DNA from: Paraflavitalea soli
GTDB lineage: Bacteria > Bacteroidota > Bacteroidia > Chitinophagales > Chitinophagaceae
NCBI RefSeq assembly: GCF_003555545.1
Contig: NZ_CP032157.1
Location: 7,568,546 to 7,632,545 of the forward strand
DNA length: 64,000 nt
Direction of reading: 5' to 3'
Positions 1 through 64,000 of this stretch are shown here, piece by piece. Each line of letters begins with the position of its first letter. Within the stretch, counting starts at the first letter, position 1. The notes under the pieces were generated by a model that was not told the DNA's origin, did no database searches, and saw only the letters and a list, made by a program, of their open reading frames with translations. The position numbers were made by a program, and so were the translations under genes.

Positions 1-1204
1 TGGACTTGTAAGCGCTATGCTGCTTTCATCAGTGGCATCAGCACAATGTATACCACCTTCCATGACTTTTAAAACGCCCACGCTTATTGGCGGGACCGCC
101 AGGCAAGTCGGCGCCATATACAAGTTTGCCAACGTTGCTACCGGTGTGGATGCCACTATCCAGATTATGGGCCTTACCGGTGGCGCTGGTTTAAATGATA
201 TGGATAATACTACCCAAGGCTATTACGATGCCTGGCAGCCCTATGTAACAGCGGGGGGTAGTGGCACCTCTTACCTTGATTGGAAAATCACTTTCAAGAA
301 AGCAGGCACCACTATTGATACTTTATTACGCTGTCTGGCTATTACAGCAGTAGACATCGATGGTGATGGCAGCAGGCTGAAAGAGTTTATTGTGGCTTCA
401 ACACCCGGCGCTTATGCCGTTGACCCCAATACCAATCTCACTGTTTCTTTTGATGGTGTCAATTCACATGCTACCGGTAATGTATCCACTGTACCAAACA
501 TTGATACTTCCGAAAGAAAGTATATGTTCCAGATGAACTTTACCAACGTTAGCACCATCTACTATCGAAATGGTTCTATCTCTACCAAGTCTGCCACCGA
601 TGTGCGGCATACCTGTATTTATTTCAAATCCTTTTTCGATACCGACCTCATTACCCTGCCCGTTAGGATTGTTGCTTTTACAGCAAAAACAGGAACAGAA
701 GGTGTGAACCTCGAATGGACCACCGCCGATGAAAAAGAGGTGCAGCAGTATACCGTACTAAGAAGTGTTGATGGAGTGAATTGGGATAATATAGGCAAAG
801 TGAATGTGCAGCAGGATGTAAGGAATTATGCTTTTTTAGATAAAACAAAAGCAACTGGCAGAGTATACTATAAGTTACAACAAACCAGTACAAGTGGCAG
901 TGTAGGCTTTTCACGGATCATTGGTGTTAACAACCATGCCGGCGGAGCTTTGTCTGTTATTATCCCTACACTGGTTAGCAAGAATATCCCTGTCCAACTG
1001 GAGACTCCGGTCGCCGAAGTGTATCATTTAGCCATATACAATAGTCAGGGAAGCATTATCAGCCAGCGGTCTTACACAGCGCAGCCAGGCATTAATTTCC
1101 TGCAGTTGCAGTTACCTGGTCAGCATGCCGCTGGTATGTACATGGTTGCTGTGCGAAATACACAAGGCGTCGTAATTGCCCGTTCAAGAGTAATAGTGCA
1201 GTAA
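1..1204 (+). CDS. T9SS-exported protein with type A C-terminal sorting domain (5' end cut by window)
   Basis: The reading frame is open from the first bases of the window, and the codons before the first ATG (base 17) still read as the hydrophobic part of a signal peptide ending ASA before QC, so the true start lies upstream. The central part is not recognised. From about residue 215 comes the LPVRIVAFTAK...VNLEWTTADE stretch, a fibronectin-like linker common in Bacteroidota exported proteins. The last 80 residues (AIYNSQGSII..., LQLPGQHAAGMYMVAV, ending SRVIVQ) match the form of a T9SS type A sorting domain. Inference: exported through the inner membrane by Sec and then through the SprA pore to the surface. 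Function of the body is unknown; confident only of the export class. Confidence 0.75.
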   Translation, partial: GLVSAMLLSSVASAQCIPPSMTFKTPTLIGGTARQVGAIYKFANVATGVDATIQIMGLTGGAGLNDMDNTTQGYYDAWQPYVTAGGSGTSYLDWKITFKKAGTTIDTLLRCLAITAVDIDGDGSRLKEFIVASTPGAYAVDPNTNLTVSFDGVNSHATGNVSTVPNIDTSERKYMFQMNFTNVSTIYYRNGSISTKSATDVRHTCIYFKSFFDTDLITLPVRIVAFTAKTGTEGVNLEWTTADEKEVQQYTVLRSVDGVNWDNIGKVNVQQDVRNYAFLDKTKATGRVYYKLQQTSTSGSVGFSRIIGVNNHAGGALSVIIPTLVSKNIPVQLETPVAEVYHLAIYNSQGSIISQRSYTAQPGINFLQLQLPGQHAAGMYMVAVRNTQGVVIARSRVIVQ

Positions 1205-2041
1205 ACCTGTTCTGTCCATAACAAACAATAACAATTGATCGCTACAGTCGGGCGACTGCATGCATATTAAGCTTTACCTGGGCAAAATGCTCAATTATCT
1301 TCCTGAGTTTTAGGGGTAATGGAATTCGTTACCTTTAAGATCGGGTTGTACGTATTTGTTCCCGGCCCGCCGGGGCATTCCCCGGTAACGATTGCTCCAA
1401 ACTCCTCCTCCTGTAAAAAGAAAAAGACGACACCTCTCAGCATCGCCTTTTCACGCAAAAAAAATTTTCATCTCAGGGGCTCGTTAACCTTTCTGGTTTT
1501 ACCTGGATTTGTTGGATCTTAAACGGCTCTTTTCACAGGAATGGATTCGGTTCGGTTGTTTCAGGATATATGAACTTATAAAGTTTCGTTTTCAAAGGGT
1601 GTGATCGCCTTTATTGGGTTAGGTATGGGTTACTATTTAACAGGCATCAAAGAAAAAGAAAGTTGACTGACATTGGATTTTAGCTGGCTTCATAGAATAT
1701 TAGAATTCTTTCTGGACGGTTATTTAAAGGACATTGGACGGTCTGAGGTTGCTAATCCTCGTCAATCAACTTCTATAACAAAAGTAATTGTGGATAACTA
1801 TGTGGACAAGAGCACATTTGCTTCATTTTAACATTTCAGTTTTTACTATACCCATCGTAACAAACCTAGTGGGTATTGGAAAAACACCTTATATTTCATC
1901 GTAGTTATCCTATTTAAAAATAGTTTAGGCTATATTATTAATTAGTATAATTTCGTAAATATCCTATAGTATTTCTCACGAATTTTTCGCATTTTGTTCG
2001 CTGAATTGGGCCGTACCCCTTATATTTAAAATACAACCCGA
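1205..2041. other. Gene-poor stretch of 837 bases, AT-rich in its second half
   Basis: No open frame here resembles a protein; the only plus-strand ORF of note (1319-1522) has no domain, no convincing start context and low-complexity composition. A small perfect hairpin lies at 1370-1385 (CCGGGG, loop CATT, CCCCGG). Two DnaA-box-like nonamers lie at 1789-1797 and 1801-1809. The last 150 bases are strongly AT-rich and must hold the promoter of the response regulator at 2042, but I cannot place a good -7 box (nearest TAATTTCG near 1939-1946). Confidence 0.5.
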
Positions 2042-2710
2042 ATGAAAAACATTGATAAGGTAATCAAAGTAGCTATTGCGGATGACCATGCCCTCTTCCG
2101 GGCAGGGGTCAAAACCTCCCTTTCTTCCAAAAGGGACGTGGAATTGATTGCCGAAGCAGACAATGGAATGCAGCTGCTGAACCTCCTCAAACACATTGAG
2201 CCCGACGTTATTTTACTCGATATCCAGATGCCCATCATGGATGGCATCCAGACCCTCCCCGAGATCAGGAAAGTGCGTCCCGATGCCAAGGTCATCATCC
2301 TTTCCATGCACAATGATCATTCTATGATCAGCAAACTCATGGAAATTGGCGCCAATTCCTACCTCACCAAAAATTCTGATTCTGAGACCATCTACCAGGC
2401 CATCAAAACCTGTTACGAACAGGAATTCTTCTTCAATGAACTGACCAATAAGGCCCTCCTGACCGGCTTGCGCACCAAGCGGACCGACCTGGCCAGTCCC
2501 CAGGAAGTGAACCTGTCCGATAAAGAAACACGCGTGTTGAAGTTGATGTGCGAAGAAAAGACCACCAAAGAGATTGCAGATATCGTAGAGATCAGCCCCC
2601 GTACAGTAGAAGCTATCCGCGATAAACTCAAAACCAAAACCGGCGCCAAATCCATGGCTGGCCTGGTCATGTATGCAGTGAAAAATGGCATTATTGATCA
2701 ACCTCAATAG
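2042..2710 (+). CDS. NarL/FixJ-family response regulator
   Basis: A two-domain response regulator of 222 residues, the usual length. The receiver domain spans about residues 8-125 with the acidic pair D14/D15, phospho-acceptor D60 in ILLDIQMP, S88 and K110. A LuxR-type helix-turn-helix follows at about 155-215 (LSDKETRVLKLMCEEKTTKEIA, SPRTVEAIRDKL). It should bind DNA after phosphorylation by a histidine kinase. No kinase gene is adjacent, so the partner is unknown. The aminotransferase gene starts 61 bases downstream on the same strand; co-transcription is possible but unproven. Family call is secure; regulon cannot be told. Confidence 0.93.
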   Translation: MKNIDKVIKVAIADDHALFRAGVKTSLSSKRDVELIAEADNGMQLLNLLKHIEPDVILLDIQMPIMDGIQTLPEIRKVRPDAKVIILSMHNDHSMISKLMEIGANSYLTKNSDSETIYQAIKTCYEQEFFFNELTNKALLTGLRTKRTDLASPQEVNLSDKETRVLKLMCEEKTTKEIADIVEISPRTVEAIRDKLKTKTGAKSMAGLVMYAVKNGIIDQPQ

Positions 2711-2771
2711 CGATTATCACAGGCTTTTTTTGGCTAAAAGCTAAAGGCTAATAGCTAATGGCTTTTCTTCC

Positions 2772-3611
2772 ATGAGCAAATTCATTCATTTTAATGGTAA
2801 AATACTTCCTGCGGATGCCCCCCTGGTCTCCGCAGGAAACCGTGGTCTCCGATACGGCGACGGCCTCTTTGAGACCATGCGTGTCGTTAATGGTCGCATT
2901 GTATTGCAGGACCTTCACTTTGACCGTTTGTTCCACGGCCTTTCCGTACTGCAATTTCAATGTCCTCCTTTATTTACTCCACAATACCTGGCCGATGCCA
3001 TCCTGGCCCTCTGCCATAAAATGGCCATCCACCAGGCTGCCCGCGTGCGGCTCAACATCGTTCGTGGCAATGGCGGTTTGTATGATCCGGAGAACCACGC
3101 ACCCCAGGTGATTATGGAGGCCTGGCCGCTGGACGTACCCCCGGGGCTTCACGAAAACGGCCTGGTAATAGATATTTACGATCAGGCCCGCAAACATTTT
3201 GATGTGCTGGCCAACATCAAATCCAATAATTACCTGCCTTATGTCCTGGCGGCCCTGTATGCTAAGCAGCACCGGCTCAATGATTGTCTCCTGCTGAATA
3301 CAGAAGGACGGATTTGTGATGCCACCATTGCCAATGTGTTTTGGATAAAAGACAGCCGCTTGTTTACCCCACCTTTGTCAGAAGCAGGGGTAGGAGGCGT
3401 GATGCGTCGCTACCTGGTAGAAAATACAGCTGGCCAATACCCTGTTCATGAAGAACCCCTTACTCCCGGAATGCTGGAGCAGGCAGATGAGCTCTTCCTC
3501 ACCAATGCCATCCAGGGCATCAAATGGGTAGGCCGGTACAAGGAAAAAGCATACGGCAATAAGTTGACTTCCTTGCTCTATGATCAGTACATAAAGAGGT
3601 TGTGGGTGTAA
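2772..3611 (+). CDS. Class IV PLP-dependent aminotransferase (aminodeoxychorismate lyase / branched-chain aminotransferase-like)
   Basis: Fold-type IV PLP enzyme of 279 residues. Visible signatures are RGLRYGDGLFET (about 24-35), the arginine-rich substrate segment RVRLNIVRG (91-99), the presumed Schiff-base lysine K150 in NIKSNNYLPYVLA, and the phosphate-binding region around LLNTEGRICDATIANVF (about 174-190). Members either transaminate branched-chain amino acids, act on D-amino acids, or cleave aminodeoxychorismate to 4-aminobenzoate for folate (PabC). The short length and overall form favour a PabC-like enzyme, but no pabA/pabB neighbour is present, so the substrate is left open. The ATG at 2772 gives the expected N-terminus. 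Confidence 0.85.
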   Translation: MSKFIHFNGKILPADAPLVSAGNRGLRYGDGLFETMRVVNGRIVLQDLHFDRLFHGLSVLQFQCPPLFTPQYLADAILALCHKMAIHQAARVRLNIVRGNGGLYDPENHAPQVIMEAWPLDVPPGLHENGLVIDIYDQARKHFDVLANIKSNNYLPYVLAALYAKQHRLNDCLLLNTEGRICDATIANVFWIKDSRLFTPPLSEAGVGGVMRRYLVENTAGQYPVHEEPLTPGMLEQADELFLTNAIQGIKWVGRYKEKAYGNKLTSLLYDQYIKRLWV

Positions 3612-3705
3612 AGCCTGCCCTGAATTGTTTAATCCTCACTTCCTTTCATTCAATTTCAGCTTCACAAGTTCACACTGTACAGCCCGTGTAAGTATATTCA
3701 CCCCA

Positions 3706-5022
3706 ATGATCAATAACAATTCCCCCGTCAATATATGTTGGTTTCGCCGGGATCTCCGGCTCGATGACAATGCTGCCCTTTACCATGCCCTCAAACAAGG
3801 CTTGCCCGTTGTTCCCCTGTTCATTTTCGACCCCAATATCCTGGATAAGCTGGAGGAGAAAGCCGACCGCCGTGTCACATTCATCCATGCCGCTCTTGCC
3901 GATATGCAGGAGCAACTGGTAAAGCTGGGATCATCCCTCGAAGTATACTATGGCAGGCCGGATGAGGTATTTCAAAAGCTATTGGATAAATACCCTGTTC
4001 AAAAAGTATTCACCAACCACGATTATGAGCCCTATGCTGTGGAAAGGGATGAAGCCATACGCCGGCTCCTCAACGAAAGAGGCGTATCATTACATACCTA
4101 TAAAGACCAGGTGATCTTTGAAAAAGAGGAAGTAGTGAAAGATGATGGCAAGCCCTACACCGTATTTACGCCTTACAGCAGGCGTTGGAAGGCCACCCTT
4201 ACAGACTTTCAATTGAAAAGCTACCCCGTCAAAAAATACCATCAGCACTTTTATAAACAGCCTCCCCAGAAAATGCCTTCTTTGTCATCCATGGGTTTCT
4301 GGAAAACCGAGATAGTCTTCCCGGCTAAGGCAATGCGCGAAGAGTTGATCAGAAAATACAAAGAGCAGCGCGATTACCCGGCAATTCATGGTACTTCCCA
4401 CCTGAGCGTACACCTGCGCTTTGGAACCCTCAGCATTCGCAAACTGGCCCGGAAAGCCGCCGGCCTTAGCGAAACCTTTCTCAACGAACTTATCTGGCGT
4501 GATTTCTACCACATGATCTTGTGGCATTTCCCCCATGTAGGCAAGGGCAGGGCTTTCCGGCCTGAGTATGAACATATCCGCTGGCGCAATAATGAACAGG
4601 AGTTTGAGTGTTGGTGCCAGGGTCTTACCGGTTACCCTATTGTGGATGCCGGCATGCGCGAGTTGAATGCCACCGGATTCATGCACAACCGCGTGCGCAT
4701 GATCGTTGCTTCTTTTCTATCGAAGCACCTGTTGATAGACTGGCGTTGGGGCGAAGCGTATTTTGCCCGGAAGCTATTGGATTTTGACCTGGCAGCCAAT
4801 AACGGAGGCTGGCAATGGGCTGCCGGCAGTGGTTGTGATGCAGCTCCTTATTTCCGGGTATTCAATCCCTACCTGCAAACAAAGAAGTTTGATCCTGATC
4901 TCAAATACATACGTCATTGGGTGCCGGAATTGGAGGAGCTTAGTTATCCCCGTCCCATTGTAGAGCATGAAGTGGCCCGCAAACGTTGCCTCGAAGCATA
5001 TGCAAAAGCGTTGAAAAAATAA
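3706..5022 (+). CDS. phrB: Deoxyribodipyrimidine photo-lyase / cryptochrome family
   Basis: Light-driven repair of cyclobutane pyrimidine dimers using FAD, with an antenna chromophore. I start the gene at the ATG at 3706 (MINNNSPVNICWFRRDLRL...), because the 27 codons upstream in frame (from 3625) look like non-coding sequence while WFRRDLRLDDN is the normal photolyase N-terminus. This gives 438 residues. The N-terminal antenna domain covers roughly residues 8-135. The FAD domain carries FLNELIWRDFYHMI, the DAGMRELNATGFMHNRVRM segment and the AANNGGWQWAAGSG-CDAAPYFRVFNP segment with the conserved asparagines and tryptophans. It reads as a class I CPD photolyase; a cryptochrome or (6-4) role cannot be fully ruled out. 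Confidence 0.92.
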   Translation: MINNNSPVNICWFRRDLRLDDNAALYHALKQGLPVVPLFIFDPNILDKLEEKADRRVTFIHAALADMQEQLVKLGSSLEVYYGRPDEVFQKLLDKYPVQKVFTNHDYEPYAVERDEAIRRLLNERGVSLHTYKDQVIFEKEEVVKDDGKPYTVFTPYSRRWKATLTDFQLKSYPVKKYHQHFYKQPPQKMPSLSSMGFWKTEIVFPAKAMREELIRKYKEQRDYPAIHGTSHLSVHLRFGTLSIRKLARKAAGLSETFLNELIWRDFYHMILWHFPHVGKGRAFRPEYEHIRWRNNEQEFECWCQGLTGYPIVDAGMRELNATGFMHNRVRMIVASFLSKHLLIDWRWGEAYFARKLLDFDLAANNGGWQWAAGSGCDAAPYFRVFNPYLQTKKFDPDLKYIRHWVPELEELSYPRPIVEHEVARKRCLEAYAKALKK

Positions 5023-5027
5023 GAGAA

Positions 5028-5115
5028 TGTCAGCCTGATTGCGAATTGTCAGGCTGAGTCCCGCAGAGCGGGATAAACTCTGTCGAAGCCTTTACGAGTG
5101 TCAGCTTGAGTTTGC
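5028..5115. repeat. REP-like intergenic repeat with nested inverted repeats
   Basis: Between the convergent photolyase and mqnD genes lie TCAGCCTGA (5030-5038) and its exact reverse complement TCAGGCTGA (5049-5057), then CCCGC-aga-GCGGG (5060-5072), then CTCTGTCGAAGCC and a further GTGTCAGCTTGAG copy (about 5098-5110). The CAGGCTGAG...GTCGAAGCC wording resembles a repeat that I recall in many Bacteroidota intergenic regions; that resemblance is from memory, not a search. Confidence 0.55.
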
Positions 5116-5127
5116 CAAAGGCGTCTA

Positions 5128-5160
5128 AGGGTGGGTCGCCCTCAAAGGGCGGCTCACCCT
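5128..5160. terminator. Strong hairpin between convergent genes (bidirectional terminator candidate)
   Basis: A 15-base arm AGGGTGGGTCGCCCT (5128-5142), loop CAA, and arm AGGGCGGCTCACCCT (5146-5160) pair along their full length, two of the pairs being G-U type. It sits between the stop of the photolyase gene and the stop of mqnD on the other strand. No long T-run follows, so it may equally be part of the adjacent repeat. Confidence 0.5.
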
Positions 5161-5163
5161 GAT

Positions 5164-5994
5164 CTAAAGAAATATCTCTTGCTGAGGTAGCCCAGTCTTA
5201 TGTACCTGTGTATAGATTTGGAGAAACTGCTGTACAGCAGCCTTACCGTCTGCACCCAGGTCAATGGAGTAATTGTTTACATACAGGTCAATATGCTGCC
5301 GCATTACACCCTCACTCATTTCCTGCGAATGTTGTTTCACATAATCTGTTACCTGCGGATAATGCGCAAAAGCATATTCAACACTGGCGCGTATCAATGC
5401 ATTGATACGTTGTTGTAGCGCCGTATCAAATGCCCTTTTCATTACGATCCCGCCCAGCGGTATGGGGCTGCCTGTTTCCGATTCCCAGTACTCTCCCAGG
5501 TCCATCAGTTTTACCAATCCTTTATCCTGGTACGTAAAGCGGTTCTCATGGATGATTACACCAGCGTCTACTTTCTCATGGATCACAGCGTCTTCGATCT
5601 GTGAAAACAATACAAATTGTTTATTCTCTGCTTCCGGAAATGCCAGCGAAAACAGCATATGCGCAGTAGTATGCTCACCAGGTATAGCTATCGTACTGGC
5701 CTTTACCTCCGCGGCGGAGATACCCCCGGCACTGGTGATCAACAGCGGGCCAACTCCTTTACCCAATGCGCCGCCCGCCGGCAACACGATGTAGGAATCC
5801 AGCACCAGCGGCAATACACCATAGCTGATCTTGGTAATGTCCAGCTTTCCCTGCAAGGCCCACTCATTGAGCGTTTGCACATCTTCCAATACTACTTCTA
5901 CTTCTATATCACCTGTATCGATCTTCTTATTGACCAGCGCGTCAAAAATGAAAGTATCATTCGGACAGGGAGAAAACCCCAGTGTAAATTTCAT
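5164..5994 (-). CDS. mqnD: 1,4-dihydroxy-6-naphthoate synthase
   Basis: Converts cyclic de-hypoxanthine futalosine to 1,4-dihydroxy-6-naphthoate in the futalosine pathway to menaquinone. The 276-residue product has the periplasmic-binding-protein-like fold of MqnA/MqnD; the N-terminus GFSPCPNDTFIFDAL and the ITKISYGVLPLVLDSYIVLPAGGALGKGVGP region are characteristic of MqnD. A cytoplasmic enzyme: there is no signal peptide. Its ATG overlaps the stop of mqnB by ATGA, so the two are translationally coupled. Remaining futalosine genes (mqnA, mqnC) are not in this window. Confidence 0.93.
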   Translation of the reverse strand: MKFTLGFSPCPNDTFIFDALVNKKIDTGDIEVEVVLEDVQTLNEWALQGKLDITKISYGVLPLVLDSYIVLPAGGALGKGVGPLLITSAGGISAAEVKASTIAIPGEHTTAHMLFSLAFPEAENKQFVLFSQIEDAVIHEKVDAGVIIHENRFTYQDKGLVKLMDLGEYWESETGSPIPLGGIVMKRAFDTALQQRINALIRASVEYAFAHYPQVTDYVKQHSQEMSEGVMRQHIDLYVNNYSIDLGADGKAAVQQFLQIYTQVHKTGLPQQEIFL

Positions 5995-6644
5995 AATGTC
6001 TTAAAAATATTTATCAACTGATCATTCAGGGCAGCTATCGCTTCTTTCATTTTCCATGCTTTCTTATCTCTTTCCCCCACATAATTGGAAATGCTCCTGA
6101 TCTGTAAAAAAGGAATACCTTCCTGCAGGCATACAAAATGAAAAGCCGCTCCTTCCATTGATTCAACAGTTACCCCATAATTTTGTTGCAATTGTTCAAT
6201 ACGGGAAGCGCGTGTGGTGATCTCATTTACAGTAACCCCATTGACCAGCGCCAGACCCTGGTTCTCCCAATTTATAGTATGCGGGTTGACAAGCCACTTT
6301 GAGGTGGTCGCATGTGCTCCTTCCTTTTGCAGCCCCATCTCAAACAGGTCTTTGAATATCCCATTTTCTTCTACGCCAAGGTCGCCGGTCATCTCCTTTT
6401 CGACCAATACGACCCGGCCCGGAGAGAAGTGCGTCGAAAAACTGCCCCCAATCCCTGCCTGGAGCACATAATCAGGCCGTTTTTCCCGGATGCTTTTCGT
6501 GAGGTAATAGGTGGTCGACATGCTGCCAATACCAGTGACCTGGATGCTCACGGTATGCCCTGACAAAGGGTGTTCAGGGGCCTGTAAAAAATCGATAACT
6601 GGCTGTATTTCAAAGGCTGTGGCTGCTATTAACAGGATATGCAT
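5991..6644 (-). CDS. mqnB: Futalosine hydrolase
   Basis: Nucleoside-phosphorylase-fold hydrolase of 217 residues that removes hypoxanthine from futalosine in menaquinone synthesis. Seen: start MHILLIAATAFEI, the VTGIGSMSTTYYL segment, LQAGIGGSF, and the ESMEGAAFHFVC motif of the active site (about 160-171). The neighbouring mqnD, overlapping by four bases, supports the futalosine assignment over 5'-methylthioadenosine nucleosidase, which has the same fold. A near-consensus -7 box (GATATTTG, complement of 6649-6656) ends only four bases before the ATG, so the message may have almost no leader. Confidence 0.92.
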   Translation of the reverse strand: MHILLIAATAFEIQPVIDFLQAPEHPLSGHTVSIQVTGIGSMSTTYYLTKSIREKRPDYVLQAGIGGSFSTHFSPGRVVLVEKEMTGDLGVEENGIFKDLFEMGLQKEGAHATTSKWLVNPHTINWENQGLALVNGVTVNEITTRASRIEQLQQNYGVTVESMEGAAFHFVCLQEGIPFLQIRSISNYVGERDKKAWKMKEAIAALNDQLINIFKTL

Positions 6645-6676
6645 GCTGCAAATATCCTGAAATCCCCATCATATAT

Positions 6677-6684
6677 TACCTTTG
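6677..6684 (+). promoter_or_regulatory. Bacteroidota -7 box TACCTTTG upstream of the first PTPS gene
   Basis: A full match to TAnnTTTG in the 121-base divergent gap between mqnB and the PTPS gene at 6766. A leader of about 75 bases would result. No convincing TTTG -33 box is visible at the right distance. Confidence 0.45.
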
Positions 6685-6765
6685 CGCCTGATTTTGTAAA
6701 GCCCGGGCGCCACTGGTACCCGGGATTATTATTCCTGTGCATTTTTGAATTGATAATGGTGGTCT

Positions 6766-7176
6766 ATGGTGTACCTCACCCGTGTTGAACATTTTAATGC
6801 AGCCCATAAGCTGTACAACCCCAAGTGGAGCAAAGAGCAAAATGAAACCGTTTTTGGCAAATGCGCCAATGAACACTGGCATGGCCATAATTATGAGCTT
6901 TTTGTTACCATCAAGGGCAAACCCAATCCCGATACTGGTTTCCTCTTTGATGTAAAGCAACTCAGCAAGCTTATAGAAAAGTATGTGCTGGACAAATTGG
7001 ATCATAAAAACCTGAACCTGGATGTAGATTTTATGCAGGGACAGATGTGCTCTACAGAAAACCTGGCCATGGCCATCTGGCAACAGTTGCAACCCCACCT
7101 GCCTGCAGAAGTATCACTCCATTGCATCAAGCTCTATGAGACCCCCAGGATCTTCGTGGAGTATTATGGAGATTAA
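6766..7176 (+). CDS. 6-pyruvoyltetrahydropterin synthase / 6-carboxytetrahydropterin synthase family, copy 1
   Basis: Acts on dihydroneopterin triphosphate, the FolE product. Zinc ligands H14, H39 and H41, catalytic C33, the D79-H80 pair in LDHKNLNLD, and E125 are all present. The cysteine stands five residues before HGH (C-x5-HGHNY) as in animal PTPS, not three residues before as in E. coli QueD. This favours a true PTPS activity or a dual PTPS/QueD enzyme. Length 136 is normal. A second copy follows 125 bases downstream and folE follows that; all on the plus strand. Whether the product feeds tetrahydropterin cofactor or deazaguanine synthesis cannot be decided from sequence. Confidence 0.88.
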   Translation: MVYLTRVEHFNAAHKLYNPKWSKEQNETVFGKCANEHWHGHNYELFVTIKGKPNPDTGFLFDVKQLSKLIEKYVLDKLDHKNLNLDVDFMQGQMCSTENLAMAIWQQLQPHLPAEVSLHCIKLYETPRIFVEYYGD

Positions 7177-7301
7177 TGATCCGTACGCTATGTAATTTTT
7201 ATGAACAATTCCTGGAATGTCCTGTTAAGACCGGATTGCCAGTTTTGTCGTATATAAGACAGTAAACCTATCTTACTATCGTTATTTTAGTACATTGAAA
7301 C

Positions 7302-7715
7302 ATGAATAAGAAAGTAGCAGTTTACAGGAAAGAGCATTTCAATGCGGCCCATCGCCTCTTTAATCCCGCCTGGGATATGGCAAAGAACGATGAGGTATTT
7401 GGGAAGTGCAATAATCCCAACTTTCATGGCCACAACTATGAATTGGTGGTAAAGCTGGTGGGAGAGCCTGATCCTGTTACTGGTTATGTCATGGACCTCA
7501 AATTACTCAGTGACCTGATCAAAGAGGAAGTACTGGAAAAGCTGGATCACAAAAACCTTAACCTGGATACCCCTTTCTTCAAGACCATCAATCCTACTGC
7601 GGAGAATATTTGTGTAGTTATTTATGATTTGCTGAGGCCCAGGATCGATGCAAAGTTCGATTTGCAGGTACGATTATATGAAACGGAAAGGAATTTTGTT
7701 GAATATCCCATATAA
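7302..7715 (+). CDS. 6-pyruvoyltetrahydropterin synthase / 6-carboxytetrahydropterin synthase family, copy 2
   Basis: Tandem paralogue of the gene just upstream, 137 residues. Zinc ligands H17, H42, H44; catalytic C36 in [15 protein letters not shown] (again C-x5-HGH); D82-H83 in [10 protein letters not shown]127 in [12 protein letters not shown]. All active-site residues are intact, so both copies should be enzymes rather than one being a relic. The divergence between the two is moderate: the motifs match but most of the rest differs, which points to an old duplication or separate recruitment. folE begins 86 bases downstream, consistent with one pterin transcription unit. Confidence 0.88.
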
Positions 7716-7801
7716 GTGGCGGAGAGCTACCTGCTAAGCAGCCACGTTGGGTAGCAGAGCAACCCGGAACCAACAACGCGAAACACGAAACTATTATAGC
7801 C

Positions 7802-8398
7802 ATGGCATATACAAGATCAGAAGAGTACGATGAGAAGATTACTTCAGGCCTCATTGAAACTTACCGCAGCGCCTTGTCTTTGTTGGGTGAAGATCCCAAC
7901 CGCGAAGGATTAACCAAAACACCGGAGCGCATGGCCAAAGCCATGCAGTTTCTTACCCAGGGTTACAGCCTCGATGCACATGCTATCCTCAACTCTGCCA
8001 AGTTCCATGAGAATGTCAGTGAAATGATCATCGTAAAAGATATTGAACTCTATAGCATGTGCGAACACCATATGTTGCCTTTCTATGGTAAAGCACATGT
8101 GGCTTATATTCCCAATGGATATATTACCGGCTTAAGTAAAATTGCACGCGTAGTAGATGTATTTGCCCGTCGCTTACAGGTGCAGGAGCGCTTAACCACC
8201 CAGATCCGCGATGCCATTAAAGATACCTTACGCCCCTTGGGTGTAGCAGTAGTTATTGAGGCTTCTCACCTTTGCATGATGATGCGTGGTGTACAAAAAC
8301 AAAACTCTGTGACTACCACGTCAGCATTCTGGGGTGAATTTGAAAAGAATGAAACCCGCAGTGAGTTTACCAAGCTGATTTCCTCCGATCTGCATTAA
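7802..8398 (+). CDS. folE: GTP cyclohydrolase I
   Basis: First step of the pterin branch: GTP to 7,8-dihydroneopterin triphosphate plus formate. The 198-residue protein shows the type I signature [20 protein letters not shown] with zinc ligands C87 and H90, catalytic H89, third zinc ligand C158 in [12 protein letters not shown], and the [23 protein letters not shown] segment. Homodecameric in known relatives. Placed directly after two PTPS genes, so its product has immediate local users; folD and queE, further along this window, are linked to the same pterin/folate/deazaguanine chemistry. Confidence 0.96.
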
Positions 8399-8585
8399 AC
8401 CAATATCCGCAGTAGCCATTGGCAGTAGCAAATCGCTTATTTTCAGGCAACGCGCTGCAGACCTATAAATTACCAAAGCGTTAATATTATTTCAAAAATT
8501 AGCGTTAGAACAATAAAACGATACAGGTTTTGGTTAGTTAGAGTCTTTGTGGCATTTTTGTTCGTCTAAACCTCTATAGCTAAAT

Positions 8586-9476
8586 ATGATGCATGCTTAC
8601 GTATTTCCTGGCCAGGGATCACAGTTTCCGGGAATGGGAAAAGACCTTTACCGGCTTAGTGTATTTGCAAAAAAGTTATTTGAGCAAGCCAATGAAATAT
8701 TAGGCTTCCGTATTTCTGATATTATGTTTGAAGGAAGCGAAGAAGAGCTTAAGCAAACCAAGGTTACTCAACCAGCAGTTTTCCTCCACTCTGTCATTGC
8801 TTTCAAAGGTATCGATGCCGGCAGACCCGATATGATGGCCGGCCATTCTTTGGGTGAGTTTTCTGCCCTGGTGGCCAGTGGCGCCCTGAGTTTTGAAGAC
8901 GGCCTAAAGCTGGTAAGTGTGCGCGCACAAGCCATGCAAAAAGCATGTGAGTTGACTCCTTCTACTATGGCTGCTGTATTAGCGCTGGATGATGCTAAAG
9001 TAGAGGAAGTATGTGCCGCTATCCAGGCCGAAACCGGCGAGATCGTGGTGCCAGCCAATTACAACTGCCCGGGTCAATTGGTGATCAGCGGATCAGTTAA
9101 AGGTATTGAGATCGCTGTAGAGCGTATGAAAGCAGCAGGCGCTAAAAGAGCCCTGGTATTGCCCGTAAGTGGCGCTTTCCACTCCCCCCTGATGGAGCCC
9201 GCACGCGAAGAGTTAAAAGCTGCTATCGAAAGCATTACCTTCTACAACCCTACCTGCCCCATTTACCAAAATGTGGTGGCCAAGGCTGTTATTAATAAGG
9301 AAGAGATGAAAAAGAACCTGATTGACCAACTCACCGGCGCCGTACGCTGGACGCAGAGCATCCAGGCTATGATTGCCGAGGGCGCTTACCGTTTCACCGA
9401 AGTGGGCCCCGGCAAAGTATTGCAGGGATTGATCAATAAGATCGATAAAAAAGTTGAGACCGAAGGTGTTGATTAA
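8586..9476 (+). CDS. fabD: Malonyl CoA-acyl carrier protein transacylase
   Basis: Loads malonyl groups onto acyl carrier protein for fatty-acid synthesis. The N-terminus AYVFPGQGSQFPGMGKDL, nucleophile S88 in GHSLGEF, R113, and H199 in SGAFHSPLM are all in place; 296 residues is typical of FabD. Start given as the first of two adjacent ATG codons (8586 or 8589). Preceded by a 187-base gap. The ketoacyl synthase fabH lies about 2 kb away on the opposite strand, so the two fatty-acid genes are neighbours but not one operon. Confidence 0.95.
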   Translation: MMHAYVFPGQGSQFPGMGKDLYRLSVFAKKLFEQANEILGFRISDIMFEGSEEELKQTKVTQPAVFLHSVIAFKGIDAGRPDMMAGHSLGEFSALVASGALSFEDGLKLVSVRAQAMQKACELTPSTMAAVLALDDAKVEEVCAAIQAETGEIVVPANYNCPGQLVISGSVKGIEIAVERMKAAGAKRALVLPVSGAFHSPLMEPAREELKAAIESITFYNPTCPIYQNVVAKAVINKEEMKKNLIDQLTGAVRWTQSIQAMIAEGAYRFTEVGPGKVLQGLINKIDKKVETEGVD

Positions 9477-9583
9477 CAATTGGTAATAAGAACTGGTTAT
9501 AGATAAAAGCGGTTTTTGTCAAAAACAGGGAAGTCTTGCAACGAAATTATCTTGTCGTTGGTCAAAGTTGAAATTCCCTGCTT

Positions 9584-10009
9584 ATGCGACCGCTTTTATT
9601 CTTTTTGTTCCTGGCACTTGCATTCTCCTGCAAAAAAGAAAATAAAATGTGTTGCCTTCCGCCTGATCCCTTTACAATGGATGGAGGTAAATGGATAGAA
9701 AAAAGCCAGCGTTTGGATACCCTGGATTTTAATACCCAGGCTTTCTCTTCCAATGAAAGGGTAGTTCAGTTCAAAGCAAGGCCTTATATGGATTTGACTG
9801 TTAGTACCGTTTACCCACGTATATATAGTACTATCTATTCCTACTATTTTGAACAGGGATTTATTTACATGAGGAATTTCCTAAGCTCTTCTACCATGTT
9901 CGGTAAATATGATTTTACCTGGAGTGCAGACTACAAAAGCTTTACCATTAAGAAGTTCTATGGTCGTGAATCGGTGCCCGATAGGCTGGTATTCGAGCAG
10001 TTAAAATGA
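9584..10009 (+). CDS. Small predicted lipoprotein of unknown function
   Basis: 141 residues with a short lipoprotein signal peptide: MRPLLFFLFLALAFSC, lipobox cysteine C16, followed by KKEN. The mature part is tyrosine- and phenylalanine-rich (YSTIYSYYFEQGFIYM) and looks like a compact beta domain, perhaps lipocalin-like, but I do not recognise a family. It ends within the tail of the convergent GNAT gene, overlapping by 9 bases. Likely anchored in the outer or inner membrane on the periplasmic side. Coding status is inferred from the signal peptide and clean start. Confidence 0.6.
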   Translation: MRPLLFFLFLALAFSCKKENKMCCLPPDPFTMDGGKWIEKSQRLDTLDFNTQAFSSNERVVQFKARPYMDLTVSTVYPRIYSTIYSYYFEQGFIYMRNFLSSSTMFGKYDFTWSADYKSFTIKKFYGRESVPDRLVFEQLK

Positions 10010-10471
10010 GATAGCACAATTCATCCACCCATTGTCAATGGTGGCATTGTATTTTTTATAGAAGTTAATGGCTGGCTCATTCCAGTCCAGTACCTGCCAT
10101 ACCATGCCACTGTATTTTTTGTCTTTGGCTTCCTGTAATACCCGTTCAAACAACAACTTGCCCATTCCTTGTCCGCGCACTGCCTCGCTCACCAACAGGT
10201 CTTCCAGGTAAAGGCGCTGGCCCTTCCAGGTGGAATAACGGATGTAGTACAAAGCAAAGCCCTGAACGATTTCCTTCCCTCCACCCAAGGGATCGGGGGA
10301 GGCCGCTACAAAGGCCCACCATACAGGATTAGGGCCAAAGCCACTTTCCACAAAATGCTCCATTGCTACCGTTACCGCATCCGGCTCTTTTTCAAATACT
10401 GCCAGTTCCTGTATCAGCTCCATTAACCGGGGACAGTCTTCTTTTACTGCCCGTCTTATAGTGATGCTCAT
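10001..10471 (-). CDS. GNAT-family N-acetyltransferase
   Basis: Acetyl-CoA-dependent acetyltransferase of 156 residues. The start is placed at 10471 (MSITIRRAVKEDCPRLMELI) because this ATG overlaps the stop of the upstream PLP-enzyme gene by ATGA and the MSITIRRA opening is normal for the family; the longer frame to 10651 lies inside that gene. The acetyl-CoA loop is VRGQGMGKLLFERV (about 109-122), preceded by the beta-strand YLEDLLVSEA. The C-terminal VLDWNEPAINFYKKYNA resembles spermidine/thialysine acetyltransferases (SAT family). The substrate is not determinable from context. Confidence 0.85.
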   Translation of the reverse strand: MSITIRRAVKEDCPRLMELIQELAVFEKEPDAVTVAMEHFVESGFGPNPVWWAFVAASPDPLGGGKEIVQGFALYYIRYSTWKGQRLYLEDLLVSEAVRGQGMGKLLFERVLQEAKDKKYSGMVWQVLDWNEPAINFYKKYNATIDNGWMNCAISF

Positions 10472-11691
10472 AAAGCCTGATTTATATCTGCAATAATATC
10501 CTGTATATTTTCCATACCAACGCTGATGCGTATCAGCCCATCCGTGATACCGTATTGTTCGCGTTTCTCTTTTGGCACACTGTAGTGTGTCATAGAGGCC
10601 GGGTGGCACATGAGCGTATCGCAGGTCCCCAGCGATACAGTACGGGTACACATCCTGAGCCGGTTCATCATATTAATGCCTGCCTGTAAACCGCCTTTCA
10701 GTTCAATGCTTAGCATCGCTCCGGGATGGCGCATCTGTTTGGCGGCAATATAATGGTCAGGGTGGTTAGGCAATCCTGTATAATTCACTTTGCTTACCGC
10801 TGCATGTCCTTCAAAGAAGCCGGCTACCTCCATGGCATTGTGGCAATGCCGCTCCATCCGTACTTCCAGCGTCTTCATACCATTGACCAGCAGGAAGGCG
10901 TCGAAAGGGTTGCTGTTTCCCCCCAGCATCTTATGTACTTTTCCTCCCCAGGTATTCATAAACTCGATATCCCTTCCCAGAAACGCACCGCCAATCGATG
11001 TACCATGACCGTTCAGGAATTTGGTAGTGGAATGGATCACAAAGTCTACTCCAAAGCGGAAAGGCTGTTGCAGATAAGGCGTGGCGAAAGTATTGTCGCA
11101 GGCAATGATCTTGCCGTATTGTTTACCCAGTTTGGTGAGCGCTTCAATATCCACACATTGCAGCGTGGGGTTGGCCGGTGTTTCCAGGTAGATCATTTTG
11201 ATGGCAGGATCTGCTTTCAATGCTTCTTCTGCTTTGTTCAGATCACGCAGATCGACGATCACCGCACTGATACCAAAATCAGGCAGCAACTTGTCCATCA
11301 ATTCCTGTGAACCGCCATACAAAGAATAGTGCGATAGTATCTTATCGCCAGTCTTCAGCGTACTCATGAACAGGGCGCTGATAGCTGCCATGCCAGAGGC
11401 CTGCAGATATCCCTTTATAGCAAGTGGATTACCGCTGCCATCCGTAAGGCCAAAGCTTTCCATGGCCGCTATCTTGTCTGCCGCTTCTGTCATCGTGGGA
11501 TTGCCCCAGCGCGTATAGATATATCCTTTTTCTTCTCCGCTGAAGCGGCGCATGCCTTGTTCTGCGGAGTCATATACAAAAGTAGAGGTAGCAAAGATGG
11601 GCGTGAGGTGGGCGTATTGAGGGTCCTGCTCATGACCTCCATGAATAGCGAGGGAGCCGAAACCGGTTAGGGGAAAGTTTTGATCTGCCAT
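10468..11691 (-). CDS. Cys/Met metabolism PLP-dependent enzyme (cystathionine gamma-synthase / methionine gamma-lyase family)
   Basis: Fold-type I PLP enzyme of 407 residues. Seen: YTRWGNPT (about 59-66), the ASGMAAISALF segment, the aspartate in IACDNTFATPYLQQP, Schiff-base lysine K224 in HSTTKFLNGHG, and the C-terminal RISVGME. Members make cystathionine, sulfhydrylate homoserine esters, or cleave methionine. In methionine gamma-lyases a reactive cysteine follows the active-site LYG; here that position is glycine (SLYGGSQ, about 123-129), which argues against a classic methionine lyase. It is 18 bases downstream of fabH and overlaps the GNAT gene, so fabH, this gene and the GNAT gene look like one operon. 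Confidence 0.87.
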   Translation of the reverse strand: MADQNFPLTGFGSLAIHGGHEQDPQYAHLTPIFATSTFVYDSAEQGMRRFSGEEKGYIYTRWGNPTMTEAADKIAAMESFGLTDGSGNPLAIKGYLQASGMAAISALFMSTLKTGDKILSHYSLYGGSQELMDKLLPDFGISAVIVDLRDLNKAEEALKADPAIKMIYLETPANPTLQCVDIEALTKLGKQYGKIIACDNTFATPYLQQPFRFGVDFVIHSTTKFLNGHGTSIGGAFLGRDIEFMNTWGGKVHKMLGGNSNPFDAFLLVNGMKTLEVRMERHCHNAMEVAGFFEGHAAVSKVNYTGLPNHPDHYIAAKQMRHPGAMLSIELKGGLQAGINMMNRLRMCTRTVSLGTCDTLMCHPASMTHYSVPKEKREQYGITDGLIRISVGMENIQDIIADINQAL

Positions 11692-11709
11692 TATAAAGGT
11701 TGTAAGAAA

Positions 11710-12702
11710 TTAATAAGCCCATTTAACCAACGTGGCGCCCCAGGTAAAGCCGCCGCCAAATGCAGCCAGTACGATATTATCACCTTTGTTCAGTTGCTTT
11801 TCCCATTCCCACAGGCAAAGCGGGATGGTGGCAGCCGTAGTATTGCCATAGCGTTGTATGTTCAGCATCACTTTTTCGTGCGAAAGACCCATACGGTCTG
11901 CTGTGGCATCGATAATACGTTTATTGGCCTGGTGAGGTACCAGCCAGGCAATATCATCACCCGTAAGCTGGTTGCGTTCCAGCAATTCCGCGCTCACATC
12001 AGCCATGCCTTTAACGGCAAATTTAAATACTGCCTGACCTTCCTGGTAGGCATAATGTTCATTATTGGCCACTGTTTCATGGGAAGCGGGGCGCAAAGAA
12101 CCTCCGGCTTTCATGTGCAGGTAATTGCCGCCCGAGCCATCGCTTCTCAGGATACTGTCCTGTACACCATTGCCATCAGTAGAGGGCTCCAGCAATACAG
12201 CGCCGGCGCCATCTCCAAAAATGATACAGGTGGCGCGATCATTATAGTTAACAATAGAGCTCATTTTGTCGGCGCCTACTACTACCACCTTTTTATAACG
12301 TCCACTTTCAACCAGGGCAGCGCCCGTGGTGAGTGCATACAAAAAGCCGGAACAGGCAGCCAGCAGGTCAAATCCCCAGGCATTTTTAGCGCCCAGCTTA
12401 TGACAAGCCAGGTTGGCCGTGGAGGGGAACAGCATATCGGGGGTAACAGTGCCTATGATCATGGCATCTATCTCAGAGGGATCAATGCCTCTCTTCTCGC
12501 ACAATTGCCTTACTGCCGGTACCACCATATCGGAAGTGGCCAGGCCTTCACCTTTCAGTATCCTCCTTTCACTGATACCAGTGCGCGTACGGATCCATTC
12601 ATCATTGGTCTCTACCATTTTTTCCAGGTCGAAATTCGTCAGCCTGTCTTCGGGAACATAGCCACCTACCGCAGTGATGGCAGCTGTGATTTTTTGACTC
12701 AT
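11710..12702 (-). CDS. fabH: 3-oxoacyl-[acyl-carrier-protein] synthase III
   Basis: Starts fatty-acid chains by condensing acetyl-CoA (or branched acyl-CoA) with malonyl-ACP. The Cys-His-Asn triad is C117 (LLAACSGF), H257 (WLVPHQAN) and N287 (RYGNTTA). [13 protein letters not shown] near the N-terminus and the C-terminal [10 protein letters not shown] are standard. Length 330 fits. A perfect -7 box (TAATTTTG, complement of 12754-12761) lies about 50 bases upstream. In Bacteroidota, which often make iso-branched acids, FabH commonly accepts branched primers; that is family knowledge, not shown here. Confidence 0.95.
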
Positions 12703-13067
12703 GCTACTATTATAAATCGCTTTAGATATTGAATAAGAACATTAAAGAGTGGGCAAAATTAGGGAAAAGAGTCAATAGTCTGGAATTCAGGGCCTGAGGG
12801 CCGCCGCTTTAAACCCTCCACAATTTGACGCCCGTCCGGCAAGATCATAATAAATAAGTAATCCGGGAATTATCACCGTCGTCCGTCAAGCATCCTACTT
12901 TACGGCCGAGTCATGTCTGTAAAGGGTTTTAGCCATGCCTTGGCACAGGCTTTGCCAACCGTACCCCTGTCAATACCTTGAAACCTGCTACCCATTTCAC
13001 GGTACTAACGGCAATTCTAAGTTCTAAATCAGGAATCCGGAATCATTTTTCCCTTATTTTCGCAGCC
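12703..13067. other. Divergent gap between fabH and ruvA
   Basis: 365 bases with no supported gene. It holds the fabH -7 box (minus strand, 12754-12761) and, directly before ruvA, TATTTTCG (13055-13062; one mismatch to TAnnTTTG), which ends five bases before the ruvA ATG. An upstream extension of the ruvA frame to 12978 has no protein-like features. Nothing else is recognised. Confidence 0.5.
12754..12761 (-). promoter_or_regulatory. -7 box TAATTTTG for fabH
   Basis: A full TAnnTTTG match on the minus strand about 50 bases before the fabH ATG. No clear TTTG -33 element is seen. Confidence 0.4.
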
Positions 13068-13652
13068 ATGATTGCGTTTATACGGGGCAATTTCGCATAC
13101 AAGACACCCACAGTAGTGCATTTGGAGGCCAATGGAGTAGGGTATGAACTGAATATCAGCCTTCATACTTACTCGGCCATACAGGAGCTTGAAAAGGGGC
13201 TATTGTACACGTACCTGCATATTCGTGAAGATGCCCACATCTTATATGGCTTCTCGGAGGTGGCGGAAAAAGAGTTGTTCATGATGCTCATCAGTGTCTC
13301 TGGCGTAGGTGCAGCAACAGCAAGGATGATGTTGTCTTCGTTGAAGCCCGATGAAATTGTGCGGGCCATTGCCAATGGGAATACCAAACAACTGGAGAGT
13401 ATCAAAGGCATTGGTAGAAAATCAGCCGAACGTATCGTACTGGAATTGAGGGATAAAATAAGCAAGACCACCTGGGACGCAAATATTTCCCCCTTGAAAA
13501 ACAATACGTTGGAACAGGATGCGTTAAATGCTCTGATGGCACTGGGTATCCCCCGGGCCGCCGGTGAACAAGCTGTTCAAAAAGTAATCAAAGCTCAGCC
13601 GGACCTCGCCGTAGTAGAAGATATTATCAAGAAAGCGTTAAAAACACTCTAA
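13068..13652 (+). CDS. ruvA: Holliday junction branch migration protein RuvA
   Basis: DNA-binding subunit of the RuvAB branch-migration complex. The start is placed at 13068 (MIAFIRGNFAYK), the usual RuvA N-terminus, giving 194 residues. The N-terminal OB domain spans about 1-62 (VHLEANGVGYELNIS), two helix-hairpin-helix motifs lie at about 70-130 (MMLISVSGVGAATARMML and LESIKGIGRKSAERIVLEL), and the RuvB-contacting domain III is at about 145-194. sprA follows 48 bases downstream on the same strand; I recall the same ruvA-sprA order in Flavobacterium, suggesting an old linkage. Confidence 0.96.
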   Translation: MIAFIRGNFAYKTPTVVHLEANGVGYELNISLHTYSAIQELEKGLLYTYLHIREDAHILYGFSEVAEKELFMMLISVSGVGAATARMMLSSLKPDEIVRAIANGNTKQLESIKGIGRKSAERIVLELRDKISKTTWDANISPLKNNTLEQDALNALMALGIPRAAGEQAVQKVIKAQPDLAVVEDIIKKALKTL

Positions 13653-13700
13653 GCCTATCGCAAACGGAATTCTACCTTACTAATTCTTGGAGAAAAAAGA

Positions 13701-16700
13701 TTGGTCCGCACATTCAACCACATTAGACTTACAGCCTTATGTAGCGCTGCTTTGTTAGTCCTGTGCTGTTCTACAGCCATGGCTTTTCAGGCGCCTGTCC
13801 AGGCACCCCCCCAGCGAGTCCCGCAAGACACGCTGAAGTATCCTATTCATGACCGTCGCGGCGATAAATACTCCAATCCCACCAGGAGCGCATTCGACCT
13901 GAAAGACCCTGTAAACATTACAGACTCAGTAATCTACGACCCCAAGACCAAGCAGTATTACATCATTGAAAAGATCGGTACCTTCTATTACCGTAAACCT
14001 ACTTACCTCACTTTTGACGAGTTCATGCAATTGCAGGCCCGCAAAATGGAAGTAGATTATTTTAAGAAGCGCTCGAATATCCTCAGCAGCCTCAACAAGA
14101 AACTGCTGAAGCCTAAGATGTCGGTTACTGATAACCTGTTCAACCGCATATTTGGCAATGGTAAAGTAGAGATCAGGCCCCAGGGTGAGGTCAACATCAT
14201 TGCCGGTTACCAGGGACAGAATATTAAAAACCCGGCACTGCCCGAAAGAGCACGCAGGAACGGTGGCTTTGATTTCGACATGAATGCCAACCTGAGTGTG
14301 ATCGGGAATATCGGAGATAAACTGAAACTACCCATCAATTACAATACCCTGGCCAATTTTGACTTTGATAATCAACTGAAACTGGACTATACGGGTACTG
14401 AAGATGAGATCATTAAAAGGATTGAGGCAGGTAATATCGCCTTCTCCTCCAAAGGCTCCCTCATCCCCGGGGCCCAGCAATTATTTGGTATCAAAACCCA
14501 GCTGCAGTTCGGAAAGCTGTTTGTGACTGGCGTATTGGCCAACCAGCGTTCCCAAAGACAATCTTTGGGATTACAGGGCGGATCGTCCAATATGGCATTT
14601 GAGTTCAAGGCCAATGATTATGAGGAAAATCGTCACTTCCTGCTGGCCCAGTATTTCCGGAACAACTACAACAAGGCCATGTCCAACCTGCCCGTGGTGA
14701 ACTCGCAGATCCAGATCATGCGGATGGAAGTATGGGTAACCAACCGCAATGGCTCTACTACTGAGACCAGGGATATCGTGGGTTTGATGGACCTCGGTGA
14801 GCCCAATCCCTATAATACAACATTAGGCCCAGGCACCGAATTCCCACCCAATGGCGCGCCCGCTAACCGGGTGAATGGCCTTTACCAACGATTGTGGGAG
14901 GATCCCGTAAGCCGGCGTTCTTCCTCCGTTACCGGTAAATTGGCTTCCATGGGATTGCGTGCCGTACAGGATTTTGAAAAGACATTTGCCCGCAAGCTCA
15001 ATCCTTCAGATTATTATTTTAACCCACAGGTGGGTTTCTTGTCATTAAGCCAACCCCTGCAACCAGATGAAGTATTAGGTGTTGCCTTTCAGTATAGCTA
15101 TAACGGAAAGATCTTCCAGGTAGGGGAATTCTCCCAGGATGTACCGCCCGATACAACGGCGGCCGTATCCGGTACCCAGAAAGTATTGTTCCTCAAATTG
15201 CTGAAAGCCACTTCCCAACGTACCAACCTGCCTTTGTGGGAGCTGATGATGAAGAATGTCTATTCCCTGAAATCCGCCGATGGAAGCTACTTGTCCAGCA
15301 TACAGCCGGGCGATTTCAAACTGAATGTCTTATACGAACAACCCAGCCTCGGTAAAAAACGTTTCCTGCCGGAGGGGGATAAAACAGGCGTGCCGCTGAT
15401 CAATGTCCTCAACCTGGACCGGCTCAATGCACGAAATGACCCGTTACCCGACGGGGTGTTTGACTATATAGAAGGATTCACCGTCATTTCACAGCAGGCC
15501 CGCATCATCTTTCCTTTCCTCGAGCCTTTTGGCCGTGACCTGGAACAGCAGGCCTTTGCTACCAGTTCACAGGACATAAAACAGAAATATGTTTACTACC
15601 CGTTATATGATACGATCAAGGAAATAGCCAAGACCTACGCCAACCTCGACCGCTATATCATTCAGGGTTCGGCCAAAGGCAATTCCAGTTCTGAGATTCA
15701 ATTGGGAGCCTTCAATGTGCCGCAGGGCTCTGTGAGTGTTACAGCAGGAGGACAGACATTGAGAGAGAACGTAGACTATTCGGTCGATTATAACCTGGGT
15801 ACAGTAAAGATCCTCAACCAGGCAATCCTGAATTCAGGACTGCCAGTCAATGTGCAATTCGAGAACAATGGCGGGTTCGGTATTCAAAACCGGAACTTCC
15901 TGGGGCTAAGGCTGGATTATATGGCCAAAACTACTGCCCGGGAATCCCTCCAGATAGGAGCCACCATGGTACGCCTGGCCGAAAGACCTTTCTTCACCAA
16001 GACCGGTTACAACGAAGACCCTATCCGCAATACCATGTATGGGGTTGACTTCAACTATCGTACAGAAGCGCCCCGTCTTACCCATTGGCTGAATAAATTA
16101 CCTTTTTACAATAGCACCGAGATGAGTACCATCACCGCTTATGGTGAAGCTGCTTATCTGAAACCCGGCCACCCCAAGCAGATCGGTGAAGGTCGCAGCG
16201 GATTGATCTTTATTGATGACTTTGAAGGCGCCCGCAATGCCATTGACCTCCGGTTCCCGCTGGTCAACTGGGGCCTGGCTTCCACCCCCGCCGGCAATGG
16301 CCTGTTCCCGGAAGCCGACCTGCGCGATTCATTGCCTTATGGTATGAACAGGGCTAAAATAGCCTGGTATAATATTGAACCCGTATTACAGGACAAGCGG
16401 GCTGCCAACAACCCTATCCGTTCCAATCCGCCTGCCGGAGGCGCTGATGCAGAGTTTACCGATCCCCGCGTACGCCCCGTAAATGTGACGCAGATCTATC
16501 CCAACCGCACACCCGATTTTGGCCAGGCCCAACTGGTTACTTTCGATATGGCCTATTATCCTACTGATAAAGGGCCTTATAACTTTGATGCCATCAATGT
16601 TACCAGCGATGGTAAACTGCAGAACCCCGAAAAAAGATGGGGTGGTATCATGCGTGGCATTGACCAGGTGGATTTTGAGACCGGCAACGTAGAGTTCATT

Positions 16701-19700
16701 GAATTCTGGCTGCAGGATCCCTACCTGAAAAATCCGGGCAGCAATGGCGGTCAATTGTATTTCAACCTGGGTAATATATCAGAAGATGTATTGAAAGATG
16801 GCAAACGTTTCTTTGAGAACGGTATCAGCGGCGCGGTGACCAAGGCACTGGAAGATTCTGCCACCAAATGGGGTAAGGTACCTGCCAACCCCATTCAGGT
16901 AACCCAGGCCTTCAGTAATGACCCTGCCGACAGGCCATTGCAGGATGCCGGTTTCGATGGCCTGGATGATGAGGCCGAGCGCAGGAAATTCCAGAATTAC
17001 CTGAGCCAGCTGGCAGCCAACTTTGGCGTTAACTCAGCCATCTACCAAAAAGCTGTACAAGACCCTGCCAACGATAACTTCCTGAATTATCGTGATCAGG
17101 CCTATGATGCCTCTAAAACAGGTATCCTGGGTCGTTACAAGCAGGTCAATAGCCCGCAAGGCAATTCACCCGTAGCCAGTTCCGGCTCTGAATTTGTGAG
17201 CGCCTTTACACTGTATCCCGACCAGGAAGAGTTTAACCGCGATAATACACTCAATGAGCTGGAAGAATACTTTGAGTACAAGGTAGAGTTGAAAAGAAAT
17301 GAGTTTCTCGTAGGCCACAACTTTATTACAGATAGCATTGGCTTTACCCCCAGTGGCGGCATGCACGAAACCTGGTACTTGTTCCGTATACCGGTGGCCG
17401 GATACCAAAATAAAGTGGGTAATATTCCCGACTTTAAATCCATTCGTTTTATCCGGATGTACCTGACTGGTTTTACCGATTCAGTAGTATTGCGTTTTGC
17501 CAAACTGGAACTGGTGCGTAACCAATGGAGACGTTTCAATTACGAGTTAGATACCACAGGTCAGTATGTTACTATTCCGCCTACCTCATCTACCAGCTTC
17601 AAGCAACTGGCTGTTAACATTGAAGAAAACAGTTCCCGTAAACCAATACCTTATAGAACACCGCCCGGCGTTGTACGCCAGCAGCAGCTGAGTAATAACA
17701 ATGTGAACATATTGCTGAATGAGCAGTCATTGAGCTTACAGGTATGTGGGTTGCCTATCAAGGAAACAAGGGGTGTGTTCAAGACCATGAACCTCGACCT
17801 TCGTCAATATGGCCGCCTGCAGATGTATATCCACGCAGAGTCTGTTAACTCCAGTTCTGATATCAAGGATGGTGAATTGTATGGGGTGATCAGGTTGGGT
17901 AATGACCTTATCAATAACTTTTATGAAGTACGGATCCCATTAAAGATGACGCCGTGGAATACCAACTCGGATGACCTGATTTGGCCTTCCCAGAATGAAC
18001 TGGACCTTGAGTTGGAAAAACTGATCAAGTTGAAAGTGGTCCGTAACAATACCGGCTCTAATATTACTTATTTCAAACAAACCGAAGCGGATGGTAAAGA
18101 ATACGCCATCCTCGGAAATCCTAACCTGGGTGAAGTGCGTGTAATGTTTGCCGGTGTGGAAAATCGTCATCGCGAACTGGCTTGTACGGAAGTCTGGATC
18201 AATGAGCTTAGGCTGAGTGAGCTGAATGAGAAAGGCGCCTGGGCTGCATTGGGCCGCATCGATTTTAAGCTGGCCGACCTGGGTACTTTGTATCTTTCCG
18301 GAAGCGCCCGCAGTACCGGTTTTGGTACCCTGGAGCAAAGGATCAATGAACGTTCGCGCGACGATTTCAGCCAGTTTGATGTAGCCACACAACTGGAACT
18401 GGGTAAACTGCTGCCTCAAAAAGCAGGCATCTCTATTCCATTCTATGCCAGCTATTCCAAAACGGTAAGTACGCCTCAATACGATCCATATGACCTGGAC
18501 ATCAAACTGAAGGATAAGATAAAAGCCGCTCCCGGAAATCAGAAAGACTCTATCCGCAATGATGCCGTGGATATAAAGACCATTAAGTCGGTCAATTTCA
18601 CCAATGTGAAAAAGAACAATACCAGCGGTAAAAAGCAGCAGATATGGAGTATTGAGAATATTGATGTCAGTTATTCTTATTATAAAGAAGAGCAGCACAA
18701 CCCGCTGATTGAAAACAATGAGCTCACCCGCCATCGTGCAGGGCTTGGTTATAACTATTCTTCCACGCCCAAATATTGGGAGCCTGCCAAAAGACTGTTC
18801 AAGTCCAAATCACCCTGGCTGGCCATTATCAAGGATTTTAATATCAACCCGATGCCATCCTTATTGGGCCTGCGCTTTGATGTGAACCGCCAGTTTGGTG
18901 CTTACCGTCCACGCAATGTGGGTGAACCGAAAGGAAGTTTACCGGAGACCTATGATAAGTTCTTCACCTTTGATCGTGTCTATAACCTCCGTTGGGATCT
19001 TACCCGGTCTTTCAATGTGGATTTCACCGCTACCAACAAAGCGTGGATCGATGAAGACAGCGGACGGCTGGATAAGGCAGAGCGCAAGCGTATGTGGGAC
19101 AACCTGTGGAAGGGCGGCCGTACCATTTCCTATACGCAAACAGCGAACTTCTCTTATACGTTGCCCACTGGTAAAATACCTCTGCTGGACTGGACTACCA
19201 TAAGAGCCAACTATGTAGCATCATTCAACTGGATAGGGGCTTCACTCATTGCCCGCAACCTGGGCAATACCATTTCCAATACCCAGCAAAAGGGGTTGAA
19301 TGCAGAACTTGACTTTACGCGTTTGTACAGTAAATCGAGGTTGCTGCGCGCCTTTGACGAGGAGGGTGCTCCGGCCCCCGCACCTGTTGATCCCAATGCC
19401 AATAAGCAGGATACGACCGGCAAGAAAAAGCGGGTAAAAAGAGACCGCAGTCAGCCCCTGCAATTAAGTAATGGGGTGAAATTTGCCGGCCGGTTCCTCA
19501 CCATGCTGAAACGTATGAACCTGCAGTATGCAGAAAATGCCAGCGCCACCATCTTTGGTTATACAGATAGTACTAAGGTGATCGGCATGAATTTTAAATC
19601 CATGGCGCCGGGCCTGGGCTTCGTCTTTGGCAGGCAGCCCGATACCACCTTTATCAATACCATGGCCAAAAAAGGATGGCTGACTTCCGATTCGCTGTTC

Positions 19701-20900
19701 AACTTCCAGAACATGCAGGATTATTCGCAGAAGATTACCATCAATGCGCAACTGATGCCTATCCGTGATCTTACCATCGACATTAATCTCGATAAGAGTT
19801 TTGGTAAAAACTACCGTGAACTGTATAAGGATACTACCGGTACAGGATTACACTTTAGCCGCCTGGCGCCCTATACGGCAGGTAGTTTCAGTGTAAGCTG
19901 GATTGCCTTCAAAACGCTGTTTACACCAGTGAACCCCAATGAGGTATCTGAAACATTCCAGAAGTTTGAGAGTAACCGGATCATTCTTTCCAAACGACTG
20001 GCAGAACAGAATCCCTACTGGCAGGGCCTGCCCGCTAACGAAAAGATACAGTCGGATGGCTATTATACAGGTTATAACCGCTATGCAATAGACGTATTGA
20101 TACCTTCCTTTATTGCAGCCTATACAGGAAAGGATCCCAACAGCGTAGCCCTCATTAAACAAAGCAATCCGAATATCCGTTCCAATCCATTCTCTGGTAT
20201 CATTCCTAAACCCAATTGGGGGCTTACCTATACCGGGTTGACCCGTATACCAGGCATGGAGAAAATTTTTACCAGCTTTACACTCTCACACCGGTACAAC
20301 AGCCAGTTGAGTATGAATAGTTATAACTCATCATTGTTGTACCAGGATCGGTTTGCGCTTGCTTATCCGAGCTTTATTGATTCTACTTCCGGCAATTATG
20401 TCCCTTATTTCCTGGTGCCCAATATCACGATTGGGGAACGTTTTGAACCACTGATCGATTTTGATATGCAGTTCACCAACCAGGTGACTGCCAGGTTTGG
20501 TTTCAAGAAATCAAGGCAATTGAGTTTAAGTCTTATCGACTACCAACTCAGCGAATCCCGCTCTACAGAGTTTGAGATTGGAGCCGGTTATCGTAAGCGT
20601 GGTCTGTTCTCTTTCATTAAATGGAAAGGCAAGCCAATGGACAATGATGCCAGTTTCCGCCTCGACTTTAGTATCCGCGATGATATCACCGCCAATAGCC
20701 GCCTGGATCAAACGCAGACATTGCCTACCGCAGGGCAAAAAGTAGTCTTTATCAATCCCACTATTGATTACGTGATCAGTAACCGGGTTAATATCAAACT
20801 GTACTTTGAGCAACGGCGTGTAATACCTAAAATATCCACTTCACCTCCCATCACCAATACCAAGGCAGGGGTTCAAATACGTATATCACTGGCTCAGTAA
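13701..20900 (+). CDS. sprA: Cell-surface protein SprA, T9SS outer-membrane translocon
   Basis: Giant outer-membrane beta-barrel that forms the protein-conducting pore of the type IX secretion system and is needed for gliding in motile relatives. 2399 residues, matching the roughly 2400 of Flavobacterium SprA. It begins at a TTG codon (no ATG or GTG lies upstream in frame before the ruvA stop region) followed by a signal peptide (TALCSAALLVLCCSTAMAF). Two SprA N-terminal-type segments can be seen, near residues 150-300 (GEVNIIAGYQGQNIKNP, FDMNANLSVIGNIGDKLKLP) and in the middle (LIFIDDFEGARNAIDLR, about 833-850; VEFIEFWLQDPYL). The C-terminus ends in alternating barrel strands. PorV-type partner proteins bind SprA in known systems; a PorV/PorQ-like barrel is encoded at 34843. 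Confidence 0.96.
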   Translation: MVRTFNHIRLTALCSAALLVLCCSTAMAFQAPVQAPPQRVPQDTLKYPIHDRRGDKYSNPTRSAFDLKDPVNITDSVIYDPKTKQYYIIEKIGTFYYRKPTYLTFDEFMQLQARKMEVDYFKKRSNILSSLNKKLLKPKMSVTDNLFNRIFGNGKVEIRPQGEVNIIAGYQGQNIKNPALPERARRNGGFDFDMNANLSVIGNIGDKLKLPINYNTLANFDFDNQLKLDYTGTEDEIIKRIEAGNIAFSSKGSLIPGAQQLFGIKTQLQFGKLFVTGVLANQRSQRQSLGLQGGSSNMAFEFKANDYEENRHFLLAQYFRNNYNKAMSNLPVVNSQIQIMRMEVWVTNRNGSTTETRDIVGLMDLGEPNPYNTTLGPGTEFPPNGAPANRVNGLYQRLWEDPVSRRSSSVTGKLASMGLRAVQDFEKTFARKLNPSDYYFNPQVGFLSLSQPLQPDEVLGVAFQYSYNGKIFQVGEFSQDVPPDTTAAVSGTQKVLFLKLLKATSQRTNLPLWELMMKNVYSLKSADGSYLSSIQPGDFKLNVLYEQPSLGKKRFLPEGDKTGVPLINVLNLDRLNARNDPLPDGVFDYIEGFTVISQQARIIFPFLEPFGRDLEQQAFATSSQDIKQKYVYYPLYDTIKEIAKTYANLDRYIIQGSAKGNSSSEIQLGAFNVPQGSVSVTAGGQTLRENVDYSVDYNLGTVKILNQAILNSGLPVNVQFENNGGFGIQNRNFLGLRLDYMAKTTARESLQIGATMVRLAERPFFTKTGYNEDPIRNTMYGVDFNYRTEAPRLTHWLNKLPFYNSTEMSTITAYGEAAYLKPGHPKQIGEGRSGLIFIDDFEGARNAIDLRFPLVNWGLASTPAGNGLFPEADLRDSLPYGMNRAKIAWYNIEPVLQDKRAANNPIRSNPPAGGADAEFTDPRVRPVNVTQIYPNRTPDFGQAQLVTFDMAYYPTDKGPYNFDAINVTSDGKLQNPEKRWGGIMRGIDQVDFETGNVEFIEFWLQDPYLKNPGSNGGQLYFNLGNISEDVLKDGKRFFENGISGAVTKALEDSATKWGKVPANPIQVTQAFSNDPADRPLQDAGFDGLDDEAERRKFQNYLSQLAANFGVNSAIYQKAVQDPANDNFLNYRDQAYDASKTGILGRYKQVNSPQGNSPVASSGSEFVSAFTLYPDQEEFNRDNTLNELEEYFEYKVELKRNEFLVGHNFITDSIGFTPSGGMHETWYLFRIPVAGYQNKVGNIPDFKSIRFIRMYLTGFTDSVVLRFAKLELVRNQWRRFNYELDTTGQYVTIPPTSSTSFKQLAVNIEENSSRKPIPYRTPPGVVRQQQLSNNNVNILLNEQSLSLQVCGLPIKETRGVFKTMNLDLRQYGRLQMYIHAESVNSSSDIKDGELYGVIRLGNDLINNFYEVRIPLKMTPWNTNSDDLIWPSQNELDLELEKLIKLKVVRNNTGSNITYFKQTEADGKEYAILGNPNLGEVRVMFAGVENRHRELACTEVWINELRLSELNEKGAWAALGRIDFKLADLGTLYLSGSARSTGFGTLEQRINERSRDDFSQFDVATQLELGKLLPQKAGISIPFYASYSKTVSTPQYDPYDLDIKLKDKIKAAPGNQKDSIRNDAVDIKTIKSVNFTNVKKNNTSGKKQQIWSIENIDVSYSYYKEEQHNPLIENNELTRHRAGLGYNYSSTPKYWEPAKRLFKSKSPWLAIIKDFNINPMPSLLGLRFDVNRQFGAYRPRNVGEPKGSLPETYDKFFTFDRVYNLRWDLTRSFNVDFTATNKAWIDEDSGRLDKAERKRMWDNLWKGGRTISYTQTANFSYTLPTGKIPLLDWTTIRANYVASFNWIGASLIARNLGNTISNTQQKGLNAELDFTRLYSKSRLLRAFDEEGAPAPAPVDPNANKQDTTGKKKRVKRDRSQPLQLSNGVKFAGRFLTMLKRMNLQYAENASATIFGYTDSTKVIGMNFKSMAPGLGFVFGRQPDTTFINTMAKKGWLTSDSLFNFQNMQDYSQKITINAQLMPIRDLTIDINLDKSFGKNYRELYKDTTGTGLHFSRLAPYTAGSFSVSWIAFKTLFTPVNPNEVSETFQKFESNRIILSKRLAEQNPYWQGLPANEKIQSDGYYTGYNRYAIDVLIPSFIAAYTGKDPNSVALIKQSNPNIRSNPFSGIIPKPNWGLTYTGLTRIPGMEKIFTSFTLSHRYNSQLSMNSYNSSLLYQDRFALAYPSFIDSTSGNYVPYFLVPNITIGERFEPLIDFDMQFTNQVTARFGFKKSRQLSLSLIDYQLSESRSTEFEIGAGYRKRGLFSFIKWKGKPMDNDASFRLDFSIRDDITANSRLDQTQTLPTAGQKVVFINPTIDYVISNRVNIKLYFEQRRVIPKISTSPPITNTKAGVQIRISLAQ

Positions 20901-21026
20901 GCGTTTTCATACCCCCAACTTGTACGTTCAATTCCCCAAGTATGAGAATTGCATAAGAGTTTTTGATCCGCTGGGCTGGGGTGGATCAAGACAGTTTAAT
21001 ACGTATTCATCACAAAAAAATCATGT

Positions 21027-21614
21027 ATGAAAAAGTTAATCGTTGCTGCTTTCTTATTGGTAAGCGCTACGGGCTTTGCACAAACCTTTCAATTGGGGAT
21101 AAAAGGTGGCGTTAATATCAGCAACTTTACCGGGGGAGATTTTAAGAATCTCGATAAGAAAGCTTTGGTAGGGTTTCATGGTGGCGGTTTTGTTACCTTC
21201 TGGCTGGGTGATCACCTGGGCTTGCAACCAGAAGTATTGTTCTCTTCCCAAGGGGCTAAACTGGACAATGCAGGTACAAAAGAAAACTTAAAGGTCTCTT
21301 ACATCAATGTACCTGTTATGTTGAAGTATCGCTTTACCGGTGGATTTTATCTGGAAGCAGGTCCGCAGATCGGATTTAAAGTAGACGAAAATACCGATAA
21401 CCAGCAGATAGGTACATTTGCTAAGAGTACCGATCTCTCCATTGCTGGTGGATTGGGTTTTCATAGCGATATGGGATTGGGTATCGGAGCCCGTTATACG
21501 GCTGGCCTTTCGAAAGTAGGCGATTTTGATGCGGGGAATATTGATCCCGATTTCAAGAATGGGGTGATACAGATCAGTCTGTTTTATACCTTATTCAACA
21601 ACAATAAGAAATAA
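21027..21614 (+). CDS. Outer-membrane beta-barrel protein (PorT-family-like domain)
   Basis: 195 residues with a clear signal peptide (MKKLIVAAFLLVSATGFAQ). The mature part, TFQLGIKGGVNISNFTG..., is the common Bacteroidota outer-membrane barrel domain often labelled PorT-like: alternating strands such as LGLQPEVLFSSQG, YINVPVMLKYRF, FYLEAGPQIGF and a C-terminal ISLFYTLF. The label PorT-like refers to the fold family; many paralogues exist and there is no proof that this one is the T9SS component PorT. It lies 126 bases after sprA and is followed by a strong terminator, so it is likely its own unit or the end of the ruvA-sprA unit. Confidence 0.82.
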   Translation: MKKLIVAAFLLVSATGFAQTFQLGIKGGVNISNFTGGDFKNLDKKALVGFHGGGFVTFWLGDHLGLQPEVLFSSQGAKLDNAGTKENLKVSYINVPVMLKYRFTGGFYLEAGPQIGFKVDENTDNQQIGTFAKSTDLSIAGGLGFHSDMGLGIGARYTAGLSKVGDFDAGNIDPDFKNGVIQISLFYTLFNNNKK

Positions 21615-21619
21615 TTGTA

Positions 21620-21655
21620 AACAGCAAGGCCGCCTTCGAAGGCGGCCTTGCTGTT
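21620..21655. terminator. Perfect 36-base palindrome, terminator of the OM barrel gene
   Basis: AACAGCAAGGCCGCCTTC (21620-21637) is followed at once by its exact reverse complement (21638-21655). It begins five bases after the TAA of the barrel gene. No long T-run follows, and the secreted-protein gene on the other strand ends 51 bases away, so it can serve both directions. Confidence 0.75.
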
Positions 21656-21706
21656 AGATAAGTAGATATATTCAATAAGCTTTGCTTAATTGTTGTGATT
21701 GGTTTA

Positions 21707-22219
21707 TTACCTGGTGCTTCGTCCCTGTTGTTGATCACCGGGGCCGCTTTTCTTCAGTAACATGACATAGCCGCACAGTTTCTTTTTCTTCTTATTGATC
21801 TGCACCGGCTTGATCATATGGTATTCTGTAAACTGGGGAACATACGTGTAACTAACGATGTTCCCATCTATATCTCCCCATTGATTCCTTTTGTAAACCA
21901 CCTGCTTCTCATTCCAATCGTACATACGTACTTCATAGAGCCTGGAAGTAGGGTCGCCAATGAATATGAACTGGTAGCCCGTACCCTGGTTCATGGGCAT
22001 TACAATGGGCATTTCATATTCGCTTTCCATAACCATGGAGGCTTCGCGCAAAACAGTATAGCCCTGGCCAGTATACAATTGCTTCAGACTGTCTACAATG
22101 TGCTGATAAGGATTGCCTCCCTCACAGCTTTGCTGCTTAATGACATCTTGCGCCAATAAAGAATGGGTGGAAAAAAGGAGTAAGACGGGCAGTATGGTCT
22201 TACATAGGGTCTTAACCAT
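21707..22219 (-). CDS. Predicted secreted protein of unknown function
   Basis: Starts best at 22219 (MVKTLCKTILPVLLLFSTHSLLAQ), which gives a complete signal peptide; the frame upstream to 22264 is not protein-like. 170 residues in all. The mature part starts DVIKQQSCEGG, has a predicted helix (PYQHIVDSLKQLYTGQGYTVL) and a region of short strands (GYQFIFIGDPTSRLYEVRMYDWNEKQVVY), and ends with a lysine run (INKKKKKLCGYVML). No family is recognised. It is probably periplasmic. Transcribed alone on the minus strand between the OM barrel gene and the SDR gene. Confidence 0.6.
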   Translation of the reverse strand: MVKTLCKTILPVLLLFSTHSLLAQDVIKQQSCEGGNPYQHIVDSLKQLYTGQGYTVLREASMVMESEYEMPIVMPMNQGTGYQFIFIGDPTSRLYEVRMYDWNEKQVVYKRNQWGDIDGNIVSYTYVPQFTEYHMIKPVQINKKKKKLCGYVMLLKKSGPGDQQQGRSTR

Positions 22220-22343
22220 AAAAGGACGGTTTTTATTAGGGATGTGGATTACGATTCCTATCAAAAATACTCAAATCATCCAGAAATCACAATCCCTCCC
22301 AAGATTTTCCTGGGTGCTACTAATTTGCTTGTAAATCAATCAG

Positions 22344-23105
22344 TTATTGCTCTTTATACAGGTACATGGAGTTAGCCTGCGCTGTACAGGTCAATACCAG
22401 GTCATTGATACAGACATGTGGCGGAAGGGTGGCAGTATAATATACCACATCGGCCACATCGCCGGCAGTTAATGGCTCATATCCCTCATATACCTTGCGT
22501 GCCTGTTCTTCATCACCCTTGAAGCGTACCGTGGAAAATTCCGTGTCTGCGGCGCCCGGGTGAACAGCTGTTACCTTGATCTTGTGGCGCAGCAAGTCGA
22601 TACGCATCGCCTGGGAAATTGCATTCACTGCATGTTTCGTAGCGCAATAAGTGTTCCCTTTTTCATAAACCTCCTTTCCTGCTGTAGAACCGATATTGAT
22701 AATATGCCCTTTGCGGCGTTCTATCATGTTGGGAATCAAAGCTTTCGTTACATATAGCAATCCTTTGAGATTGGTATCGATCATATTCTCCCAATCATCT
22801 ATAGAAGCTTCGTCGAAATAATCCCTGCCCAATGCCAGCCCTGCATTGTTGATCAACACATCAACAGCCTTCCAGGCAGCCGGCAATTGCTCTATAGCCT
22901 CAAAAGCAGCTTTCCTGCTGCGTACATCAAAGCAGAGCGCAATGACCTCAATACCATAAGTACTGGTTAACGTATTCTTTACTTCCTGGAGCCGGTCTGC
23001 CCGGCGGCCGGTTATGATGAGGTTGTACCGGTTGGTAGCAAATTTAATGGCGAGCGCTTTTCCAAAACCTGAGGTAGCGCCGGTGATCAGTGCTATAGAA
23101 GACAT
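22344..23105 (-). CDS. Short-chain dehydrogenase/reductase (YdfG-like)
   Basis: NAD(P)-dependent oxidoreductase of the classical SDR type, 253 residues. Cofactor motif TGATSGFGKALA (8-19), a basic pair ITGRRADR after the second strand that favours NADPH, NNAG (86-89), and the catalytic S140, Y153 and K157 (NTYCATKHAV) are all present. The overall form (FEAIEQLP, VDVLINNAGLALG, HPGAADTEFS) resembles E. coli YdfG, which oxidises 3-hydroxy acids and reduces malonic semialdehyde. The substrate here is unknown. It could act as a pteridine reductase in a cell with PTPS, but nothing in the sequence shows that. Confidence 0.88.
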   Translation of the reverse strand: MSSIALITGATSGFGKALAIKFATNRYNLIITGRRADRLQEVKNTLTSTYGIEVIALCFDVRSRKAAFEAIEQLPAAWKAVDVLINNAGLALGRDYFDEASIDDWENMIDTNLKGLLYVTKALIPNMIERRKGHIINIGSTAGKEVYEKGNTYCATKHAVNAISQAMRIDLLRHKIKVTAVHPGAADTEFSTVRFKGDEEQARKVYEGYEPLTAGDVADVVYYTATLPPHVCINDLVLTCTAQANSMYLYKEQ

Positions 23106-23137
23106 GGGCTTGTTTTTAAGGCTGCAAGCTAATACAA

Positions 23138-23229
23138 AGTCAGGAAGACGGGAAAGTCGGGAAGTCCGGAAGAGGCTTACTTTTCAACATCAATGTTTAC
23201 CGGCTTTCGGACTTCCGGTCTTTCGGACT
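23138..23229. repeat. Imperfect long inverted repeat of GTCCGGAAG-type units
   Basis: Left arm about 23138-23173 (AGTCAGGAAGACGGGAAAGTCGGG... onward), right arm 23200-23229 (CCGGCTTTCGGACTTCCG... onward). The reverse complement of the right arm matches the left with a few changes and one gap. Each arm is itself a tandem of AGTC(C/G)GGAAG-like units. It overlaps the last bases of the type B cargo gene on the minus strand and could act as its terminator. Confidence 0.6.
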
Positions 23230-25897
23230 ATCTAAGCAGCATTGCTATACCTTTTTTGATCACCGTCTTACCGGTATAATCCTTCCCCTTTACTTCCCAT
23301 ACATACATGCCGGAATCCTGCGGTTTGCCGCCCAGCCTGCCATCCCATCCCATTCCATGTTGAGAGGTTTGAAATACCATTTGGCCCCAGCGGTTGAATA
23401 CCCTGAAATATTCCATCTGCGTAATACCTACCGGTATCGGGCGCAGCCTGTTATTCTGCGAACCATCGGGGCGGAAAGCATTGGGCACAAATATTTGTGG
23501 GTTGGTTCGGAATACCTTGATGTTGATAGTGTCCAGATCATAGCAGCCTTCGGGTGTATAGGCCTTTAACTGGTAGGTGAAGCTATTACTTAAATTGGCA
23601 ATAGGATCTTTGATATCATTCCTGTTAAGATAGGTAGGCGGTGTCCACTCATAGAGATTGGCGCCCGTGCCATTCAGTTGTAGCGGTTCTCCAATAACTA
23701 CAGCAGTATCATTACCGGCAAAGGCGAATAATTGCTTGAGTACATTGACCAACACGGTATCTTTCTTTGGCTTGGGGCAGCCCAGGTTATCCCATACCGT
23801 CAATACATAGTTTGTGGGTATCCGCGGGAAGGCACGTGGATTGAGTATATTGGGATTACTTAAGGTATTGATGGGAGCCCACTCAAACCTGTTACCAATA
23901 ATAGAAGCATGGAGACTGGCTGTATCACCATAACAGATGGTGGTATCTCCGCCTGCCCTGGAGGTAGGATAAGGCACTGTTCTTACCTGCACATCATCCC
24001 TCGATGAACATTTACCGATCTCTGCTACCACCGAATACGTAGTGAACTGGTCGGTAGGTGATACCAGTGGATTTTTGGCAGTAATATCACTGATCGGGCT
24101 GGGTGATGGATTGGTGCTCCAGGTAAATTTAAGCCCATCCCCCGCTGGTCTTAACTGGATAGTATCAGTGAGGCAAATGGTGATGGGCCCGCCCAGCTCA
24201 AGCGTAACAACCGGCACCACGCGTACCTGTACCGTGTCTTCACTTATACAGCCGTTCTCGTCCAGCTGCACATGATAAGTGGTAGTGGTCTTGGGAAATA
24301 CCAAAGGATCGGGTGTATTGGTACGTAATATTTGCACCAGCGGCGTCCAGCTGAATATACCATTCCCTGCTGCATGCAGCTGCAGCGTATCCTGCACCAG
24401 CGCATTACTGCAAATAAGCGTATCCTTAAAGGCCAGGGTGATCGGAGGTTTATCGCGTATATCTGCATTCAGCGTAATGGTGTCTATACACCCCTTGTTG
24501 CTTTCCACGATCAATTCTACCGGCTTTTGTCCTATCGTGCTGTATTGCCAGGAAGGTGATTTCACATGTGATGTATCGTCCTGGGTGGTTTCATCACCAA
24601 AATTCCATCGCCATTTGCTGGCAAAGCCATACCGTGAGGTGGTCAGGTCGTTGAACTGAATGGGCTTTAACAGGCAGGTACCTGTAATGCTGAAATTGGG
24701 AAAAAAGCCCGGGTATACTTTTGCGAGCGTAGTAGTAGAGTCTACACACTGACCGGCCAATATTACCTTCAGCTTGATGGTATAGGTGCCGGTATCAGCA
24801 AACAAGTGCTGCACCCTTCCTTCCACATCGGATGTAGTATCTGCTTTTGTATTGTCTCCGTATTGCCATATATACACCGAATTGGCAGGATTTACCTGTT
24901 CATTCCTGAAGGTCACCAGGAAGTCATCGCAATACGAATAATCAGGCTTCAGCAATGCTTTGAGGGGTATACAATCCGCCACGCGGATATGGATATCTTT
25001 CCGGTGTATATTGATCAGGATATTGTCCCGGTATTCATAAGCGCAGGCCGTTACTACATATTGCCCTTCCACACTGGGTGCTGTACCCGACAGTAACCCG
25101 GTGGCGCTATTGATCGATACATTGAAACCCAATGGAGCCGATCCACTATAAGGCGACCGGTAGGGAATGGAGCTATAGGGTGGGGGGGCGGAAGGATCAG
25201 GCTGGGCGCAGGTTAAACAACTGGCGCCGCCGGTACTTCCCGGACCGCCGCCATTGTAGGCATTGCAGAGCCGGTAAACAATTGAATCTCCATCCGGGTC
25301 GTTGGCCGAGAAATCGAAGGTAAAGGCCGATCCAAAACAAATGGCCACAGCATCATTAGGGTTAAAAAGCGGACTGGAATTCTTGTAGGCAGCGCGGGTT
25401 ACGCCGGCAATAGTACCTGGAATATCGCATTTATAGGTAGCTCCGTAGTCATTACTACGGGCCGGCATATTCTTAATATCCTGTATGCGGCAACACCGCT
25501 GAAAGGCGATGGTATATCCCGCAGCTGAAACGGGCAGATCGATCGTTGTTTCAAAATACCGCAATAGGTAGCAAACGTCCTGGGGTGGATTGCTGATGCA
25601 GGGGTTGGAATTGGGGTCATATACTATCCGTTCCGACCTTGACAGGTTCACTTTAAAGTTCATGAACATCGAGTTATCAGCCCGGCTGAACACCGTAAAC
25701 GGCTGTACGGTCTCCAGTTGCCCTCCCTGGGCATTACAATCCACATACAATTTTAAGGTAACAATGTACCGGGACATGGTAGCCGTAGAATTGAGGCTGT
25801 CGTACCGGTAATACATTTCTCCCCCCCTTACGTGTGCAGCAAGCAATGGCTGGATAAGGCAGGATAGAAATAGAAATATTAAAAAGAATTTCTTCAT
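23228..25897 (-). CDS. Large surface/secreted protein with PKD-like domains and T9SS type B C-terminal domain
   Basis: 889 residues with signal peptide (MKKFFLIFLFLSCLIQPLLAA). The N-terminal half has many cysteines (for example NPCISNPPQDVCYLL, FQRCCRIQ, GGASCLTCAQ). PKD-like beta domains follow at about 315-480 (YIWQYGDN, GTYTIKLKV, WRWNFGDETTQDD), then repeated Ig-like units with an 'ICxxDTxxLxxxGxxxxxW' pattern (about 485-770). The last ~90 residues (PQIFVPNAFRPDG..., FRVFNRWGQMVFQT, GWDGRLGGKPQDSGMYVW, ending AMLLR) form a gliding-motility-associated C-terminal domain, the type B T9SS signal. Probably exported through SprA and attached to or released from the surface. Ligand unknown. Confidence 0.88.
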   Translation of the reverse strand: MKKFFLIFLFLSCLIQPLLAAHVRGGEMYYRYDSLNSTATMSRYIVTLKLYVDCNAQGGQLETVQPFTVFSRADNSMFMNFKVNLSRSERIVYDPNSNPCISNPPQDVCYLLRYFETTIDLPVSAAGYTIAFQRCCRIQDIKNMPARSNDYGATYKCDIPGTIAGVTRAAYKNSSPLFNPNDAVAICFGSAFTFDFSANDPDGDSIVYRLCNAYNGGGPGSTGGASCLTCAQPDPSAPPPYSSIPYRSPYSGSAPLGFNVSINSATGLLSGTAPSVEGQYVVTACAYEYRDNILINIHRKDIHIRVADCIPLKALLKPDYSYCDDFLVTFRNEQVNPANSVYIWQYGDNTKADTTSDVEGRVQHLFADTGTYTIKLKVILAGQCVDSTTTLAKVYPGFFPNFSITGTCLLKPIQFNDLTTSRYGFASKWRWNFGDETTQDDTSHVKSPSWQYSTIGQKPVELIVESNKGCIDTITLNADIRDKPPITLAFKDTLICSNALVQDTLQLHAAGNGIFSWTPLVQILRTNTPDPLVFPKTTTTYHVQLDENGCISEDTVQVRVVPVVTLELGGPITICLTDTIQLRPAGDGLKFTWSTNPSPSPISDITAKNPLVSPTDQFTTYSVVAEIGKCSSRDDVQVRTVPYPTSRAGGDTTICYGDTASLHASIIGNRFEWAPINTLSNPNILNPRAFPRIPTNYVLTVWDNLGCPKPKKDTVLVNVLKQLFAFAGNDTAVVIGEPLQLNGTGANLYEWTPPTYLNRNDIKDPIANLSNSFTYQLKAYTPEGCYDLDTINIKVFRTNPQIFVPNAFRPDGSQNNRLRPIPVGITQMEYFRVFNRWGQMVFQTSQHGMGWDGRLGGKPQDSGMYVWEVKGKDYTGKTVIKKGIAMLLR

Positions 25898-25935
25898 GTA
25901 ATAGCCTGCTCCCTACAGCAGTTTAGTGAACAAAT

Positions 25936-26742
25936 TCATAGCCCTGCCAGAAAATCGAGCAGGAACTTGTTACTTGCCTCCTGCTCTTCCAGCATACCCA
26001 TATGGCCGGAATGTTGGAGCAGATTGATATATGACAACGAAGGCAGGTAACTCTGTTGCATCACATGATCCACTGGTATCGCTGTATCATATTCACCTGC
26101 AATGAACAATACAGGCCAGGTAGATTTTTCCAATACGTTTGTCCGGTCCGGACGGGCCATCATCGACCTGTAATATTGTACGAGCGATTCAGTAGAAAAG
26201 TTGGAATACCGGTCAATAATTTCCCCTACCACCTCCGGCTTTTCCTGTTTAAAAGCAGCAGAGAACATATTGGGAGTGGTTTGCTGAATAAACAGGGCCG
26301 CCCCGTGCTGCAGCATGAATTCTATGCCCTTTTGCCGGGTGGCCTTCTTTTCTTCACTGTCGGCATAGGCTGTAGAGTGGAACAGGCCAATGCCTGCCAG
26401 TTGTTCGGGGTATTTTTCGGCAAAAGCCAGGGTTACATATCCTCCCATACTGTGGCCGATCATTACAAAAGACTCACCAGCCTGTACTTCATCGTCCAGG
26501 ATCTGCTTTACCGAGGCTGCCAGCCCTTCCATGCTCATATCCTCACTGCTGCCCGACCGGCCGCTTCCCGGCAGATCGGGTATGATCAACCGGTAATGTT
26601 CCTGGAGCACACCTGTCTGGTGCTGCCAGATGGTGCTATCTTCTGCAAAGCCGTGCAACAAAACCACGGGTTTGCCGGCTCCCGTTACCTGGTAAAAGAG
26701 TGGCCGGCCATCAATATCTATGAACTTCTCGGTTGCTGCCAT
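25936..26742 (-). CDS. Alpha/beta-hydrolase fold protein
   Basis: 268 residues, cytoplasmic (no signal peptide). The oxyanion HG motif is in VVLLHGFAEDSTIW (about 27-40), the nucleophile S98 in MIGHSMGGY, D219 in FIAGEYDTAIP and H247 in QHSGHMGM, a complete triad. Related proteins include esterases, haloperoxidase-like and menaquinone-pathway hydrolases; the substrate cannot be inferred. It lies 14 bases from the DUF4105 gene and 38 bases from the type B cargo gene, so the three minus-strand genes may share a transcript. Confidence 0.87.
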   Translation of the reverse strand: MAATEKFIDIDGRPLFYQVTGAGKPVVLLHGFAEDSTIWQHQTGVLQEHYRLIIPDLPGSGRSGSSEDMSMEGLAASVKQILDDEVQAGESFVMIGHSMGGYVTLAFAEKYPEQLAGIGLFHSTAYADSEEKKATRQKGIEFMLQHGAALFIQQTTPNMFSAAFKQEKPEVVGEIIDRYSNFSTESLVQYYRSMMARPDRTNVLEKSTWPVLFIAGEYDTAIPVDHVMQQSYLPSLSYINLLQHSGHMGMLEEQEASNKFLLDFLAGL

Positions 26743-26756
26743 GGGAAATGTTTTTT

Positions 26757-27917
26757 CTATTTACGACGATGCCATGACCGGACAAGGATCAGGCCAAGGA
26801 TAGGAATGATAGCAGGGTTTAATGCCTGGGGTAATACAAGCCAGGCGGCGCCCAATAGTACAGTGAGCACACAAATTGCCTGGAAATAAGTTTTTACCCA
26901 TTTCTTGCCGCGGTGCATGACAAATACCACGGGCAGGTGGGTGGGCAATGCCCATAAGAGATTCCAGTTATTACGGCAAACTGTATCTACCCTGATCAGC
27001 CAAAGGGTGGCCAGCAATACCCCCAATAAACCCAGCAGCAAAAAAAAGGTAATATCAAAGATCCGTAACAGGGTTGACGACGAATTGCCTTTTAGGATCG
27101 ATAGAGCAGTAATAAATATGAATAAAGCGGCAAACAATACAAAGGGTGTGAACCAGCTGGCCTCCCCTTCGGGATGGGATGGGATGGTAAGAACAGTTTG
27201 TGTGGACGCTACCAGTGGCTTATTGCCCGTGCTGGCGCTGTCAAATCCTTTCAGGAGGTAATCCGGCAGGAACATCGCCGTCTGGTTAGTAACCTTTTTA
27301 TCGAGGTTAGCACCCAGCAATATATCAATGCCAAATTTGCTCCAGGGCTGATGGCCTTTATCGAGGTAGTTGTGCAGCAGGTTGCGGAAGCTGGGAATCT
27401 TGGCTGGCAAGATATTCCTGAATACAACAGGCTGCGCCGTATTGTTAACCACCATATCGCGGGCGCGGGTAGTACAGTTGTCCTGGTGGAAATAATAATA
27501 GTAGTGGCGGTTTTGTTCCTGCACATTATCCCGCAGCGCATTGAATAGCTTCTTTTTTTCGGCGCAGGATAGCTGGAGCACTTGTTCAATAACACCCCGC
27601 TGCTCGCGTTTGTACTCTTCTACAAAATCGCTGAACGGATACGCTGAAACGGTATACAGCATTAACCCCCGGGTAAAATCCCAATAAAACTTAGTAGGAT
27701 CGCTATCATCGAAAGTGCCGTAATTAAACACTACATCCATGCCCGTGGCGGCATCTTTTGCCCGTATGGCCGTATGTCCAAAAGTAGAATACAACTCTGC
27801 GCCCGGGCTGCAGGTGAGCAGGCTGATCTGCAGGTTACAGGAATCTGTTTGAGAAAAGGCGTTGCGTGAAAGGAACAACGTAAACAGGAAGATCAATACA
27901 ACCCTGGATAATGGCAT
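26757..27917 (-). CDS. DUF4105 (Lnb N-terminal domain-like) membrane protein
   Basis: 386 residues. Signal peptide 1-22 (RVVLIFLFTLFLSRNAFSQ). The periplasmic domain at about 25-240 carries STFGHTAIRA (H48) and FHQDNCTTRARD (H144, C148), the paired His/Cys motifs of the DUF4105 family, which is thought to be a papain-like (NlpC/P60-like) fold; no activity is proven for most members. Four or five hydrophobic segments follow from about residue 253 to the end (ALFIFITALSIL, FFLLLGLLGVLLATLWL, FQAICVLTVLLGAAW and others), so it is membrane-bound. A TATCTTTC -7-like box lies about 12 bases before the start on the minus strand. Likely first gene of the run leading to the alpha/beta hydrolase. Confidence 0.82.
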   Translation of the reverse strand: MPLSRVVLIFLFTLFLSRNAFSQTDSCNLQISLLTCSPGAELYSTFGHTAIRAKDAATGMDVVFNYGTFDDSDPTKFYWDFTRGLMLYTVSAYPFSDFVEEYKREQRGVIEQVLQLSCAEKKKLFNALRDNVQEQNRHYYYYFHQDNCTTRARDMVVNNTAQPVVFRNILPAKIPSFRNLLHNYLDKGHQPWSKFGIDILLGANLDKKVTNQTAMFLPDYLLKGFDSASTGNKPLVASTQTVLTIPSHPEGEASWFTPFVLFAALFIFITALSILKGNSSSTLLRIFDITFFLLLGLLGVLLATLWLIRVDTVCRNNWNLLWALPTHLPVVFVMHRGKKWVKTYFQAICVLTVLLGAAWLVLPQALNPAIIPILGLILVRSWHRRK

Positions 27918-27989
27918 GGACCGTAATTTCCCGAAAGATAATAAAAGAAGGAGTAAAGTTGATATGTTGAAAAGTTAACTGGTTAACAA

Positions 27990-28022
27990 GTTGATAAGAC
28001 CTCTGTTAAGCGTCTTATCAAC
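27990..28022. terminator. Hairpin downstream of guaB
   Basis: GTTGATAAGAC (27990-28000) and GTCTTATCAAC (28012-28022) are exact reverse complements with an 11-base loop. Weaker pairing extends outward: AGTTAACT-like sequences flank both sides (27973-27980 and 28040-28046). It lies 24 bases after the guaB stop on the minus strand. Confidence 0.65.
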
Positions 28023-28045
28023 CTGTCAACCTGGTGATCAGTTAA

Positions 28046-29542
28046 CTATCTGCTGTAGTTGGGGGCTTCCCGTGTAATTTCAATATCGTGGGCGTGGCTT
28101 TCTTTCATACCTGCATTGGTAATGCGTACAAATTGTGCCTGCTGCAATGCTTTAATGTCTTTGGCGCCGCAATAGCCCATACCCGAGCGAAGGCCGCCAA
28201 CATATTGGTAAACGATCTCACTTAAGCTGCCCTTAAAGGCTACCCGGCCTTCAATACCTTCCGGAACAAACTTCTTTACATCATCTTCCACATCCTGGAA
28301 GTAGCGGTCGCCGCTGCCCTGGCTCATCGCGCCGATGGAACCCATGCCGCGGTATTGCTTAAATTTCCTTCCTTCGTAAATGATGGTTTCACCAGGGCTT
28401 TCTTCCGTACCGGCAAATACACTGCCCATCATCACCAGGTTAGCGCCGGCCGCCAGGGCCTTCACCATATCACCGGTGTAACGGATACCACCATCTGCAA
28501 TAAGGGGAATGCCTTTCTTCTGCAATACAGAGGCTGCTTCCATAATGGCGGTGATCTGCGGCATACCTGAACCCGCTACAATACGGGTAGTACAGATAGA
28601 ACCGGGACCAATGCCCACTTTTACGGCGTCTGCTCCTGCTTCTGCCAATGCTTTGGCGCCGGCCGCTGTGCCGATATTACCGGCTATTACCTGTAGTTTT
28701 TTGAAATTCTTTTTAACCGCTTTCAATGCTTCAATAACACCCTTGCTATGACCATGCGCACTGTCAAGACACACAATGTCTACTCCGATCTGTTGCAGGG
28801 CTGAGGCTCTGTCGAGCAGGTCGCGGGTAATGCCCAGGGCTGCGCCGGTAAGTAAGCGGCCATAAGAATCTTTTACTGCGTTGGGATAGCTTTGCAGTTG
28901 CAGGATATCGCGGTAGGTGATCAGGCCAATCAGCGTACCATCCTTCCTGATGACCGGTAATTTTTCAATCTTGTGCTGGCGAAGAATAGTTCCAGCTTTT
29001 TTCATATCAGTTCCTTCTGGCGCCGTGATCAATTCCCTTGTCATCACTTCACTTACTTTACGGGCGAGAGCTGTTTCGAAGCGCAGATCGCGGTTGGTGA
29101 GAATACCTACCAGCTTTTTTCCATTGTTGACGATGGGGATGCCACCGATCTTATTTTCTTTCATCAGGCGCAGGGCATCGCCGATGGTAGCTTCTTCATG
29201 TAAGGTAATAGGGTCCAGGATCAGTCCGCTTTCACTGCGTTTTACCTTGCGTACCTGTTCGGCCTGCTTTTCAATGCTCATGTTTTTGTGCAGGATACCG
29301 AGGCCGCCTTCACGTGCCAGGGCAATAGCAAGGTTGGCTTCTGTTACAGTGTCCATAGCAGAAGAAAGCATGGGTGTATTGAGGGTGATCGCTTTGGTAA
29401 GTTGGGTGCGGATGTCTACTTCGCGGGGCAATACTTGCGAATACGCAGGAACCAGTAAAACGTCATCGAACGTTAAACCTTCACCAAAAAACTTACTTGA
29501 ACTGGGGGAATTTGTCCGGAGTGCGGTATTTCTTGTTGCCAT
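28046..29542 (-). CDS. guaB: Inosine-5'-monophosphate dehydrogenase
   Basis: Rate-limiting step of guanine nucleotide synthesis: IMP to XMP with NAD+. I use the ATG at 29542 ([11 protein letters not shown]...), giving 498 residues; a TTG two codons upstream would extend it, but that codon lies within the -7 box. [16 protein letters not shown] is the usual N-terminus of the barrel. Two CBS domains are inserted at about residues 108-220. The catalytic cysteine is in [15 protein letters not shown] (about residue 317), followed by the mobile flap and [13 protein letters not shown]. Promoter: see the box at 29546-29578. Confidence 0.96.
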
Positions 29543-29545
29543 GTG

Positions 29546-29578
29546 CAAAGGTAGGGTAACAGTTCAATATGCTCCAAA
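29546..29578 (-). promoter_or_regulatory. guaB promoter, -7 box lying against the start codon
   Basis: On the minus strand a TTTG (complement of 29575-29578), 21 bases, then TACCTTTG (complement of 29546-29553), a full match to the Bacteroidota consensus. Only CAC separates the box from the guaB ATG. Initiation a few bases downstream of the box would give a message without a leader. Confidence 0.6.
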
Positions 29579-29673
29579 AGATTTTTTTTAAATCTTCGCA
29601 AACCCTTGCTCACAAAGGGTTTGATTGTTTTCTGGCAGAAAGTTAGTAAAATGTTAATAGCGCAATACACTAT

Positions 29674-30780
29674 TTACCTGGTCAATTTATATCTTTTTCC
29701 TGGCAGGCATTGAAGGAGGCCCTGTAATTCCATATTAAGGATTGCGGCAGCAATCGTACTGCTGCTGAGACCGCTGTGTAGATTGAGCTCATCAATATGC
29801 ACCGTTTCATGTTGGGCAATTATTTGCGCCAGTTTTTGTTCATCAGGTGTCAGCTCCACAAACAGGTCTTGCTGTGCAGCAGGTGCGCGCCGGTGCTGAT
29901 CTGCCCATCCCATCAGTTCAATAAATTCCTGTGTATCCGTAAGCAGCATGGCCTTATTGCTTCGGATGAGGTAATTGCAGCCGGCGCTTTTGGGGTCCGT
30001 CACCTTACCGGGCCAGGCAAATACATCCTTGTTGTAACTGTTGGCCAGCTCCGCAGTGATCATGCTGCCTCCCTTAATGCCTGTCTCTACCACGATGGTA
30101 GCATCACTCATGCCTGCTACGATGCGGTTGCGGGCTGGGAAATTGTGCTTATCTGGTTTCGTATTGCTACAGAACTCCGTCAGCAACCCGCCTCCCTGTT
30201 TGATCATGTCTTTGGCCAGTTGCGTATGCTGCGCAGGATAGATCGTATCCAGCCCATGGCCCAACACACCTACAGTGGGCAGGCTGTTCCTGATAGCTGC
30301 TTTGTGCGCCAGTGCATCGATGCCAAAAGCCAGGCCGCTGACAATAAGGACCTCCTTTTCGGAGAGTTCTCTCACCAACTTTTCCGTGATAAACTTGCCA
30401 TAATCCGAATGGCTGCGGGTACCGATAATGGCTACTACACGCGCTGCATTGAGGTTGGCGCCTCCCCGGTAAAACAACAGGGTAGGAGCATCGTAACAAT
30501 GCAATAAGCGTTGTGGATAATCGGGATCAGTGATGAATAGTGACCGGATCTTGTATTTTTCAATAAAGGCAATCTCCTTTTCAGCTGCTTCAAAACCCGT
30601 GAACTGATGAATAGCGGCCGCTCTTACAGCGCCAATGCCTTCTATCTTTTCCAGTTGGGCAGGGCGTGCTTTAAATATGGCGGCAGCCGTGCCAAAATGT
30701 TCCGCAAGGGTTTTAGCATGTACAAGGCCGATATGCGGCACATGCCCCAGGGCAAGCTGATATAACAGGTCGTTTTTCAT
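29674..30780 (-). CDS. dprA: DNA-processing protein DprA
   Basis: Loads RecA on incoming single-stranded DNA in natural transformation, and is widespread also in cells not known to be competent. 368 residues: N-terminal helix-hairpin-helix-like segment (LEKIEGIGAVRAAAI, about 43-57), extended Rossmann domain with VVAIIGTRSHSDYGK, LIVSGLAFGIDALAHKAA, GVLGHGLDTIYP, FPARNRIVAG and VVETGIKGGSMITAELA (about 110-285), and a C-terminal winged-helix-like domain (HIDELNLHSGLSSSTIAAAILNMELQGLL, about 325-355). It lies 73 bases downstream of the PorE-like gene and may be co-transcribed with it. Confidence 0.95.
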   Translation of the reverse strand: MKNDLLYQLALGHVPHIGLVHAKTLAEHFGTAAAIFKARPAQLEKIEGIGAVRAAAIHQFTGFEAAEKEIAFIEKYKIRSLFITDPDYPQRLLHCYDAPTLLFYRGGANLNAARVVAIIGTRSHSDYGKFITEKLVRELSEKEVLIVSGLAFGIDALAHKAAIRNSLPTVGVLGHGLDTIYPAQHTQLAKDMIKQGGGLLTEFCSNTKPDKHNFPARNRIVAGMSDATIVVETGIKGGSMITAELANSYNKDVFAWPGKVTDPKSAGCNYLIRSNKAMLLTDTQEFIELMGWADQHRRAPAAQQDLFVELTPDEQKLAQIIAQHETVHIDELNLHSGLSSSTIAAAILNMELQGLLQCLPGKRYKLTR

Positions 30781-30853
30781 AGCATGAACTCAGGCTATGA
30801 ATATATGCAATATTTCAATATGTGAGGACTGCTTTTAAGCGATACCTGCATGA

Positions 30854-32773
30854 TTAGTGGCTGATCACTTTCATTTCAGTACGCCTGTTCTGCGCACGGC
30901 CTTCTTCTGTAGCATTATCAGCTACAGGCACCGTGGCACCAAAGCCCTTAAAGCTGAGGCGTTGCGCATTAATGCCTTTACCCACCAGGTATTTCACGAC
31001 AGCCTGTGCCCGGTTGTTGGACAATACCAGGTTGTCTTCCGGTTTGCCCACATTGTCCGTATGCCCGCCGATCTGTATCTTGATCGTTGGATTGTCGCGC
31101 AACAAGAGGAATAGTTTATCCAGTTCCGAAGTAGAGGCAGGTTTGAGGTCAAACTGTTTGGAATCAAAGAATATATTCTTCAGCACAATGGATGCATTAG
31201 CCTCCAGCGGCTGCAGGGGAATATCGATATGGTACGTGGAGTCAGGCACTTTCTGGCTCAAAGAGAAATTATCGGAGAAAAATAAATAACCCTTACGGTT
31301 TACATTGAACGCATAGTCTTTGCCCACCGGCAGGGTAACGAGGTAATTGCCCGTTTCATCCGTTTGCACTTTGCTCATCACTTCCTGTGTAGCGAGATCG
31401 GTCAACTCAATGGCACTCGGAAGACCTTTGGTCGTTTTCTTATCGAATACTTTTCCTTTCACCCACAGCGTGCGGTCCGGACGAATATCATTGCGCAATT
31501 CAAAAGTATAAATATCAAGTCCGCCCTTACTATCACTGCGGTCACTGGCATAATAGGCCGTTTTGCCATCCGCTGCAATGATCAGGCTGCCTTCATTTTC
31601 AATGGTGTTGATGGGATAGCCCAGGTTAATGGCTTTGCCCCAGGTGCCTTTGGATCCTTTTTTGATCATGAACAGGTCATCCCCTCCGTATCCCAGGTGG
31701 CCATTGGAGGTGAAATACAGCGTTTGATTATCAGCATGAATAAAGGGACAGCTTTCGTCGCCGGCAGTATTGACTTCGGGCCCCAGGTTCTCGGCTTCCG
31801 TCCACTGGCCACTGGGCAGGTAATGACTTACATAAATATCACTGCCTCCATAGCCGTCATTACGTTTGCTGGCAAAGTACAGATCGCGCTTGTCGGGCGA
31901 TAAGGTGGGCGCTGAATCCCATCCATCGCTGTTTACTTTATTGCCGAGGTTTACCGGCGCACTCCATCCATCCATGGTGAGATAAGAGATGTACAGGTCA
32001 CAACTGCCATATCCATCGGGAAAATTGCAACCCGTAAAAATGAGCCATTGTCCATCCTGTGAAATGCTTTGTGCGCCTTCGTTGGCATCCGTATTGATAT
32101 TGCCTTCGAGTGGCCGGGCTTTGGACCACTTGCCATCTACACGCGTAGAGCCAAAGAAATCTTCGTTGTAATTTTTGATCCGGCGGGTAATGATCAGTTC
32201 ATTGCCGTCGATGGTGAGCGCAGGATAATATTCGGAGACCACCGAATTGATACTATCGCCCATATTCTGTGGCTCGAACTTATAATCAGACAAGGTTTTT
32301 TGTTTACCATATTCTATTGCAAACTGGTAGCTTTTCTGACGAAACTCGCCGGCCTGCCGGCTTTTTTCATTGAGGTTGGTGATGGTCAGGAATTCTTTGA
32401 CGGCTTCCAGGGCTTTGGTGAAATCACCTTTGCCGGCCAGGTTGATGGAGAAGGGCAGGTTGTAATCCTGGAAGTAGGCCGCATCGATGGCTTTGGCTTT
32501 CTCATAGTTTTCGATGGCGCCCTGGTAATCCTTCATTTCGCCATACATACCTGCAATAGAGAGGTAGGCATCCAGGAAACGGGGTTCCACTTTCACCGCA
32601 TCTTTCAGCAGGAGAATACCTCCTTTAAAGTCGTCGTCCTGGGCTTTCCGGATCGCTCGTTCATACAATTCTACCGCTCTTCTGCTCACTTTGGCAGGAT
32701 CATATTGCTGAGCCATGATCAACGCCGGAGCAAAAAGAAATGACAATATGGTACAGAAGCGCTTGATGCTCAT
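30854..32773 (-). CDS. OmpA-family protein with TPR, beta-propeller and CRD domains (PorE-like)
   Basis: 639 residues: signal peptide (MSIKRFCTILSFLFAPALIMAQ); TPR helices at about 28-130 (AVELYERAIRKAQDDDF, DYQGAIENYEKAKAID); a WD40/PD40-type propeller at about 185-420 with repeated 'SxDGxxLxFxS' units (SPDKRDLYFASKRNDGYGGSDIYVS, ADNQTLYFTSNGHLGYGGDDLF); a carboxypeptidase-regulatory-like domain at about 435-520; and a C-terminal OmpA peptidoglycan-binding domain (IKIQIGGHTDNVGK, NRAQAVVKYLV). This order of four domains is that described for PorE of the T9SS. Several paralogues with this order usually occur per genome, so the PorE role is inference. No lipobox cysteine is seen near the cleavage site. 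Confidence 0.85.
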   Translation of the reverse strand: MSIKRFCTILSFLFAPALIMAQQYDPAKVSRRAVELYERAIRKAQDDDFKGGILLLKDAVKVEPRFLDAYLSIAGMYGEMKDYQGAIENYEKAKAIDAAYFQDYNLPFSINLAGKGDFTKALEAVKEFLTITNLNEKSRQAGEFRQKSYQFAIEYGKQKTLSDYKFEPQNMGDSINSVVSEYYPALTIDGNELIITRRIKNYNEDFFGSTRVDGKWSKARPLEGNINTDANEGAQSISQDGQWLIFTGCNFPDGYGSCDLYISYLTMDGWSAPVNLGNKVNSDGWDSAPTLSPDKRDLYFASKRNDGYGGSDIYVSHYLPSGQWTEAENLGPEVNTAGDESCPFIHADNQTLYFTSNGHLGYGGDDLFMIKKGSKGTWGKAINLGYPINTIENEGSLIIAADGKTAYYASDRSDSKGGLDIYTFELRNDIRPDRTLWVKGKVFDKKTTKGLPSAIELTDLATQEVMSKVQTDETGNYLVTLPVGKDYAFNVNRKGYLFFSDNFSLSQKVPDSTYHIDIPLQPLEANASIVLKNIFFDSKQFDLKPASTSELDKLFLLLRDNPTIKIQIGGHTDNVGKPEDNLVLSNNRAQAVVKYLVGKGINAQRLSFKGFGATVPVADNATEEGRAQNRRTEMKVISH

Positions 32774-32960
32774 GCTAAGTTTTTGTTGTTTCAGTCGGTC
32801 TTTATACCTAGACGGTATTTTCTACCTGTAAGATAATTACCAATTGTTAAAAACGTAAGAGACAACGGATTATTTCGATTCCAGGACTGAGGGTCATGAA
32901 TTCTCCGGACATAGCGCTAAAAAAGATGCCAGAATTTAATCTACCCCATGCACATTACCG

Positions 32961-33584
32961 TCAAGGCACATTAATGTACTTGTGTATTTGGAGCGATAGC
33001 TCCCATTGAGGGTTTTCTTTAATGTATTCAATGAGGAGGGGCGTCATTTCTTTGGATTTGTCCCACTCAGGCGCCAGGTATAGTTTGCAGGTGGGAGATA
33101 CCTGTGCGGCATATTTTTCGGCCCAGGCAAAGTCGCTTTTGTTGAAGATCACCACTTTCAGCTCATGTGCCAGGGGTAGGATCTCCGGGAGGGGAAATTT
33201 GAATTTTTTTGGGGAGAGGCATATCCAGTCCCATTCGCCACTAAGTGGCGAGGAGCCAGACGTTTCTATATTCGTCTGAAAACCAGCTTCATGCAGTGCT
33301 GCCGTGAGGGTGTCCAGGTTATGCATAAGGGGCTCTCCGCCCGTAATGACGGCCATCCTGCCCGGATAGGCGGCAGCGGCTGATACTATTTCATCAATGC
33401 TTTGCTGTGGGTGTCTGGAAGCGTCCCAGCTGTCTTTTACGTCGCACCATACGCAGCCCACATCACAGCCACCCAGGCGGATAAAATAGGCTGCTTTGCC
33501 CTGGTAATAGCCCTCTCCCTGAATGGTGTAGAAGGATTCCATGACGGGTAAACTGATCACGGCCGGTGCTGCACTTACTTTCAT
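32961..33584 (-). CDS. queE: 7-carboxy-7-deazaguanine synthase (radical SAM)
   Basis: Converts 6-carboxytetrahydropterin to 7-carboxy-7-deazaguanine on the way to queuosine. The start is placed at 33584 (MKVSAAPAVISLP...), giving 207 residues; the frame continues open to 33776 but that part is not protein-like and includes inverted repeats. MESFYTIQGEGYYQG (15-29), the radical SAM cluster GGCDVGCVWCD (C-x3-C-x2-C), and VITGGEPLMH are clear. A full -7 box TAATTTTG (complement of 33591-33598) ends six bases before this ATG, which also supports the start. The queD step may be served by one of the PTPS paralogues at 6.8-7.7 kb. Confidence 0.93.
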   Translation of the reverse strand: MKVSAAPAVISLPVMESFYTIQGEGYYQGKAAYFIRLGGCDVGCVWCDVKDSWDASRHPQQSIDEIVSAAAAYPGRMAVITGGEPLMHNLDTLTAALHEAGFQTNIETSGSSPLSGEWDWICLSPKKFKFPLPEILPLAHELKVVIFNKSDFAWAEKYAAQVSPTCKLYLAPEWDKSKEMTPLLIEYIKENPQWELSLQIHKYINVP

Positions 33585-33902
33585 AGGGCGCAAAATTACA
33601 ATATTCCTGTTTGTTGGAGAAGCCAGAGCACCCACACTGCCCGATCGCCCAATGGTAATTGCACTGCGTAGGCCTACGACTTGCACTGACCTAGCCTGTA
33701 CAGTGCAAGTCGGGGTAGCATCCGGGTGCAATCGAGGGTTACATAATAGGCACAGGATCAAGGATATGGAGGCCAAATTCGCACTTGGGCGAAAAAGCCC
33801 AGTGCAATTCGGAAACTTTAAGGCATAGCATTACTGTCTGATTTTGAGTCAGTTGGAGCCGAAATAAGGCTCATTTTGTGACAAATTCGAGGGGAAACAA
33901 TC
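33585..33902. other. Gap between folD and queE with a cluster of TTGCACTG elements
   Basis: No gene is supported. TTGCACTG occurs at 33659-33666 and 33681-33688; its reverse complement CAGTGCAA occurs at 33701-33708 and 33800-33807. The middle two are part of a perfect 12-base inverted repeat (33677-33688 and 33701-33712) with a 12-base loop. A 10-base palindrome GTAGGCCTAC is at 33668-33677. A further hairpin GCACTTGGGC/GCCCAGTGC spans 33781-33805. The queE -7 box is at its left end (33591-33598). Confidence 0.6.
33591..33598 (-). promoter_or_regulatory. queE -7 box TAATTTTG next to the start codon
   Basis: A full TAnnTTTG match on the minus strand, separated from the queE ATG by CGCCCT only. 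No clear -33 TTTG is found at the usual distance. Confidence 0.45.
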
Positions 33903-34778
33903 CTAATTCTTCGCCAGGCAGGCGGCATAGGTGTTCTTCATCAGCGCCGCAATCGTCATGGGACCTACACCACCGGGAACCGGGGTGATATAGCTGCATT
34001 TGGGTGATACATTGGTAAAATCAACATCACCTTTAATAGCATAGCCACGTTTCTTGGAGGCATCCGGCACGCGGGTAATACCTACATCAATGATCACAGC
34101 CCCTTCCTTCACCATATCGGCGGTTAAGAATTCAGGTTTGCCCAGGGCCGCTACAATGATATCGGCCTGCAAACAGAGCTCTTTCAGGTTTTTGGTCTGT
34201 GAGTGGCAAAGCGTTACCGTACAGTTACCGGGATTGGTATTAGCGCTAAGCAAAATGCTCATGGGACGACCCACAATATTGCTGCGGCCTATTACTACGG
34301 CATGTTTGCCTTTTGTATCGATCTTATAATGCTCCAGGATCAGCATGATGCCGTGTGGGGTTGCTGCCACAAAAGTGGGCAGGCCCTGCACCAGTTTACC
34401 TACGCTGATCGGATGAAATCCATCTACATCTTTTGAAGGATCGATGGCATTGATCACCTCTTCATCAGAGATATGCTTGGGCAGCGGAAGCTGCACCAGG
34501 ATGCCGTCGATATCCGGATCGGCATTTAATTCTGCAATAACATTGAGGAGTTTGTACTCGCTGATATCCTCGTCCAGGCGTATCAGGGTAGATTTAAAGC
34601 CTATTTCTTCGCAGGTACGCACTTTGGCGCCTACATAGGTTTCACTGGCGCCATTGGTGCCTATCAGCACAGCGGCGAGGTGAGGTATCTTCTTGCCTTC
34701 CGTTCTTAACTGGCCTACATTCAGTCGTAATTCATCTTTGGTAGCCTGTGATACAAGTTGCCCGTCTAAAATTTGCAT
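33903..34778 (-). CDS. folD: Bifunctional methylenetetrahydrofolate dehydrogenase / methenyltetrahydrofolate cyclohydrolase
   Basis: Interconverts one-carbon folates: 5,10-methylene- to 5,10-methenyl- to 10-formyl-tetrahydrofolate. 291 residues with Y48 and catalytic K52 ([16 protein letters not shown]), the [11 protein letters not shown] motif, KDVDGFHP, the NADP-binding [13 protein letters not shown], and the C-terminal [15 protein letters not shown]. All standard. The ATG at 34778 is preceded after four bases by a perfect -7 box (34783-34790, minus strand). Divergent from the outer-membrane barrel gene at 34843. Confidence 0.97.
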
Positions 34779-34782
34779 GGCG

Positions 34783-34790
34783 CAAAGGTA
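34783..34790 (-). promoter_or_regulatory. folD -7 box TACCTTTG next to the start codon
   Basis: A full TAnnTTTG match on the minus strand; only CGCC separates it from the folD ATG. The same box sequence as at guaB. No clear -33 TTTG within 18-21 bases. Confidence 0.45.
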
Positions 34791-34842
34791 AAATCTGTTT
34801 TGTACATTTTTACGTTAGTTTTTCAAATCCAAAACTAATCGC

Positions 34843-35691
34843 TTGAAAAACCATTGCCTGCCAGGCACTTTGAAGTACTGGTTATTGTCCTGCTGTTGGC
34901 TGGCCGTATCACCGGCCAGTGCACAATCGCTCCGCTATCCACAGGCGGCGCCCTATATAGGCCAGGGAGCCTATAGTTTCCACTTTGTAGATGTTTTTTC
35001 CTGTATGGCCAACCAGGCCGCATTGGCCGGCCTGTCCCAGGCTGGAGGAGGGGTATATGCTGAAAAAAGATTCCTGCAGGAAAAACTAAACAGTTACAAC
35101 GCCATCGTTGCCCTGCCCACCCGGCTGGGCGGATGGGGCATCTCCGCCCAATACCTCGGATCGGGCGAGTACAATGAATCGCAGGTAGGCCTTGCCTATG
35201 GCAAAAAACTGGGACGGGTAGACCTGGGAGTACAATTCAACTATGCCATGATGCGGGCGGCAGGCTATGGCAGCGACGGCACAATGATCGTTGAAATAGG
35301 CACCCTTTGGCATATTACCGACCAGGTGCATATAGGCATGCATATCTTCAATCCTTCCGGCGGAAAGTATGGAAAGCTGGAACAGGAAAAAATGGCCTGG
35401 GTATATAAAGTTGGAGGTGGGTATGAGGCTTCCGAAAAATTATTGGTCAGCGCTGATATTATAAAAGAAGAAAACAAAGCGGTGAATGTTCAGGTGGGTA
35501 TCCACTATGCCCTTGACCACCGGTTTTTTATGCGTGCAGGCATTGCCACTTCCACTACCACCCCCTGGCTGGGCGCCGGCTGGGCCTGGAAAAACATACG
35601 TGCCGATATTACGGGCAGCTATCATCCCCAATTGGGGGTCACACCCGGACTGCTGCTCATTTTTACTACTACTAAAGAACACGCCGATTGA
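34843..35691 (+). CDS. Outer-membrane beta-barrel protein, PorV/PorQ-like
   Basis: 282 residues beginning at TTG; no ATG or GTG is available upstream in frame, and the TTG is followed by a proper signal peptide (LKYWLLSCCWLAVSPASAQ). After it come DVFSCMANQAALAGLSQAGGGVYAEKRF and then regular amphipathic strands (WGISAQYLGSGEYNESQVGLAYGKKL, VDLGVQFNYAMM, HIGMHIFNPSG, VSADIIKEENKAVNVQVGIHYAL). The 'NQAALAG' opening resembles the NPAxLA segment of the FadL-like PorV/PorQ family. It overlaps the next gene by TTGA, so the two are made together. It is divergent from folD across 64 bases. Role: possibly a T9SS partner or a companion of the HhH barrel. Confidence 0.72.
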   Translation: MKNHCLPGTLKYWLLSCCWLAVSPASAQSLRYPQAAPYIGQGAYSFHFVDVFSCMANQAALAGLSQAGGGVYAEKRFLQEKLNSYNAIVALPTRLGGWGISAQYLGSGEYNESQVGLAYGKKLGRVDLGVQFNYAMMRAAGYGSDGTMIVEIGTLWHITDQVHIGMHIFNPSGGKYGKLEQEKMAWVYKVGGGYEASEKLLVSADIIKEENKAVNVQVGIHYALDHRFFMRAGIATSTTTPWLGAGWAWKNIRADITGSYHPQLGVTPGLLLIFTTTKEHAD

Positions 35692-37745
35692 AAAAACTGC
35701 TTAGCCTCGTTATAGTAATACTGTGCCATGGAGCATTTGCGCAGGAACCACCGCCTGTACAAGAACAGCAATTGGAAAACCAGGCCGAAACCACCGAAAT
35801 GGAGAATGAAGATGACAGCTACTGGCAGCAGTTGGAATCGTTGCGCCGTCATCCGCTGGATCTTAATGCGGCTACCCAGGCCGATCTGGAAGCACTGCCC
35901 CTGCTGAATGCCTTACAAATAGCCAACTTTCTGCGTTACCGCAGCTTGTTGGGGAGGCTGGTAAGTATACATGAGCTGCAGGCCATTCCGGGTTGGGATG
36001 TACATACTATCAGGCAATTGCTGCCACTCGTAATATTGGGCACGGGCGAAGATCCTGCCGCACCGCTTGGCAGGCGGCTGGTGGCAGGTACTCATTCGCT
36101 TTTGTTAAGGGCTTCGCAGGTGCTGGAAAAAGCAAAAGGGTTTCAGCCACCGCTTACGCCCGATAAGGATCATTACCAGGGTAGTCCTGTCCGTGTTTTC
36201 TCCCGGTATCGCTATAACTACCATAACCTGCTTCAATATGGTATAACGGCCGATAAGGATGCCGGCGAATCCTTATTGAGCGGATCGTCTAAGGCAGGGA
36301 TTGATTTTTACTCCTTTCATTTTTTTGCGCGTAAGCTGGGTAAGATAAAAGCGTTGGCCCTGGGTGATTTTACTGTCAACATGGGGCAGGGGCTCATACA
36401 CTGGCAAAGCCTGGCCTTTAAAAAAAGCGCTGCTGTATTACAGGTAAAACGCCAGGGGCCTGTACTGAGACCCTATAGCGCAGCTGGTGAATATTATTTT
36501 CACCGGGGCGCAGGCATTACCCTTCAACACAAGAATTGGGAAACTACTTTATTTGCCTCCTTCCGCAAACTGGACGCCAACCTGGTCAATGACAGCATCA
36601 CTTCTGTGCTGACTTCCGGGTATCATCGTACGCTGGCTGAACTCAACGACCGGCAAAACCTGGAGCGGATCACAACTGGTGGTAATATCCGGTATAGCCG
36701 CCCGCGCTGGCAAATCGGATTCAATACCGTTCAATACGCGTTTTCCAAGTCATTTAAGCGATCGGGAGCGCCCTATGATATTTTTGCCGTAGAAGGTAAG
36801 CATTGGGGCAACCACAGCGTGGATTACAGCTTTACCCACCGCAACCTGCATATATATGGAGAGGCGGCTGTTGATCAGCAAATGAACAAAGCACTATTGA
36901 ATGGCATGCTGATGAGCCTTGATCCCAAAGTTGATATGGCGCTTGTATACCGTCGGATGGATAAGGATTACCAGGCCCTGCAGGGAAATGCTTTTACCGA
37001 AAATTATTTGCCGGGTAATGAACAGGGATTGTATGGCGGCCTCAGTCTACGCCCATCACCCTCCTGGCAATTGGATGCTTATGCCGATTGCTTCCGGTTT
37101 CCCTGGCTGAAGTACCGGGTTAATGCACCGGGGGATGGGGGCGAATATCTTTTACAATTACTGTATAAACCTAATAAAGGGGTAGAGCTGTCAAGCCGTT
37201 ACCGGCATGAACACAAACCTGCCAACAGTACAGACGACGAAGGCCCCTTAAAGCCTGTGATAAAAGCCACCAGGCAAAACTGGCGTACGCAGGTAATGTT
37301 TCAGGCAACACCTGCTATTGTGCTGAAGAGCAGGGTAGAGCTGGTATGGTACCAGGGCGGTACTGCAGCAAACGCTGAAAAAGGTTTTGCTGCCTTCACA
37401 GAAGTCTTTTATGTACCTAAAAATTCTTTCTCGGCCAATATGCGGATACAGTTTTTCGAAACAGACAGTTATAATGCGCGCATCTATGCGTACGAACAGG
37501 ATGTACAATATTATTTTTCCATACCACAATTTATTGGCAAAGGGCTCCGGTATTATATTAATTGCAAGCAAAACCTATCCTCCATCCTGCTCCGTAAGCG
37601 TGCCAGAAAGGTAGACTGCGTGGTGTGGTTACGTTTGGCACAGTTTTTATTTCCGGAGAAGACGCTTATTGGTAGTGGTTTTGACGAAATGAGCACACGA
37701 AAAAAGACAGAATTCAGGCTCCAGCTTATGTTAATCACTCGTTAA
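35688..37745 (+). CDS. Outer-membrane beta-barrel protein with N-terminal ComEA-like helix-hairpin-helix repeats
   Basis: 685 residues, again starting at TTG and overlapping the previous stop. Signal peptide MKKLLSLVIVILCHGAFAQ, a short acidic linker (QAETTEMENEDDS), then a tandem helix-hairpin-helix unit at about 57-115 (LDLNAATQADLEALP..., LLGRLVSIHELQAIPGWDVHTIRQLL) in the layout of ComEA. The hairpin glycines of the first motif are replaced (LLN for GIG), so DNA binding is uncertain. From about residue 130 to the end there are barrel-type strands (VRVFSRYRYNYHNLLQYG, WQIGFNTVQYAF, FSANMRIQFFETD, FRLQLMLITR). Inference: an outer-membrane barrel whose periplasmic head could contact DNA or another protein. 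No experimentally defined relative is known to me. Confidence 0.75.
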   Translation: MKKLLSLVIVILCHGAFAQEPPPVQEQQLENQAETTEMENEDDSYWQQLESLRRHPLDLNAATQADLEALPLLNALQIANFLRYRSLLGRLVSIHELQAIPGWDVHTIRQLLPLVILGTGEDPAAPLGRRLVAGTHSLLLRASQVLEKAKGFQPPLTPDKDHYQGSPVRVFSRYRYNYHNLLQYGITADKDAGESLLSGSSKAGIDFYSFHFFARKLGKIKALALGDFTVNMGQGLIHWQSLAFKKSAAVLQVKRQGPVLRPYSAAGEYYFHRGAGITLQHKNWETTLFASFRKLDANLVNDSITSVLTSGYHRTLAELNDRQNLERITTGGNIRYSRPRWQIGFNTVQYAFSKSFKRSGAPYDIFAVEGKHWGNHSVDYSFTHRNLHIYGEAAVDQQMNKALLNGMLMSLDPKVDMALVYRRMDKDYQALQGNAFTENYLPGNEQGLYGGLSLRPSPSWQLDAYADCFRFPWLKYRVNAPGDGGEYLLQLLYKPNKGVELSSRYRHEHKPANSTDDEGPLKPVIKATRQNWRTQVMFQATPAIVLKSRVELVWYQGGTAANAEKGFAAFTEVFYVPKNSFSANMRIQFFETDSYNARIYAYEQDVQYYFSIPQFIGKGLRYYINCKQNLSSILLRKRARKVDCVVWLRLAQFLFPEKTLIGSGFDEMSTRKKTEFRLQLMLITR

Positions 37746-38140
37746 CGGGTAAATTAAAATACTCTTAAAATATAAGACGAATAATAGTGTATTCTATATA
37801 GTTAGAAAAGCAAAATAACTTTTTTAGTGTGTTCGTTACCTGGAGCAGCGTGTTTTTGAATCTTCTGAAAAGCTCACTGGGATTGAGTTTCATGATGTCA
37901 TAAAAATTAGTGCAAGAATACTTTTACATGTTAATTCGTGTTAACTACACGTTAACCTGAATTAAAAGCTGGTTAAAAGTGAGTTAACAAACTCTTAAAT
38001 AAACAGCGTTTTCTTTAATTGCGTTGCCTTAGTTCCCGAAAATTCGGAGGAAAGATGGTTGGTCTGAAATTGTAGTATCAGTCACCCTAAATCACCTTCT
38101 GGTTCGCGGCATCATTTTATTTTATTAATTAAAATCACAC
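37746..38140. other. Upstream region of the first SusC gene with repeated GTTAAC sites
   Basis: 395 bases without a gene. GTTAAC hexamers occur at 37741-37746, 37940-37945, 37951-37956 and 37983-37988, with related GTTAAT/GGTTAAA between them. The 100 bases before the SusC start are AT-rich (TTTTATTTTATTAATTAAAATC) but I cannot choose a -7 box with confidence. Confidence 0.5.
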
Positions 38141-41100
38141 ATGAGAAAGATTCTATCGCTGCTAACAGCGCTGGTAATGTGCGCTGTTATGGCCCATGGT
38201 CAAACCCGCACAGTGACCGGCCAGGTAAAAGACAGCAAGGGAGACCCCATTCCTTTTGCTTCTATCAAGATCAAAGGCTCCAATTCTGGCTCTGCTGCCG
38301 ATGCTAACGGTAACTTTTCCATCACTGCACAACAAGGCGCGATTTTAGTGATCAGTGCATCAGGCTATACGGATGGGGAATCAAAAGTAACCGCCACTGG
38401 TGCTATCAACGTTTCCCTGCGCAATGCCGAAGCCATGCAGGAAGTAGTGGTAACTGCGATGGGCGTCTCCAGGTCTAAAAGATCTGTAGGTGTAGCTGTA
38501 CAGGAAATCCAGGCCGACAAACTTACACAAACCAAACAGGTGGATCTGAACACAGCGTTGGCCGGAAGGATCGCAGGTGTACAGGTATTAGGTGGTTCTG
38601 GCGCTAAATTTGGTACTTCTACAGTTCGTATCCGTGGTGTAAATACCCTTGGTACCGGCAACCCACTGTATGTAGTGAATGGTGTGCCCACAGATGGCCG
38701 GGATATCAACATGGATGATGTAGAATCTGTATCTGTACTGAAAGGACCTGCTGCAACCTCCTTATATGGTCAGCGTGGTTCTGAAGGCGTAATTGTGATC
38801 ACTACCAAGAAAGGCAAACGCAACGCCGGCATCGGCCTGGAATTTAATCAGAGTACTACTTTCGAAAGACTGGCTACTTTGCCTAAATACCAGAATGAAT
38901 ATGGTGGTGGTTATTCACAGGATTGGTATACATTCAAGTACAACCCTGCTACCGATGCTCCTGCTTTGCAAGCGATGGATGGCGCCAAGTACTATGATTA
39001 TTTTGCTGATGAAAGCTGGGGTCCCCGTATGGACGGTTCACTCTATGCCCCCTGGTATGCCTGGGATTCTGAAGATCCGGATTATGCAAAGCAAAAACCT
39101 TTTGTAGCGCAACCGGATAATATCCGTGATTTCTACAATACGGGTGTTGCTTATAATACCAATGTGGCCTTTTCAAAAGCTACTGATAATTCCAATACAC
39201 GGGTGTCTTTTACCAATCTGGCACGCACAGGTATTACACCCAATAGCCGCCAATCCAAAAACTGGCTGTCTATCAATAACAGTATCGATCTCACCAAGCA
39301 GTTTACGATCAATACCAATATCAACTACGTTTATGAATACCTGTTCAATGTACCAGCTGAAGGATACGGTACACAAACCAGCGGTTCTTTCAACCAGTGG
39401 TTTCAACGTAACCTGGAAATAGCTAAGTTGAAAAGGTATAAGAGATCAGATGGTTCCTATACTTCCTGGAACATCAATGGTCCCCGTGATACCAGTCCTA
39501 AATATTGGGACAATCCTTATACTGAAGTGTATGAAAACCTGACCAACAACAAACGTCAGCGTGTTTACGGTAATATCGGCGGTACGTATAAATTCAACTC
39601 TCACCTGAGGGCTTCCATATTGGCAAGGGCTGATGTATACAATCAAAACTACAACAGCCGTGTAGCCTCCAATACCCTGAATCTGGATGCTTACAGAACT
39701 TACACGAATAATACCCGTGAATTGAACTTCGTGGGTAGTGTGGAATATGACAATGAATTTGGCGACTTTTCTTTGAGGGCTGGTGCTTATGCAGAGAAAA
39801 GGACCAATTATTCCAACTATGTAAATGAAGCAACGGCAGGTGGCCTTACTATTCCAGGTTATTATAATATTGCTGCCTCCAAAAACAGGCCAACAACCAA
39901 CAACACTGAAAACCGCAAAGAAGTAAGAAGCGTGTATGGCTATACTTCATTGGGATGGAGGAATATGGTGTTCCTGGACCTCAACCTCCGGAACGACTGG
40001 TCTTCTGCATTACCCCAGGGCAATAACTCTTATTTATATGGTGGTGTAGCCACTTCATTTGTATTTACCGAGTTGCTGCCGGAGAATGATATCCTGAGTT
40101 TTGGTAAGGTCAGGGCTTCTTTTGCCCGTGTAGGGTCTGATATTGATGCCTACAATATTTACCAGACTTACACTGTAGGAACTCCTTATGATACTTATCC
40201 TACACTCACTGTTCCCAATTCTATTCCCAATAGCGTGTTGAAGCCAACCTTGTCTACTTCTTATGAAGTAGGTACGGAACTCCGGTTCTTAAAGAACAGG
40301 GTAAGATTTGATTTCAACTACTATAGCCGTGAGGCCAAAGACCAGATCATTAACCTGACTATTCCAAGTACTACCGGTTATAGCGCTGCATTGGTGAATG
40401 CTGGTAATATTGCCAACCATGGTGTGGAAATCAGCCTTGGTGGTACCCCCGTCAGGACCAAAGAATTTACCTGGGATATTGATTTCAACATAGGCTTTAA
40501 CCGCAATGAGGTGAAGAAGCTGTATATGGATAGCAAGAACCTGGTGGTGAATCCTGCCGGTCAGGGTTCTTCTTTCGGATTCGTAGGTTCTCCTTCTATC
40601 TCTGTGAATGCACGTGTAGGTGAATCCTATGGTGTGTTGGTAGGTGATGGTTACAAACGTAATGAGGCAGGAAAGATTCTGGTAGATGATGATGGTTATC
40701 CACTTATCGAGCAAAATAAGGAACTGGGTTCTATTTTGCCCGACTATACCGGTGGTGTGTACAATGAGTTTACTTACAAAGGCTTTACCCTTGGGTTTTC
40801 CATTGACTTTCAAAAAGGTGGTAAGCTGATGTCTTTGACCAGCATGCAAAATGCCGGTTCAGGCCTGTCTAATATTACTGTAGGTAATAATGATAAAGGC
40901 ATTCCCAAGCGTAATGATGTGGCTGATGGTGGTGGCGTACGTGTAGATGGTGTACGTGAATCAGATGGTAAGCCCAATGATGTGTACCTCGATACCAAAG
41001 AGTACTATGAGTCTGTACTTTCTAACTTGTGGGAACAATGGGTGTATGATGCCACGTTTGTAAAATTGCGTGAAGTAAGAATTGGGTATAACCTGCCTAA

Positions 41101-41281
41101 GCGCTGGTACCAGAAGCTGGCTATTCAAAATGCCAACTTCTCCATCATCGCGCAGAATCCCTGGCTCATCTACAGCAAAGTAAAAGGAATCGATCCTTCT
41201 CAGTTGCAAACACCCTGGTTCGACAGTGGTCAGTTGCCAGGTACACGCACCCTTGGATTTAACCTGAAGCTGCAGTTCTAA
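38141..41281 (+). CDS. SusC/RagA-family TonB-dependent outer-membrane transporter (unit 1)
   Basis: 1046 residues. Signal peptide (MRKILSLLTALVMCAVMAHGQ), carboxypeptidase-regulatory-like domain at about 22-95 (TRTVTGQVKDSKGDPIPFASI), a TonB-box-like segment MQEVVVTAMG (about 98-107), plug domain at about 110-230 (STVRIRGVNTLGTGNPLYVVNGVP, VESVSVLKGPAATSLYG), then a 22-strand barrel ending in LKLQF. It imports a ligand bound by the SusD lid encoded 19 bases downstream. No STN domain, sigma factor or anti-sigma gene is present, so signal transduction through this unit is unlikely. Substrate unknown. Confidence 0.95.
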   Translation: MRKILSLLTALVMCAVMAHGQTRTVTGQVKDSKGDPIPFASIKIKGSNSGSAADANGNFSITAQQGAILVISASGYTDGESKVTATGAINVSLRNAEAMQEVVVTAMGVSRSKRSVGVAVQEIQADKLTQTKQVDLNTALAGRIAGVQVLGGSGAKFGTSTVRIRGVNTLGTGNPLYVVNGVPTDGRDINMDDVESVSVLKGPAATSLYGQRGSEGVIVITTKKGKRNAGIGLEFNQSTTFERLATLPKYQNEYGGGYSQDWYTFKYNPATDAPALQAMDGAKYYDYFADESWGPRMDGSLYAPWYAWDSEDPDYAKQKPFVAQPDNIRDFYNTGVAYNTNVAFSKATDNSNTRVSFTNLARTGITPNSRQSKNWLSINNSIDLTKQFTINTNINYVYEYLFNVPAEGYGTQTSGSFNQWFQRNLEIAKLKRYKRSDGSYTSWNINGPRDTSPKYWDNPYTEVYENLTNNKRQRVYGNIGGTYKFNSHLRASILARADVYNQNYNSRVASNTLNLDAYRTYTNNTRELNFVGSVEYDNEFGDFSLRAGAYAEKRTNYSNYVNEATAGGLTIPGYYNIAASKNRPTTNNTENRKEVRSVYGYTSLGWRNMVFLDLNLRNDWSSALPQGNNSYLYGGVATSFVFTELLPENDILSFGKVRASFARVGSDIDAYNIYQTYTVGTPYDTYPTLTVPNSIPNSVLKPTLSTSYEVGTELRFLKNRVRFDFNYYSREAKDQIINLTIPSTTGYSAALVNAGNIANHGVEISLGGTPVRTKEFTWDIDFNIGFNRNEVKKLYMDSKNLVVNPAGQGSSFGFVGSPSISVNARVGESYGVLVGDGYKRNEAGKILVDDDGYPLIEQNKELGSILPDYTGGVYNEFTYKGFTLGFSIDFQKGGKLMSLTSMQNAGSGLSNITVGNNDKGIPKRNDVADGGGVRVDGVRESDGKPNDVYLDTKEYYESVLSNLWEQWVYDATFVKLREVRIGYNLPKRWYQKLAIQNANFSIIAQNPWLIYSKVKGIDPSQLQTPWFDSGQLPGTRTLGFNLKLQF
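38157..38170 (+). promoter_or_regulatory. Small hairpin inside the start of susC unit 1
   Basis: CGCTG-CTAA-CAGCG, 16 bases after the A of the start codon. Hairpins at the same offset occur in the other two susC genes with a compensatory base-pair change. Confidence 0.3.
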
Positions 41282-41300
41282 CCATTTAAAAGAGAGAATT

Positions 41301-42785
41301 ATGAAAAGAAATATTGTCAAGTATATAACCGCCTGCTTACTGATCACTGCAATAGTGGCATCATGTAAGAAACCAGGCGATTTTGGTGATCTCAACGTGG
41401 ATCCCAACAATCCTGCTGATCCCAATACCACTTTATTGTTCACCAATGCTATCCGTGCCGGATTAAGCTCAGGTATTGGTGCAGTTACTGCGGCCGACCC
41501 GTTGCTGTATGTACAGCAGCTGTCTGAAGTGTTTTATACCAACGCTTCACGTTATTCCAGCCGCATATTCGATTACAATGCTTTGTATAATGGTCCCCTT
41601 AATGACCTGCAAACGATCATTGACCTGAACACTAATGCCGATACAAAGAGCAAGCCTTATGTTGTAGCCGGTGGATCAAATGCTAATCAGATAGCAGCTG
41701 CCCGGATACTGAAGGCGCATATCTTTATGCAAATGGCCGACCGCTGGGGTGATATCCCTTACTCTGCTGCGCTGAAAAAGCTGGAAGATATTACGCCGGC
41801 TTTCGACAAGCAACAGGATGTATACAAAGCGCTCTTCCAGGAATTGAAGGATGCAGTAGCCGGAATTGATGCTGGTGCTGGTCCTACTGGTGATATCCTG
41901 TTGGATGGTGATATGGACTGGTGGAAAGAGTGGGCCGGGTCGATCCGTATGATCCTCGCCCTGCGTTTGTCCAAAGCTGATCCTGCTACTGGTAAAACAG
42001 AATTTGCAGCCGCCTTTACCGATGGCGGTCTATCAGGTAATTCCTCCAATGTTTTCTATTATTACCTGAGTGATGCCAATAACCAAAATCCCTGGTACAA
42101 TAACTATGTTGTTGGTAAAAGGTACGACTATGCGATCAGCGAAACAATGGTCAACAAGCTGAAAGCATTGAGTGATCCACGCCTGCCAGTGTTTGCAGAT
42201 ACTACAGCCACTGGTACTTATGTAGGTATGCCTTATGGGCTTACTTCACCTGTAGGCTATGCAGCTGGTACGGTGGATAAACCCGGCAATGTATCGTTGA
42301 TCGGGAAAGCATTCAGGCAGCAAAATTCCAAAGCAGCGGTGACTACTTATGCACAGGTGCTATTTGCCCAGGCCGAAGCAGCCCACCTTGGTTGGATACC
42401 AGGTGGTGAAGCAGCAGCAGCTACTTTCTACCTCGCTGGTATTAAAGCTTCCATGGATCAGTTTGGTGCTGCCGGTTACGCTACCTACATTACCCAGCCT
42501 GCTGTAGCATATGATCCAGCAAAAGCGGTAGAGCTTATTCAAACCCAGAAGTGGATAGCCAGCTACCTCGGTAATGGTTATGAATCATGGGCAGAGTGGA
42601 GGAGAACAGGGTATCCTGTGTTGACCCCCGCTCCGGGTGCTGCACCTGTTTCCGGCGGACAAATTCCCCGCAGACAGGCTTACCCTACTACTGAAAGAGA
42701 TCTTAATGGCGAAAACTACAATATAGTGCTTGAGCGTCAGGGTGCTGATGAACTGACCACCAAGACCTGGGTAGAACATCCCTAA
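41301..42785 (+). CDS. SusD/RagB-family lipoprotein (unit 1)
   Basis: Surface lid and substrate-binding partner of the SusC barrel. 494 residues with lipobox cysteine C22 (ITAIVASCKK) followed by GDFGDLNVDPNNP. Helical TPR-like regions (AAARILKAHIFMQMADRWGDIPYSAAL) and the C-terminal ESWAEWRRTGYPVLTPAPG motif place it in the SusD-like group whose members share W-x-E-x-R-R-T. Starts 19 bases after the SusC stop. A terminator follows at 42813. Confidence 0.94.
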   Translation: MKRNIVKYITACLLITAIVASCKKPGDFGDLNVDPNNPADPNTTLLFTNAIRAGLSSGIGAVTAADPLLYVQQLSEVFYTNASRYSSRIFDYNALYNGPLNDLQTIIDLNTNADTKSKPYVVAGGSNANQIAAARILKAHIFMQMADRWGDIPYSAALKKLEDITPAFDKQQDVYKALFQELKDAVAGIDAGAGPTGDILLDGDMDWWKEWAGSIRMILALRLSKADPATGKTEFAAAFTDGGLSGNSSNVFYYYLSDANNQNPWYNNYVVGKRYDYAISETMVNKLKALSDPRLPVFADTTATGTYVGMPYGLTSPVGYAAGTVDKPGNVSLIGKAFRQQNSKAAVTTYAQVLFAQAEAAHLGWIPGGEAAAATFYLAGIKASMDQFGAAGYATYITQPAVAYDPAKAVELIQTQKWIASYLGNGYESWAEWRRTGYPVLTPAPGAAPVSGGQIPRRQAYPTTERDLNGENYNIVLERQGADELTTKTWVEHP

Positions 42786-42812
42786 CTCTTTTTTTTTCTT
42801 GTGACTGTAATT

Positions 42813-42844
42813 AGCCGGTGTAGTTCTCTACAGCCGGCTTTTTT
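42813..42844 (+). terminator. Rho-independent terminator of Sus unit 1
   Basis: AGCCGGTGTAG, loop TTCT, CTACAGCCGGCT (one bulged base) followed by six T. It lies 28 bases after the SusD stop. Confidence 0.8.
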
Positions 42845-43067
42845 AATATGGCCAGGTCCGGACCCCAACTTTTCGCAGCAATGTGCACCCGAAATGGTCA
42901 AATATATCTGTACGGCGCAGACAGCAACTGATCTATAAAATGTTGACGTTCATAGATATTTCCCTACTCATGGACTCCGGCACATAAACTTTTCATGAAA
43001 AGCATTGCAGCACTTTATTTTTCCCGTTTGTCTACCTTTTCGTGCTCCTATCCTATTTTAACATTTT

Positions 43068-43097
43068 TTTGAGGTTATACGAAAGTTCCTATATTTA
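43068..43097 (+). promoter_or_regulatory. Promoter candidate of Sus unit 2
   Basis: TTTG (43068-43071, end of a T-run), 18 bases, TATATTTA (43090-43097; one mismatch to TAnnTTTG). The SusC ATG follows 32 bases later. Unit 3 has the same layout. Confidence 0.45.
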
Positions 43098-43129
43098 CGT
43101 CGGTTCACATTTTTAAAAATTACAGTCAC

Positions 43130-46100
43130 ATGAGAAAATTTCTAACACTGCTCGCAGTGCTGGTACTGTATACAGTATTGGCATATGCGCAAACCAAAAC
43201 TGTCACCGGTAAGATTACCGATGAGTTAGGGGATCCCATTCCGTTCGCCACTGTTGTGATCAAGGGCACCAAGGTTGCCTTCGTCTCCGATGCCAGTGGC
43301 TCTTTCTCCGCAAAAGTTAAGCAAGGCGACATTTTAGTAGTTTCTGCACAAAGCCTTACTACCAAAGAAGTTACGGTAGGGGCCAGCAACGTCGTGGCCA
43401 TTACCCTGGCAAAAAATAACAACGCCCTGGCTGAGGTCGTTGTTACGGGTGCCTACAACACGAAAAAAACACAACGTTCTACTTCCTACAACGCACAAGT
43501 GGTTAGTAATGAACAACTGAACGTTATTCGCCAAACAAACCTCAATGGTGCCCTGGCCGGTAAAGTATCCGGCCTCCAGTTTCGTGGTCAGTCTACCGCC
43601 AAATTAGGTAACGTGGGTAATGTTCGGTTACGTGGAGCATCTGGCCTGGGAGGTGATGAGGGTGTCATCTACGTAGTGGATGGTACCATCTTACCCAGCG
43701 CCAATGACATCAACATCGATGATATTGAAGATGTTACAGTGCTGCAAGGACCTGCTGCCGCAGCCCAGTTCGGCTCACAGGGAGCTAACGGCGCCATTGT
43801 TATCTCTTTAAAAAAGGCGAAGAAGAATGCAAAAGGTATTGGCGTTGATCTTAATACAGGCGCCCAATTTGAGCAGGTTTACATATTGCCCAATTACCAG
43901 AATACCTATGCTGGTGGCGGTAATGCCGATCTGACACAATATGTATGGAAACCAGGCCAGCCGGATGCCTGGAAAGCGCTGGATGGTAAATATTATCATA
44001 ACTACTCTGATGATGCCAGCTGGGGGCCCCGTATGGTAGGACAGGAATATATTCCCTGGTATGCCTGGTATGAAGGAACACCCTATTCTTTTAAAACAGC
44101 CAAACTGAATCCTCAACCGGATAATGGAAAAGATTATTTTCAAACGGCTTCCATTTATAATAACTCCATCAGCTTCTCTAAAGCTACGGATAATATGAAC
44201 CTGCGCGTGTCTTATGGCAACATAGACGTGAAAGGTATATTGCCCAGTTCATGGCTTAAAAAACATACCCTCAATGTGAATGCAGCCATGGACCTGAACC
44301 AGCATTTTACGCTGAGCGCCAACGTGAATTATATTTCTCAAAAAAGACAAGGTGATTTTGATGACGGTTATTCCAACCAATCCACCGGCTCCTTCAACCA
44401 GTGGTTTCACCGCGATCTTGATATGGGTATCATGAAAGAACTGAGAGGATTGAGAACACCGGAAGGCATTTATGCCAGCTGGAACCACAATGATCCTACT
44501 TCTTATAAATCCGATGATCCTTCTGCTTTCTATGCTGGTAACTACTGGTATAATTTCTATACCTGGGCCGACCTGGTAAGAAACAACGATGGTCTCGATA
44601 GACTGTATGGCGATGTCTCGCTTACCTATAAGATCAATAACGATCTCCGCATAAGAGGTACTTACCGTAAGCAACAAAACACTACCTGGGGTGAATCTAA
44701 ATACAGTTCCAACCTGCTGACCAGCGGTACACAAACTACCGGTAACTGTCCTGAGTGTAAAGGTTTTTATGGCACCAGTGAAAGTTATTCCAACCGGGAA
44801 AACCTGGAGGTAATGGCCAGCTATTCAAAAAAACTCAATGATTTCCAGTTTGGTATCAATGCCGGAACGGACTTCTTCCGTTGGATCTCCAAAAGCAACT
44901 CTGCCAGTACAGTGGACGGATTGAATGTGCCTGATCTCTTCAATGTCAGCAATTCAAAAGGAAGACCTACTATTGGTAATGGCAGAACAGAAGAAAAATA
45001 CAAAGCCATATTGGTAAAAGGTGATATCGGTTGGCGCAATATGCTGTTTGGAGATTTCACCTTGCGCAACGACTGGTTTTCTACATTGCCTCCGGATAAC
45101 AACGATGTATTATCCAAATCATTCGGTGTCTCTTTTGTATTCAGCGACCTGCTGAAGGTGCCGGCTTTGAGTTATGGTAAGATCAGGGCTTCCTGGGGTG
45201 AGATACCACAAGCCCTTGGTGCCACTTCCACTACATTCGGAGCTTATCGTTATCCGGGTTTTGAGTTTGGGGTGGGCGCCAATCCATGGGGAAGTAATTT
45301 CCTGATGAGCACACCCAATGAATTGGTGGACTCTGCCATCCGTGGTGCTGTGAAAGCCCAGAAAGAAATTGGCCTTGACCTGAAATTCCTGAATAACCGT
45401 ATTGGTATCGGTGTTACTTATTGGGATGGTACAGAAAAAAACATTCCCCGCTCGGTACCGGTTAATGGCGCCAGCGGCTTTACCTCCATCCTCATCAATA
45501 CGGGTGAGATCACTAAAAAAGGTATTGATGTACAATTTAATGCCCGTCCCTTCTGGCTTCCTAACTTCAAATGGGAGGTCAATGCTACCTGGGGACGCTT
45601 GCTGGAAAATAAGGTCGTAAAAATAGCCGACCAGGTTAAGCGCATCTCCGTGGAAGGTTTGTGGGGAACTACCGGGCCCATCCTGGTACATGAAGAAGGA
45701 AAAGAATGGGGGCAGATCTTCGGCAGTGGTATCAAACGTATCAATGGACAACCTGTATTGGACGACGATGGTTTTTATGTTGCTCAGGCCGAAACGTTTT
45801 ATGGAAACGTACTGCCTAAATATACCGGTGGTATCCAGAACAACTTTGAAATATATAAAAATTTCACCGTTAACGTAAACATCGATTATCAGAAGGGTGG
45901 TAAATTCTTCTCCCTGTCTGATATGTGGGGATCTTATTCCGGTCTTACTGCCCGCACAGCAGCAGTGAACGATAAAGGCAATCCTATCCGTGATGCGGTA
46001 GCCGATGGCGGGGGCATGCACATATTTGGTGTAGATAAGGATGGTAAACCTGTAGACCATTACGTGGAAGCACAGGACTACTATCATAACATGTATAACA

Positions 46101-46363
46101 ACAGGACCTTCGATGAGTTTGTGTATGACCTTACGTATGTGAAACTGCGTGAATTATCCATAGGCTACAATATCCCTTTAAAAAAGCTGGGTATTGACAA
46201 GTGGATCAACCGGGCCAATTTCTCTATCGTAGCCCGGAACCTGTTGTTGATCTATGCTGAAACCAAAGACTTTGATCCATCTGAGATCAGCAGCCTGAGT
46301 GGTGAAGCGGGTAACCTGCCCGGAACACGTGGTATTGGTTTTAACCTTCGTGTAGGTTTTTAA
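43130..46363 (+). CDS. SusC/RagA-family TonB-dependent outer-membrane transporter (unit 2)
   Basis: 1077 residues. Signal peptide MRKFLTLLAVLVLYTVLAYAQ; regulatory-like domain at about 22-97 (TKTVTGKITDELGDPIPFATV); TonB-box-like LAEVVVTGAY (about 99-108); plug domain (GNVRLRGASGLGGDEGVIYVVDGT, EDVTVLQGPAAAAQFGSQGANGA); a long barrel ending LRVGF. The bases around its start (ACAGTCACATGAGAAAA) are identical to those of unit 3. SusD follows after 26 bases, then a DUF1735 lipoprotein. Ligand unknown. Confidence 0.95.
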   Translation: MRKFLTLLAVLVLYTVLAYAQTKTVTGKITDELGDPIPFATVVIKGTKVAFVSDASGSFSAKVKQGDILVVSAQSLTTKEVTVGASNVVAITLAKNNNALAEVVVTGAYNTKKTQRSTSYNAQVVSNEQLNVIRQTNLNGALAGKVSGLQFRGQSTAKLGNVGNVRLRGASGLGGDEGVIYVVDGTILPSANDINIDDIEDVTVLQGPAAAAQFGSQGANGAIVISLKKAKKNAKGIGVDLNTGAQFEQVYILPNYQNTYAGGGNADLTQYVWKPGQPDAWKALDGKYYHNYSDDASWGPRMVGQEYIPWYAWYEGTPYSFKTAKLNPQPDNGKDYFQTASIYNNSISFSKATDNMNLRVSYGNIDVKGILPSSWLKKHTLNVNAAMDLNQHFTLSANVNYISQKRQGDFDDGYSNQSTGSFNQWFHRDLDMGIMKELRGLRTPEGIYASWNHNDPTSYKSDDPSAFYAGNYWYNFYTWADLVRNNDGLDRLYGDVSLTYKINNDLRIRGTYRKQQNTTWGESKYSSNLLTSGTQTTGNCPECKGFYGTSESYSNRENLEVMASYSKKLNDFQFGINAGTDFFRWISKSNSASTVDGLNVPDLFNVSNSKGRPTIGNGRTEEKYKAILVKGDIGWRNMLFGDFTLRNDWFSTLPPDNNDVLSKSFGVSFVFSDLLKVPALSYGKIRASWGEIPQALGATSTTFGAYRYPGFEFGVGANPWGSNFLMSTPNELVDSAIRGAVKAQKEIGLDLKFLNNRIGIGVTYWDGTEKNIPRSVPVNGASGFTSILINTGEITKKGIDVQFNARPFWLPNFKWEVNATWGRLLENKVVKIADQVKRISVEGLWGTTGPILVHEEGKEWGQIFGSGIKRINGQPVLDDDGFYVAQAETFYGNVLPKYTGGIQNNFEIYKNFTVNVNIDYQKGGKFFSLSDMWGSYSGLTARTAAVNDKGNPIRDAVADGGGMHIFGVDKDGKPVDHYVEAQDYYHNMYNNRTFDEFVYDLTYVKLRELSIGYNIPLKKLGIDKWINRANFSIVARNLLLIYAETKDFDPSEISSLSGEAGNLPGTRGIGFNLRVGF
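43146..43159 (+). promoter_or_regulatory. Small hairpin inside the start of susC unit 2
   Basis: CACTG-CTCG-CAGTG, 16 bases after the A of the start codon, identical to unit 3 and co-varying with unit 1. Confidence 0.3.
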
Positions 46364-46389
46364 TTTGATTATCCTAAAAGCGTTAAATC

Positions 46390-47832
46390 ATGAACATTAA
46401 AAAATATATACCAGTACTGCTGTTGCCACTGGTTGTAATGACAAGCTGTAATAAGTTAAAAGATTTCGGAGATACCAATGTTAATCCTGGTACTACCGGC
46501 ACACCCATCCCCAGTGCTTTGCTGACCAGCATCACAGCGGGCTTCGGAGGGTATGCAGCCCAGGGTAGGGGTGGATTGTATTGCCAGTATTTTTCTGAAA
46601 CACAATATACCGATGCCTCCCTGTACAGTGTGCCGAAGGCTGATTTCAGGGATGAGTACGCCGGTGTTTTATATGATTGTGAATACCTGACCAAGCTTAA
46701 GGATGCTACGAACAACCAAAAGCAACTGGCCCGCATCATTAAAGCCTATATATTCTGGACAATAACTGACCGTTGGGGCGATGTGCCCTATACCGAGGCG
46801 TTGAAAGGAAACCCCAATCCGAAGTACGATCCGCAAAAAACCATTTATGAAGGTGTTATCAAAGAATTAACAGAAGCTGCTGCGGCTATGGATAATTCTT
46901 TTCTTGGTGGGGATGTGGTCGCCAACGGTAACGTGGCCAAATGGAAAAAGTTTGCCAATTCCGTGCGGATCTTAATGGCTTTACGTTTGTCCAAAAGGTT
47001 CCCTGGCGCCGGTGACTATGCGGCTACGCAGTTGAAAGCTGCGCTGACTGCTCCGGGAGGGATCATTACTACCAATGAGGACAACCTGAAAGTGACTTAC
47101 CCCGGCGATGCCTTTAAATGCCCTTATTTTAGCGTGTATGATGGAAGAAAGGATGTGGCTGAAAGTAAAACCATGACCGACATGATGAGCGCTTTGGGTG
47201 ATGGTCGTCAGGTGGCTTTTGGCGGCAAGTCAGAATTGCCGGCTTCGCCCGATTACAATGTAAGCTCCAATATTGGTGTTCCTTATGGCCTGGAAAGAAC
47301 CAAAGCAGAGGCATTTACTGCTGCTAACCCAGGGTGGGCCCGCATACTGCGGGGTTCTTACAGACTGCAAACAGGTTCTGTAATCATATTAAGTGCTTCA
47401 AATGTACTACTAGCACGTGCAGAAGCCGCTGATCGCGGATGGACTACCGAAAATGCACAAACTTTATTCCAGGATGGTATCAAAGCATCATTTGCTCAAT
47501 GGGAACTGGCTGCTCCTGCTGCCGGTTATTTTACGCAAACAAACGTGGCCTTTACTGCACCTACCGGAACAGGCGCCAACCTGAAACAAATTGCTACGCA
47601 GCGTTGGATCGCTACTTATCCCGATGGCTTACAAGGCTGGAGTGAATGGAGAAGAACGGGATTCCCTGTGTTGGTCCCTGCTCCTGATGCCACCAATTCT
47701 TCCAAACAAATTGTTCGTCGCATGACTTTTGGGGACCATGAATACGGAACGAATAATGCTGTTGTAAAAGCAGTGGCGGCGGCTATGCCCGGCGGCGATA
47801 CGCAAGATTCCAAAGTATGGTGGGATCAATAA
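46390..47832 (+). CDS. SusD/RagB-family lipoprotein (unit 2)
   Basis: 480 residues with lipobox C20 (PLVVMTSCNK) and KDFGDTNVNPG following it, the same opening as the unit 1 SusD. A helical core (IIKAYIFWTITDRWGDVPYTEALKGNPNP) and C-terminal QGWSEWRRTGFPVLVPAPDA. It binds ligand over the SusC barrel of the same unit. It ends 27 bases before the DUF1735 lipoprotein gene, forming a three-gene operon closed by the terminator at 48901. Confidence 0.94.
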   Translation: MNIKKYIPVLLLPLVVMTSCNKLKDFGDTNVNPGTTGTPIPSALLTSITAGFGGYAAQGRGGLYCQYFSETQYTDASLYSVPKADFRDEYAGVLYDCEYLTKLKDATNNQKQLARIIKAYIFWTITDRWGDVPYTEALKGNPNPKYDPQKTIYEGVIKELTEAAAAMDNSFLGGDVVANGNVAKWKKFANSVRILMALRLSKRFPGAGDYAATQLKAALTAPGGIITTNEDNLKVTYPGDAFKCPYFSVYDGRKDVAESKTMTDMMSALGDGRQVAFGGKSELPASPDYNVSSNIGVPYGLERTKAEAFTAANPGWARILRGSYRLQTGSVIILSASNVLLARAEAADRGWTTENAQTLFQDGIKASFAQWELAAPAAGYFTQTNVAFTAPTGTGANLKQIATQRWIATYPDGLQGWSEWRRTGFPVLVPAPDATNSSKQIVRRMTFGDHEYGTNNAVVKAVAAAMPGGDTQDSKVWWDQ

Positions 47833-47859
47833 CCCCGACCTTAACACCAATAAAACTGA

Positions 47860-48873
47860 ATGTATATGAAATTCAACATACTCAAAAAAATGCTCCTGGG
47901 GGTAGGGATCTCCCTGTTGTTCACTGCCTGTATCAAGGACGAAGTAGATGATACTACTACCCAGGGAAGCACATTTGTCAAATTACTGGAGTCGCCTCAA
48001 AATGCGATCTTCTTTGAACCTTTTACTGAAATAAGAACGGTGGAGTTATTCAGCTTGCGTAAAGATGCCAATTCCGGAGCTGAGCTGAATACGCCATTGA
48101 CCGTTAAATTAACGCCCAACCCTACGCTCATTGCCACTTACAATGCAGCCAATAGCGCTGATTATGAGAAACTGCCCGATAGCCTGTACACCTTAGATCC
48201 AGGTAATCCTTTTGCCAGTGGCATTTATCAGATGAGCATGGGGGCTGGTGAGTTTTCAAAGGAATTTACGATAAAGCTGAATGGTTCCAAATGGGACCTG
48301 TCCAAAAAGTATGCATTAGGCTTTACCATCAGTGACGCAGGCGGTAAGCCCATTACAACCGGGAAAAAGGATGTGCTGGTGCTCATCAGTATCAAAAATA
48401 AATGGGATGGAATTTATGTAGCTTCAGGTACGATGACAGACCTGGTGAATCCTAACCTTACTGGTATTTATGATGACCCCGGTGGTTATGGTGTAGATGT
48501 TGAATACAGTCTACAAACATTAAGTGCTACCCAGTGTGTGGTAGTTAGCGAAACCTACCAGGGTGTACCTTGTGTGCCCATCTGGGACTTGGGTGCGCAG
48601 AACTGGTCACTGTACGGAAGTTTCGGTCTTATAGTAACTTTTGATCCTGCTACTGATAAGATAGCCAGTGTAACGAACTACTATGGCCAAATGTCAGGTG
48701 GCAACAAACGTTCTGCCGAACTGGACCCCAGTGGCGTTAATGCGTATGATGAAGCGACCAAGACGGTAAAGATCATTTATTGGATGAAGCAGTTTGCCAA
48801 TCTTAATCCTGCTCCGCCAAACAATATCCGTTCTATCATAAACGAAGAATGGAAGTATGTCCGCGCCCGTTAA
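47860..48873 (+). CDS. DUF1735 / BT_3987-like domain lipoprotein (unit 2)
   Basis: 337 residues from the ATG at 47860 (a second ATG at 47866 is equally good and removes two residues). Lipobox LLFTAC with the cysteine near position 24, then IKDEVDD. The N-terminal domain at about 40-175 (FVKLLESPQNAIFFEPFTEIRTVELFSLRKDANSGAEL..., TVKLTPNPTLIATYNAA) is the DUF1735-type fold found in surface lipoproteins of Sus-like loci, where it is thought to help ligand capture. The C-terminal half (KNKWDGIYVASGTMTDLVNP..., IINEEWKYVRAR) looks like a lipocalin- or DUF4361-like beta domain. It is the only accessory gene in the three Sus units. Confidence 0.8.
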   Translation: MYMKFNILKKMLLGVGISLLFTACIKDEVDDTTTQGSTFVKLLESPQNAIFFEPFTEIRTVELFSLRKDANSGAELNTPLTVKLTPNPTLIATYNAANSADYEKLPDSLYTLDPGNPFASGIYQMSMGAGEFSKEFTIKLNGSKWDLSKKYALGFTISDAGGKPITTGKKDVLVLISIKNKWDGIYVASGTMTDLVNPNLTGIYDDPGGYGVDVEYSLQTLSATQCVVVSETYQGVPCVPIWDLGAQNWSLYGSFGLIVTFDPATDKIASVTNYYGQMSGGNKRSAELDPSGVNAYDEATKTVKIIYWMKQFANLNPAPPNNIRSIINEEWKYVRAR

Positions 48874-48900
48874 TAAGGTTCAGGCCATTATATAATAGAA

Positions 48901-48930
48901 TGCCCCTGTTTGACAGGGGCATTTTTTTTT
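48901..48930 (+). terminator. Rho-independent terminator of Sus unit 2
   Basis: TGCCCCTGT, loop TTG, ACAGGGGCA, then nine T. A textbook form 28 bases after the stop. Confidence 0.9.
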
Positions 48931-49180
48931 GAGGTTAACTCCTTTTTGCATAATACAATACAAACGCATTAGTGACTTTGTGATCAGCTTCCGGGAGTAT
49001 TTGATTTTTATTGCAGCTTTTCAATTATCATTTTTGTCTATTGGTTACTGTTAGGTAGGGAATGATTGCAGGTTTTTGCATGGGTGCGATCGGTTTGGCT
49101 GAAAATGGTAATACAGGAAAGCAAAGCCATGAATAAACGAATCGTATTTCGCTGGCACGCAATTAATATTTGTTAATTTT

Positions 49181-49211
49181 TTTTTAAAAGTATAAAAATT
49201 CCCTACTTTTA
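49181..49211 (+). promoter_or_regulatory. Promoter candidate of Sus unit 3
   Basis: A T-run ending near 49185, 18 bases, then TACTTTTA (49204-49211; one mismatch to TAnnTTTG). The ATG follows 30 bases later. The layout copies that of unit 2. Confidence 0.4.
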
Positions 49212-49241
49212 AACCGTTCTAAACTAAAACTCAACAGTCAC

Positions 49242-52200
49242 ATGAGAAAAATTCTATCACTGCTCGCAGTGCTGGTGGTCATTGCATTACCTGCACTGTC
49301 CCAATCCAGAAAAGTCACTGGTAAAGTCACAGACGCAAAAGGCATCCCCATCCCTTTTGCCACTATCAGGATCAAAGGAAAAACTACAGGATCCTCTGCT
49401 GATCAAAATGGCACTTTTATTATTGAAGCTTCTCCCTCCGATGTGTTGGTGATAACCGCTGCCGGTTATGACGCGCAGGAACTGGCGGTGGGTAATAACC
49501 TCACGTTAACGGCTGGTTTGCAATCAAATAAATCATTGGATGAGGTGATTGTAACGGCCCAGGGCATTCGCCGGAGACCCAAGGAATTAGGCTATTCAGT
49601 AGCCAGGGTAACCAACGAAGATATTACGGTGGGCAGGTCGCCGCAAATAGCACAAAGCTTATCGGGCAAAGTGTCTGGCCTGGCTATCTTCAACGTCAAC
49701 AACTCGGTAGACCCCGCAGTGAAAATCGTATTGCGCGGCTATCGCTCTATGACAGGTAACAACGACGCCCTGGTAGTGATCGATGGATTGCCCATGCCGC
49801 CCGGCTCGGCTACTATGCTGAACCTGCTGAATCCCAACGACATTGAAAGCATCTCAATCCTTAAAGGTGGACAGGCTGCTACCTTATATGGATCTGATGG
49901 TGTAAACGGCGCCCTGGTTATTACTACAAAGAAGGGTTCAAAAGGCAAAATGAAAGTTACTTACAGTAACGCCACGAATATTGAACAGATCAGTTTCCTG
50001 CCCGAATACCAGGACAAATATGGTAGTGGTTCACACTATGCAGCCGGCTTTGGTACCGGTGCCTGGAAGCCCAATTACCTCGACCGTATGAAGGATAACT
50101 GGCGCTCTTATGAGAACCAGCAATTTGGTGACCAATATGATGGTTCTATGCGCCCTGTTGGCCGTGTGTTGGAAGATGGAAGCTTTTATGAATTACCTTA
50201 TTCTGCGATTGCCGGCGAAAGAAGGCGTATCTGGAATACAGGCCTCACTACCAATAACCAGGTTTCTTTCAGTGGTGGTAATGATAATACCACTTTTTAT
50301 ATGTCTCTTGAGAACAACCTGGCGCAAGGTGTTGTACCCGAAGACAAAAGCCGCCGTACCGGTGTAAGGCTTTCTGCTGCTCATGAGTCTGGCCGGTTGA
50401 AGGCTGGATTTAACCTGGCTTATGTGCAAGCCAATTATGATCGTACCACCTTCGATTTCTATAATGAAACGATCAACCAGGCAGCACACATTCCTTTATC
50501 TAAGTTGAGGGATTGGAGAAACAACAAATTTGCCAGCCCCAATGCTTATTACAATGATTATTTTACCAACCCTTATTTCCGCCTGGATAATGACCGTACC
50601 AAATACGGTGATGCCAATATTACCGGAAATGTGGAATTGAACTATAAGATCTTCAGCTGGATGAATTTGTACAATAAACTGGGTATCCTCAACAATACCC
50701 GCAGCCAGAAGAATACGGTGGCAAAATACTCTTACAGCGCCTGGGCCAAAACTAAAGCCTATGTACCCGATCCCTGGGATCAGGATGATGGCGAAGGCAT
50801 CACCCGTACAGGTACTGATATTGCCGGCAGCGTGTATGATATGAATGCTGTTGAGAACATTGTGAACAATGAGTTCCAGGTACAGATGAACAAAGATTTT
50901 GGCGACTGGAGTTTCAAAAGTGTATTGGGCTTTAGCTTGTACGACAGGAAAACGAAGACAGTGGAAGTAAGTTCTGGTTCCATTGTCGTGCCTGGCGTTA
51001 ACAACGTAGCTAACCGTCAGGGTGAATTGGGCGGTGGTGAAGGCAACACGGAATACCGGAAATATGGGTATTATGCCGACTTATTAACAGGATGGAAAGA
51101 CTTGGTGTTTATACACGGTACCTTCCGTTTGGATGGAACTTCCAAGTTTTACAAGGAAAACCGTTCAACCAGTCTGTATCAATACCCTTACTATGGAGTG
51201 GACATTTCTACCAACTTAACTGATCTGATCCCTGGTCTTCAAACCGGCGTATTGGATTATGCAAAGCTGCGCGCAGGATACAGCAAGAACGTAGCTGATA
51301 ATATTCCACTGTACGGTCTTGACCTTACTTATCCCAATGCCGGTGGTTTCCCTTATGGCAACACAGTTGGTTTGACCGTTGGTGATGTATTGCCAGACAA
51401 TAACCTCAAACCTGAAAAAGTAAATTCTTTTGAAGTAGGTGGAGAGTTCCAGTTGTTCAATAACCGTGTAAACCTGGATTTTACTTACTATACACAAACG
51501 ACTACCGATCAGGTGATCACAGTTAAGATACCGAATTCTACAGGGTATAACAACCTTCGTTTGAACGTAGGTAAATCCAGGAACTGGGGATATGAAACAG
51601 ACCTGAAAGTACAGATCATCCGTAATCAGAATTTCAACTGGGATTTCAGCGTTCGTTATTCTCAGAACGACAACAAGGTGATCGAACTGTATCCTGGTGT
51701 TAATGATTTCCTGTTAAGCGGTTATTCTTATGCCGGATCTTATGTGATCAACAAGGAAGCCTTCCCTTCGATCAAGGCCATTTCTTATGTGCGTGATGAA
51801 GCTTCAGGCAGGGTAATTGTAAATAAGACCACAGGTTATCCTTCTCAGGGGCCATTAAAGAACCTCGGTCGCGCATTACCTAAGCATATTCTTGGCTGGG
51901 GTACCAAAGCAGGGTATAAGGATTTCACCCTGGCTGTCAACTTTGAATACCGTGGTGGTAATGTAATCTATAGTGACCTTGGCCGTCAGATGACCTTTAC
52001 CGGTTCCGGTGGCTGGACAGCTGATCGCGCACCACATGTATTCCCCAATTCAGCTTACGATGATGGTACGGGCAAATTTGTTCCGAATAACAACGTAAAT
52101 GTTGCTGAGGCCGAATATTCTCTGTGGGTAGATTACTATCGTCTTATTGCTGAGAACTTCACCGTTCCAGGCTGGTTCATTAAGCTGCGGGATATCAACC

Positions 52201-52424
52201 TGTCTTACAACTTCCCCGCTGCCTTCATTGCCAAGACAAAAGTATTTGCCGGCGCCAGTATCTCATTATATGGTCGTAACCTGATTACTATTGTAGATTC
52301 CAAGAACGATTTTACAGATCCTGAGTACAGCTTTACTACAGGTAATGGTTTAGGTATCAATAATACCAGCCAAACACCACCTGTTCGTCAATATGGTATC
52401 AACGTAAACCTGACTTTTAAATAA
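49242..52424 (+). CDS. SusC/RagA-family TonB-dependent outer-membrane transporter (unit 3)
   Basis: 1060 residues. Signal peptide MRKILSLLAVLVVIALPALSQ; regulatory-like domain at about 22-95 (SRKVTGKVTDAKGIPIPFATI); TonB-box-like LDEVIVTAQGI (about 100-110); plug (VLRGYRSMTGNNDALVVIDGLPMPPG, ESISILKGGQAATLYGSDGVNGA); barrel ending YGINVNLTFK. Less like unit 1 than the shared N-terminus suggests: the plug motif LRGYRS and the barrel differ, so the ligand probably differs. SusD follows about 20 bases downstream. Confidence 0.95.
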   Translation: MRKILSLLAVLVVIALPALSQSRKVTGKVTDAKGIPIPFATIRIKGKTTGSSADQNGTFIIEASPSDVLVITAAGYDAQELAVGNNLTLTAGLQSNKSLDEVIVTAQGIRRRPKELGYSVARVTNEDITVGRSPQIAQSLSGKVSGLAIFNVNNSVDPAVKIVLRGYRSMTGNNDALVVIDGLPMPPGSATMLNLLNPNDIESISILKGGQAATLYGSDGVNGALVITTKKGSKGKMKVTYSNATNIEQISFLPEYQDKYGSGSHYAAGFGTGAWKPNYLDRMKDNWRSYENQQFGDQYDGSMRPVGRVLEDGSFYELPYSAIAGERRRIWNTGLTTNNQVSFSGGNDNTTFYMSLENNLAQGVVPEDKSRRTGVRLSAAHESGRLKAGFNLAYVQANYDRTTFDFYNETINQAAHIPLSKLRDWRNNKFASPNAYYNDYFTNPYFRLDNDRTKYGDANITGNVELNYKIFSWMNLYNKLGILNNTRSQKNTVAKYSYSAWAKTKAYVPDPWDQDDGEGITRTGTDIAGSVYDMNAVENIVNNEFQVQMNKDFGDWSFKSVLGFSLYDRKTKTVEVSSGSIVVPGVNNVANRQGELGGGEGNTEYRKYGYYADLLTGWKDLVFIHGTFRLDGTSKFYKENRSTSLYQYPYYGVDISTNLTDLIPGLQTGVLDYAKLRAGYSKNVADNIPLYGLDLTYPNAGGFPYGNTVGLTVGDVLPDNNLKPEKVNSFEVGGEFQLFNNRVNLDFTYYTQTTTDQVITVKIPNSTGYNNLRLNVGKSRNWGYETDLKVQIIRNQNFNWDFSVRYSQNDNKVIELYPGVNDFLLSGYSYAGSYVINKEAFPSIKAISYVRDEASGRVIVNKTTGYPSQGPLKNLGRALPKHILGWGTKAGYKDFTLAVNFEYRGGNVIYSDLGRQMTFTGSGGWTADRAPHVFPNSAYDDGTGKFVPNNNVNVAEAEYSLWVDYYRLIAENFTVPGWFIKLRDINLSYNFPAAFIAKTKVFAGASISLYGRNLITIVDSKNDFTDPEYSFTTGNGLGINNTSQTPPVRQYGINVNLTFK
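49258..49271 (+). promoter_or_regulatory. Small hairpin inside the start of susC unit 3
   Basis: CACTG-CTCG-CAGTG, 16 bases after the A of the start codon, as in unit 2. Confidence 0.3.
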
Positions 52425-52444
52425 CTGCTAAATACAAAGTGATC

Positions 52445-53980
52445 ATGAAACTACGTCATTCAATAATTCCCATTCTTTGTATTGCTGTTGCATTGAGTGG
52501 ATGCCAGAAGAAGTGGTTGGATATTAATACCAACCCCAATCAGTTGCCTACTTCCACACCGGATTTTGTATTCACGGCAGCGGCCAATCGTACAGCTGCT
52601 GTACTTGATCCCAATGAGCTTGGTTCTTATTGGAGCGGGCAGTGGACACAGTCCAGCACCTATATCATCAGCCCGTCTCAATTTCAATATATCTTTAACA
52701 ATACCAACTTCAACTTCTGGGATACCTGGTATGATATCCTGAAAGATTATCAGTATGTGATTGATACGGCCGATGATCATGCGCAGCCACAGCCCTATAT
52801 GAAAGGGCCTGCCAAAATAATGAAGGCTTATATCATGCAACAGTTGGTGGATGTATATGGCAATGTGCCTTATTCCGATGCCTTGAAAGGAACTGGTAGC
52901 CTGGCTCCCAAGTTTGATGATCAAAAGGCTATTTATGAAGACCTGATCAAGTTGCTGGATGCGGCCATTGCCGATGTGAAAGCAAATGTGTTCGGTGCTG
53001 CAGGTGTTAATGCCGATATTATTTTTAAAGGTAACGCCACCAACTGGGTACGCTTTGCCAATAGCCTTAAGCTGCGTTTACTGATCAGGCAAAGTAAAAT
53101 AGCCGGCCGCGATGGTTATATTACTGCCGAGATCAACAAGGCTGTAGCCGTAACAGAAGGGTTCCTGGCTGCCGGCCAGGATGTGACCAGCAATCCCGGA
53201 TACATTGCCAGCGATGGAAAGACCAATCCTTTCTATGACCGCTGGGGATACCAGGCCAATAATGCGGTGCGTCCATTGGGTCGTTATCCACGTCCTACTG
53301 TATTCCTCTTTGATGTGATGAAAGCTTCCAATGACACTTTTCGTCTCAAACGCCTGTTCTATGCAGCAGGAGGGGAGAATCAGAGCAACCCGGGTGTAAG
53401 TGCAAAAGGAGATACGCTCAAACATTATGTGGCGGTTCCTTTTGGTGCGAGCTCAGGCTACCTTGCCCAGAACTCTTCGTACATCGGGCCCGCCCAGATT
53501 GTTCGTGGCGTATTTAATAAACCCATGGTATTGTTTACAGCCGCTGAAAGCTTCCTGCTGCTGGCCGAAGCCAAACAACGTTATGGAGGCGCTGTAAATC
53601 TGCCGCTAACTGCCCAGGAATATTATGAGCAGGGAGTTAAAGAATCCTTCCGCCTTACAGGAACGGCTTCATCTGCGGCTACGACCTTATTGACCAGTGG
53701 CAAAGACCTGGCCGATTGGACGGCTTCCACTGACAAGCTGAAAGCTATCTGGATGCAAAAATGGCTGGCATTGGTGCATTATGGTGGTTTGGAAGCCTGG
53801 AGTGAGTACCGCCGTACCAATTTCCCGGAAACACCTGCTTCAGCCTCTGCTGCTGTTGGCGCGAAGAGACCTTCCCGTCTTTTCTATCCCCAAACGGAAG
53901 AGTCGAGCAATGAGGCCAATGTAAAGGCCCAGGGTGCCATCAGTGCATTTGATACCAAGATATTCTGGGACGTTGACTAA
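52445..53980 (+). CDS. SusD/RagB-family lipoprotein (unit 3)
   Basis: 511 residues from the ATG at 52445; a GTG two codons upstream (52439) is possible but adds nothing to the signal peptide. Lipobox C20 (IAVALSGCQK), then WLDINTNPNQLPTSTP, a common SusD opening. Helical repeats (AKIMKAYIMQQLVDVYGNVPYSDALKG) and the C-terminal EAWSEYRRTNFPETP motif, a variant of the EWRRT motif of units 1 and 2. Partner of the unit 3 SusC; terminator at 54001. Confidence 0.94.
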   Translation: MKLRHSIIPILCIAVALSGCQKKWLDINTNPNQLPTSTPDFVFTAAANRTAAVLDPNELGSYWSGQWTQSSTYIISPSQFQYIFNNTNFNFWDTWYDILKDYQYVIDTADDHAQPQPYMKGPAKIMKAYIMQQLVDVYGNVPYSDALKGTGSLAPKFDDQKAIYEDLIKLLDAAIADVKANVFGAAGVNADIIFKGNATNWVRFANSLKLRLLIRQSKIAGRDGYITAEINKAVAVTEGFLAAGQDVTSNPGYIASDGKTNPFYDRWGYQANNAVRPLGRYPRPTVFLFDVMKASNDTFRLKRLFYAAGGENQSNPGVSAKGDTLKHYVAVPFGASSGYLAQNSSYIGPAQIVRGVFNKPMVLFTAAESFLLLAEAKQRYGGAVNLPLTAQEYYEQGVKESFRLTGTASSAATTLLTSGKDLADWTASTDKLKAIWMQKWLALVHYGGLEAWSEYRRTNFPETPASASAAVGAKRPSRLFYPQTEESSNEANVKAQGAISAFDTKIFWDVD

Positions 53981-54000
53981 ACGCCGGTAAATTCTTTCAT

Positions 54001-54043
54001 AACAAAACAGGCTGGTCTCGGTATGAGGTCAGCCTGTTTTGTT
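54001..54043 (+). terminator. Terminator of Sus unit 3
   Basis: AACAAAACAGGCTG (54001-54014) and CAGCCTGTTTTGTT (54030-54043) are exact reverse complements; the loop itself holds CTC/GAG. It lies 20 bases after the SusD stop. The right arm supplies the T-rich end. Confidence 0.85.
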
Positions 54044-54046
54044 TGC

Positions 54047-54078
54047 TTTGGCTGCCACCGCAAACTATCCTACTTTTA
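54047..54078 (+). promoter_or_regulatory. Promoter candidate of the DUF3467 gene
   Basis: TTTG (54047-54050), 20 bases, TACTTTTA (54071-54078; one mismatch to TAnnTTTG), 19 bases before the ATG at 54098. It directly follows the terminator of the preceding unit. Confidence 0.5.
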
Positions 54079-54097
54079 CAGCTTAATTTTATAGGCA

Positions 54098-54412
54098 ATG
54101 GATAACGCAAATCAGCAGCAGAACCAACTTAATATAGAGATCAGCGAAGAAATAGCCGAAGGTGTATATGCCAACCTGGCCATCATAACACACTCACATG
54201 CGGAGTTTGTTATCGATTTTGTGAATGTAATGCCTGGCACTCCCAAAAGCAAGGTAAAATCACGCATTATCCTTACGCCTCAGCATGCCAAGCGGTTTAT
54301 GAAAGCCCTTACGGAGAATGTGAACCGCTTTGAATCCCTCAACGGTAAAATACAGGACCTGGAGGAAGTACAACTGCCCCTGAATTTCGGTGGTCCCAGT
54401 GCACAAGCTTAA
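54098..54412 (+). CDS. DUF3467 family protein
   Basis: 104 residues, cytoplasmic. EGVYANLAIITHSHAEFVIDFVNVMPG and KSRIILTPQHAKRFMKALTENVNRFE are the core of the DUF3467 family, widespread in Bacteroidota and of unknown function. Known relatives are short, and this length is normal. It starts with a Q/N-rich stretch (DNANQQQNQLN). Transcribed alone between the Sus unit and the convergent radC, with its own promoter candidate. Confidence 0.85.
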   Translation: MDNANQQQNQLNIEISEEIAEGVYANLAIITHSHAEFVIDFVNVMPGTPKSKVKSRIILTPQHAKRFMKALTENVNRFESLNGKIQDLEEVQLPLNFGGPSAQA

Positions 54413-54435
54413 GGAGTGGAGGATTGGTCCTGCAC

Positions 54436-55128
54436 TCACAAAGTGCCTTCATCAGCAAAACTGTAATATCCTTCTTCGCTCACGATGATATGGTCCAGCA
54501 CTTTGATGTCGAACAAAAGGGCGGACTGCTTGATCTTTTGCGTGAGTAACTGGTCGGCCGCACTGGGTTGCAGGTTACCGGAAGGGTGGTTATGGCATAA
54601 TATCAGGTTGACGGCATTTTCTTCCAGCGCCTGCTTAATAATGAGCCGGGGATCCGCAATAGTGCCGGTAATCCCTCCTTCACTTACAATATGAAAATGG
54701 GTGATCCTGTTGGATTGGCTGAGGTACATGACGGCAAATACCTCGGAAGGACGGTCCCTCAAAAGCGTACGCAGGTATTGGGCTACATCCCGGCTATTGG
54801 TAACCACCGATCCGGCAAAAGATTCCAGGGCATGGCGGCGGCGCCCCAGTTCCAATGCTGCCACAATAGACACAGCCTTGGTCATGCCTACACCTTTTAC
54901 GCTCATTAACTCCTTGACAGTCACCTTAAAAAGGTTATTCAGGTCGTTTTTACTGAACCGCATAATATCCTGGGCCAGGTCTACGGCCGACTTTCCTTTG
55001 ATCCCATATTGGATCAGGATGGCCAATAATTCCGAATTGCTCAGGGTATTGGGACTTTTGCTAAGTAGTTTTTCCCTGGGCCTGTCGTCTTCTGCCCAGT
55101 CTTTGATAGGGTAATTCTTCGCTTGCAT
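54436..55128 (-). CDS. radC: RadC family (JAB/MPN-domain) protein
   Basis: 230 residues from the ATG at 55128 (MQAKNYPIKDWAEDDRPREKLL), the normal RadC N-terminus; the frame upstream to 55173 is not protein-like. Helix-hairpin-helix segment at about 75-100 (LFKVTVKELMSVKGVGMTKAVSIVAALELGRR). The metalloprotease-like JAMM motif is complete: CHNHPSGNLQPSAAD (about 179-193) has H-x-H and the S-x2-D. Named a DNA repair protein on historical grounds; the original E. coli radC phenotype was later assigned elsewhere and the true role is unsettled. Confidence 0.93.
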   Translation of the reverse strand: MQAKNYPIKDWAEDDRPREKLLSKSPNTLSNSELLAILIQYGIKGKSAVDLAQDIMRFSKNDLNNLFKVTVKELMSVKGVGMTKAVSIVAALELGRRRHALESFAGSVVTNSRDVAQYLRTLLRDRPSEVFAVMYLSQSNRITHFHIVSEGGITGTIADPRLIIKQALEENAVNLILCHNHPSGNLQPSAADQLLTQKIKQSALLFDIKVLDHIIVSEEGYYSFADEGTL

Positions 55129-55254
55129 GTATTGAAAGATTCTGTTAATTTTCAGCCTTGTAATAATAACCACAGCGGGTAATAAGCATACCTTTCTGTC
55201 GTTATTGTTAAAGAAAATCCAATCCTTTTTCGAAACTCGTTAATCCACATCCCC

Positions 55255-55476
55255 ATGAAACGGAAAACTACTTTTTTAGCAATCGGTGGCTATCAGCCTT
55301 TTCTATTCTGCATAGGCATGTATTGCGTAGCGCTTTGCTTCTCCATTTTCATTTGCTCAGCCATCTTTCATGTCCTGAATCCCAAGACATCTATTGTGCG
55401 TAAAAGCGAAGTAGCTGCCCAAACTGCGGCTCCGGCCAGTGCGGGTAAGCAGGTTTTACTCACAGTTACCAAATAA
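55255..55476 (+). CDS. Small hypothetical membrane protein
   Basis: 73 residues. A hydrophobic stretch at about 14-40 (PFLFCIGMYCVALCFSIFICSAIFHVL) suggests one or two membrane passes, followed by a polar tail (KTSIVRKSEVAAQTAAPASAG). Four cysteines lie in the hydrophobic part. The start has a plausible ATG and the gene stands alone between radC and prs, followed by a 14-base inverted repeat that may end its transcript. No family is recognised; it might be a chance ORF. Confidence 0.4.
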   Translation: MKRKTTFLAIGGYQPFLFCIGMYCVALCFSIFICSAIFHVLNPKTSIVRKSEVAAQTAAPASAGKQVLLTVTK

Positions 55477-55529
55477 TCACAATTACCAATCATTTGTGAC
55501 CATGGCCGGTGTTGCGACACTGGTGCAAA

Positions 55530-55579
55530 TGATATCCTGATACCGCTGGCAAGCTTTGTGCGGCTGTATCAGGATATCA
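55530..55579. terminator. Perfect 14-base inverted repeat before prs
   Basis: TGATATCCTGATAC (55530-55543) and GTATCAGGATATCA (55566-55579) with a 22-base loop. A short T-rich stretch (TTTTAATTC) follows. It may be a terminator for the small upstream gene or an operator for prs, which starts 88 bases later. Confidence 0.5.
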
Positions 55580-55667
55580 GTTTTAATTCAGTTGTAGGGA
55601 AAATTTCCTCCACAGTAACTATTAAATCCCTTTCCTTCGCTTTATCTTCGCCGCATATTAACGCGGT

Positions 55668-56618
55668 ATGCAAATGTCTGTCAAGGTCTTCTCGGGTACA
55701 GGATCACAATACCTGGCCGAAAAAATAGCCCGAAAATACGGGATTACATTAGGAAAAATTACAATTTCAAGGTTTAGTGATGGGGAAATCCAGCCTGTTT
55801 TCCAGGAAAGTATCCGGGGCGACATGGTTTTCCTGATCCAAAGCACTTTTGCTCCTGCTGAGAACCTGTTGGAATTGCTATTAATGATCGATGCTGCCCG
55901 CCGCGCCTCTGCCTACAAAGTGGTGGCCGTGATCCCTTATTATGGGTATGCCCGGCAGGACCGGAAAGATAAACCCCGGGTGGCCATTGGTTCAAAAATG
56001 ATTGCCAATATGTTGGTGGCCGCCGGTGCCGACAGGGTGATTACCATGGACTTACATGCTCCACAGATCCAGGGTTACTTTGATATTCCGGTGGATCACC
56101 TGGATAGCTCGGCCATTTTTATACCTTATATACAGCAACTTCAGCTGGAAAACCTTACCTTCGCGGCCCCTGACGTGGGAAGTGCCAACAGGATACGGGA
56201 AATTGCTACTTATTTCAACGCAGAAATGGTGATTTGTGATAAGCACCGCAAACGGGCCAATGAGATCGCAAGTATGGTGGTGATCGGGGATGTAACAGAC
56301 CGGGATGTGGTGTTGATAGATGATATCTGTGATACCGGCGGTACCCTTGCCAAAGCAGCAGGGTTGTTGAAAGATAAAGGAGCCCGTAGTGTGAGAGCTT
56401 TGTGTACCCATCCGGTTTTGAGCGGCAATGCTTACTCAAATATCGAGAACAGTGTGCTGGAAGAATTGGTAGTTTGTGATACGATCCCTTTGAAGCAGAA
56501 GATCTCAAAGATCAAGTTGCTGAGTGTAGCGGAACTGTTTGCGGTGGCCATCAGAAATGCCTACGAAAACAGGAGTATTACCGGGTTGTTCATCCACAGC
56601 CAGTTGAGGAATAAATAA
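55668..56618 (+). CDS. prs: Ribose-phosphate pyrophosphokinase
   Basis: Makes PRPP from ribose 5-phosphate and ATP for purine, pyrimidine, histidine and NAD synthesis. 316 residues; a second ATG at 55674 would give 314. Seen: KVFSGTGSQYLAEKIA, RFSDGEIQPVFQESIRG, the ATP-loop YYGYARQDRKDKPR, MDLHAPQIQGYFDIPVDHL, and the PRPP-binding VLIDDICDTGGTLAKAA. Class I enzyme. prs, rplY and pth lie in the same direction, though a terminator separates rplY from pth. Confidence 0.96.
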   Translation: MQMSVKVFSGTGSQYLAEKIARKYGITLGKITISRFSDGEIQPVFQESIRGDMVFLIQSTFAPAENLLELLLMIDAARRASAYKVVAVIPYYGYARQDRKDKPRVAIGSKMIANMLVAAGADRVITMDLHAPQIQGYFDIPVDHLDSSAIFIPYIQQLQLENLTFAAPDVGSANRIREIATYFNAEMVICDKHRKRANEIASMVVIGDVTDRDVVLIDDICDTGGTLAKAAGLLKDKGARSVRALCTHPVLSGNAYSNIENSVLEELVVCDTIPLKQKISKIKLLSVAELFAVAIRNAYENRSITGLFIHSQLRNK

Positions 56619-56662
56619 GCCCCAGGCTTGGCATCAAAAAGGAAATTCTTAAATTAAATACA

Positions 56663-57325
56663 ATGAAATCAATTACAATTGAAGGCCAACTGAGGACCGG
56701 AACCGGGAAGAAAGCCGCCCGCCAACTCCGCTCTCAGGGTCAGGTACCCAGTGTAATTTACGGCGGTACACAGGAAATCAACTTTTCTGCTCCTGTGTTG
56801 GCTTTCAAATCGCTCGTGTACACTGCTGAATTCTTATTAGCGGATATTAAAGTAGGTGGCAAAACCTACCAGTGTATCCTGAAAGATCTGCAATTTGATA
56901 CTGTTACAGATCAACTGGCGCATATCGACTTCCTGGAGCTGGTACAGGACAAACCTGTTATTGCTACCATTCCTTTGAAGTTTACCGGTTCTTCTGCTGG
57001 TGTAAAAGCTGGTGGTAAACTGATTACCAAGATCAAATCTTTGAAGGTTAAGACCCTCCCCAGGTTCCTGAAGGAGAATATCGAAGTTGATCTTACTACA
57101 TTGGAACTCAATGGCAACGTACGGGTAGAAGACGTGAAGATCGAGCATTATGAAATACTCAACTCCCCCCGTATTCCTATTGCTTCTGTGGTAATGACCC
57201 GTCAGCTGAAACAGGAAGAAGCTACTGCTCCTGCTGCTGGCGCCAAGGCCGCTGCCAAACCTGCTGCCGCTGCTGCTGCGAAACCCGCTGCCGCTGCTGC
57301 TGCAAAACCGGCTGCAAAGAAATAA
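56663..57325 (+). CDS. rplY: 50S ribosomal protein L25/CTC
   Basis: Binds 5S rRNA. 220 residues, the long CTC form: N-terminal L25 domain at about 1-92 (SITIEGQLRTGTGKKAARQLRSQGQVPSVIYGG), C-terminal beta domain at about 93-185 (ATIPLKFTGSSAGVKAGGKLITK, LEVDLTTLE-like segment). It ends in a low-complexity tail of alanine, proline and lysine (repeated AAAKPAA units), which is common in Bacteroidota L25. Starts 44 bases after prs, an arrangement seen in many bacteria (prs-rplY-pth). Confidence 0.95.
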   Translation: MKSITIEGQLRTGTGKKAARQLRSQGQVPSVIYGGTQEINFSAPVLAFKSLVYTAEFLLADIKVGGKTYQCILKDLQFDTVTDQLAHIDFLELVQDKPVIATIPLKFTGSSAGVKAGGKLITKIKSLKVKTLPRFLKENIEVDLTTLELNGNVRVEDVKIEHYEILNSPRIPIASVVMTRQLKQEEATAPAAGAKAAAKPAAAAAAKPAAAAAAKPAAKK

Positions 57326-57352
57326 TAATAGATCTTTCATCTATATTAGTAA

Positions 57353-57380
57353 AGCCCGGTATCTCTTCCGGGCTTTTTTT
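57353..57380 (+). terminator. Terminator after rplY
   Basis: AGCCCGG (57353-57359), loop TATCTCTT, CCGGGCT (57368-57374), then seven T. It lies 27 bases after the rplY stop. Confidence 0.85.
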
Positions 57381-57450
57381 ATCTTTCCAATATTGTATGA
57401 ATACTACATTGTGAGTATAGGCCATACTGCTTATTTTAATTACTTTTTCC

Positions 57451-58029
57451 ATGTCAAAATTCCTGGTCGTTGGTTTGGGTAATATAGGCACAGATTACGT
57501 GGGTACCCGTCACAATATTGGGTTCGATGTAGTGGATGCCCTCGCCCGGAAACACGGTGCTTTCTTCAGGGTAGACCGCCTGGCCGAAGTGGCAGAAGTG
57601 AAATGGAAGGGAAGGCAATTGATAATTGTCAAACCGACCACTTATATGAACCTCAGCGGTAAGGCCGTTAAGTACTGGATGGATAAAGAAAAGGTTCAAT
57701 TGGATAATACATTGGTCATTTTAGACGATCTGGCACTTAGTTTGGCTAAATTACGTTTGCGTGGTTCGGGTAGCGATGCCGGTCATAATGGTCTGAAAAG
57801 TATACAGGAAACCCTTTTGACGGACAAATATCCACGGCTGCGTTTTGGCATCGGGAACAATTTTCCCAAAGGCAGACAAGTGGATTTTGTGTTGGGACGA
57901 TGGGATGATCCGGAGCTGCCTGTCGTGAAACAAAAGGTTGAGAAATGTGTTGAAATCATTGAAAGCTTTACTACTATTGGTATCGAAAGGACTATGAATG
58001 AAGCGAATAAATTGGAGTTTCCACTATGA
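57451..58029 (+). CDS. pth: Peptidyl-tRNA hydrolase
   Basis: Releases peptides from prematurely dropped peptidyl-tRNA. 192 residues, with N11, catalytic H21 in GTRHNIGFDVVD, N67 in KPTTYMNLSG, D93 in LDDLAL and H112-N113 in GSDAGHNGLKSI: the complete active site. FGIGNNFPKGRQVDFVLGRW is also standard. Sits after prs-rplY but beyond a terminator, so it probably has its own promoter. Confidence 0.96.
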   Translation: MSKFLVVGLGNIGTDYVGTRHNIGFDVVDALARKHGAFFRVDRLAEVAEVKWKGRQLIIVKPTTYMNLSGKAVKYWMDKEKVQLDNTLVILDDLALSLAKLRLRGSGSDAGHNGLKSIQETLLTDKYPRLRFGIGNNFPKGRQVDFVLGRWDDPELPVVKQKVEKCVEIIESFTTIGIERTMNEANKLEFPL

Positions 58030-58175
58030 TTTGTTAATTTCAATCTTTATTTTCGCCAATAATATCCCACCGGGTATTAAATTTTAGTATCTGATATTCC
58101 TGTGTACCTGTACCCCCTGCCTTTCCAGGCTATGAAACTTGAAAACAATTATCTCAGTTAAACCCTTTGTTGAGT

Positions 58176-58787
58176 ATGAAAATTTTCTGTGTAGGCCGTA
58201 ATTATGTGGCTCACGCAAAAGAATTGGGTAATGAGGTTCCTGACGAACCCATCATTTTTATGAAACCCAAGAGTGCTTTATTGCAGGCACACACGCCATT
58301 TTATTATCCCGAGTTTACGAACGAATTGCATTACGAATGTGAATTGGTATTGCGGATTTCCAAAAATGGAAAATATATCCAGGATCGCTTTGCCAGTAAA
58401 TATTATGATGCAGTAACCGTAGGTATTGACTTTACAGCAAGGGATATTCAGAATGAATTGAAAGAGAAAGGACTACCCTGGGAAAAGGCCAAGGCCTGGG
58501 ACAATTCTGCTGTGATCGGAAAATGGATTCCTCTCCAGAATATCAAGAATAAAAAGGATATCAATTTCTGTCTGTATAAAAATAAGGAATTGGTGCAGCA
58601 GGGTAATTCTAACCTGATGATCAATAACTTCGATAAGGTAGTTGCATATATTTCCAACTATTTCTCTGTCAATATCGGTGACCTGGTTTTTACAGGTACC
58701 CCTGCCGGTGTAGGCGAGTGTGTGGTAGGTGATGAGCTGGAAGGCTTTATTGAAGACGACAGCCTGATGAGTGTTGAAGTTAAATAA
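58176..58787 (+). CDS. Fumarylacetoacetate hydrolase family protein
   Basis: 203 residues from the ATG at 58176 (MKIFCVGRNYVAHAKELG); two TTG codons just upstream (58167 and 58170) are less likely starts. Metal ligands E54 and E56 (HYECELVLRI) and D85 (VGIDFTARD), then WEKAKAWDNSAVIG and VFTGTPAGVG. The single-domain form resembles FAHD1-type acylpyruvate hydrolases or oxaloacetate decarboxylases. Soluble. It is followed by a terminator, so transcribed alone or with pth. Confidence 0.9.
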   Translation: MKIFCVGRNYVAHAKELGNEVPDEPIIFMKPKSALLQAHTPFYYPEFTNELHYECELVLRISKNGKYIQDRFASKYYDAVTVGIDFTARDIQNELKEKGLPWEKAKAWDNSAVIGKWIPLQNIKNKKDINFCLYKNKELVQQGNSNLMINNFDKVVAYISNYFSVNIGDLVFTGTPAGVGECVVGDELEGFIEDDSLMSVEVK

Positions 58788-58809
58788 GAACGGATTACAT
58801 GATAAGAAT

Positions 58810-58843
58810 AAAAGCCATTTCGTCCAAAACGGAATGGCTTTTT
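58810..58843 (+). terminator. Terminator after the FAH-family gene
   Basis: AAAAGCCATTTCGT (58810-58823), loop CCAAA, ACGGAATGGCTTTT (58829-58842), with one G-U-type pair and a T-rich end. It lies 23 bases after the stop. Confidence 0.85.
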
Positions 58844-58872
58844 GACTATTTTCCATACATTGTTTGCTTGCC

Positions 58873-60954
58873 ATGATCCATCCTGATATCTTGTTAAAAG
58901 CTTACCGCTTAATGTGTACAGCCGGCGCTATGGCCCAAATCTATGAGGCTAACCGGTCTGTTTGTAAATATGTCCATTCCACCTCCCGGGGTCATGAGGC
59001 GATCCAACTGGCCGCCGCTTTCCAGTTATTACCCTGCGACTACGTTAGTCCTTATTACCGCGATGAGAGCCTTTTACTGGGCCTGGGCTTTACCCCTTAC
59101 CAGTTGATGCTTCAGTTGCTGGCCAAGGCGGATGACCCCTTTACAGGGGGCAGGGAATATTATTCGCACCCGAATTACCGGGGCCCGGATAAGCCCGGCA
59201 TCATTCACCAAAGCAGCGCTACGGGTATGCAGGTGATCCCCACAACCGGCATTGCGCAGGGTATCCAATACCTGGAAGCTCACCTGGCCGGGCGCTTGCA
59301 GAAAGGTCCCAATGGCGATTTGCCGGTGGTGGTCTGCTCATTGGGCGATGCCAGCATGACGGAAGGGGAGGTGAGTGAGGCTTTCCAGGTAGCCATTTTG
59401 AAAAAGCTTCCCATTATTTACCTCGTACAGGACAATGGCTGGGGTATCAGTGTGAGTGCAGAAGAGGCCCGGGTAATGGACGCTTACGAGTACGCTGGCG
59501 GCTTTCCCGGCATGGAACGCGTACGTATCGATGGTAGTAATTTTGAGGAAAGTTTCGATAATATGCGGCGCGTAGTGCAGTATGTAAGGCAGCATCGTAC
59601 CCCCTATCTGGTACAGGCCAAAGTGCCGTTGCTGGGACACCATACGAGTGGCGTACGCAAAGAGTTTTACCGTACTGCTGCCGACCTGGAAAAGCACCTG
59701 GCGGATGACCCCGTTCCACGCCTTCGGCAACAGCTTATCTGCAAAGGCATCACAGAAGCCCAGTTGCAGTCGATAGAGCAGGAAGCTGCTGCCCTGGTGG
59801 CCGGGCATTTCAGTCAGGCCATACAGGCCCCTGAGCCGGATATCGCCACCGTGGGCGATTTTGTTTTTGCCCCTACACCGGTGCAGGAGGAAAAGGGCCA
59901 GCGGAATGACTCTTCGCTAAGCAGCAATACCTCCGGAAAAATAGTGATGGTAGATGCCGCCTTGTTTGCCATCCGCGAAATAATGGAAGATCATCCGGAA
60001 GCCATCCTGTACGGACAGGATGTGGGGCGCCGCCTGGGAGGCGTATTCCGGGAAGCGGCCACACTGGCTGAGCAGTTTGGCGATCACCGGGTATTTAACA
60101 CGGCCATCCAGGAAGCCTATATCATTGGTTCCACAGTGGGCATGAGTGCGGTCGGCCTCAAGCCGATCGTGGAGGTACAATTTGCCGACTATATTTACCC
60201 GGGTTTTAACCAACTTGTCACAGAAATCTCCAAATCATGTTACCTTAGCTGTGGAAAATACCCGGTACAAACCGTTATCCGGGTGCCCATTGGAGCTTAT
60301 GGTGGCGGAGGCCCATACCATAGTGGGAGTGTGGAGACAACACTTTTGTCCATCAAAGGTCTTAAAATAGCCTATCCTTCCAATGCTGCAGACATGAAGG
60401 GCTTAATGAAAGCCGCCTTCCTGGACCCCAATCCTGTAATTATGCTGGAGCATAAGGGGCTTTACTGGAGTAAAGTGCCCGGTACTGAAGATGCCAAAAC
60501 CCTTGAACCCTCCCGTGACTATATCCTGCCCCTGGGAAAGGGGAATATTGTGCTGAAAGCGAGTGAAGACGCCATCAACAGGGGCGAATCCTGTTGTATC
60601 ATCACTTACGGAATGGGCGTATACTGGGCGAAGGCAGCTGCGCTGCATTTTCCCGGCCAGGTAGAAGTGGTAGACCTGCGCACCTTATATCCGCTGGATG
60701 AAGAGCTTGTTTTCAGCACCGTGTCGAAACACGGCAAATGCCTGGTGTTAACAGAAGAACAACAACAAAACTCCTTTGCTGAAGCGTTGGCCGGACGCAT
60801 ATCCCGCCACTGTTTCCGATACCTGGATGCGCCCGTAGAAATAACCGGTACTATCAATATTCCGGCCATACCTATGAATATACACCTCGAACAAGCTGCT
60901 ATGCCTGATCCTGAAAAAGTAAAAACTGCCATAAGCAGGCTGCTCTTGTTTTAG
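58873..60954 (+). CDS. Fused alpha-beta E1 component of a 2-oxoacid dehydrogenase
   Basis: Thiamine-diphosphate decarboxylase of a branched-chain 2-oxoacid or related dehydrogenase complex; it passes the acyl group to a lipoyl E2. 693 residues from the ATG at 58873 (a TTG three codons upstream is less likely). The alpha half (about 1-320) has STSRGHEAIQLAAAFQL, YYRDESLLLGLG and the ThDP motif SLGDASMTEGEVSEAFQVA...LVQDNGWGIS. A linker at about 330-360 is followed by the beta half (about 365-690) with MEDHPEAILYGQDVGRRLGGVF, FNTAIQEAYIIGSTVGMSAVG and PIGAYGGGGPYHSGSVE. Alpha and beta subunits are separate in many bacteria; the single-chain form is common in Bacteroidota. No E2 or E3 is adjacent. 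Confidence 0.93.
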   Translation: MIHPDILLKAYRLMCTAGAMAQIYEANRSVCKYVHSTSRGHEAIQLAAAFQLLPCDYVSPYYRDESLLLGLGFTPYQLMLQLLAKADDPFTGGREYYSHPNYRGPDKPGIIHQSSATGMQVIPTTGIAQGIQYLEAHLAGRLQKGPNGDLPVVVCSLGDASMTEGEVSEAFQVAILKKLPIIYLVQDNGWGISVSAEEARVMDAYEYAGGFPGMERVRIDGSNFEESFDNMRRVVQYVRQHRTPYLVQAKVPLLGHHTSGVRKEFYRTAADLEKHLADDPVPRLRQQLICKGITEAQLQSIEQEAAALVAGHFSQAIQAPEPDIATVGDFVFAPTPVQEEKGQRNDSSLSSNTSGKIVMVDAALFAIREIMEDHPEAILYGQDVGRRLGGVFREAATLAEQFGDHRVFNTAIQEAYIIGSTVGMSAVGLKPIVEVQFADYIYPGFNQLVTEISKSCYLSCGKYPVQTVIRVPIGAYGGGGPYHSGSVETTLLSIKGLKIAYPSNAADMKGLMKAAFLDPNPVIMLEHKGLYWSKVPGTEDAKTLEPSRDYILPLGKGNIVLKASEDAINRGESCCIITYGMGVYWAKAAALHFPGQVEVVDLRTLYPLDEELVFSTVSKHGKCLVLTEEQQQNSFAEALAGRISRHCFRYLDAPVEITGTINIPAIPMNIHLEQAAMPDPEKVKTAISRLLLF

Positions 60955-61117
60955 CCACCCTTATTCTACCCATTTGGTTGGTTATTCATGATAAGTAGAT
61001 TTGGGTTTTGTCGCATACATCCCCTGCATTGGCCGCTTATAATATTTTAACAAACCGGTTATAATAAAATTTGTCTTATTTACGTAGAGTATCGTACTTA
61101 ACCACCCAGCTAGCGCC

Positions 61118-61831
61118 ATGAAAAACAAATACCTTAAAGGCGCCCACCTTTCCGAGAGGAAAGTGAGGGAGCTATTGAAACTGTTTTGCGAAGACCTCAC
61201 CGCTACGCAAATAGCTAACATCTCCGGTATAAGCCGGATCACGGTGAACGCATATTTTAAACTCATTCGCACACACATTGCCAGGTTTTGCGAAGAGAAA
61301 AATCCACTACGTTACCACAATGGTAATGTTGCCTTTCTCCCCATGGAAAATGGTGCACATGACACCCCGGAAAGCAATGGACAAGCCGGTAAAAAATCTT
61401 TCTATGGTATTTTCAAAAAGGAAGAACACATTTTCACAGACAAGATGCCTTGTATTGAGACCAGTTGGTTGTACGATTGGTTGAAGGGCAGGGTAGAAGC
61501 AGATGAAGATCTGTTGAAAAAACACCATTTACACGTCTACAATGGTATTGCAGATTTCAACAATGTACGTTTATTAAGGCTCCATGCCGGCATGAACGGC
61601 GCTGCCAGAGGAAGATCGCACATTGATGAGATCGACCTGTTCTGGGGCATGTTGAAAGCCCGCCTGGTTAAATTCAGGGGATTGAATGGCAATACCCTGT
61701 ACCTCCATGTAAAGGAAACAGAGTTCCGGTACAATTATAGGGATGCAGACATCTTTGAATTGTTGCTGGATATTTTACACAAACAGCCATTACATTATTC
61801 CAAATCCGTTCGGCAAAAAGCTGAAGGATAA
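61118..61831 (+). CDS. IS1595/ISXO2-type transposase-derived protein lacking catalytic residues
   Basis: 237 residues, uninterrupted. N-terminal helix-turn-helix at about 11-58 (SERKVRELLKLFCEDLTATQIANISGISRITVNAYF) as in IS1595-group transposases. The rest follows their order: KSFYGIFKKEEHIFTDKM, then SHIDEIDLFWGMLKARLVKFRG (167-188) and YLHVKETEFRYNYRD (195-209). The first acidic motif (usually VDESYFG) is absent near residue 70 (NGNVAFLPME), the second (SDGW..Y) reads HHLHVYN at 136-142, and the I-E-x-F-W glutamate is aspartate (IDLFW, 172-176). No terminal inverted repeats are seen. Inference: no longer a transposase; the intact HTH suggests a DNA-binding role. Confidence 0.75.
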   Translation: MKNKYLKGAHLSERKVRELLKLFCEDLTATQIANISGISRITVNAYFKLIRTHIARFCEEKNPLRYHNGNVAFLPMENGAHDTPESNGQAGKKSFYGIFKKEEHIFTDKMPCIETSWLYDWLKGRVEADEDLLKKHHLHVYNGIADFNNVRLLRLHAGMNGAARGRSHIDEIDLFWGMLKARLVKFRGLNGNTLYLHVKETEFRYNYRDADIFELLLDILHKQPLHYSKSVRQKAEG

Positions 61832-62229
61832 AAACGAACTCCGGGGATTTCGGTATATGCCTATCGCAACTCATCCCTGGATCACTACAAAATAGTTGCG
61901 GTATAGAATTTTTCTCATGTGACTCGCGGGTGGTTTCTACCACCTGCTTTTTTTTGCCCCAAAGTCATTTTGTCATTGATCCTTGCTGCTGTAGCCACCC
62001 TATAACCATCACGCCAGGGTGGAGGACTACATGACTTAGACCTGCTTTTTTCGATAGCAATACAGGAAGCCATCGTTGTTCTTCTTGTAATACAAGGACT
62101 CACCCGCAGGTTCTGGCCATAAGATCATATTTCAAGTGAAAGATTATAATGCTTTACGGATTTCTGACCCTGGAAAATGTGGTTGCTGCACCAAATTTGG
62201 AACTTTGGTGAGCCAGGAAAAACAACATC
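61832..62229. other. Gap between the transposase-derived gene and the LytTR gene
   Basis: 398 bases. It holds the terminator at 61926-61955; ORFs on either strand lack protein-like features. No clear promoter is chosen for the LytTR gene, though AT-rich sequence precedes it. Confidence 0.45.
61926..61955 (+). terminator. Rho-independent terminator after the transposase-derived gene
   Basis: GCGGGTGGT (61926-61934), loop TTCT, ACCACCTGC (61939-61947), one G-U-type pair, then eight T. It lies 94 bases after the stop, so the transcript would have a fairly long 3' tail. Confidence 0.8.
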
Positions 62230-62754
62230 ATGAATAACATCAACACAGCAAAAACAAGCCGGGGTTCAAAACCGGATATGACAATCCGGCATGCAGAAGA
62301 AGGAATAGTTCCACTCTTTCCCCGGAAGGAAACGTCATCATTAAACACCAACCTGTCGCACCAGTTGCAGGAATTACTGGAATTGCTCAGTCCGGAGAAA
62401 ACGGGAGGCCCCGCTTACAGAAACCGGTTTCTCATCCGGAAAGGCCACCAGTTTATATCCGTTCCTGTTACAGATATCTGGTATTTCTATTCCCGGGAAA
62501 AGTTATGCTTTGTAAAAACCATTGATAATAAGGACTACGTAGTGCCTTTTTCCATTGCAGAGATTGAAGGAATGGTTTCTCCTAAACGTTTTTTCCGTGT
62601 GAGCAGAAAATACATCATCAGTCATGGGGCTATCACTAAGATACTGGTTTGGTTCAATGGTAAACTGAAGGTGGAGATACAGCCGGGAGCTACTGAAGAT
62701 ATTGTGATCAGCCGGGAGCGGGTGAATGGATTTAAGACCTGGCTGGGCGAATAA
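62230..62754 (+). CDS. Orphan LytTR-domain DNA-binding protein
   Basis: 174 residues. A LytTR DNA-binding domain fills about residues 64-172 (NRFLIRKGHQFISVPVTDIWYFYSREKLCFVKT, KRFFRVSRKYIISHGAI, VVISRERV-type end). The first 60 residues are polar and not a receiver domain, so it is not controlled by phosphorylation in the usual LytR/AgrR way; it is either constitutively active or controlled by another protein. It is followed 123 bases later by a membrane AraC-type regulator on the same strand. Targets are unknown. Confidence 0.85.
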   Translation: MNNINTAKTSRGSKPDMTIRHAEEGIVPLFPRKETSSLNTNLSHQLQELLELLSPEKTGGPAYRNRFLIRKGHQFISVPVTDIWYFYSREKLCFVKTIDNKDYVVPFSIAEIEGMVSPKRFFRVSRKYIISHGAITKILVWFNGKLKVEIQPGATEDIVISRERVNGFKTWLGE

Positions 62755-62877
62755 CGCGGTTGCAGGTTGCTTCTTTTACAGGGCCGGTCAAAAAACACTG
62801 TTGCTGGTTCAGCACATGAGGTCCATTCTGTCTAATATTGCGGTGCATTTATTAACAGCTGGCATTTCCTGTGGCGT

Positions 62878-63999
62878 ATGTCTGAATCAATGGCTCAATT
62901 ACCGGGATTGTTTATATTCCTTTTCCTGATGGCGGGAACGCAGGGGATCATTTTATCCGTTGTATTGTGGCGGCATAAAAGCAATCGCCTTCAGAATCAG
63001 CTGCTGGCCTGGCTGGTGCTGATGTTTTCCATCAGTCTCTTCTTTTTCATCCTTACCAATATCTCCGCCTATTATGATCACCCGTTGTATCCGGGTGTTA
63101 CGGCGGGCTGGATCGTAGGCACCGCGGCGGCTAATTTTCTCCTGATGTACCTGCGCGCCTGCTTTGGCCTGCCGGCTATGCCCCGTCGGGCTGTGCTGTA
63201 CTGGCTGCCCACGGCATTTTTCATCGTATTGATGGTGGCCAGGTATATGATAGGCCCCGGTGTGGCCGCCAATTTTATTGCCTACGGCTGGGTAGGCCTG
63301 GGTTATGTTGTTGGCATGACGGCCTGGTGTTATTATAAGTTCCACCTCTATGCTTCCCGGGGTACAGTTGTCCAAAGCAGCCGGAAAACCAAGCGTTACC
63401 TGCGGTGGATATTGTTGTTCTTTGCTACGTATTCCGTGGTACAGATAACCGGCTTTACACTGTATCATTACATCCCTTCGGTTGTTTCCCTGTATGTGTC
63501 GGTATTGGTTAAGCTACTCACTACGATAGGTATCTATGCCATTGCCTACCTCAATGTGCAATATGCTCACCAGGTGGCGCCGGTCATGATGGCCATGCCG
63601 GTGGAGCCGGCAGAGAAATATAAGTTCTCCAGCCTGGATGAAGACACCGCCCTGCTGATCCGCGAGCAATTGCTGGCCCTGGTAGAAAGGGACAAAATAT
63701 ACCTGCAGCGTGATCTGATGCAAAAGGATGTGGCCGACAAACTGGGCACTTCCGTTCATTATTTATCCCAGGTGCTTAATGAACGGATGGAGGTAAGCTT
63801 TCCTGATTTTGTGAACAGGCTGCGAATAGAGGAAGCCAAAAGGATGCTTTCGGCAGGAGATGATAGTAAGATAGAGTCCATTGCGCTGGATACGGGGTTT
63901 AACAACAAGGTATCCTTTAATAAATCTTTTAAGAAGTTTACAGGTCTTACACCCTCTCAATACAAAATGCAGGCGCAGAAACTAAGCGATCGGGTATAA
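62878..63999 (+). CDS. AraC-family regulator with N-terminal multi-pass membrane domain
   Basis: 373 residues, complete with its stop at 63997-63999. Six or seven hydrophobic segments occupy about 8-230 (GLFIFLFLMAGTQGIILSVVLW, LLAWLVLMFSISLFFFIL, YWLPTAFFIVLMVARYM, WILLFFATYSVVQITGF, VLVKLLTTIGIYAIAYL). The cytoplasmic C-terminus carries an AraC/XylS double helix-turn-helix at about 270-365 (LMQKDVADKLGTSVHYLSQVLNERM, IESIALDTGFNNKVSFNKSFKKFTGLTPSQYK). Such proteins sense a membrane or external signal and bind DNA directly as one-component regulators. Ligand unknown. Confidence 0.87.
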   Translation: MSESMAQLPGLFIFLFLMAGTQGIILSVVLWRHKSNRLQNQLLAWLVLMFSISLFFFILTNISAYYDHPLYPGVTAGWIVGTAAANFLLMYLRACFGLPAMPRRAVLYWLPTAFFIVLMVARYMIGPGVAANFIAYGWVGLGYVVGMTAWCYYKFHLYASRGTVVQSSRKTKRYLRWILLFFATYSVVQITGFTLYHYIPSVVSLYVSVLVKLLTTIGIYAIAYLNVQYAHQVAPVMMAMPVEPAEKYKFSSLDEDTALLIREQLLALVERDKIYLQRDLMQKDVADKLGTSVHYLSQVLNERMEVSFPDFVNRLRIEEAKRMLSAGDDSKIESIALDTGFNNKVSFNKSFKKFTGLTPSQYKMQAQKLSDRV

Positions 64000-64000
64000 A

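Follow-up and report, generated by a model that had tools for sequence, protein, structure and literature searches.

What might a pair of overlapping genes for two outer-membrane barrels, one of which carries a head resembling a DNA receptor, do at the surface of a Bacteroidota cell? The question is raised by a stretch of 64,000 nucleotides of Paraflavitalea soli (NZ_CP032157.1, positions 7,568,546 to 7,632,545; hereafter the window), in which gene A is followed by gene B (Table 1). The host genome is 8.44 Mb in a single contig, and among named genomes those most closely related to it come from Paraflavitalea and other Chitinophagaceae. A preliminary description of the window had proposed that the larger protein, B, is a one-piece port for the uptake or export of DNA. 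Our analysis makes a DNA port the less likely of two possibilities, the other being that A and B are a so far uncharacterised component of surface export.

Two overlapping genes and their predicted barrels

Both genes start at TTG, as the preliminary description had it, and no ATG, GTG or TTG lies between either TTG and the preceding in-frame stop (8 codons for A and 4 for B). The use of TTG in both genes is not characteristic of the family: by a start heuristic, A opens with it in 39 of the 78 relatives and B in 12 of the 80. The two reading frames do overlap, on the same strand, and across 78 relatives the spacing between A and B ranges from –8 to about 320 bases. The signal peptides that had been assigned to both proteins were likewise found, read off the sequence and the models without a signal-peptide predictor; Q28, the first residue past the signal peptide of A, is nearly invariant in the family alignment.

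Table 1. Features of the window, in window coordinates.
Feature	Position	Strand	Basis or remark
Gene A, 282-aa PorV/FadL-type 14-strand outer-membrane barrel, TTG start	34843..35691	+	profile and predicted model
A signal peptide, residues 1-27	34843..34923	+	from sequence, no predictor
A barrel strands, residues 68-275	35044..35667	+	predicted model
A/B overlap of 4 bases, end of A on start of B	35688..35691	+	–4 spacing also in 54 of 78 relatives
Gene B, 685-aa HhH-headed 24-strand outer-membrane barrel, TTG start	35688..37745	+	profile and predicted model
B (HhH)2 head, residues 44-118, GxG hairpin motif lost, presumably periplasmic	35817..36041	+	model and alignment
B 24-strand barrel, residues 135-684	36090..37739	+	predicted model
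B 39-residue loop, residues 233-271 (GQGL...)	36384..36500	+	model and conservation
sprA, T9SS outer-membrane translocon	13701..20900	+	2489 bits, cut-off 200; ends 14 kb upstream of A
Protein with T9SS type B sorting domain	23228..25897	-	28.1 bits, below cut-off 35
dprA	29674-30780		240.6 bits, cut-off 191; 4 kb from the pair
OmpA-ended protein	30854..32773	-	CHU_0125-like 316 of 620 bits, PorE-like 282 of 600; below both cut-offs

AlphaFold models were built from 75 aligned sequences for each protein (that of the window with 74 of 78 relatives for A, and with 74 of 80 for B); a smaller family alignment took in 27 of 30 loci. A is predicted to form a barrel of 14 strands, its N-terminal part being helical (pLDDT 90.9). 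Residues 28-279 of the model superpose on FadL with a Z of 27.1 and an rmsd of 2.5 over 247 residues, and the match to PorV (6h3i_F; Z 25.8, rmsd 2.4, 248 residues) has, at 21%, the highest identity among the matches listed; for FadL-type chains from three BAM entries, Z is 22-24. Members of the FadL superfamily have a 14-strand barrel that superposes on FadL and is preceded by an N-terminal segment, and the predicted model shows both. In a comparison of the A profile with PDB sequences, PorV was the sole match, a weak one (E 0.55), and against the NCBIfam PorV/PorQ family (NF033709) A scored 27.8 bits, below the curated cut-off of 90, as did two of its relatives from across the phylum (53.1 and 81.5 bits). 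A is a distant relative of PorV, and the PorV/PorQ-like character that the preliminary description gave to the smaller barrel is upheld by the predicted fold and by this weak profile match. The loops between the strands of A are 2-7 residues each in the predicted model, except one of 17. The extracellular loops with which proteins of the PorV/PorQ type hold cargo are therefore absent from the model, and those that it has would be too short for holding cargo in the manner of PorV.

The model of B (pLDDT 89.5, pTM 0.87) has helices at residues 44-114 followed by the 24 strands, so that the combination of an HhH head and a pore-sized barrel in one chain, previously read from sequence, is also what AlphaFold predicts. 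In Foldseek, B comes closest to a chain of the Mtr complex that we take to be MtrB (6r2q_B; E 2.6e-12, TMq 0.39), with AlgE and ushers next. Structure matches from VIA include AlgE (Z 16.2), Wzi (Z 15.7), OprD-type porins (Z near 16) and the ushers FimD and PapC (Z 13-14 over 360-382 residues). These similarities are weak and unspecific, with TMq of at most 0.39 among the matches listed, and no close solved relative of the barrel is found among the Foldseek and VIA matches listed, an absence that carries no weight as evidence. The profile of the barrel retrieved nothing from the PDB sequences up to E 1, and neither did the sequence of B alone at E 1.

The conservation of B across the phylum is informative as to its loops. 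On the assumption that both termini are periplasmic, the outer-side loops match the strands in conservation (mean 0.455 vs 0.430), and 29 of 199 outer-side loop positions are nearly invariant vs 27 of 312 strand positions. The surface loops of porins are usually variable, whereas these are conserved, and it is therefore probable that the outer-side loops of B turn inwards or contact a partner that is itself conserved. Many of the nearly invariant residues of B carry a charge (K190, D191, E194, E268, R314, E318, E392, R422, E445, D467, R549, R586 and E603). The loop of residues 233-271 is among the better-conserved parts of the protein; the same assumption about the termini puts it on the outer side, and it is a possible gate or plug. 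The preliminary description knew of no characterised member, and the pair is not named in the titles or abstract openings of the literature searched; an HhH-annotated protein of B. thetaiotaomicron, BT3167, which excerpts of one study assign to the iron stimulon of that species (PMC10434189), is a possible lead. A role in defence was considered and rejected, as neither A nor B has a PADLOC match at E 0.01.

Conservation of the pair and its genomic links to type IX secretion

B has a match in 49 of 117 family genomes (in G066 to the head alone, and in G036 to a decayed copy) and in 225 of 296 sampled Bacteroidota genomes, 204 of them strong. Strong matches were defined by cut-offs set by hand, E<1e-30 for B and E<1e-15 for A, with 21 weak-B and 25 weak-A genomes set aside. 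A lies upstream of B at all 30 fetched family loci, that of the window included, and at 78 of the 80 loci of the best relatives, where both misses fall at contig ends. Phylum-wide, A is upstream of B on the same strand at 24 of 40 loci, with a gap of about 0.6 kb at one of them (L164), and is absent within the 20 kb at 16. Among 188 genomes sampled from the class, A is found just upstream of B, i.e., with a gap under 1.5 kb, in 111 of 127 genomes among the matches listed (G000 and G004 left out); in the other 16, A is about 2 kb off in two and elsewhere in 14. In f2, a strong match to A lies on a different contig from B in four of five genomes. When the A-adjacent label was placed on a tree of 44 B proteins, five changes were needed over 27 rows, as opposed to a mean of 13.8 after shuffling, which is compatible with an old A-B pair with a few losses or separations. 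The A-B pairing is far beyond chance, and the pair is not local to this genome but spread across much of Bacteroidota. Environmental isolates with the pair include Niastella yeongjuensis DSM 17621 (L042) and Segetibacter koreensis DSM 18137 (L114). The close coupling of the two genes thus holds up to the check proposed for it beforehand, that of co-occurrence and gene order.

The window also holds sprA, for the translocon of the type IX secretion system (T9SS). Across 48 family genomes, sprA is on the same contig as B in 32 and within 50 kb of it in 22; this count omits G066 for its head-only match, and the distance cannot be judged in the 16 genomes where the two lie on different contigs. At the 80 family loci, and as far as their flanks reach, relatives of folD are found at 68, a radical-SAM gene at 59, an OmpA-type gene at 56 and dprA at 49. 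Since folD and dprA are also kept near, the nearness of sprA in the family of the window may be inherited synteny. For the gene of the window at 32961-33776, which we take to be queE, Pfam gives Radical_SAM only.

The two proteins differ in how they follow SprA across the 296 genomes. Strong A is found in 136 SprA-positive genomes vs 1 SprA-negative genome, and A of any strength in 158 vs 4. Among strong-B genomes, strong A accompanies B in 125 of 139 that have SprA vs 1 of 65 that lack it; the SprA-positive genomes divide into 125 with A and B, 11 with A only, 14 with B only and 78 with neither. The presence of B is negatively associated with that of SprA (p 4e-9), and 62 of the 65 SprA-negative strong-B genomes belong to f17, the other three being G118, G340 and G348. 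With B strong in 65 genomes that lack SprA and unmatched in 69 that have it, B is no core part of the T9SS, and its candidacy as a strict T9SS component was rejected. The link between A and SprA rests on few events, because independent losses of SprA are few (f17, f11 and G118). SprA is absent in 7 of the 188 class-sample genomes: G118, G340, G348 and G523 retain B without A, G454 (130 contigs, 95% complete) has both A and B, and G424 (0.5 Mb) and G562 (56% complete) lack A and B alike. Conversely, G550 (f11) and the genomes of f10 have SprA and B without A.

After A, the commonest phylum-wide neighbour of B is porD. Clustering places it divergently beside A at 15 of 40 loci, and a profile search places it so beside A-B at 16 of 40, in nine families, all 16 of these loci being A-positive; all 15 of the porD neighbours tested match the NCBIfam PorD family. 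A genome outside the 40 loci, G265 (f13), has porD beside the pair too. The next most frequent neighbour cluster reaches 8 of 40 loci. At the 80 family loci no porD is found within the flanks. In the excerpts available of the two studies concerned, no effect of a PorD deletion could be detected in F. johnsoniae (PMC10994853), while in P. gingivalis it made secretion less efficient (PMC8754138).

We tentatively favour the reading that A and B form a two-barrel outer-membrane complex, with A docked on B and with a protein-binding head, which operates beside the T9SS in most carriers. Its main rival is an exporter or channel unrelated to the T9SS, in which B would be a general pore for polysaccharide, lipid or another surface polymer and A its FadL-type partner, the nearness of porD and sprA having been inherited. 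Such an exporter would account for the survival of strong B without SprA in those 65 genomes, and it is in keeping with the best structural matches of B, which are large barrels and include several exporters or conduits (6r2q_B, AlgE, Wzi and FimD/PapC), weak and unspecific as these matches are. At two of the four f23 loci (L165 and L172), the gene after B falls into a cluster with a Poly_export member (59.6 bits for the one tested). Against it stand the near confinement of A to SprA-positive genomes and the adjacency of porD in nine families, the next cluster reaching 8 of 40 loci, and we regard it as possible but on the unlikely side.

A second alternative gives A a role within the T9SS itself, as a specialised shuttle that hands sorting-domain cargo to B, the final surface anchor. 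PorV and the PorP/SprF proteins take cargo to set destinations, according to the portion available of one report (PMC12618676), A is a PorV relative adjoining B, and the window itself contains a weak type B sorting-domain protein and a PorE-like protein. Such carriers grip their cargo by extracellular loops, as described in excerpts of another study (PMC10994853), whereas those of A are predicted to be short, and no cargo gene was found among those recurrent neighbour clusters that were annotated. This alternative is improbable.

The helix-hairpin-helix head and the DNA question

The head of B is recognisable as HhH by several profiles, none of them at a curated threshold when B itself was scanned. 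Residues 55-111 match Pfam HHH_3 with E 1.2e-4 and 22.6 bits, below the cut-off of 27 (27.2 bits in a genome-wide search), and the match of B to the curated comE profile (15.3 bits, E 0.014) is far below the cut-off of 152, distant relatives of B reaching 23-29.5 bits. A profile of the head finds, in the PDB, the nuclease-family protein EEPD1 (E 1.2e-7) and ComEA (E 8.9e-5). In HhH domains of the ComEA type, the GxG hairpins contact DNA. Hairpin 1 lacks GxG in all 75 family and all 40 phylum sequences, and hairpin 2 in all 75 and in 34 of 40, with one hairpin-2 glycine kept in 46 of 75 and 22 of 40, respectively. The net charge of the head (residues 44-118) has a median of 0 in the family (range –4 to 3; zero or above in 56 of 75) and of –4 in the phylum set (range –7 to 2), where one row (L186) is badly aligned in this region. 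The head is neutral to acidic on these figures. The remark that the first HhH has lost its hairpin glycines, so that the head could bind protein instead, is supported. Some caution is due, as GIG occurs in a single repeat out of three in L002, the genome's own three-HhH protein, and the charges of these repeats are 4, 2 and 0.

HhH domains also occur with the other type of barrel. Seven proteins from seven genomes of f12, f15 and f28 are A-like barrels with an HhH at the C-terminus; the fused HhH scores 62-67 bits against Pfam in the three scanned (cut-off 27) and has a net charge of –2 to 2, and five of six scanned match the PorV/PorQ family at 51-68 bits, below 90. The finding of HhH with either barrel type fits a periplasmic adaptor. 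In f23, second HhH frames, 644-704 aa long, were considered as candidates for B and discarded, the two scanned being PLD-SNase-HhH proteins.

The head also bears on the original proposal, in which a ComEA-like head pulls DNA through the barrel of B. In its favour are the profile relation of the head to ComEA and EEPD1, a 24-strand barrel that could be wide enough for DNA, and dprA, which does lie 4 kb from the pair as described. It is weakened by the lost hairpins and the charge of the head, and also by the phylum-wide neighbourhood, where dprA is near B at 0 of 40 loci in a search whose positive controls, B and A, were found at 40 and 24. In addition, L002 is a separate ComEA-like protein of this genome, membrane-anchored and of 311 aa, with three HHH_3 matches. 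It fits the description of a transformation protein from a Riemerella screen, which, in the excerpt available, reports as essential for transformation a predicted periplasmic protein with three HhH and also a different predicted outer-membrane protein, proposed as the channel (PMC8459023). Matches to L002 occur in 197 of 296 phylum genomes; they are long in the class of the window, including f4 and f5, which have this type of protein without B, and outside that class they are mostly short and HhH-only, some being the head of B itself. A DNA port is, on these grounds, unlikely.

A possible two-barrel complex

The two-barrel complex would work as follows. B would be a 24-strand gated pore in which the conserved outer-side loops and the conserved charged residues do the work. 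A, a stripped-down barrel of the PorV/FadL type, would dock on the wall of B in the way that PorV sits on SprA and BamG on BamA. Below the membrane, the (HhH)2 head would be a protein-binding adaptor to periplasmic partners, most plausibly on the T9SS side, rather than a DNA receptor. The complex would most likely help to export or mature a surface component alongside the T9SS, and B alone may keep a T9SS-independent role in some lineages. We infer the contact between A and B, the pore function and gating of B and the partner of the head; the part of the reading that rests on data comprises the pairing, the genomic links and the loss of the GxG hairpins, together with the predicted folds. We counted in favour of this reading the pairing, the PorV-type fold of A, the co-occurrence of A and SprA, the adjacency of porD, the A-like barrels with fused HhH and the conservation of the barrel. 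Counted against it were B without SprA, the few independent losses of SprA, the exceptions G550, G454 and f10, the 16 of 40 phylum loci with no A nearby, the possible inherited synteny of sprA, the lack of porD in the flanks of the family loci, the short loops of A and the PorD deletion without effect in F. johnsoniae.

There are precedents for such an arrangement. Excerpts of two studies describe PorV docked on SprA and PorD bound to SprE/PorW (PMC10994853, PMC8754138), and an excerpt of a third describes BamG, also a FadL-type 14-strand barrel, docked on the larger barrel BamA in the Bacteroidota BAM (PMC12578637). A resembles PorV of the T9SS translocon (6h3i/8gl6) in its fold and in being found almost only in SprA-bearing genomes, but it differs from the PorV/PorQ family in profile score, in being short and nearly loop-less, and in being encoded with a large barrel. 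Unlike BamG, A is encoded beside its putative partner, and its 282 aa compare with 390-406 residues in the FadL-type chains of BAM. The head of B shares with the DNA receptor ComEA the (HhH)2 fold and a profile relation, but differs from it in its hairpins, its charge and its fusion to a 24-strand barrel. The barrel of B is wide like those of the FimD/PapC ushers, AlgE, Wzi and 6r2q_B, which lack an HhH head and to which no barrel sequence relation was found in the PDB. A more specific proposal, which we consider doubtful, is that A-B is a second two-barrel machine of the Bacteroidota outer membrane, designed along the lines of SprA-PorV; its pore would have 24 strands, and its ComEA-type head, put to a new use, would plug it into the periplasmic PorD/SprE parts of the T9SS. 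Such a machine may have been missed because whole SprA-bearing families (for example f4 and f5) lack the A-B pair.

B is a large, probably gated barrel that has been kept through much of Bacteroidota and is without an assigned function in the literature searched. If it is on the T9SS side, it would add an outer-membrane port to a system that is drawn with one translocon; if not, it would be a route retained by lineages after the loss of SprA. In either case, what its helix-hairpin-helix annotation makes look like a DNA-binding domain becomes a testable protein-coupling domain.

HhH domains on other proteins

A C-terminal helix-hairpin-helix (HhH) domain is also found on PorV-family-like barrels (L194-L200; families f12, f15 and f28), and on proteins of 644-704 aa from family f23 and its neighbours G297 and G382 (L187-L193). 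Two of the latter were scanned. In both, a staphylococcal-nuclease domain occurs together with PLD-like stretches, and the HhH profile HHH_3 matches strongly; they are possibly exported nucleases.

Long open frames and a decayed relative of gene B

In family f58, relatives of gene B occupy open frames of up to 1114 aa. At one such locus (L202, genome G410), the upstream part of the long frame overlaps gene A, and is of low complexity and G+C-rich; this upstream extension is probably an artefact. A relative in G036, from the same family as the window, is in decay: its 646-residue read-through contains 14 in-frame TGA codons and no TAA or TAG, and TAA is the stop of five other ORFs of at least 150 aa at the locus. 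Recoding of TGA as Trp is unlikely here, because most of the TGA sites align with Leu/Ile/Phe-type residues.

Neighbours of gene B and other genes

At three f8 loci (L154, L156 and L162), a POTRA-bearing protein of 483-530 aa is encoded on the same strand, two or three genes upstream of gene B; in the one protein tested, the POTRA match scored 29.5 bits. Gene B at these loci may have an Omp85-type partner. In the window's own genome, the more likely transformation protein is the three-HhH protein L002.

Coordinates of individual features
Feature	Position	Remarks
Relative of lipoprotein N-acyltransferase Lnb	window 26757-27917	274.8 bits, below the cut-off of 550
Decayed gene B relative (L206)	G036:C1:829000-838000, from about 3967	
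L002	G000:C1:7041664-7042596	311 aa, membrane-anchored, three HhH repeats
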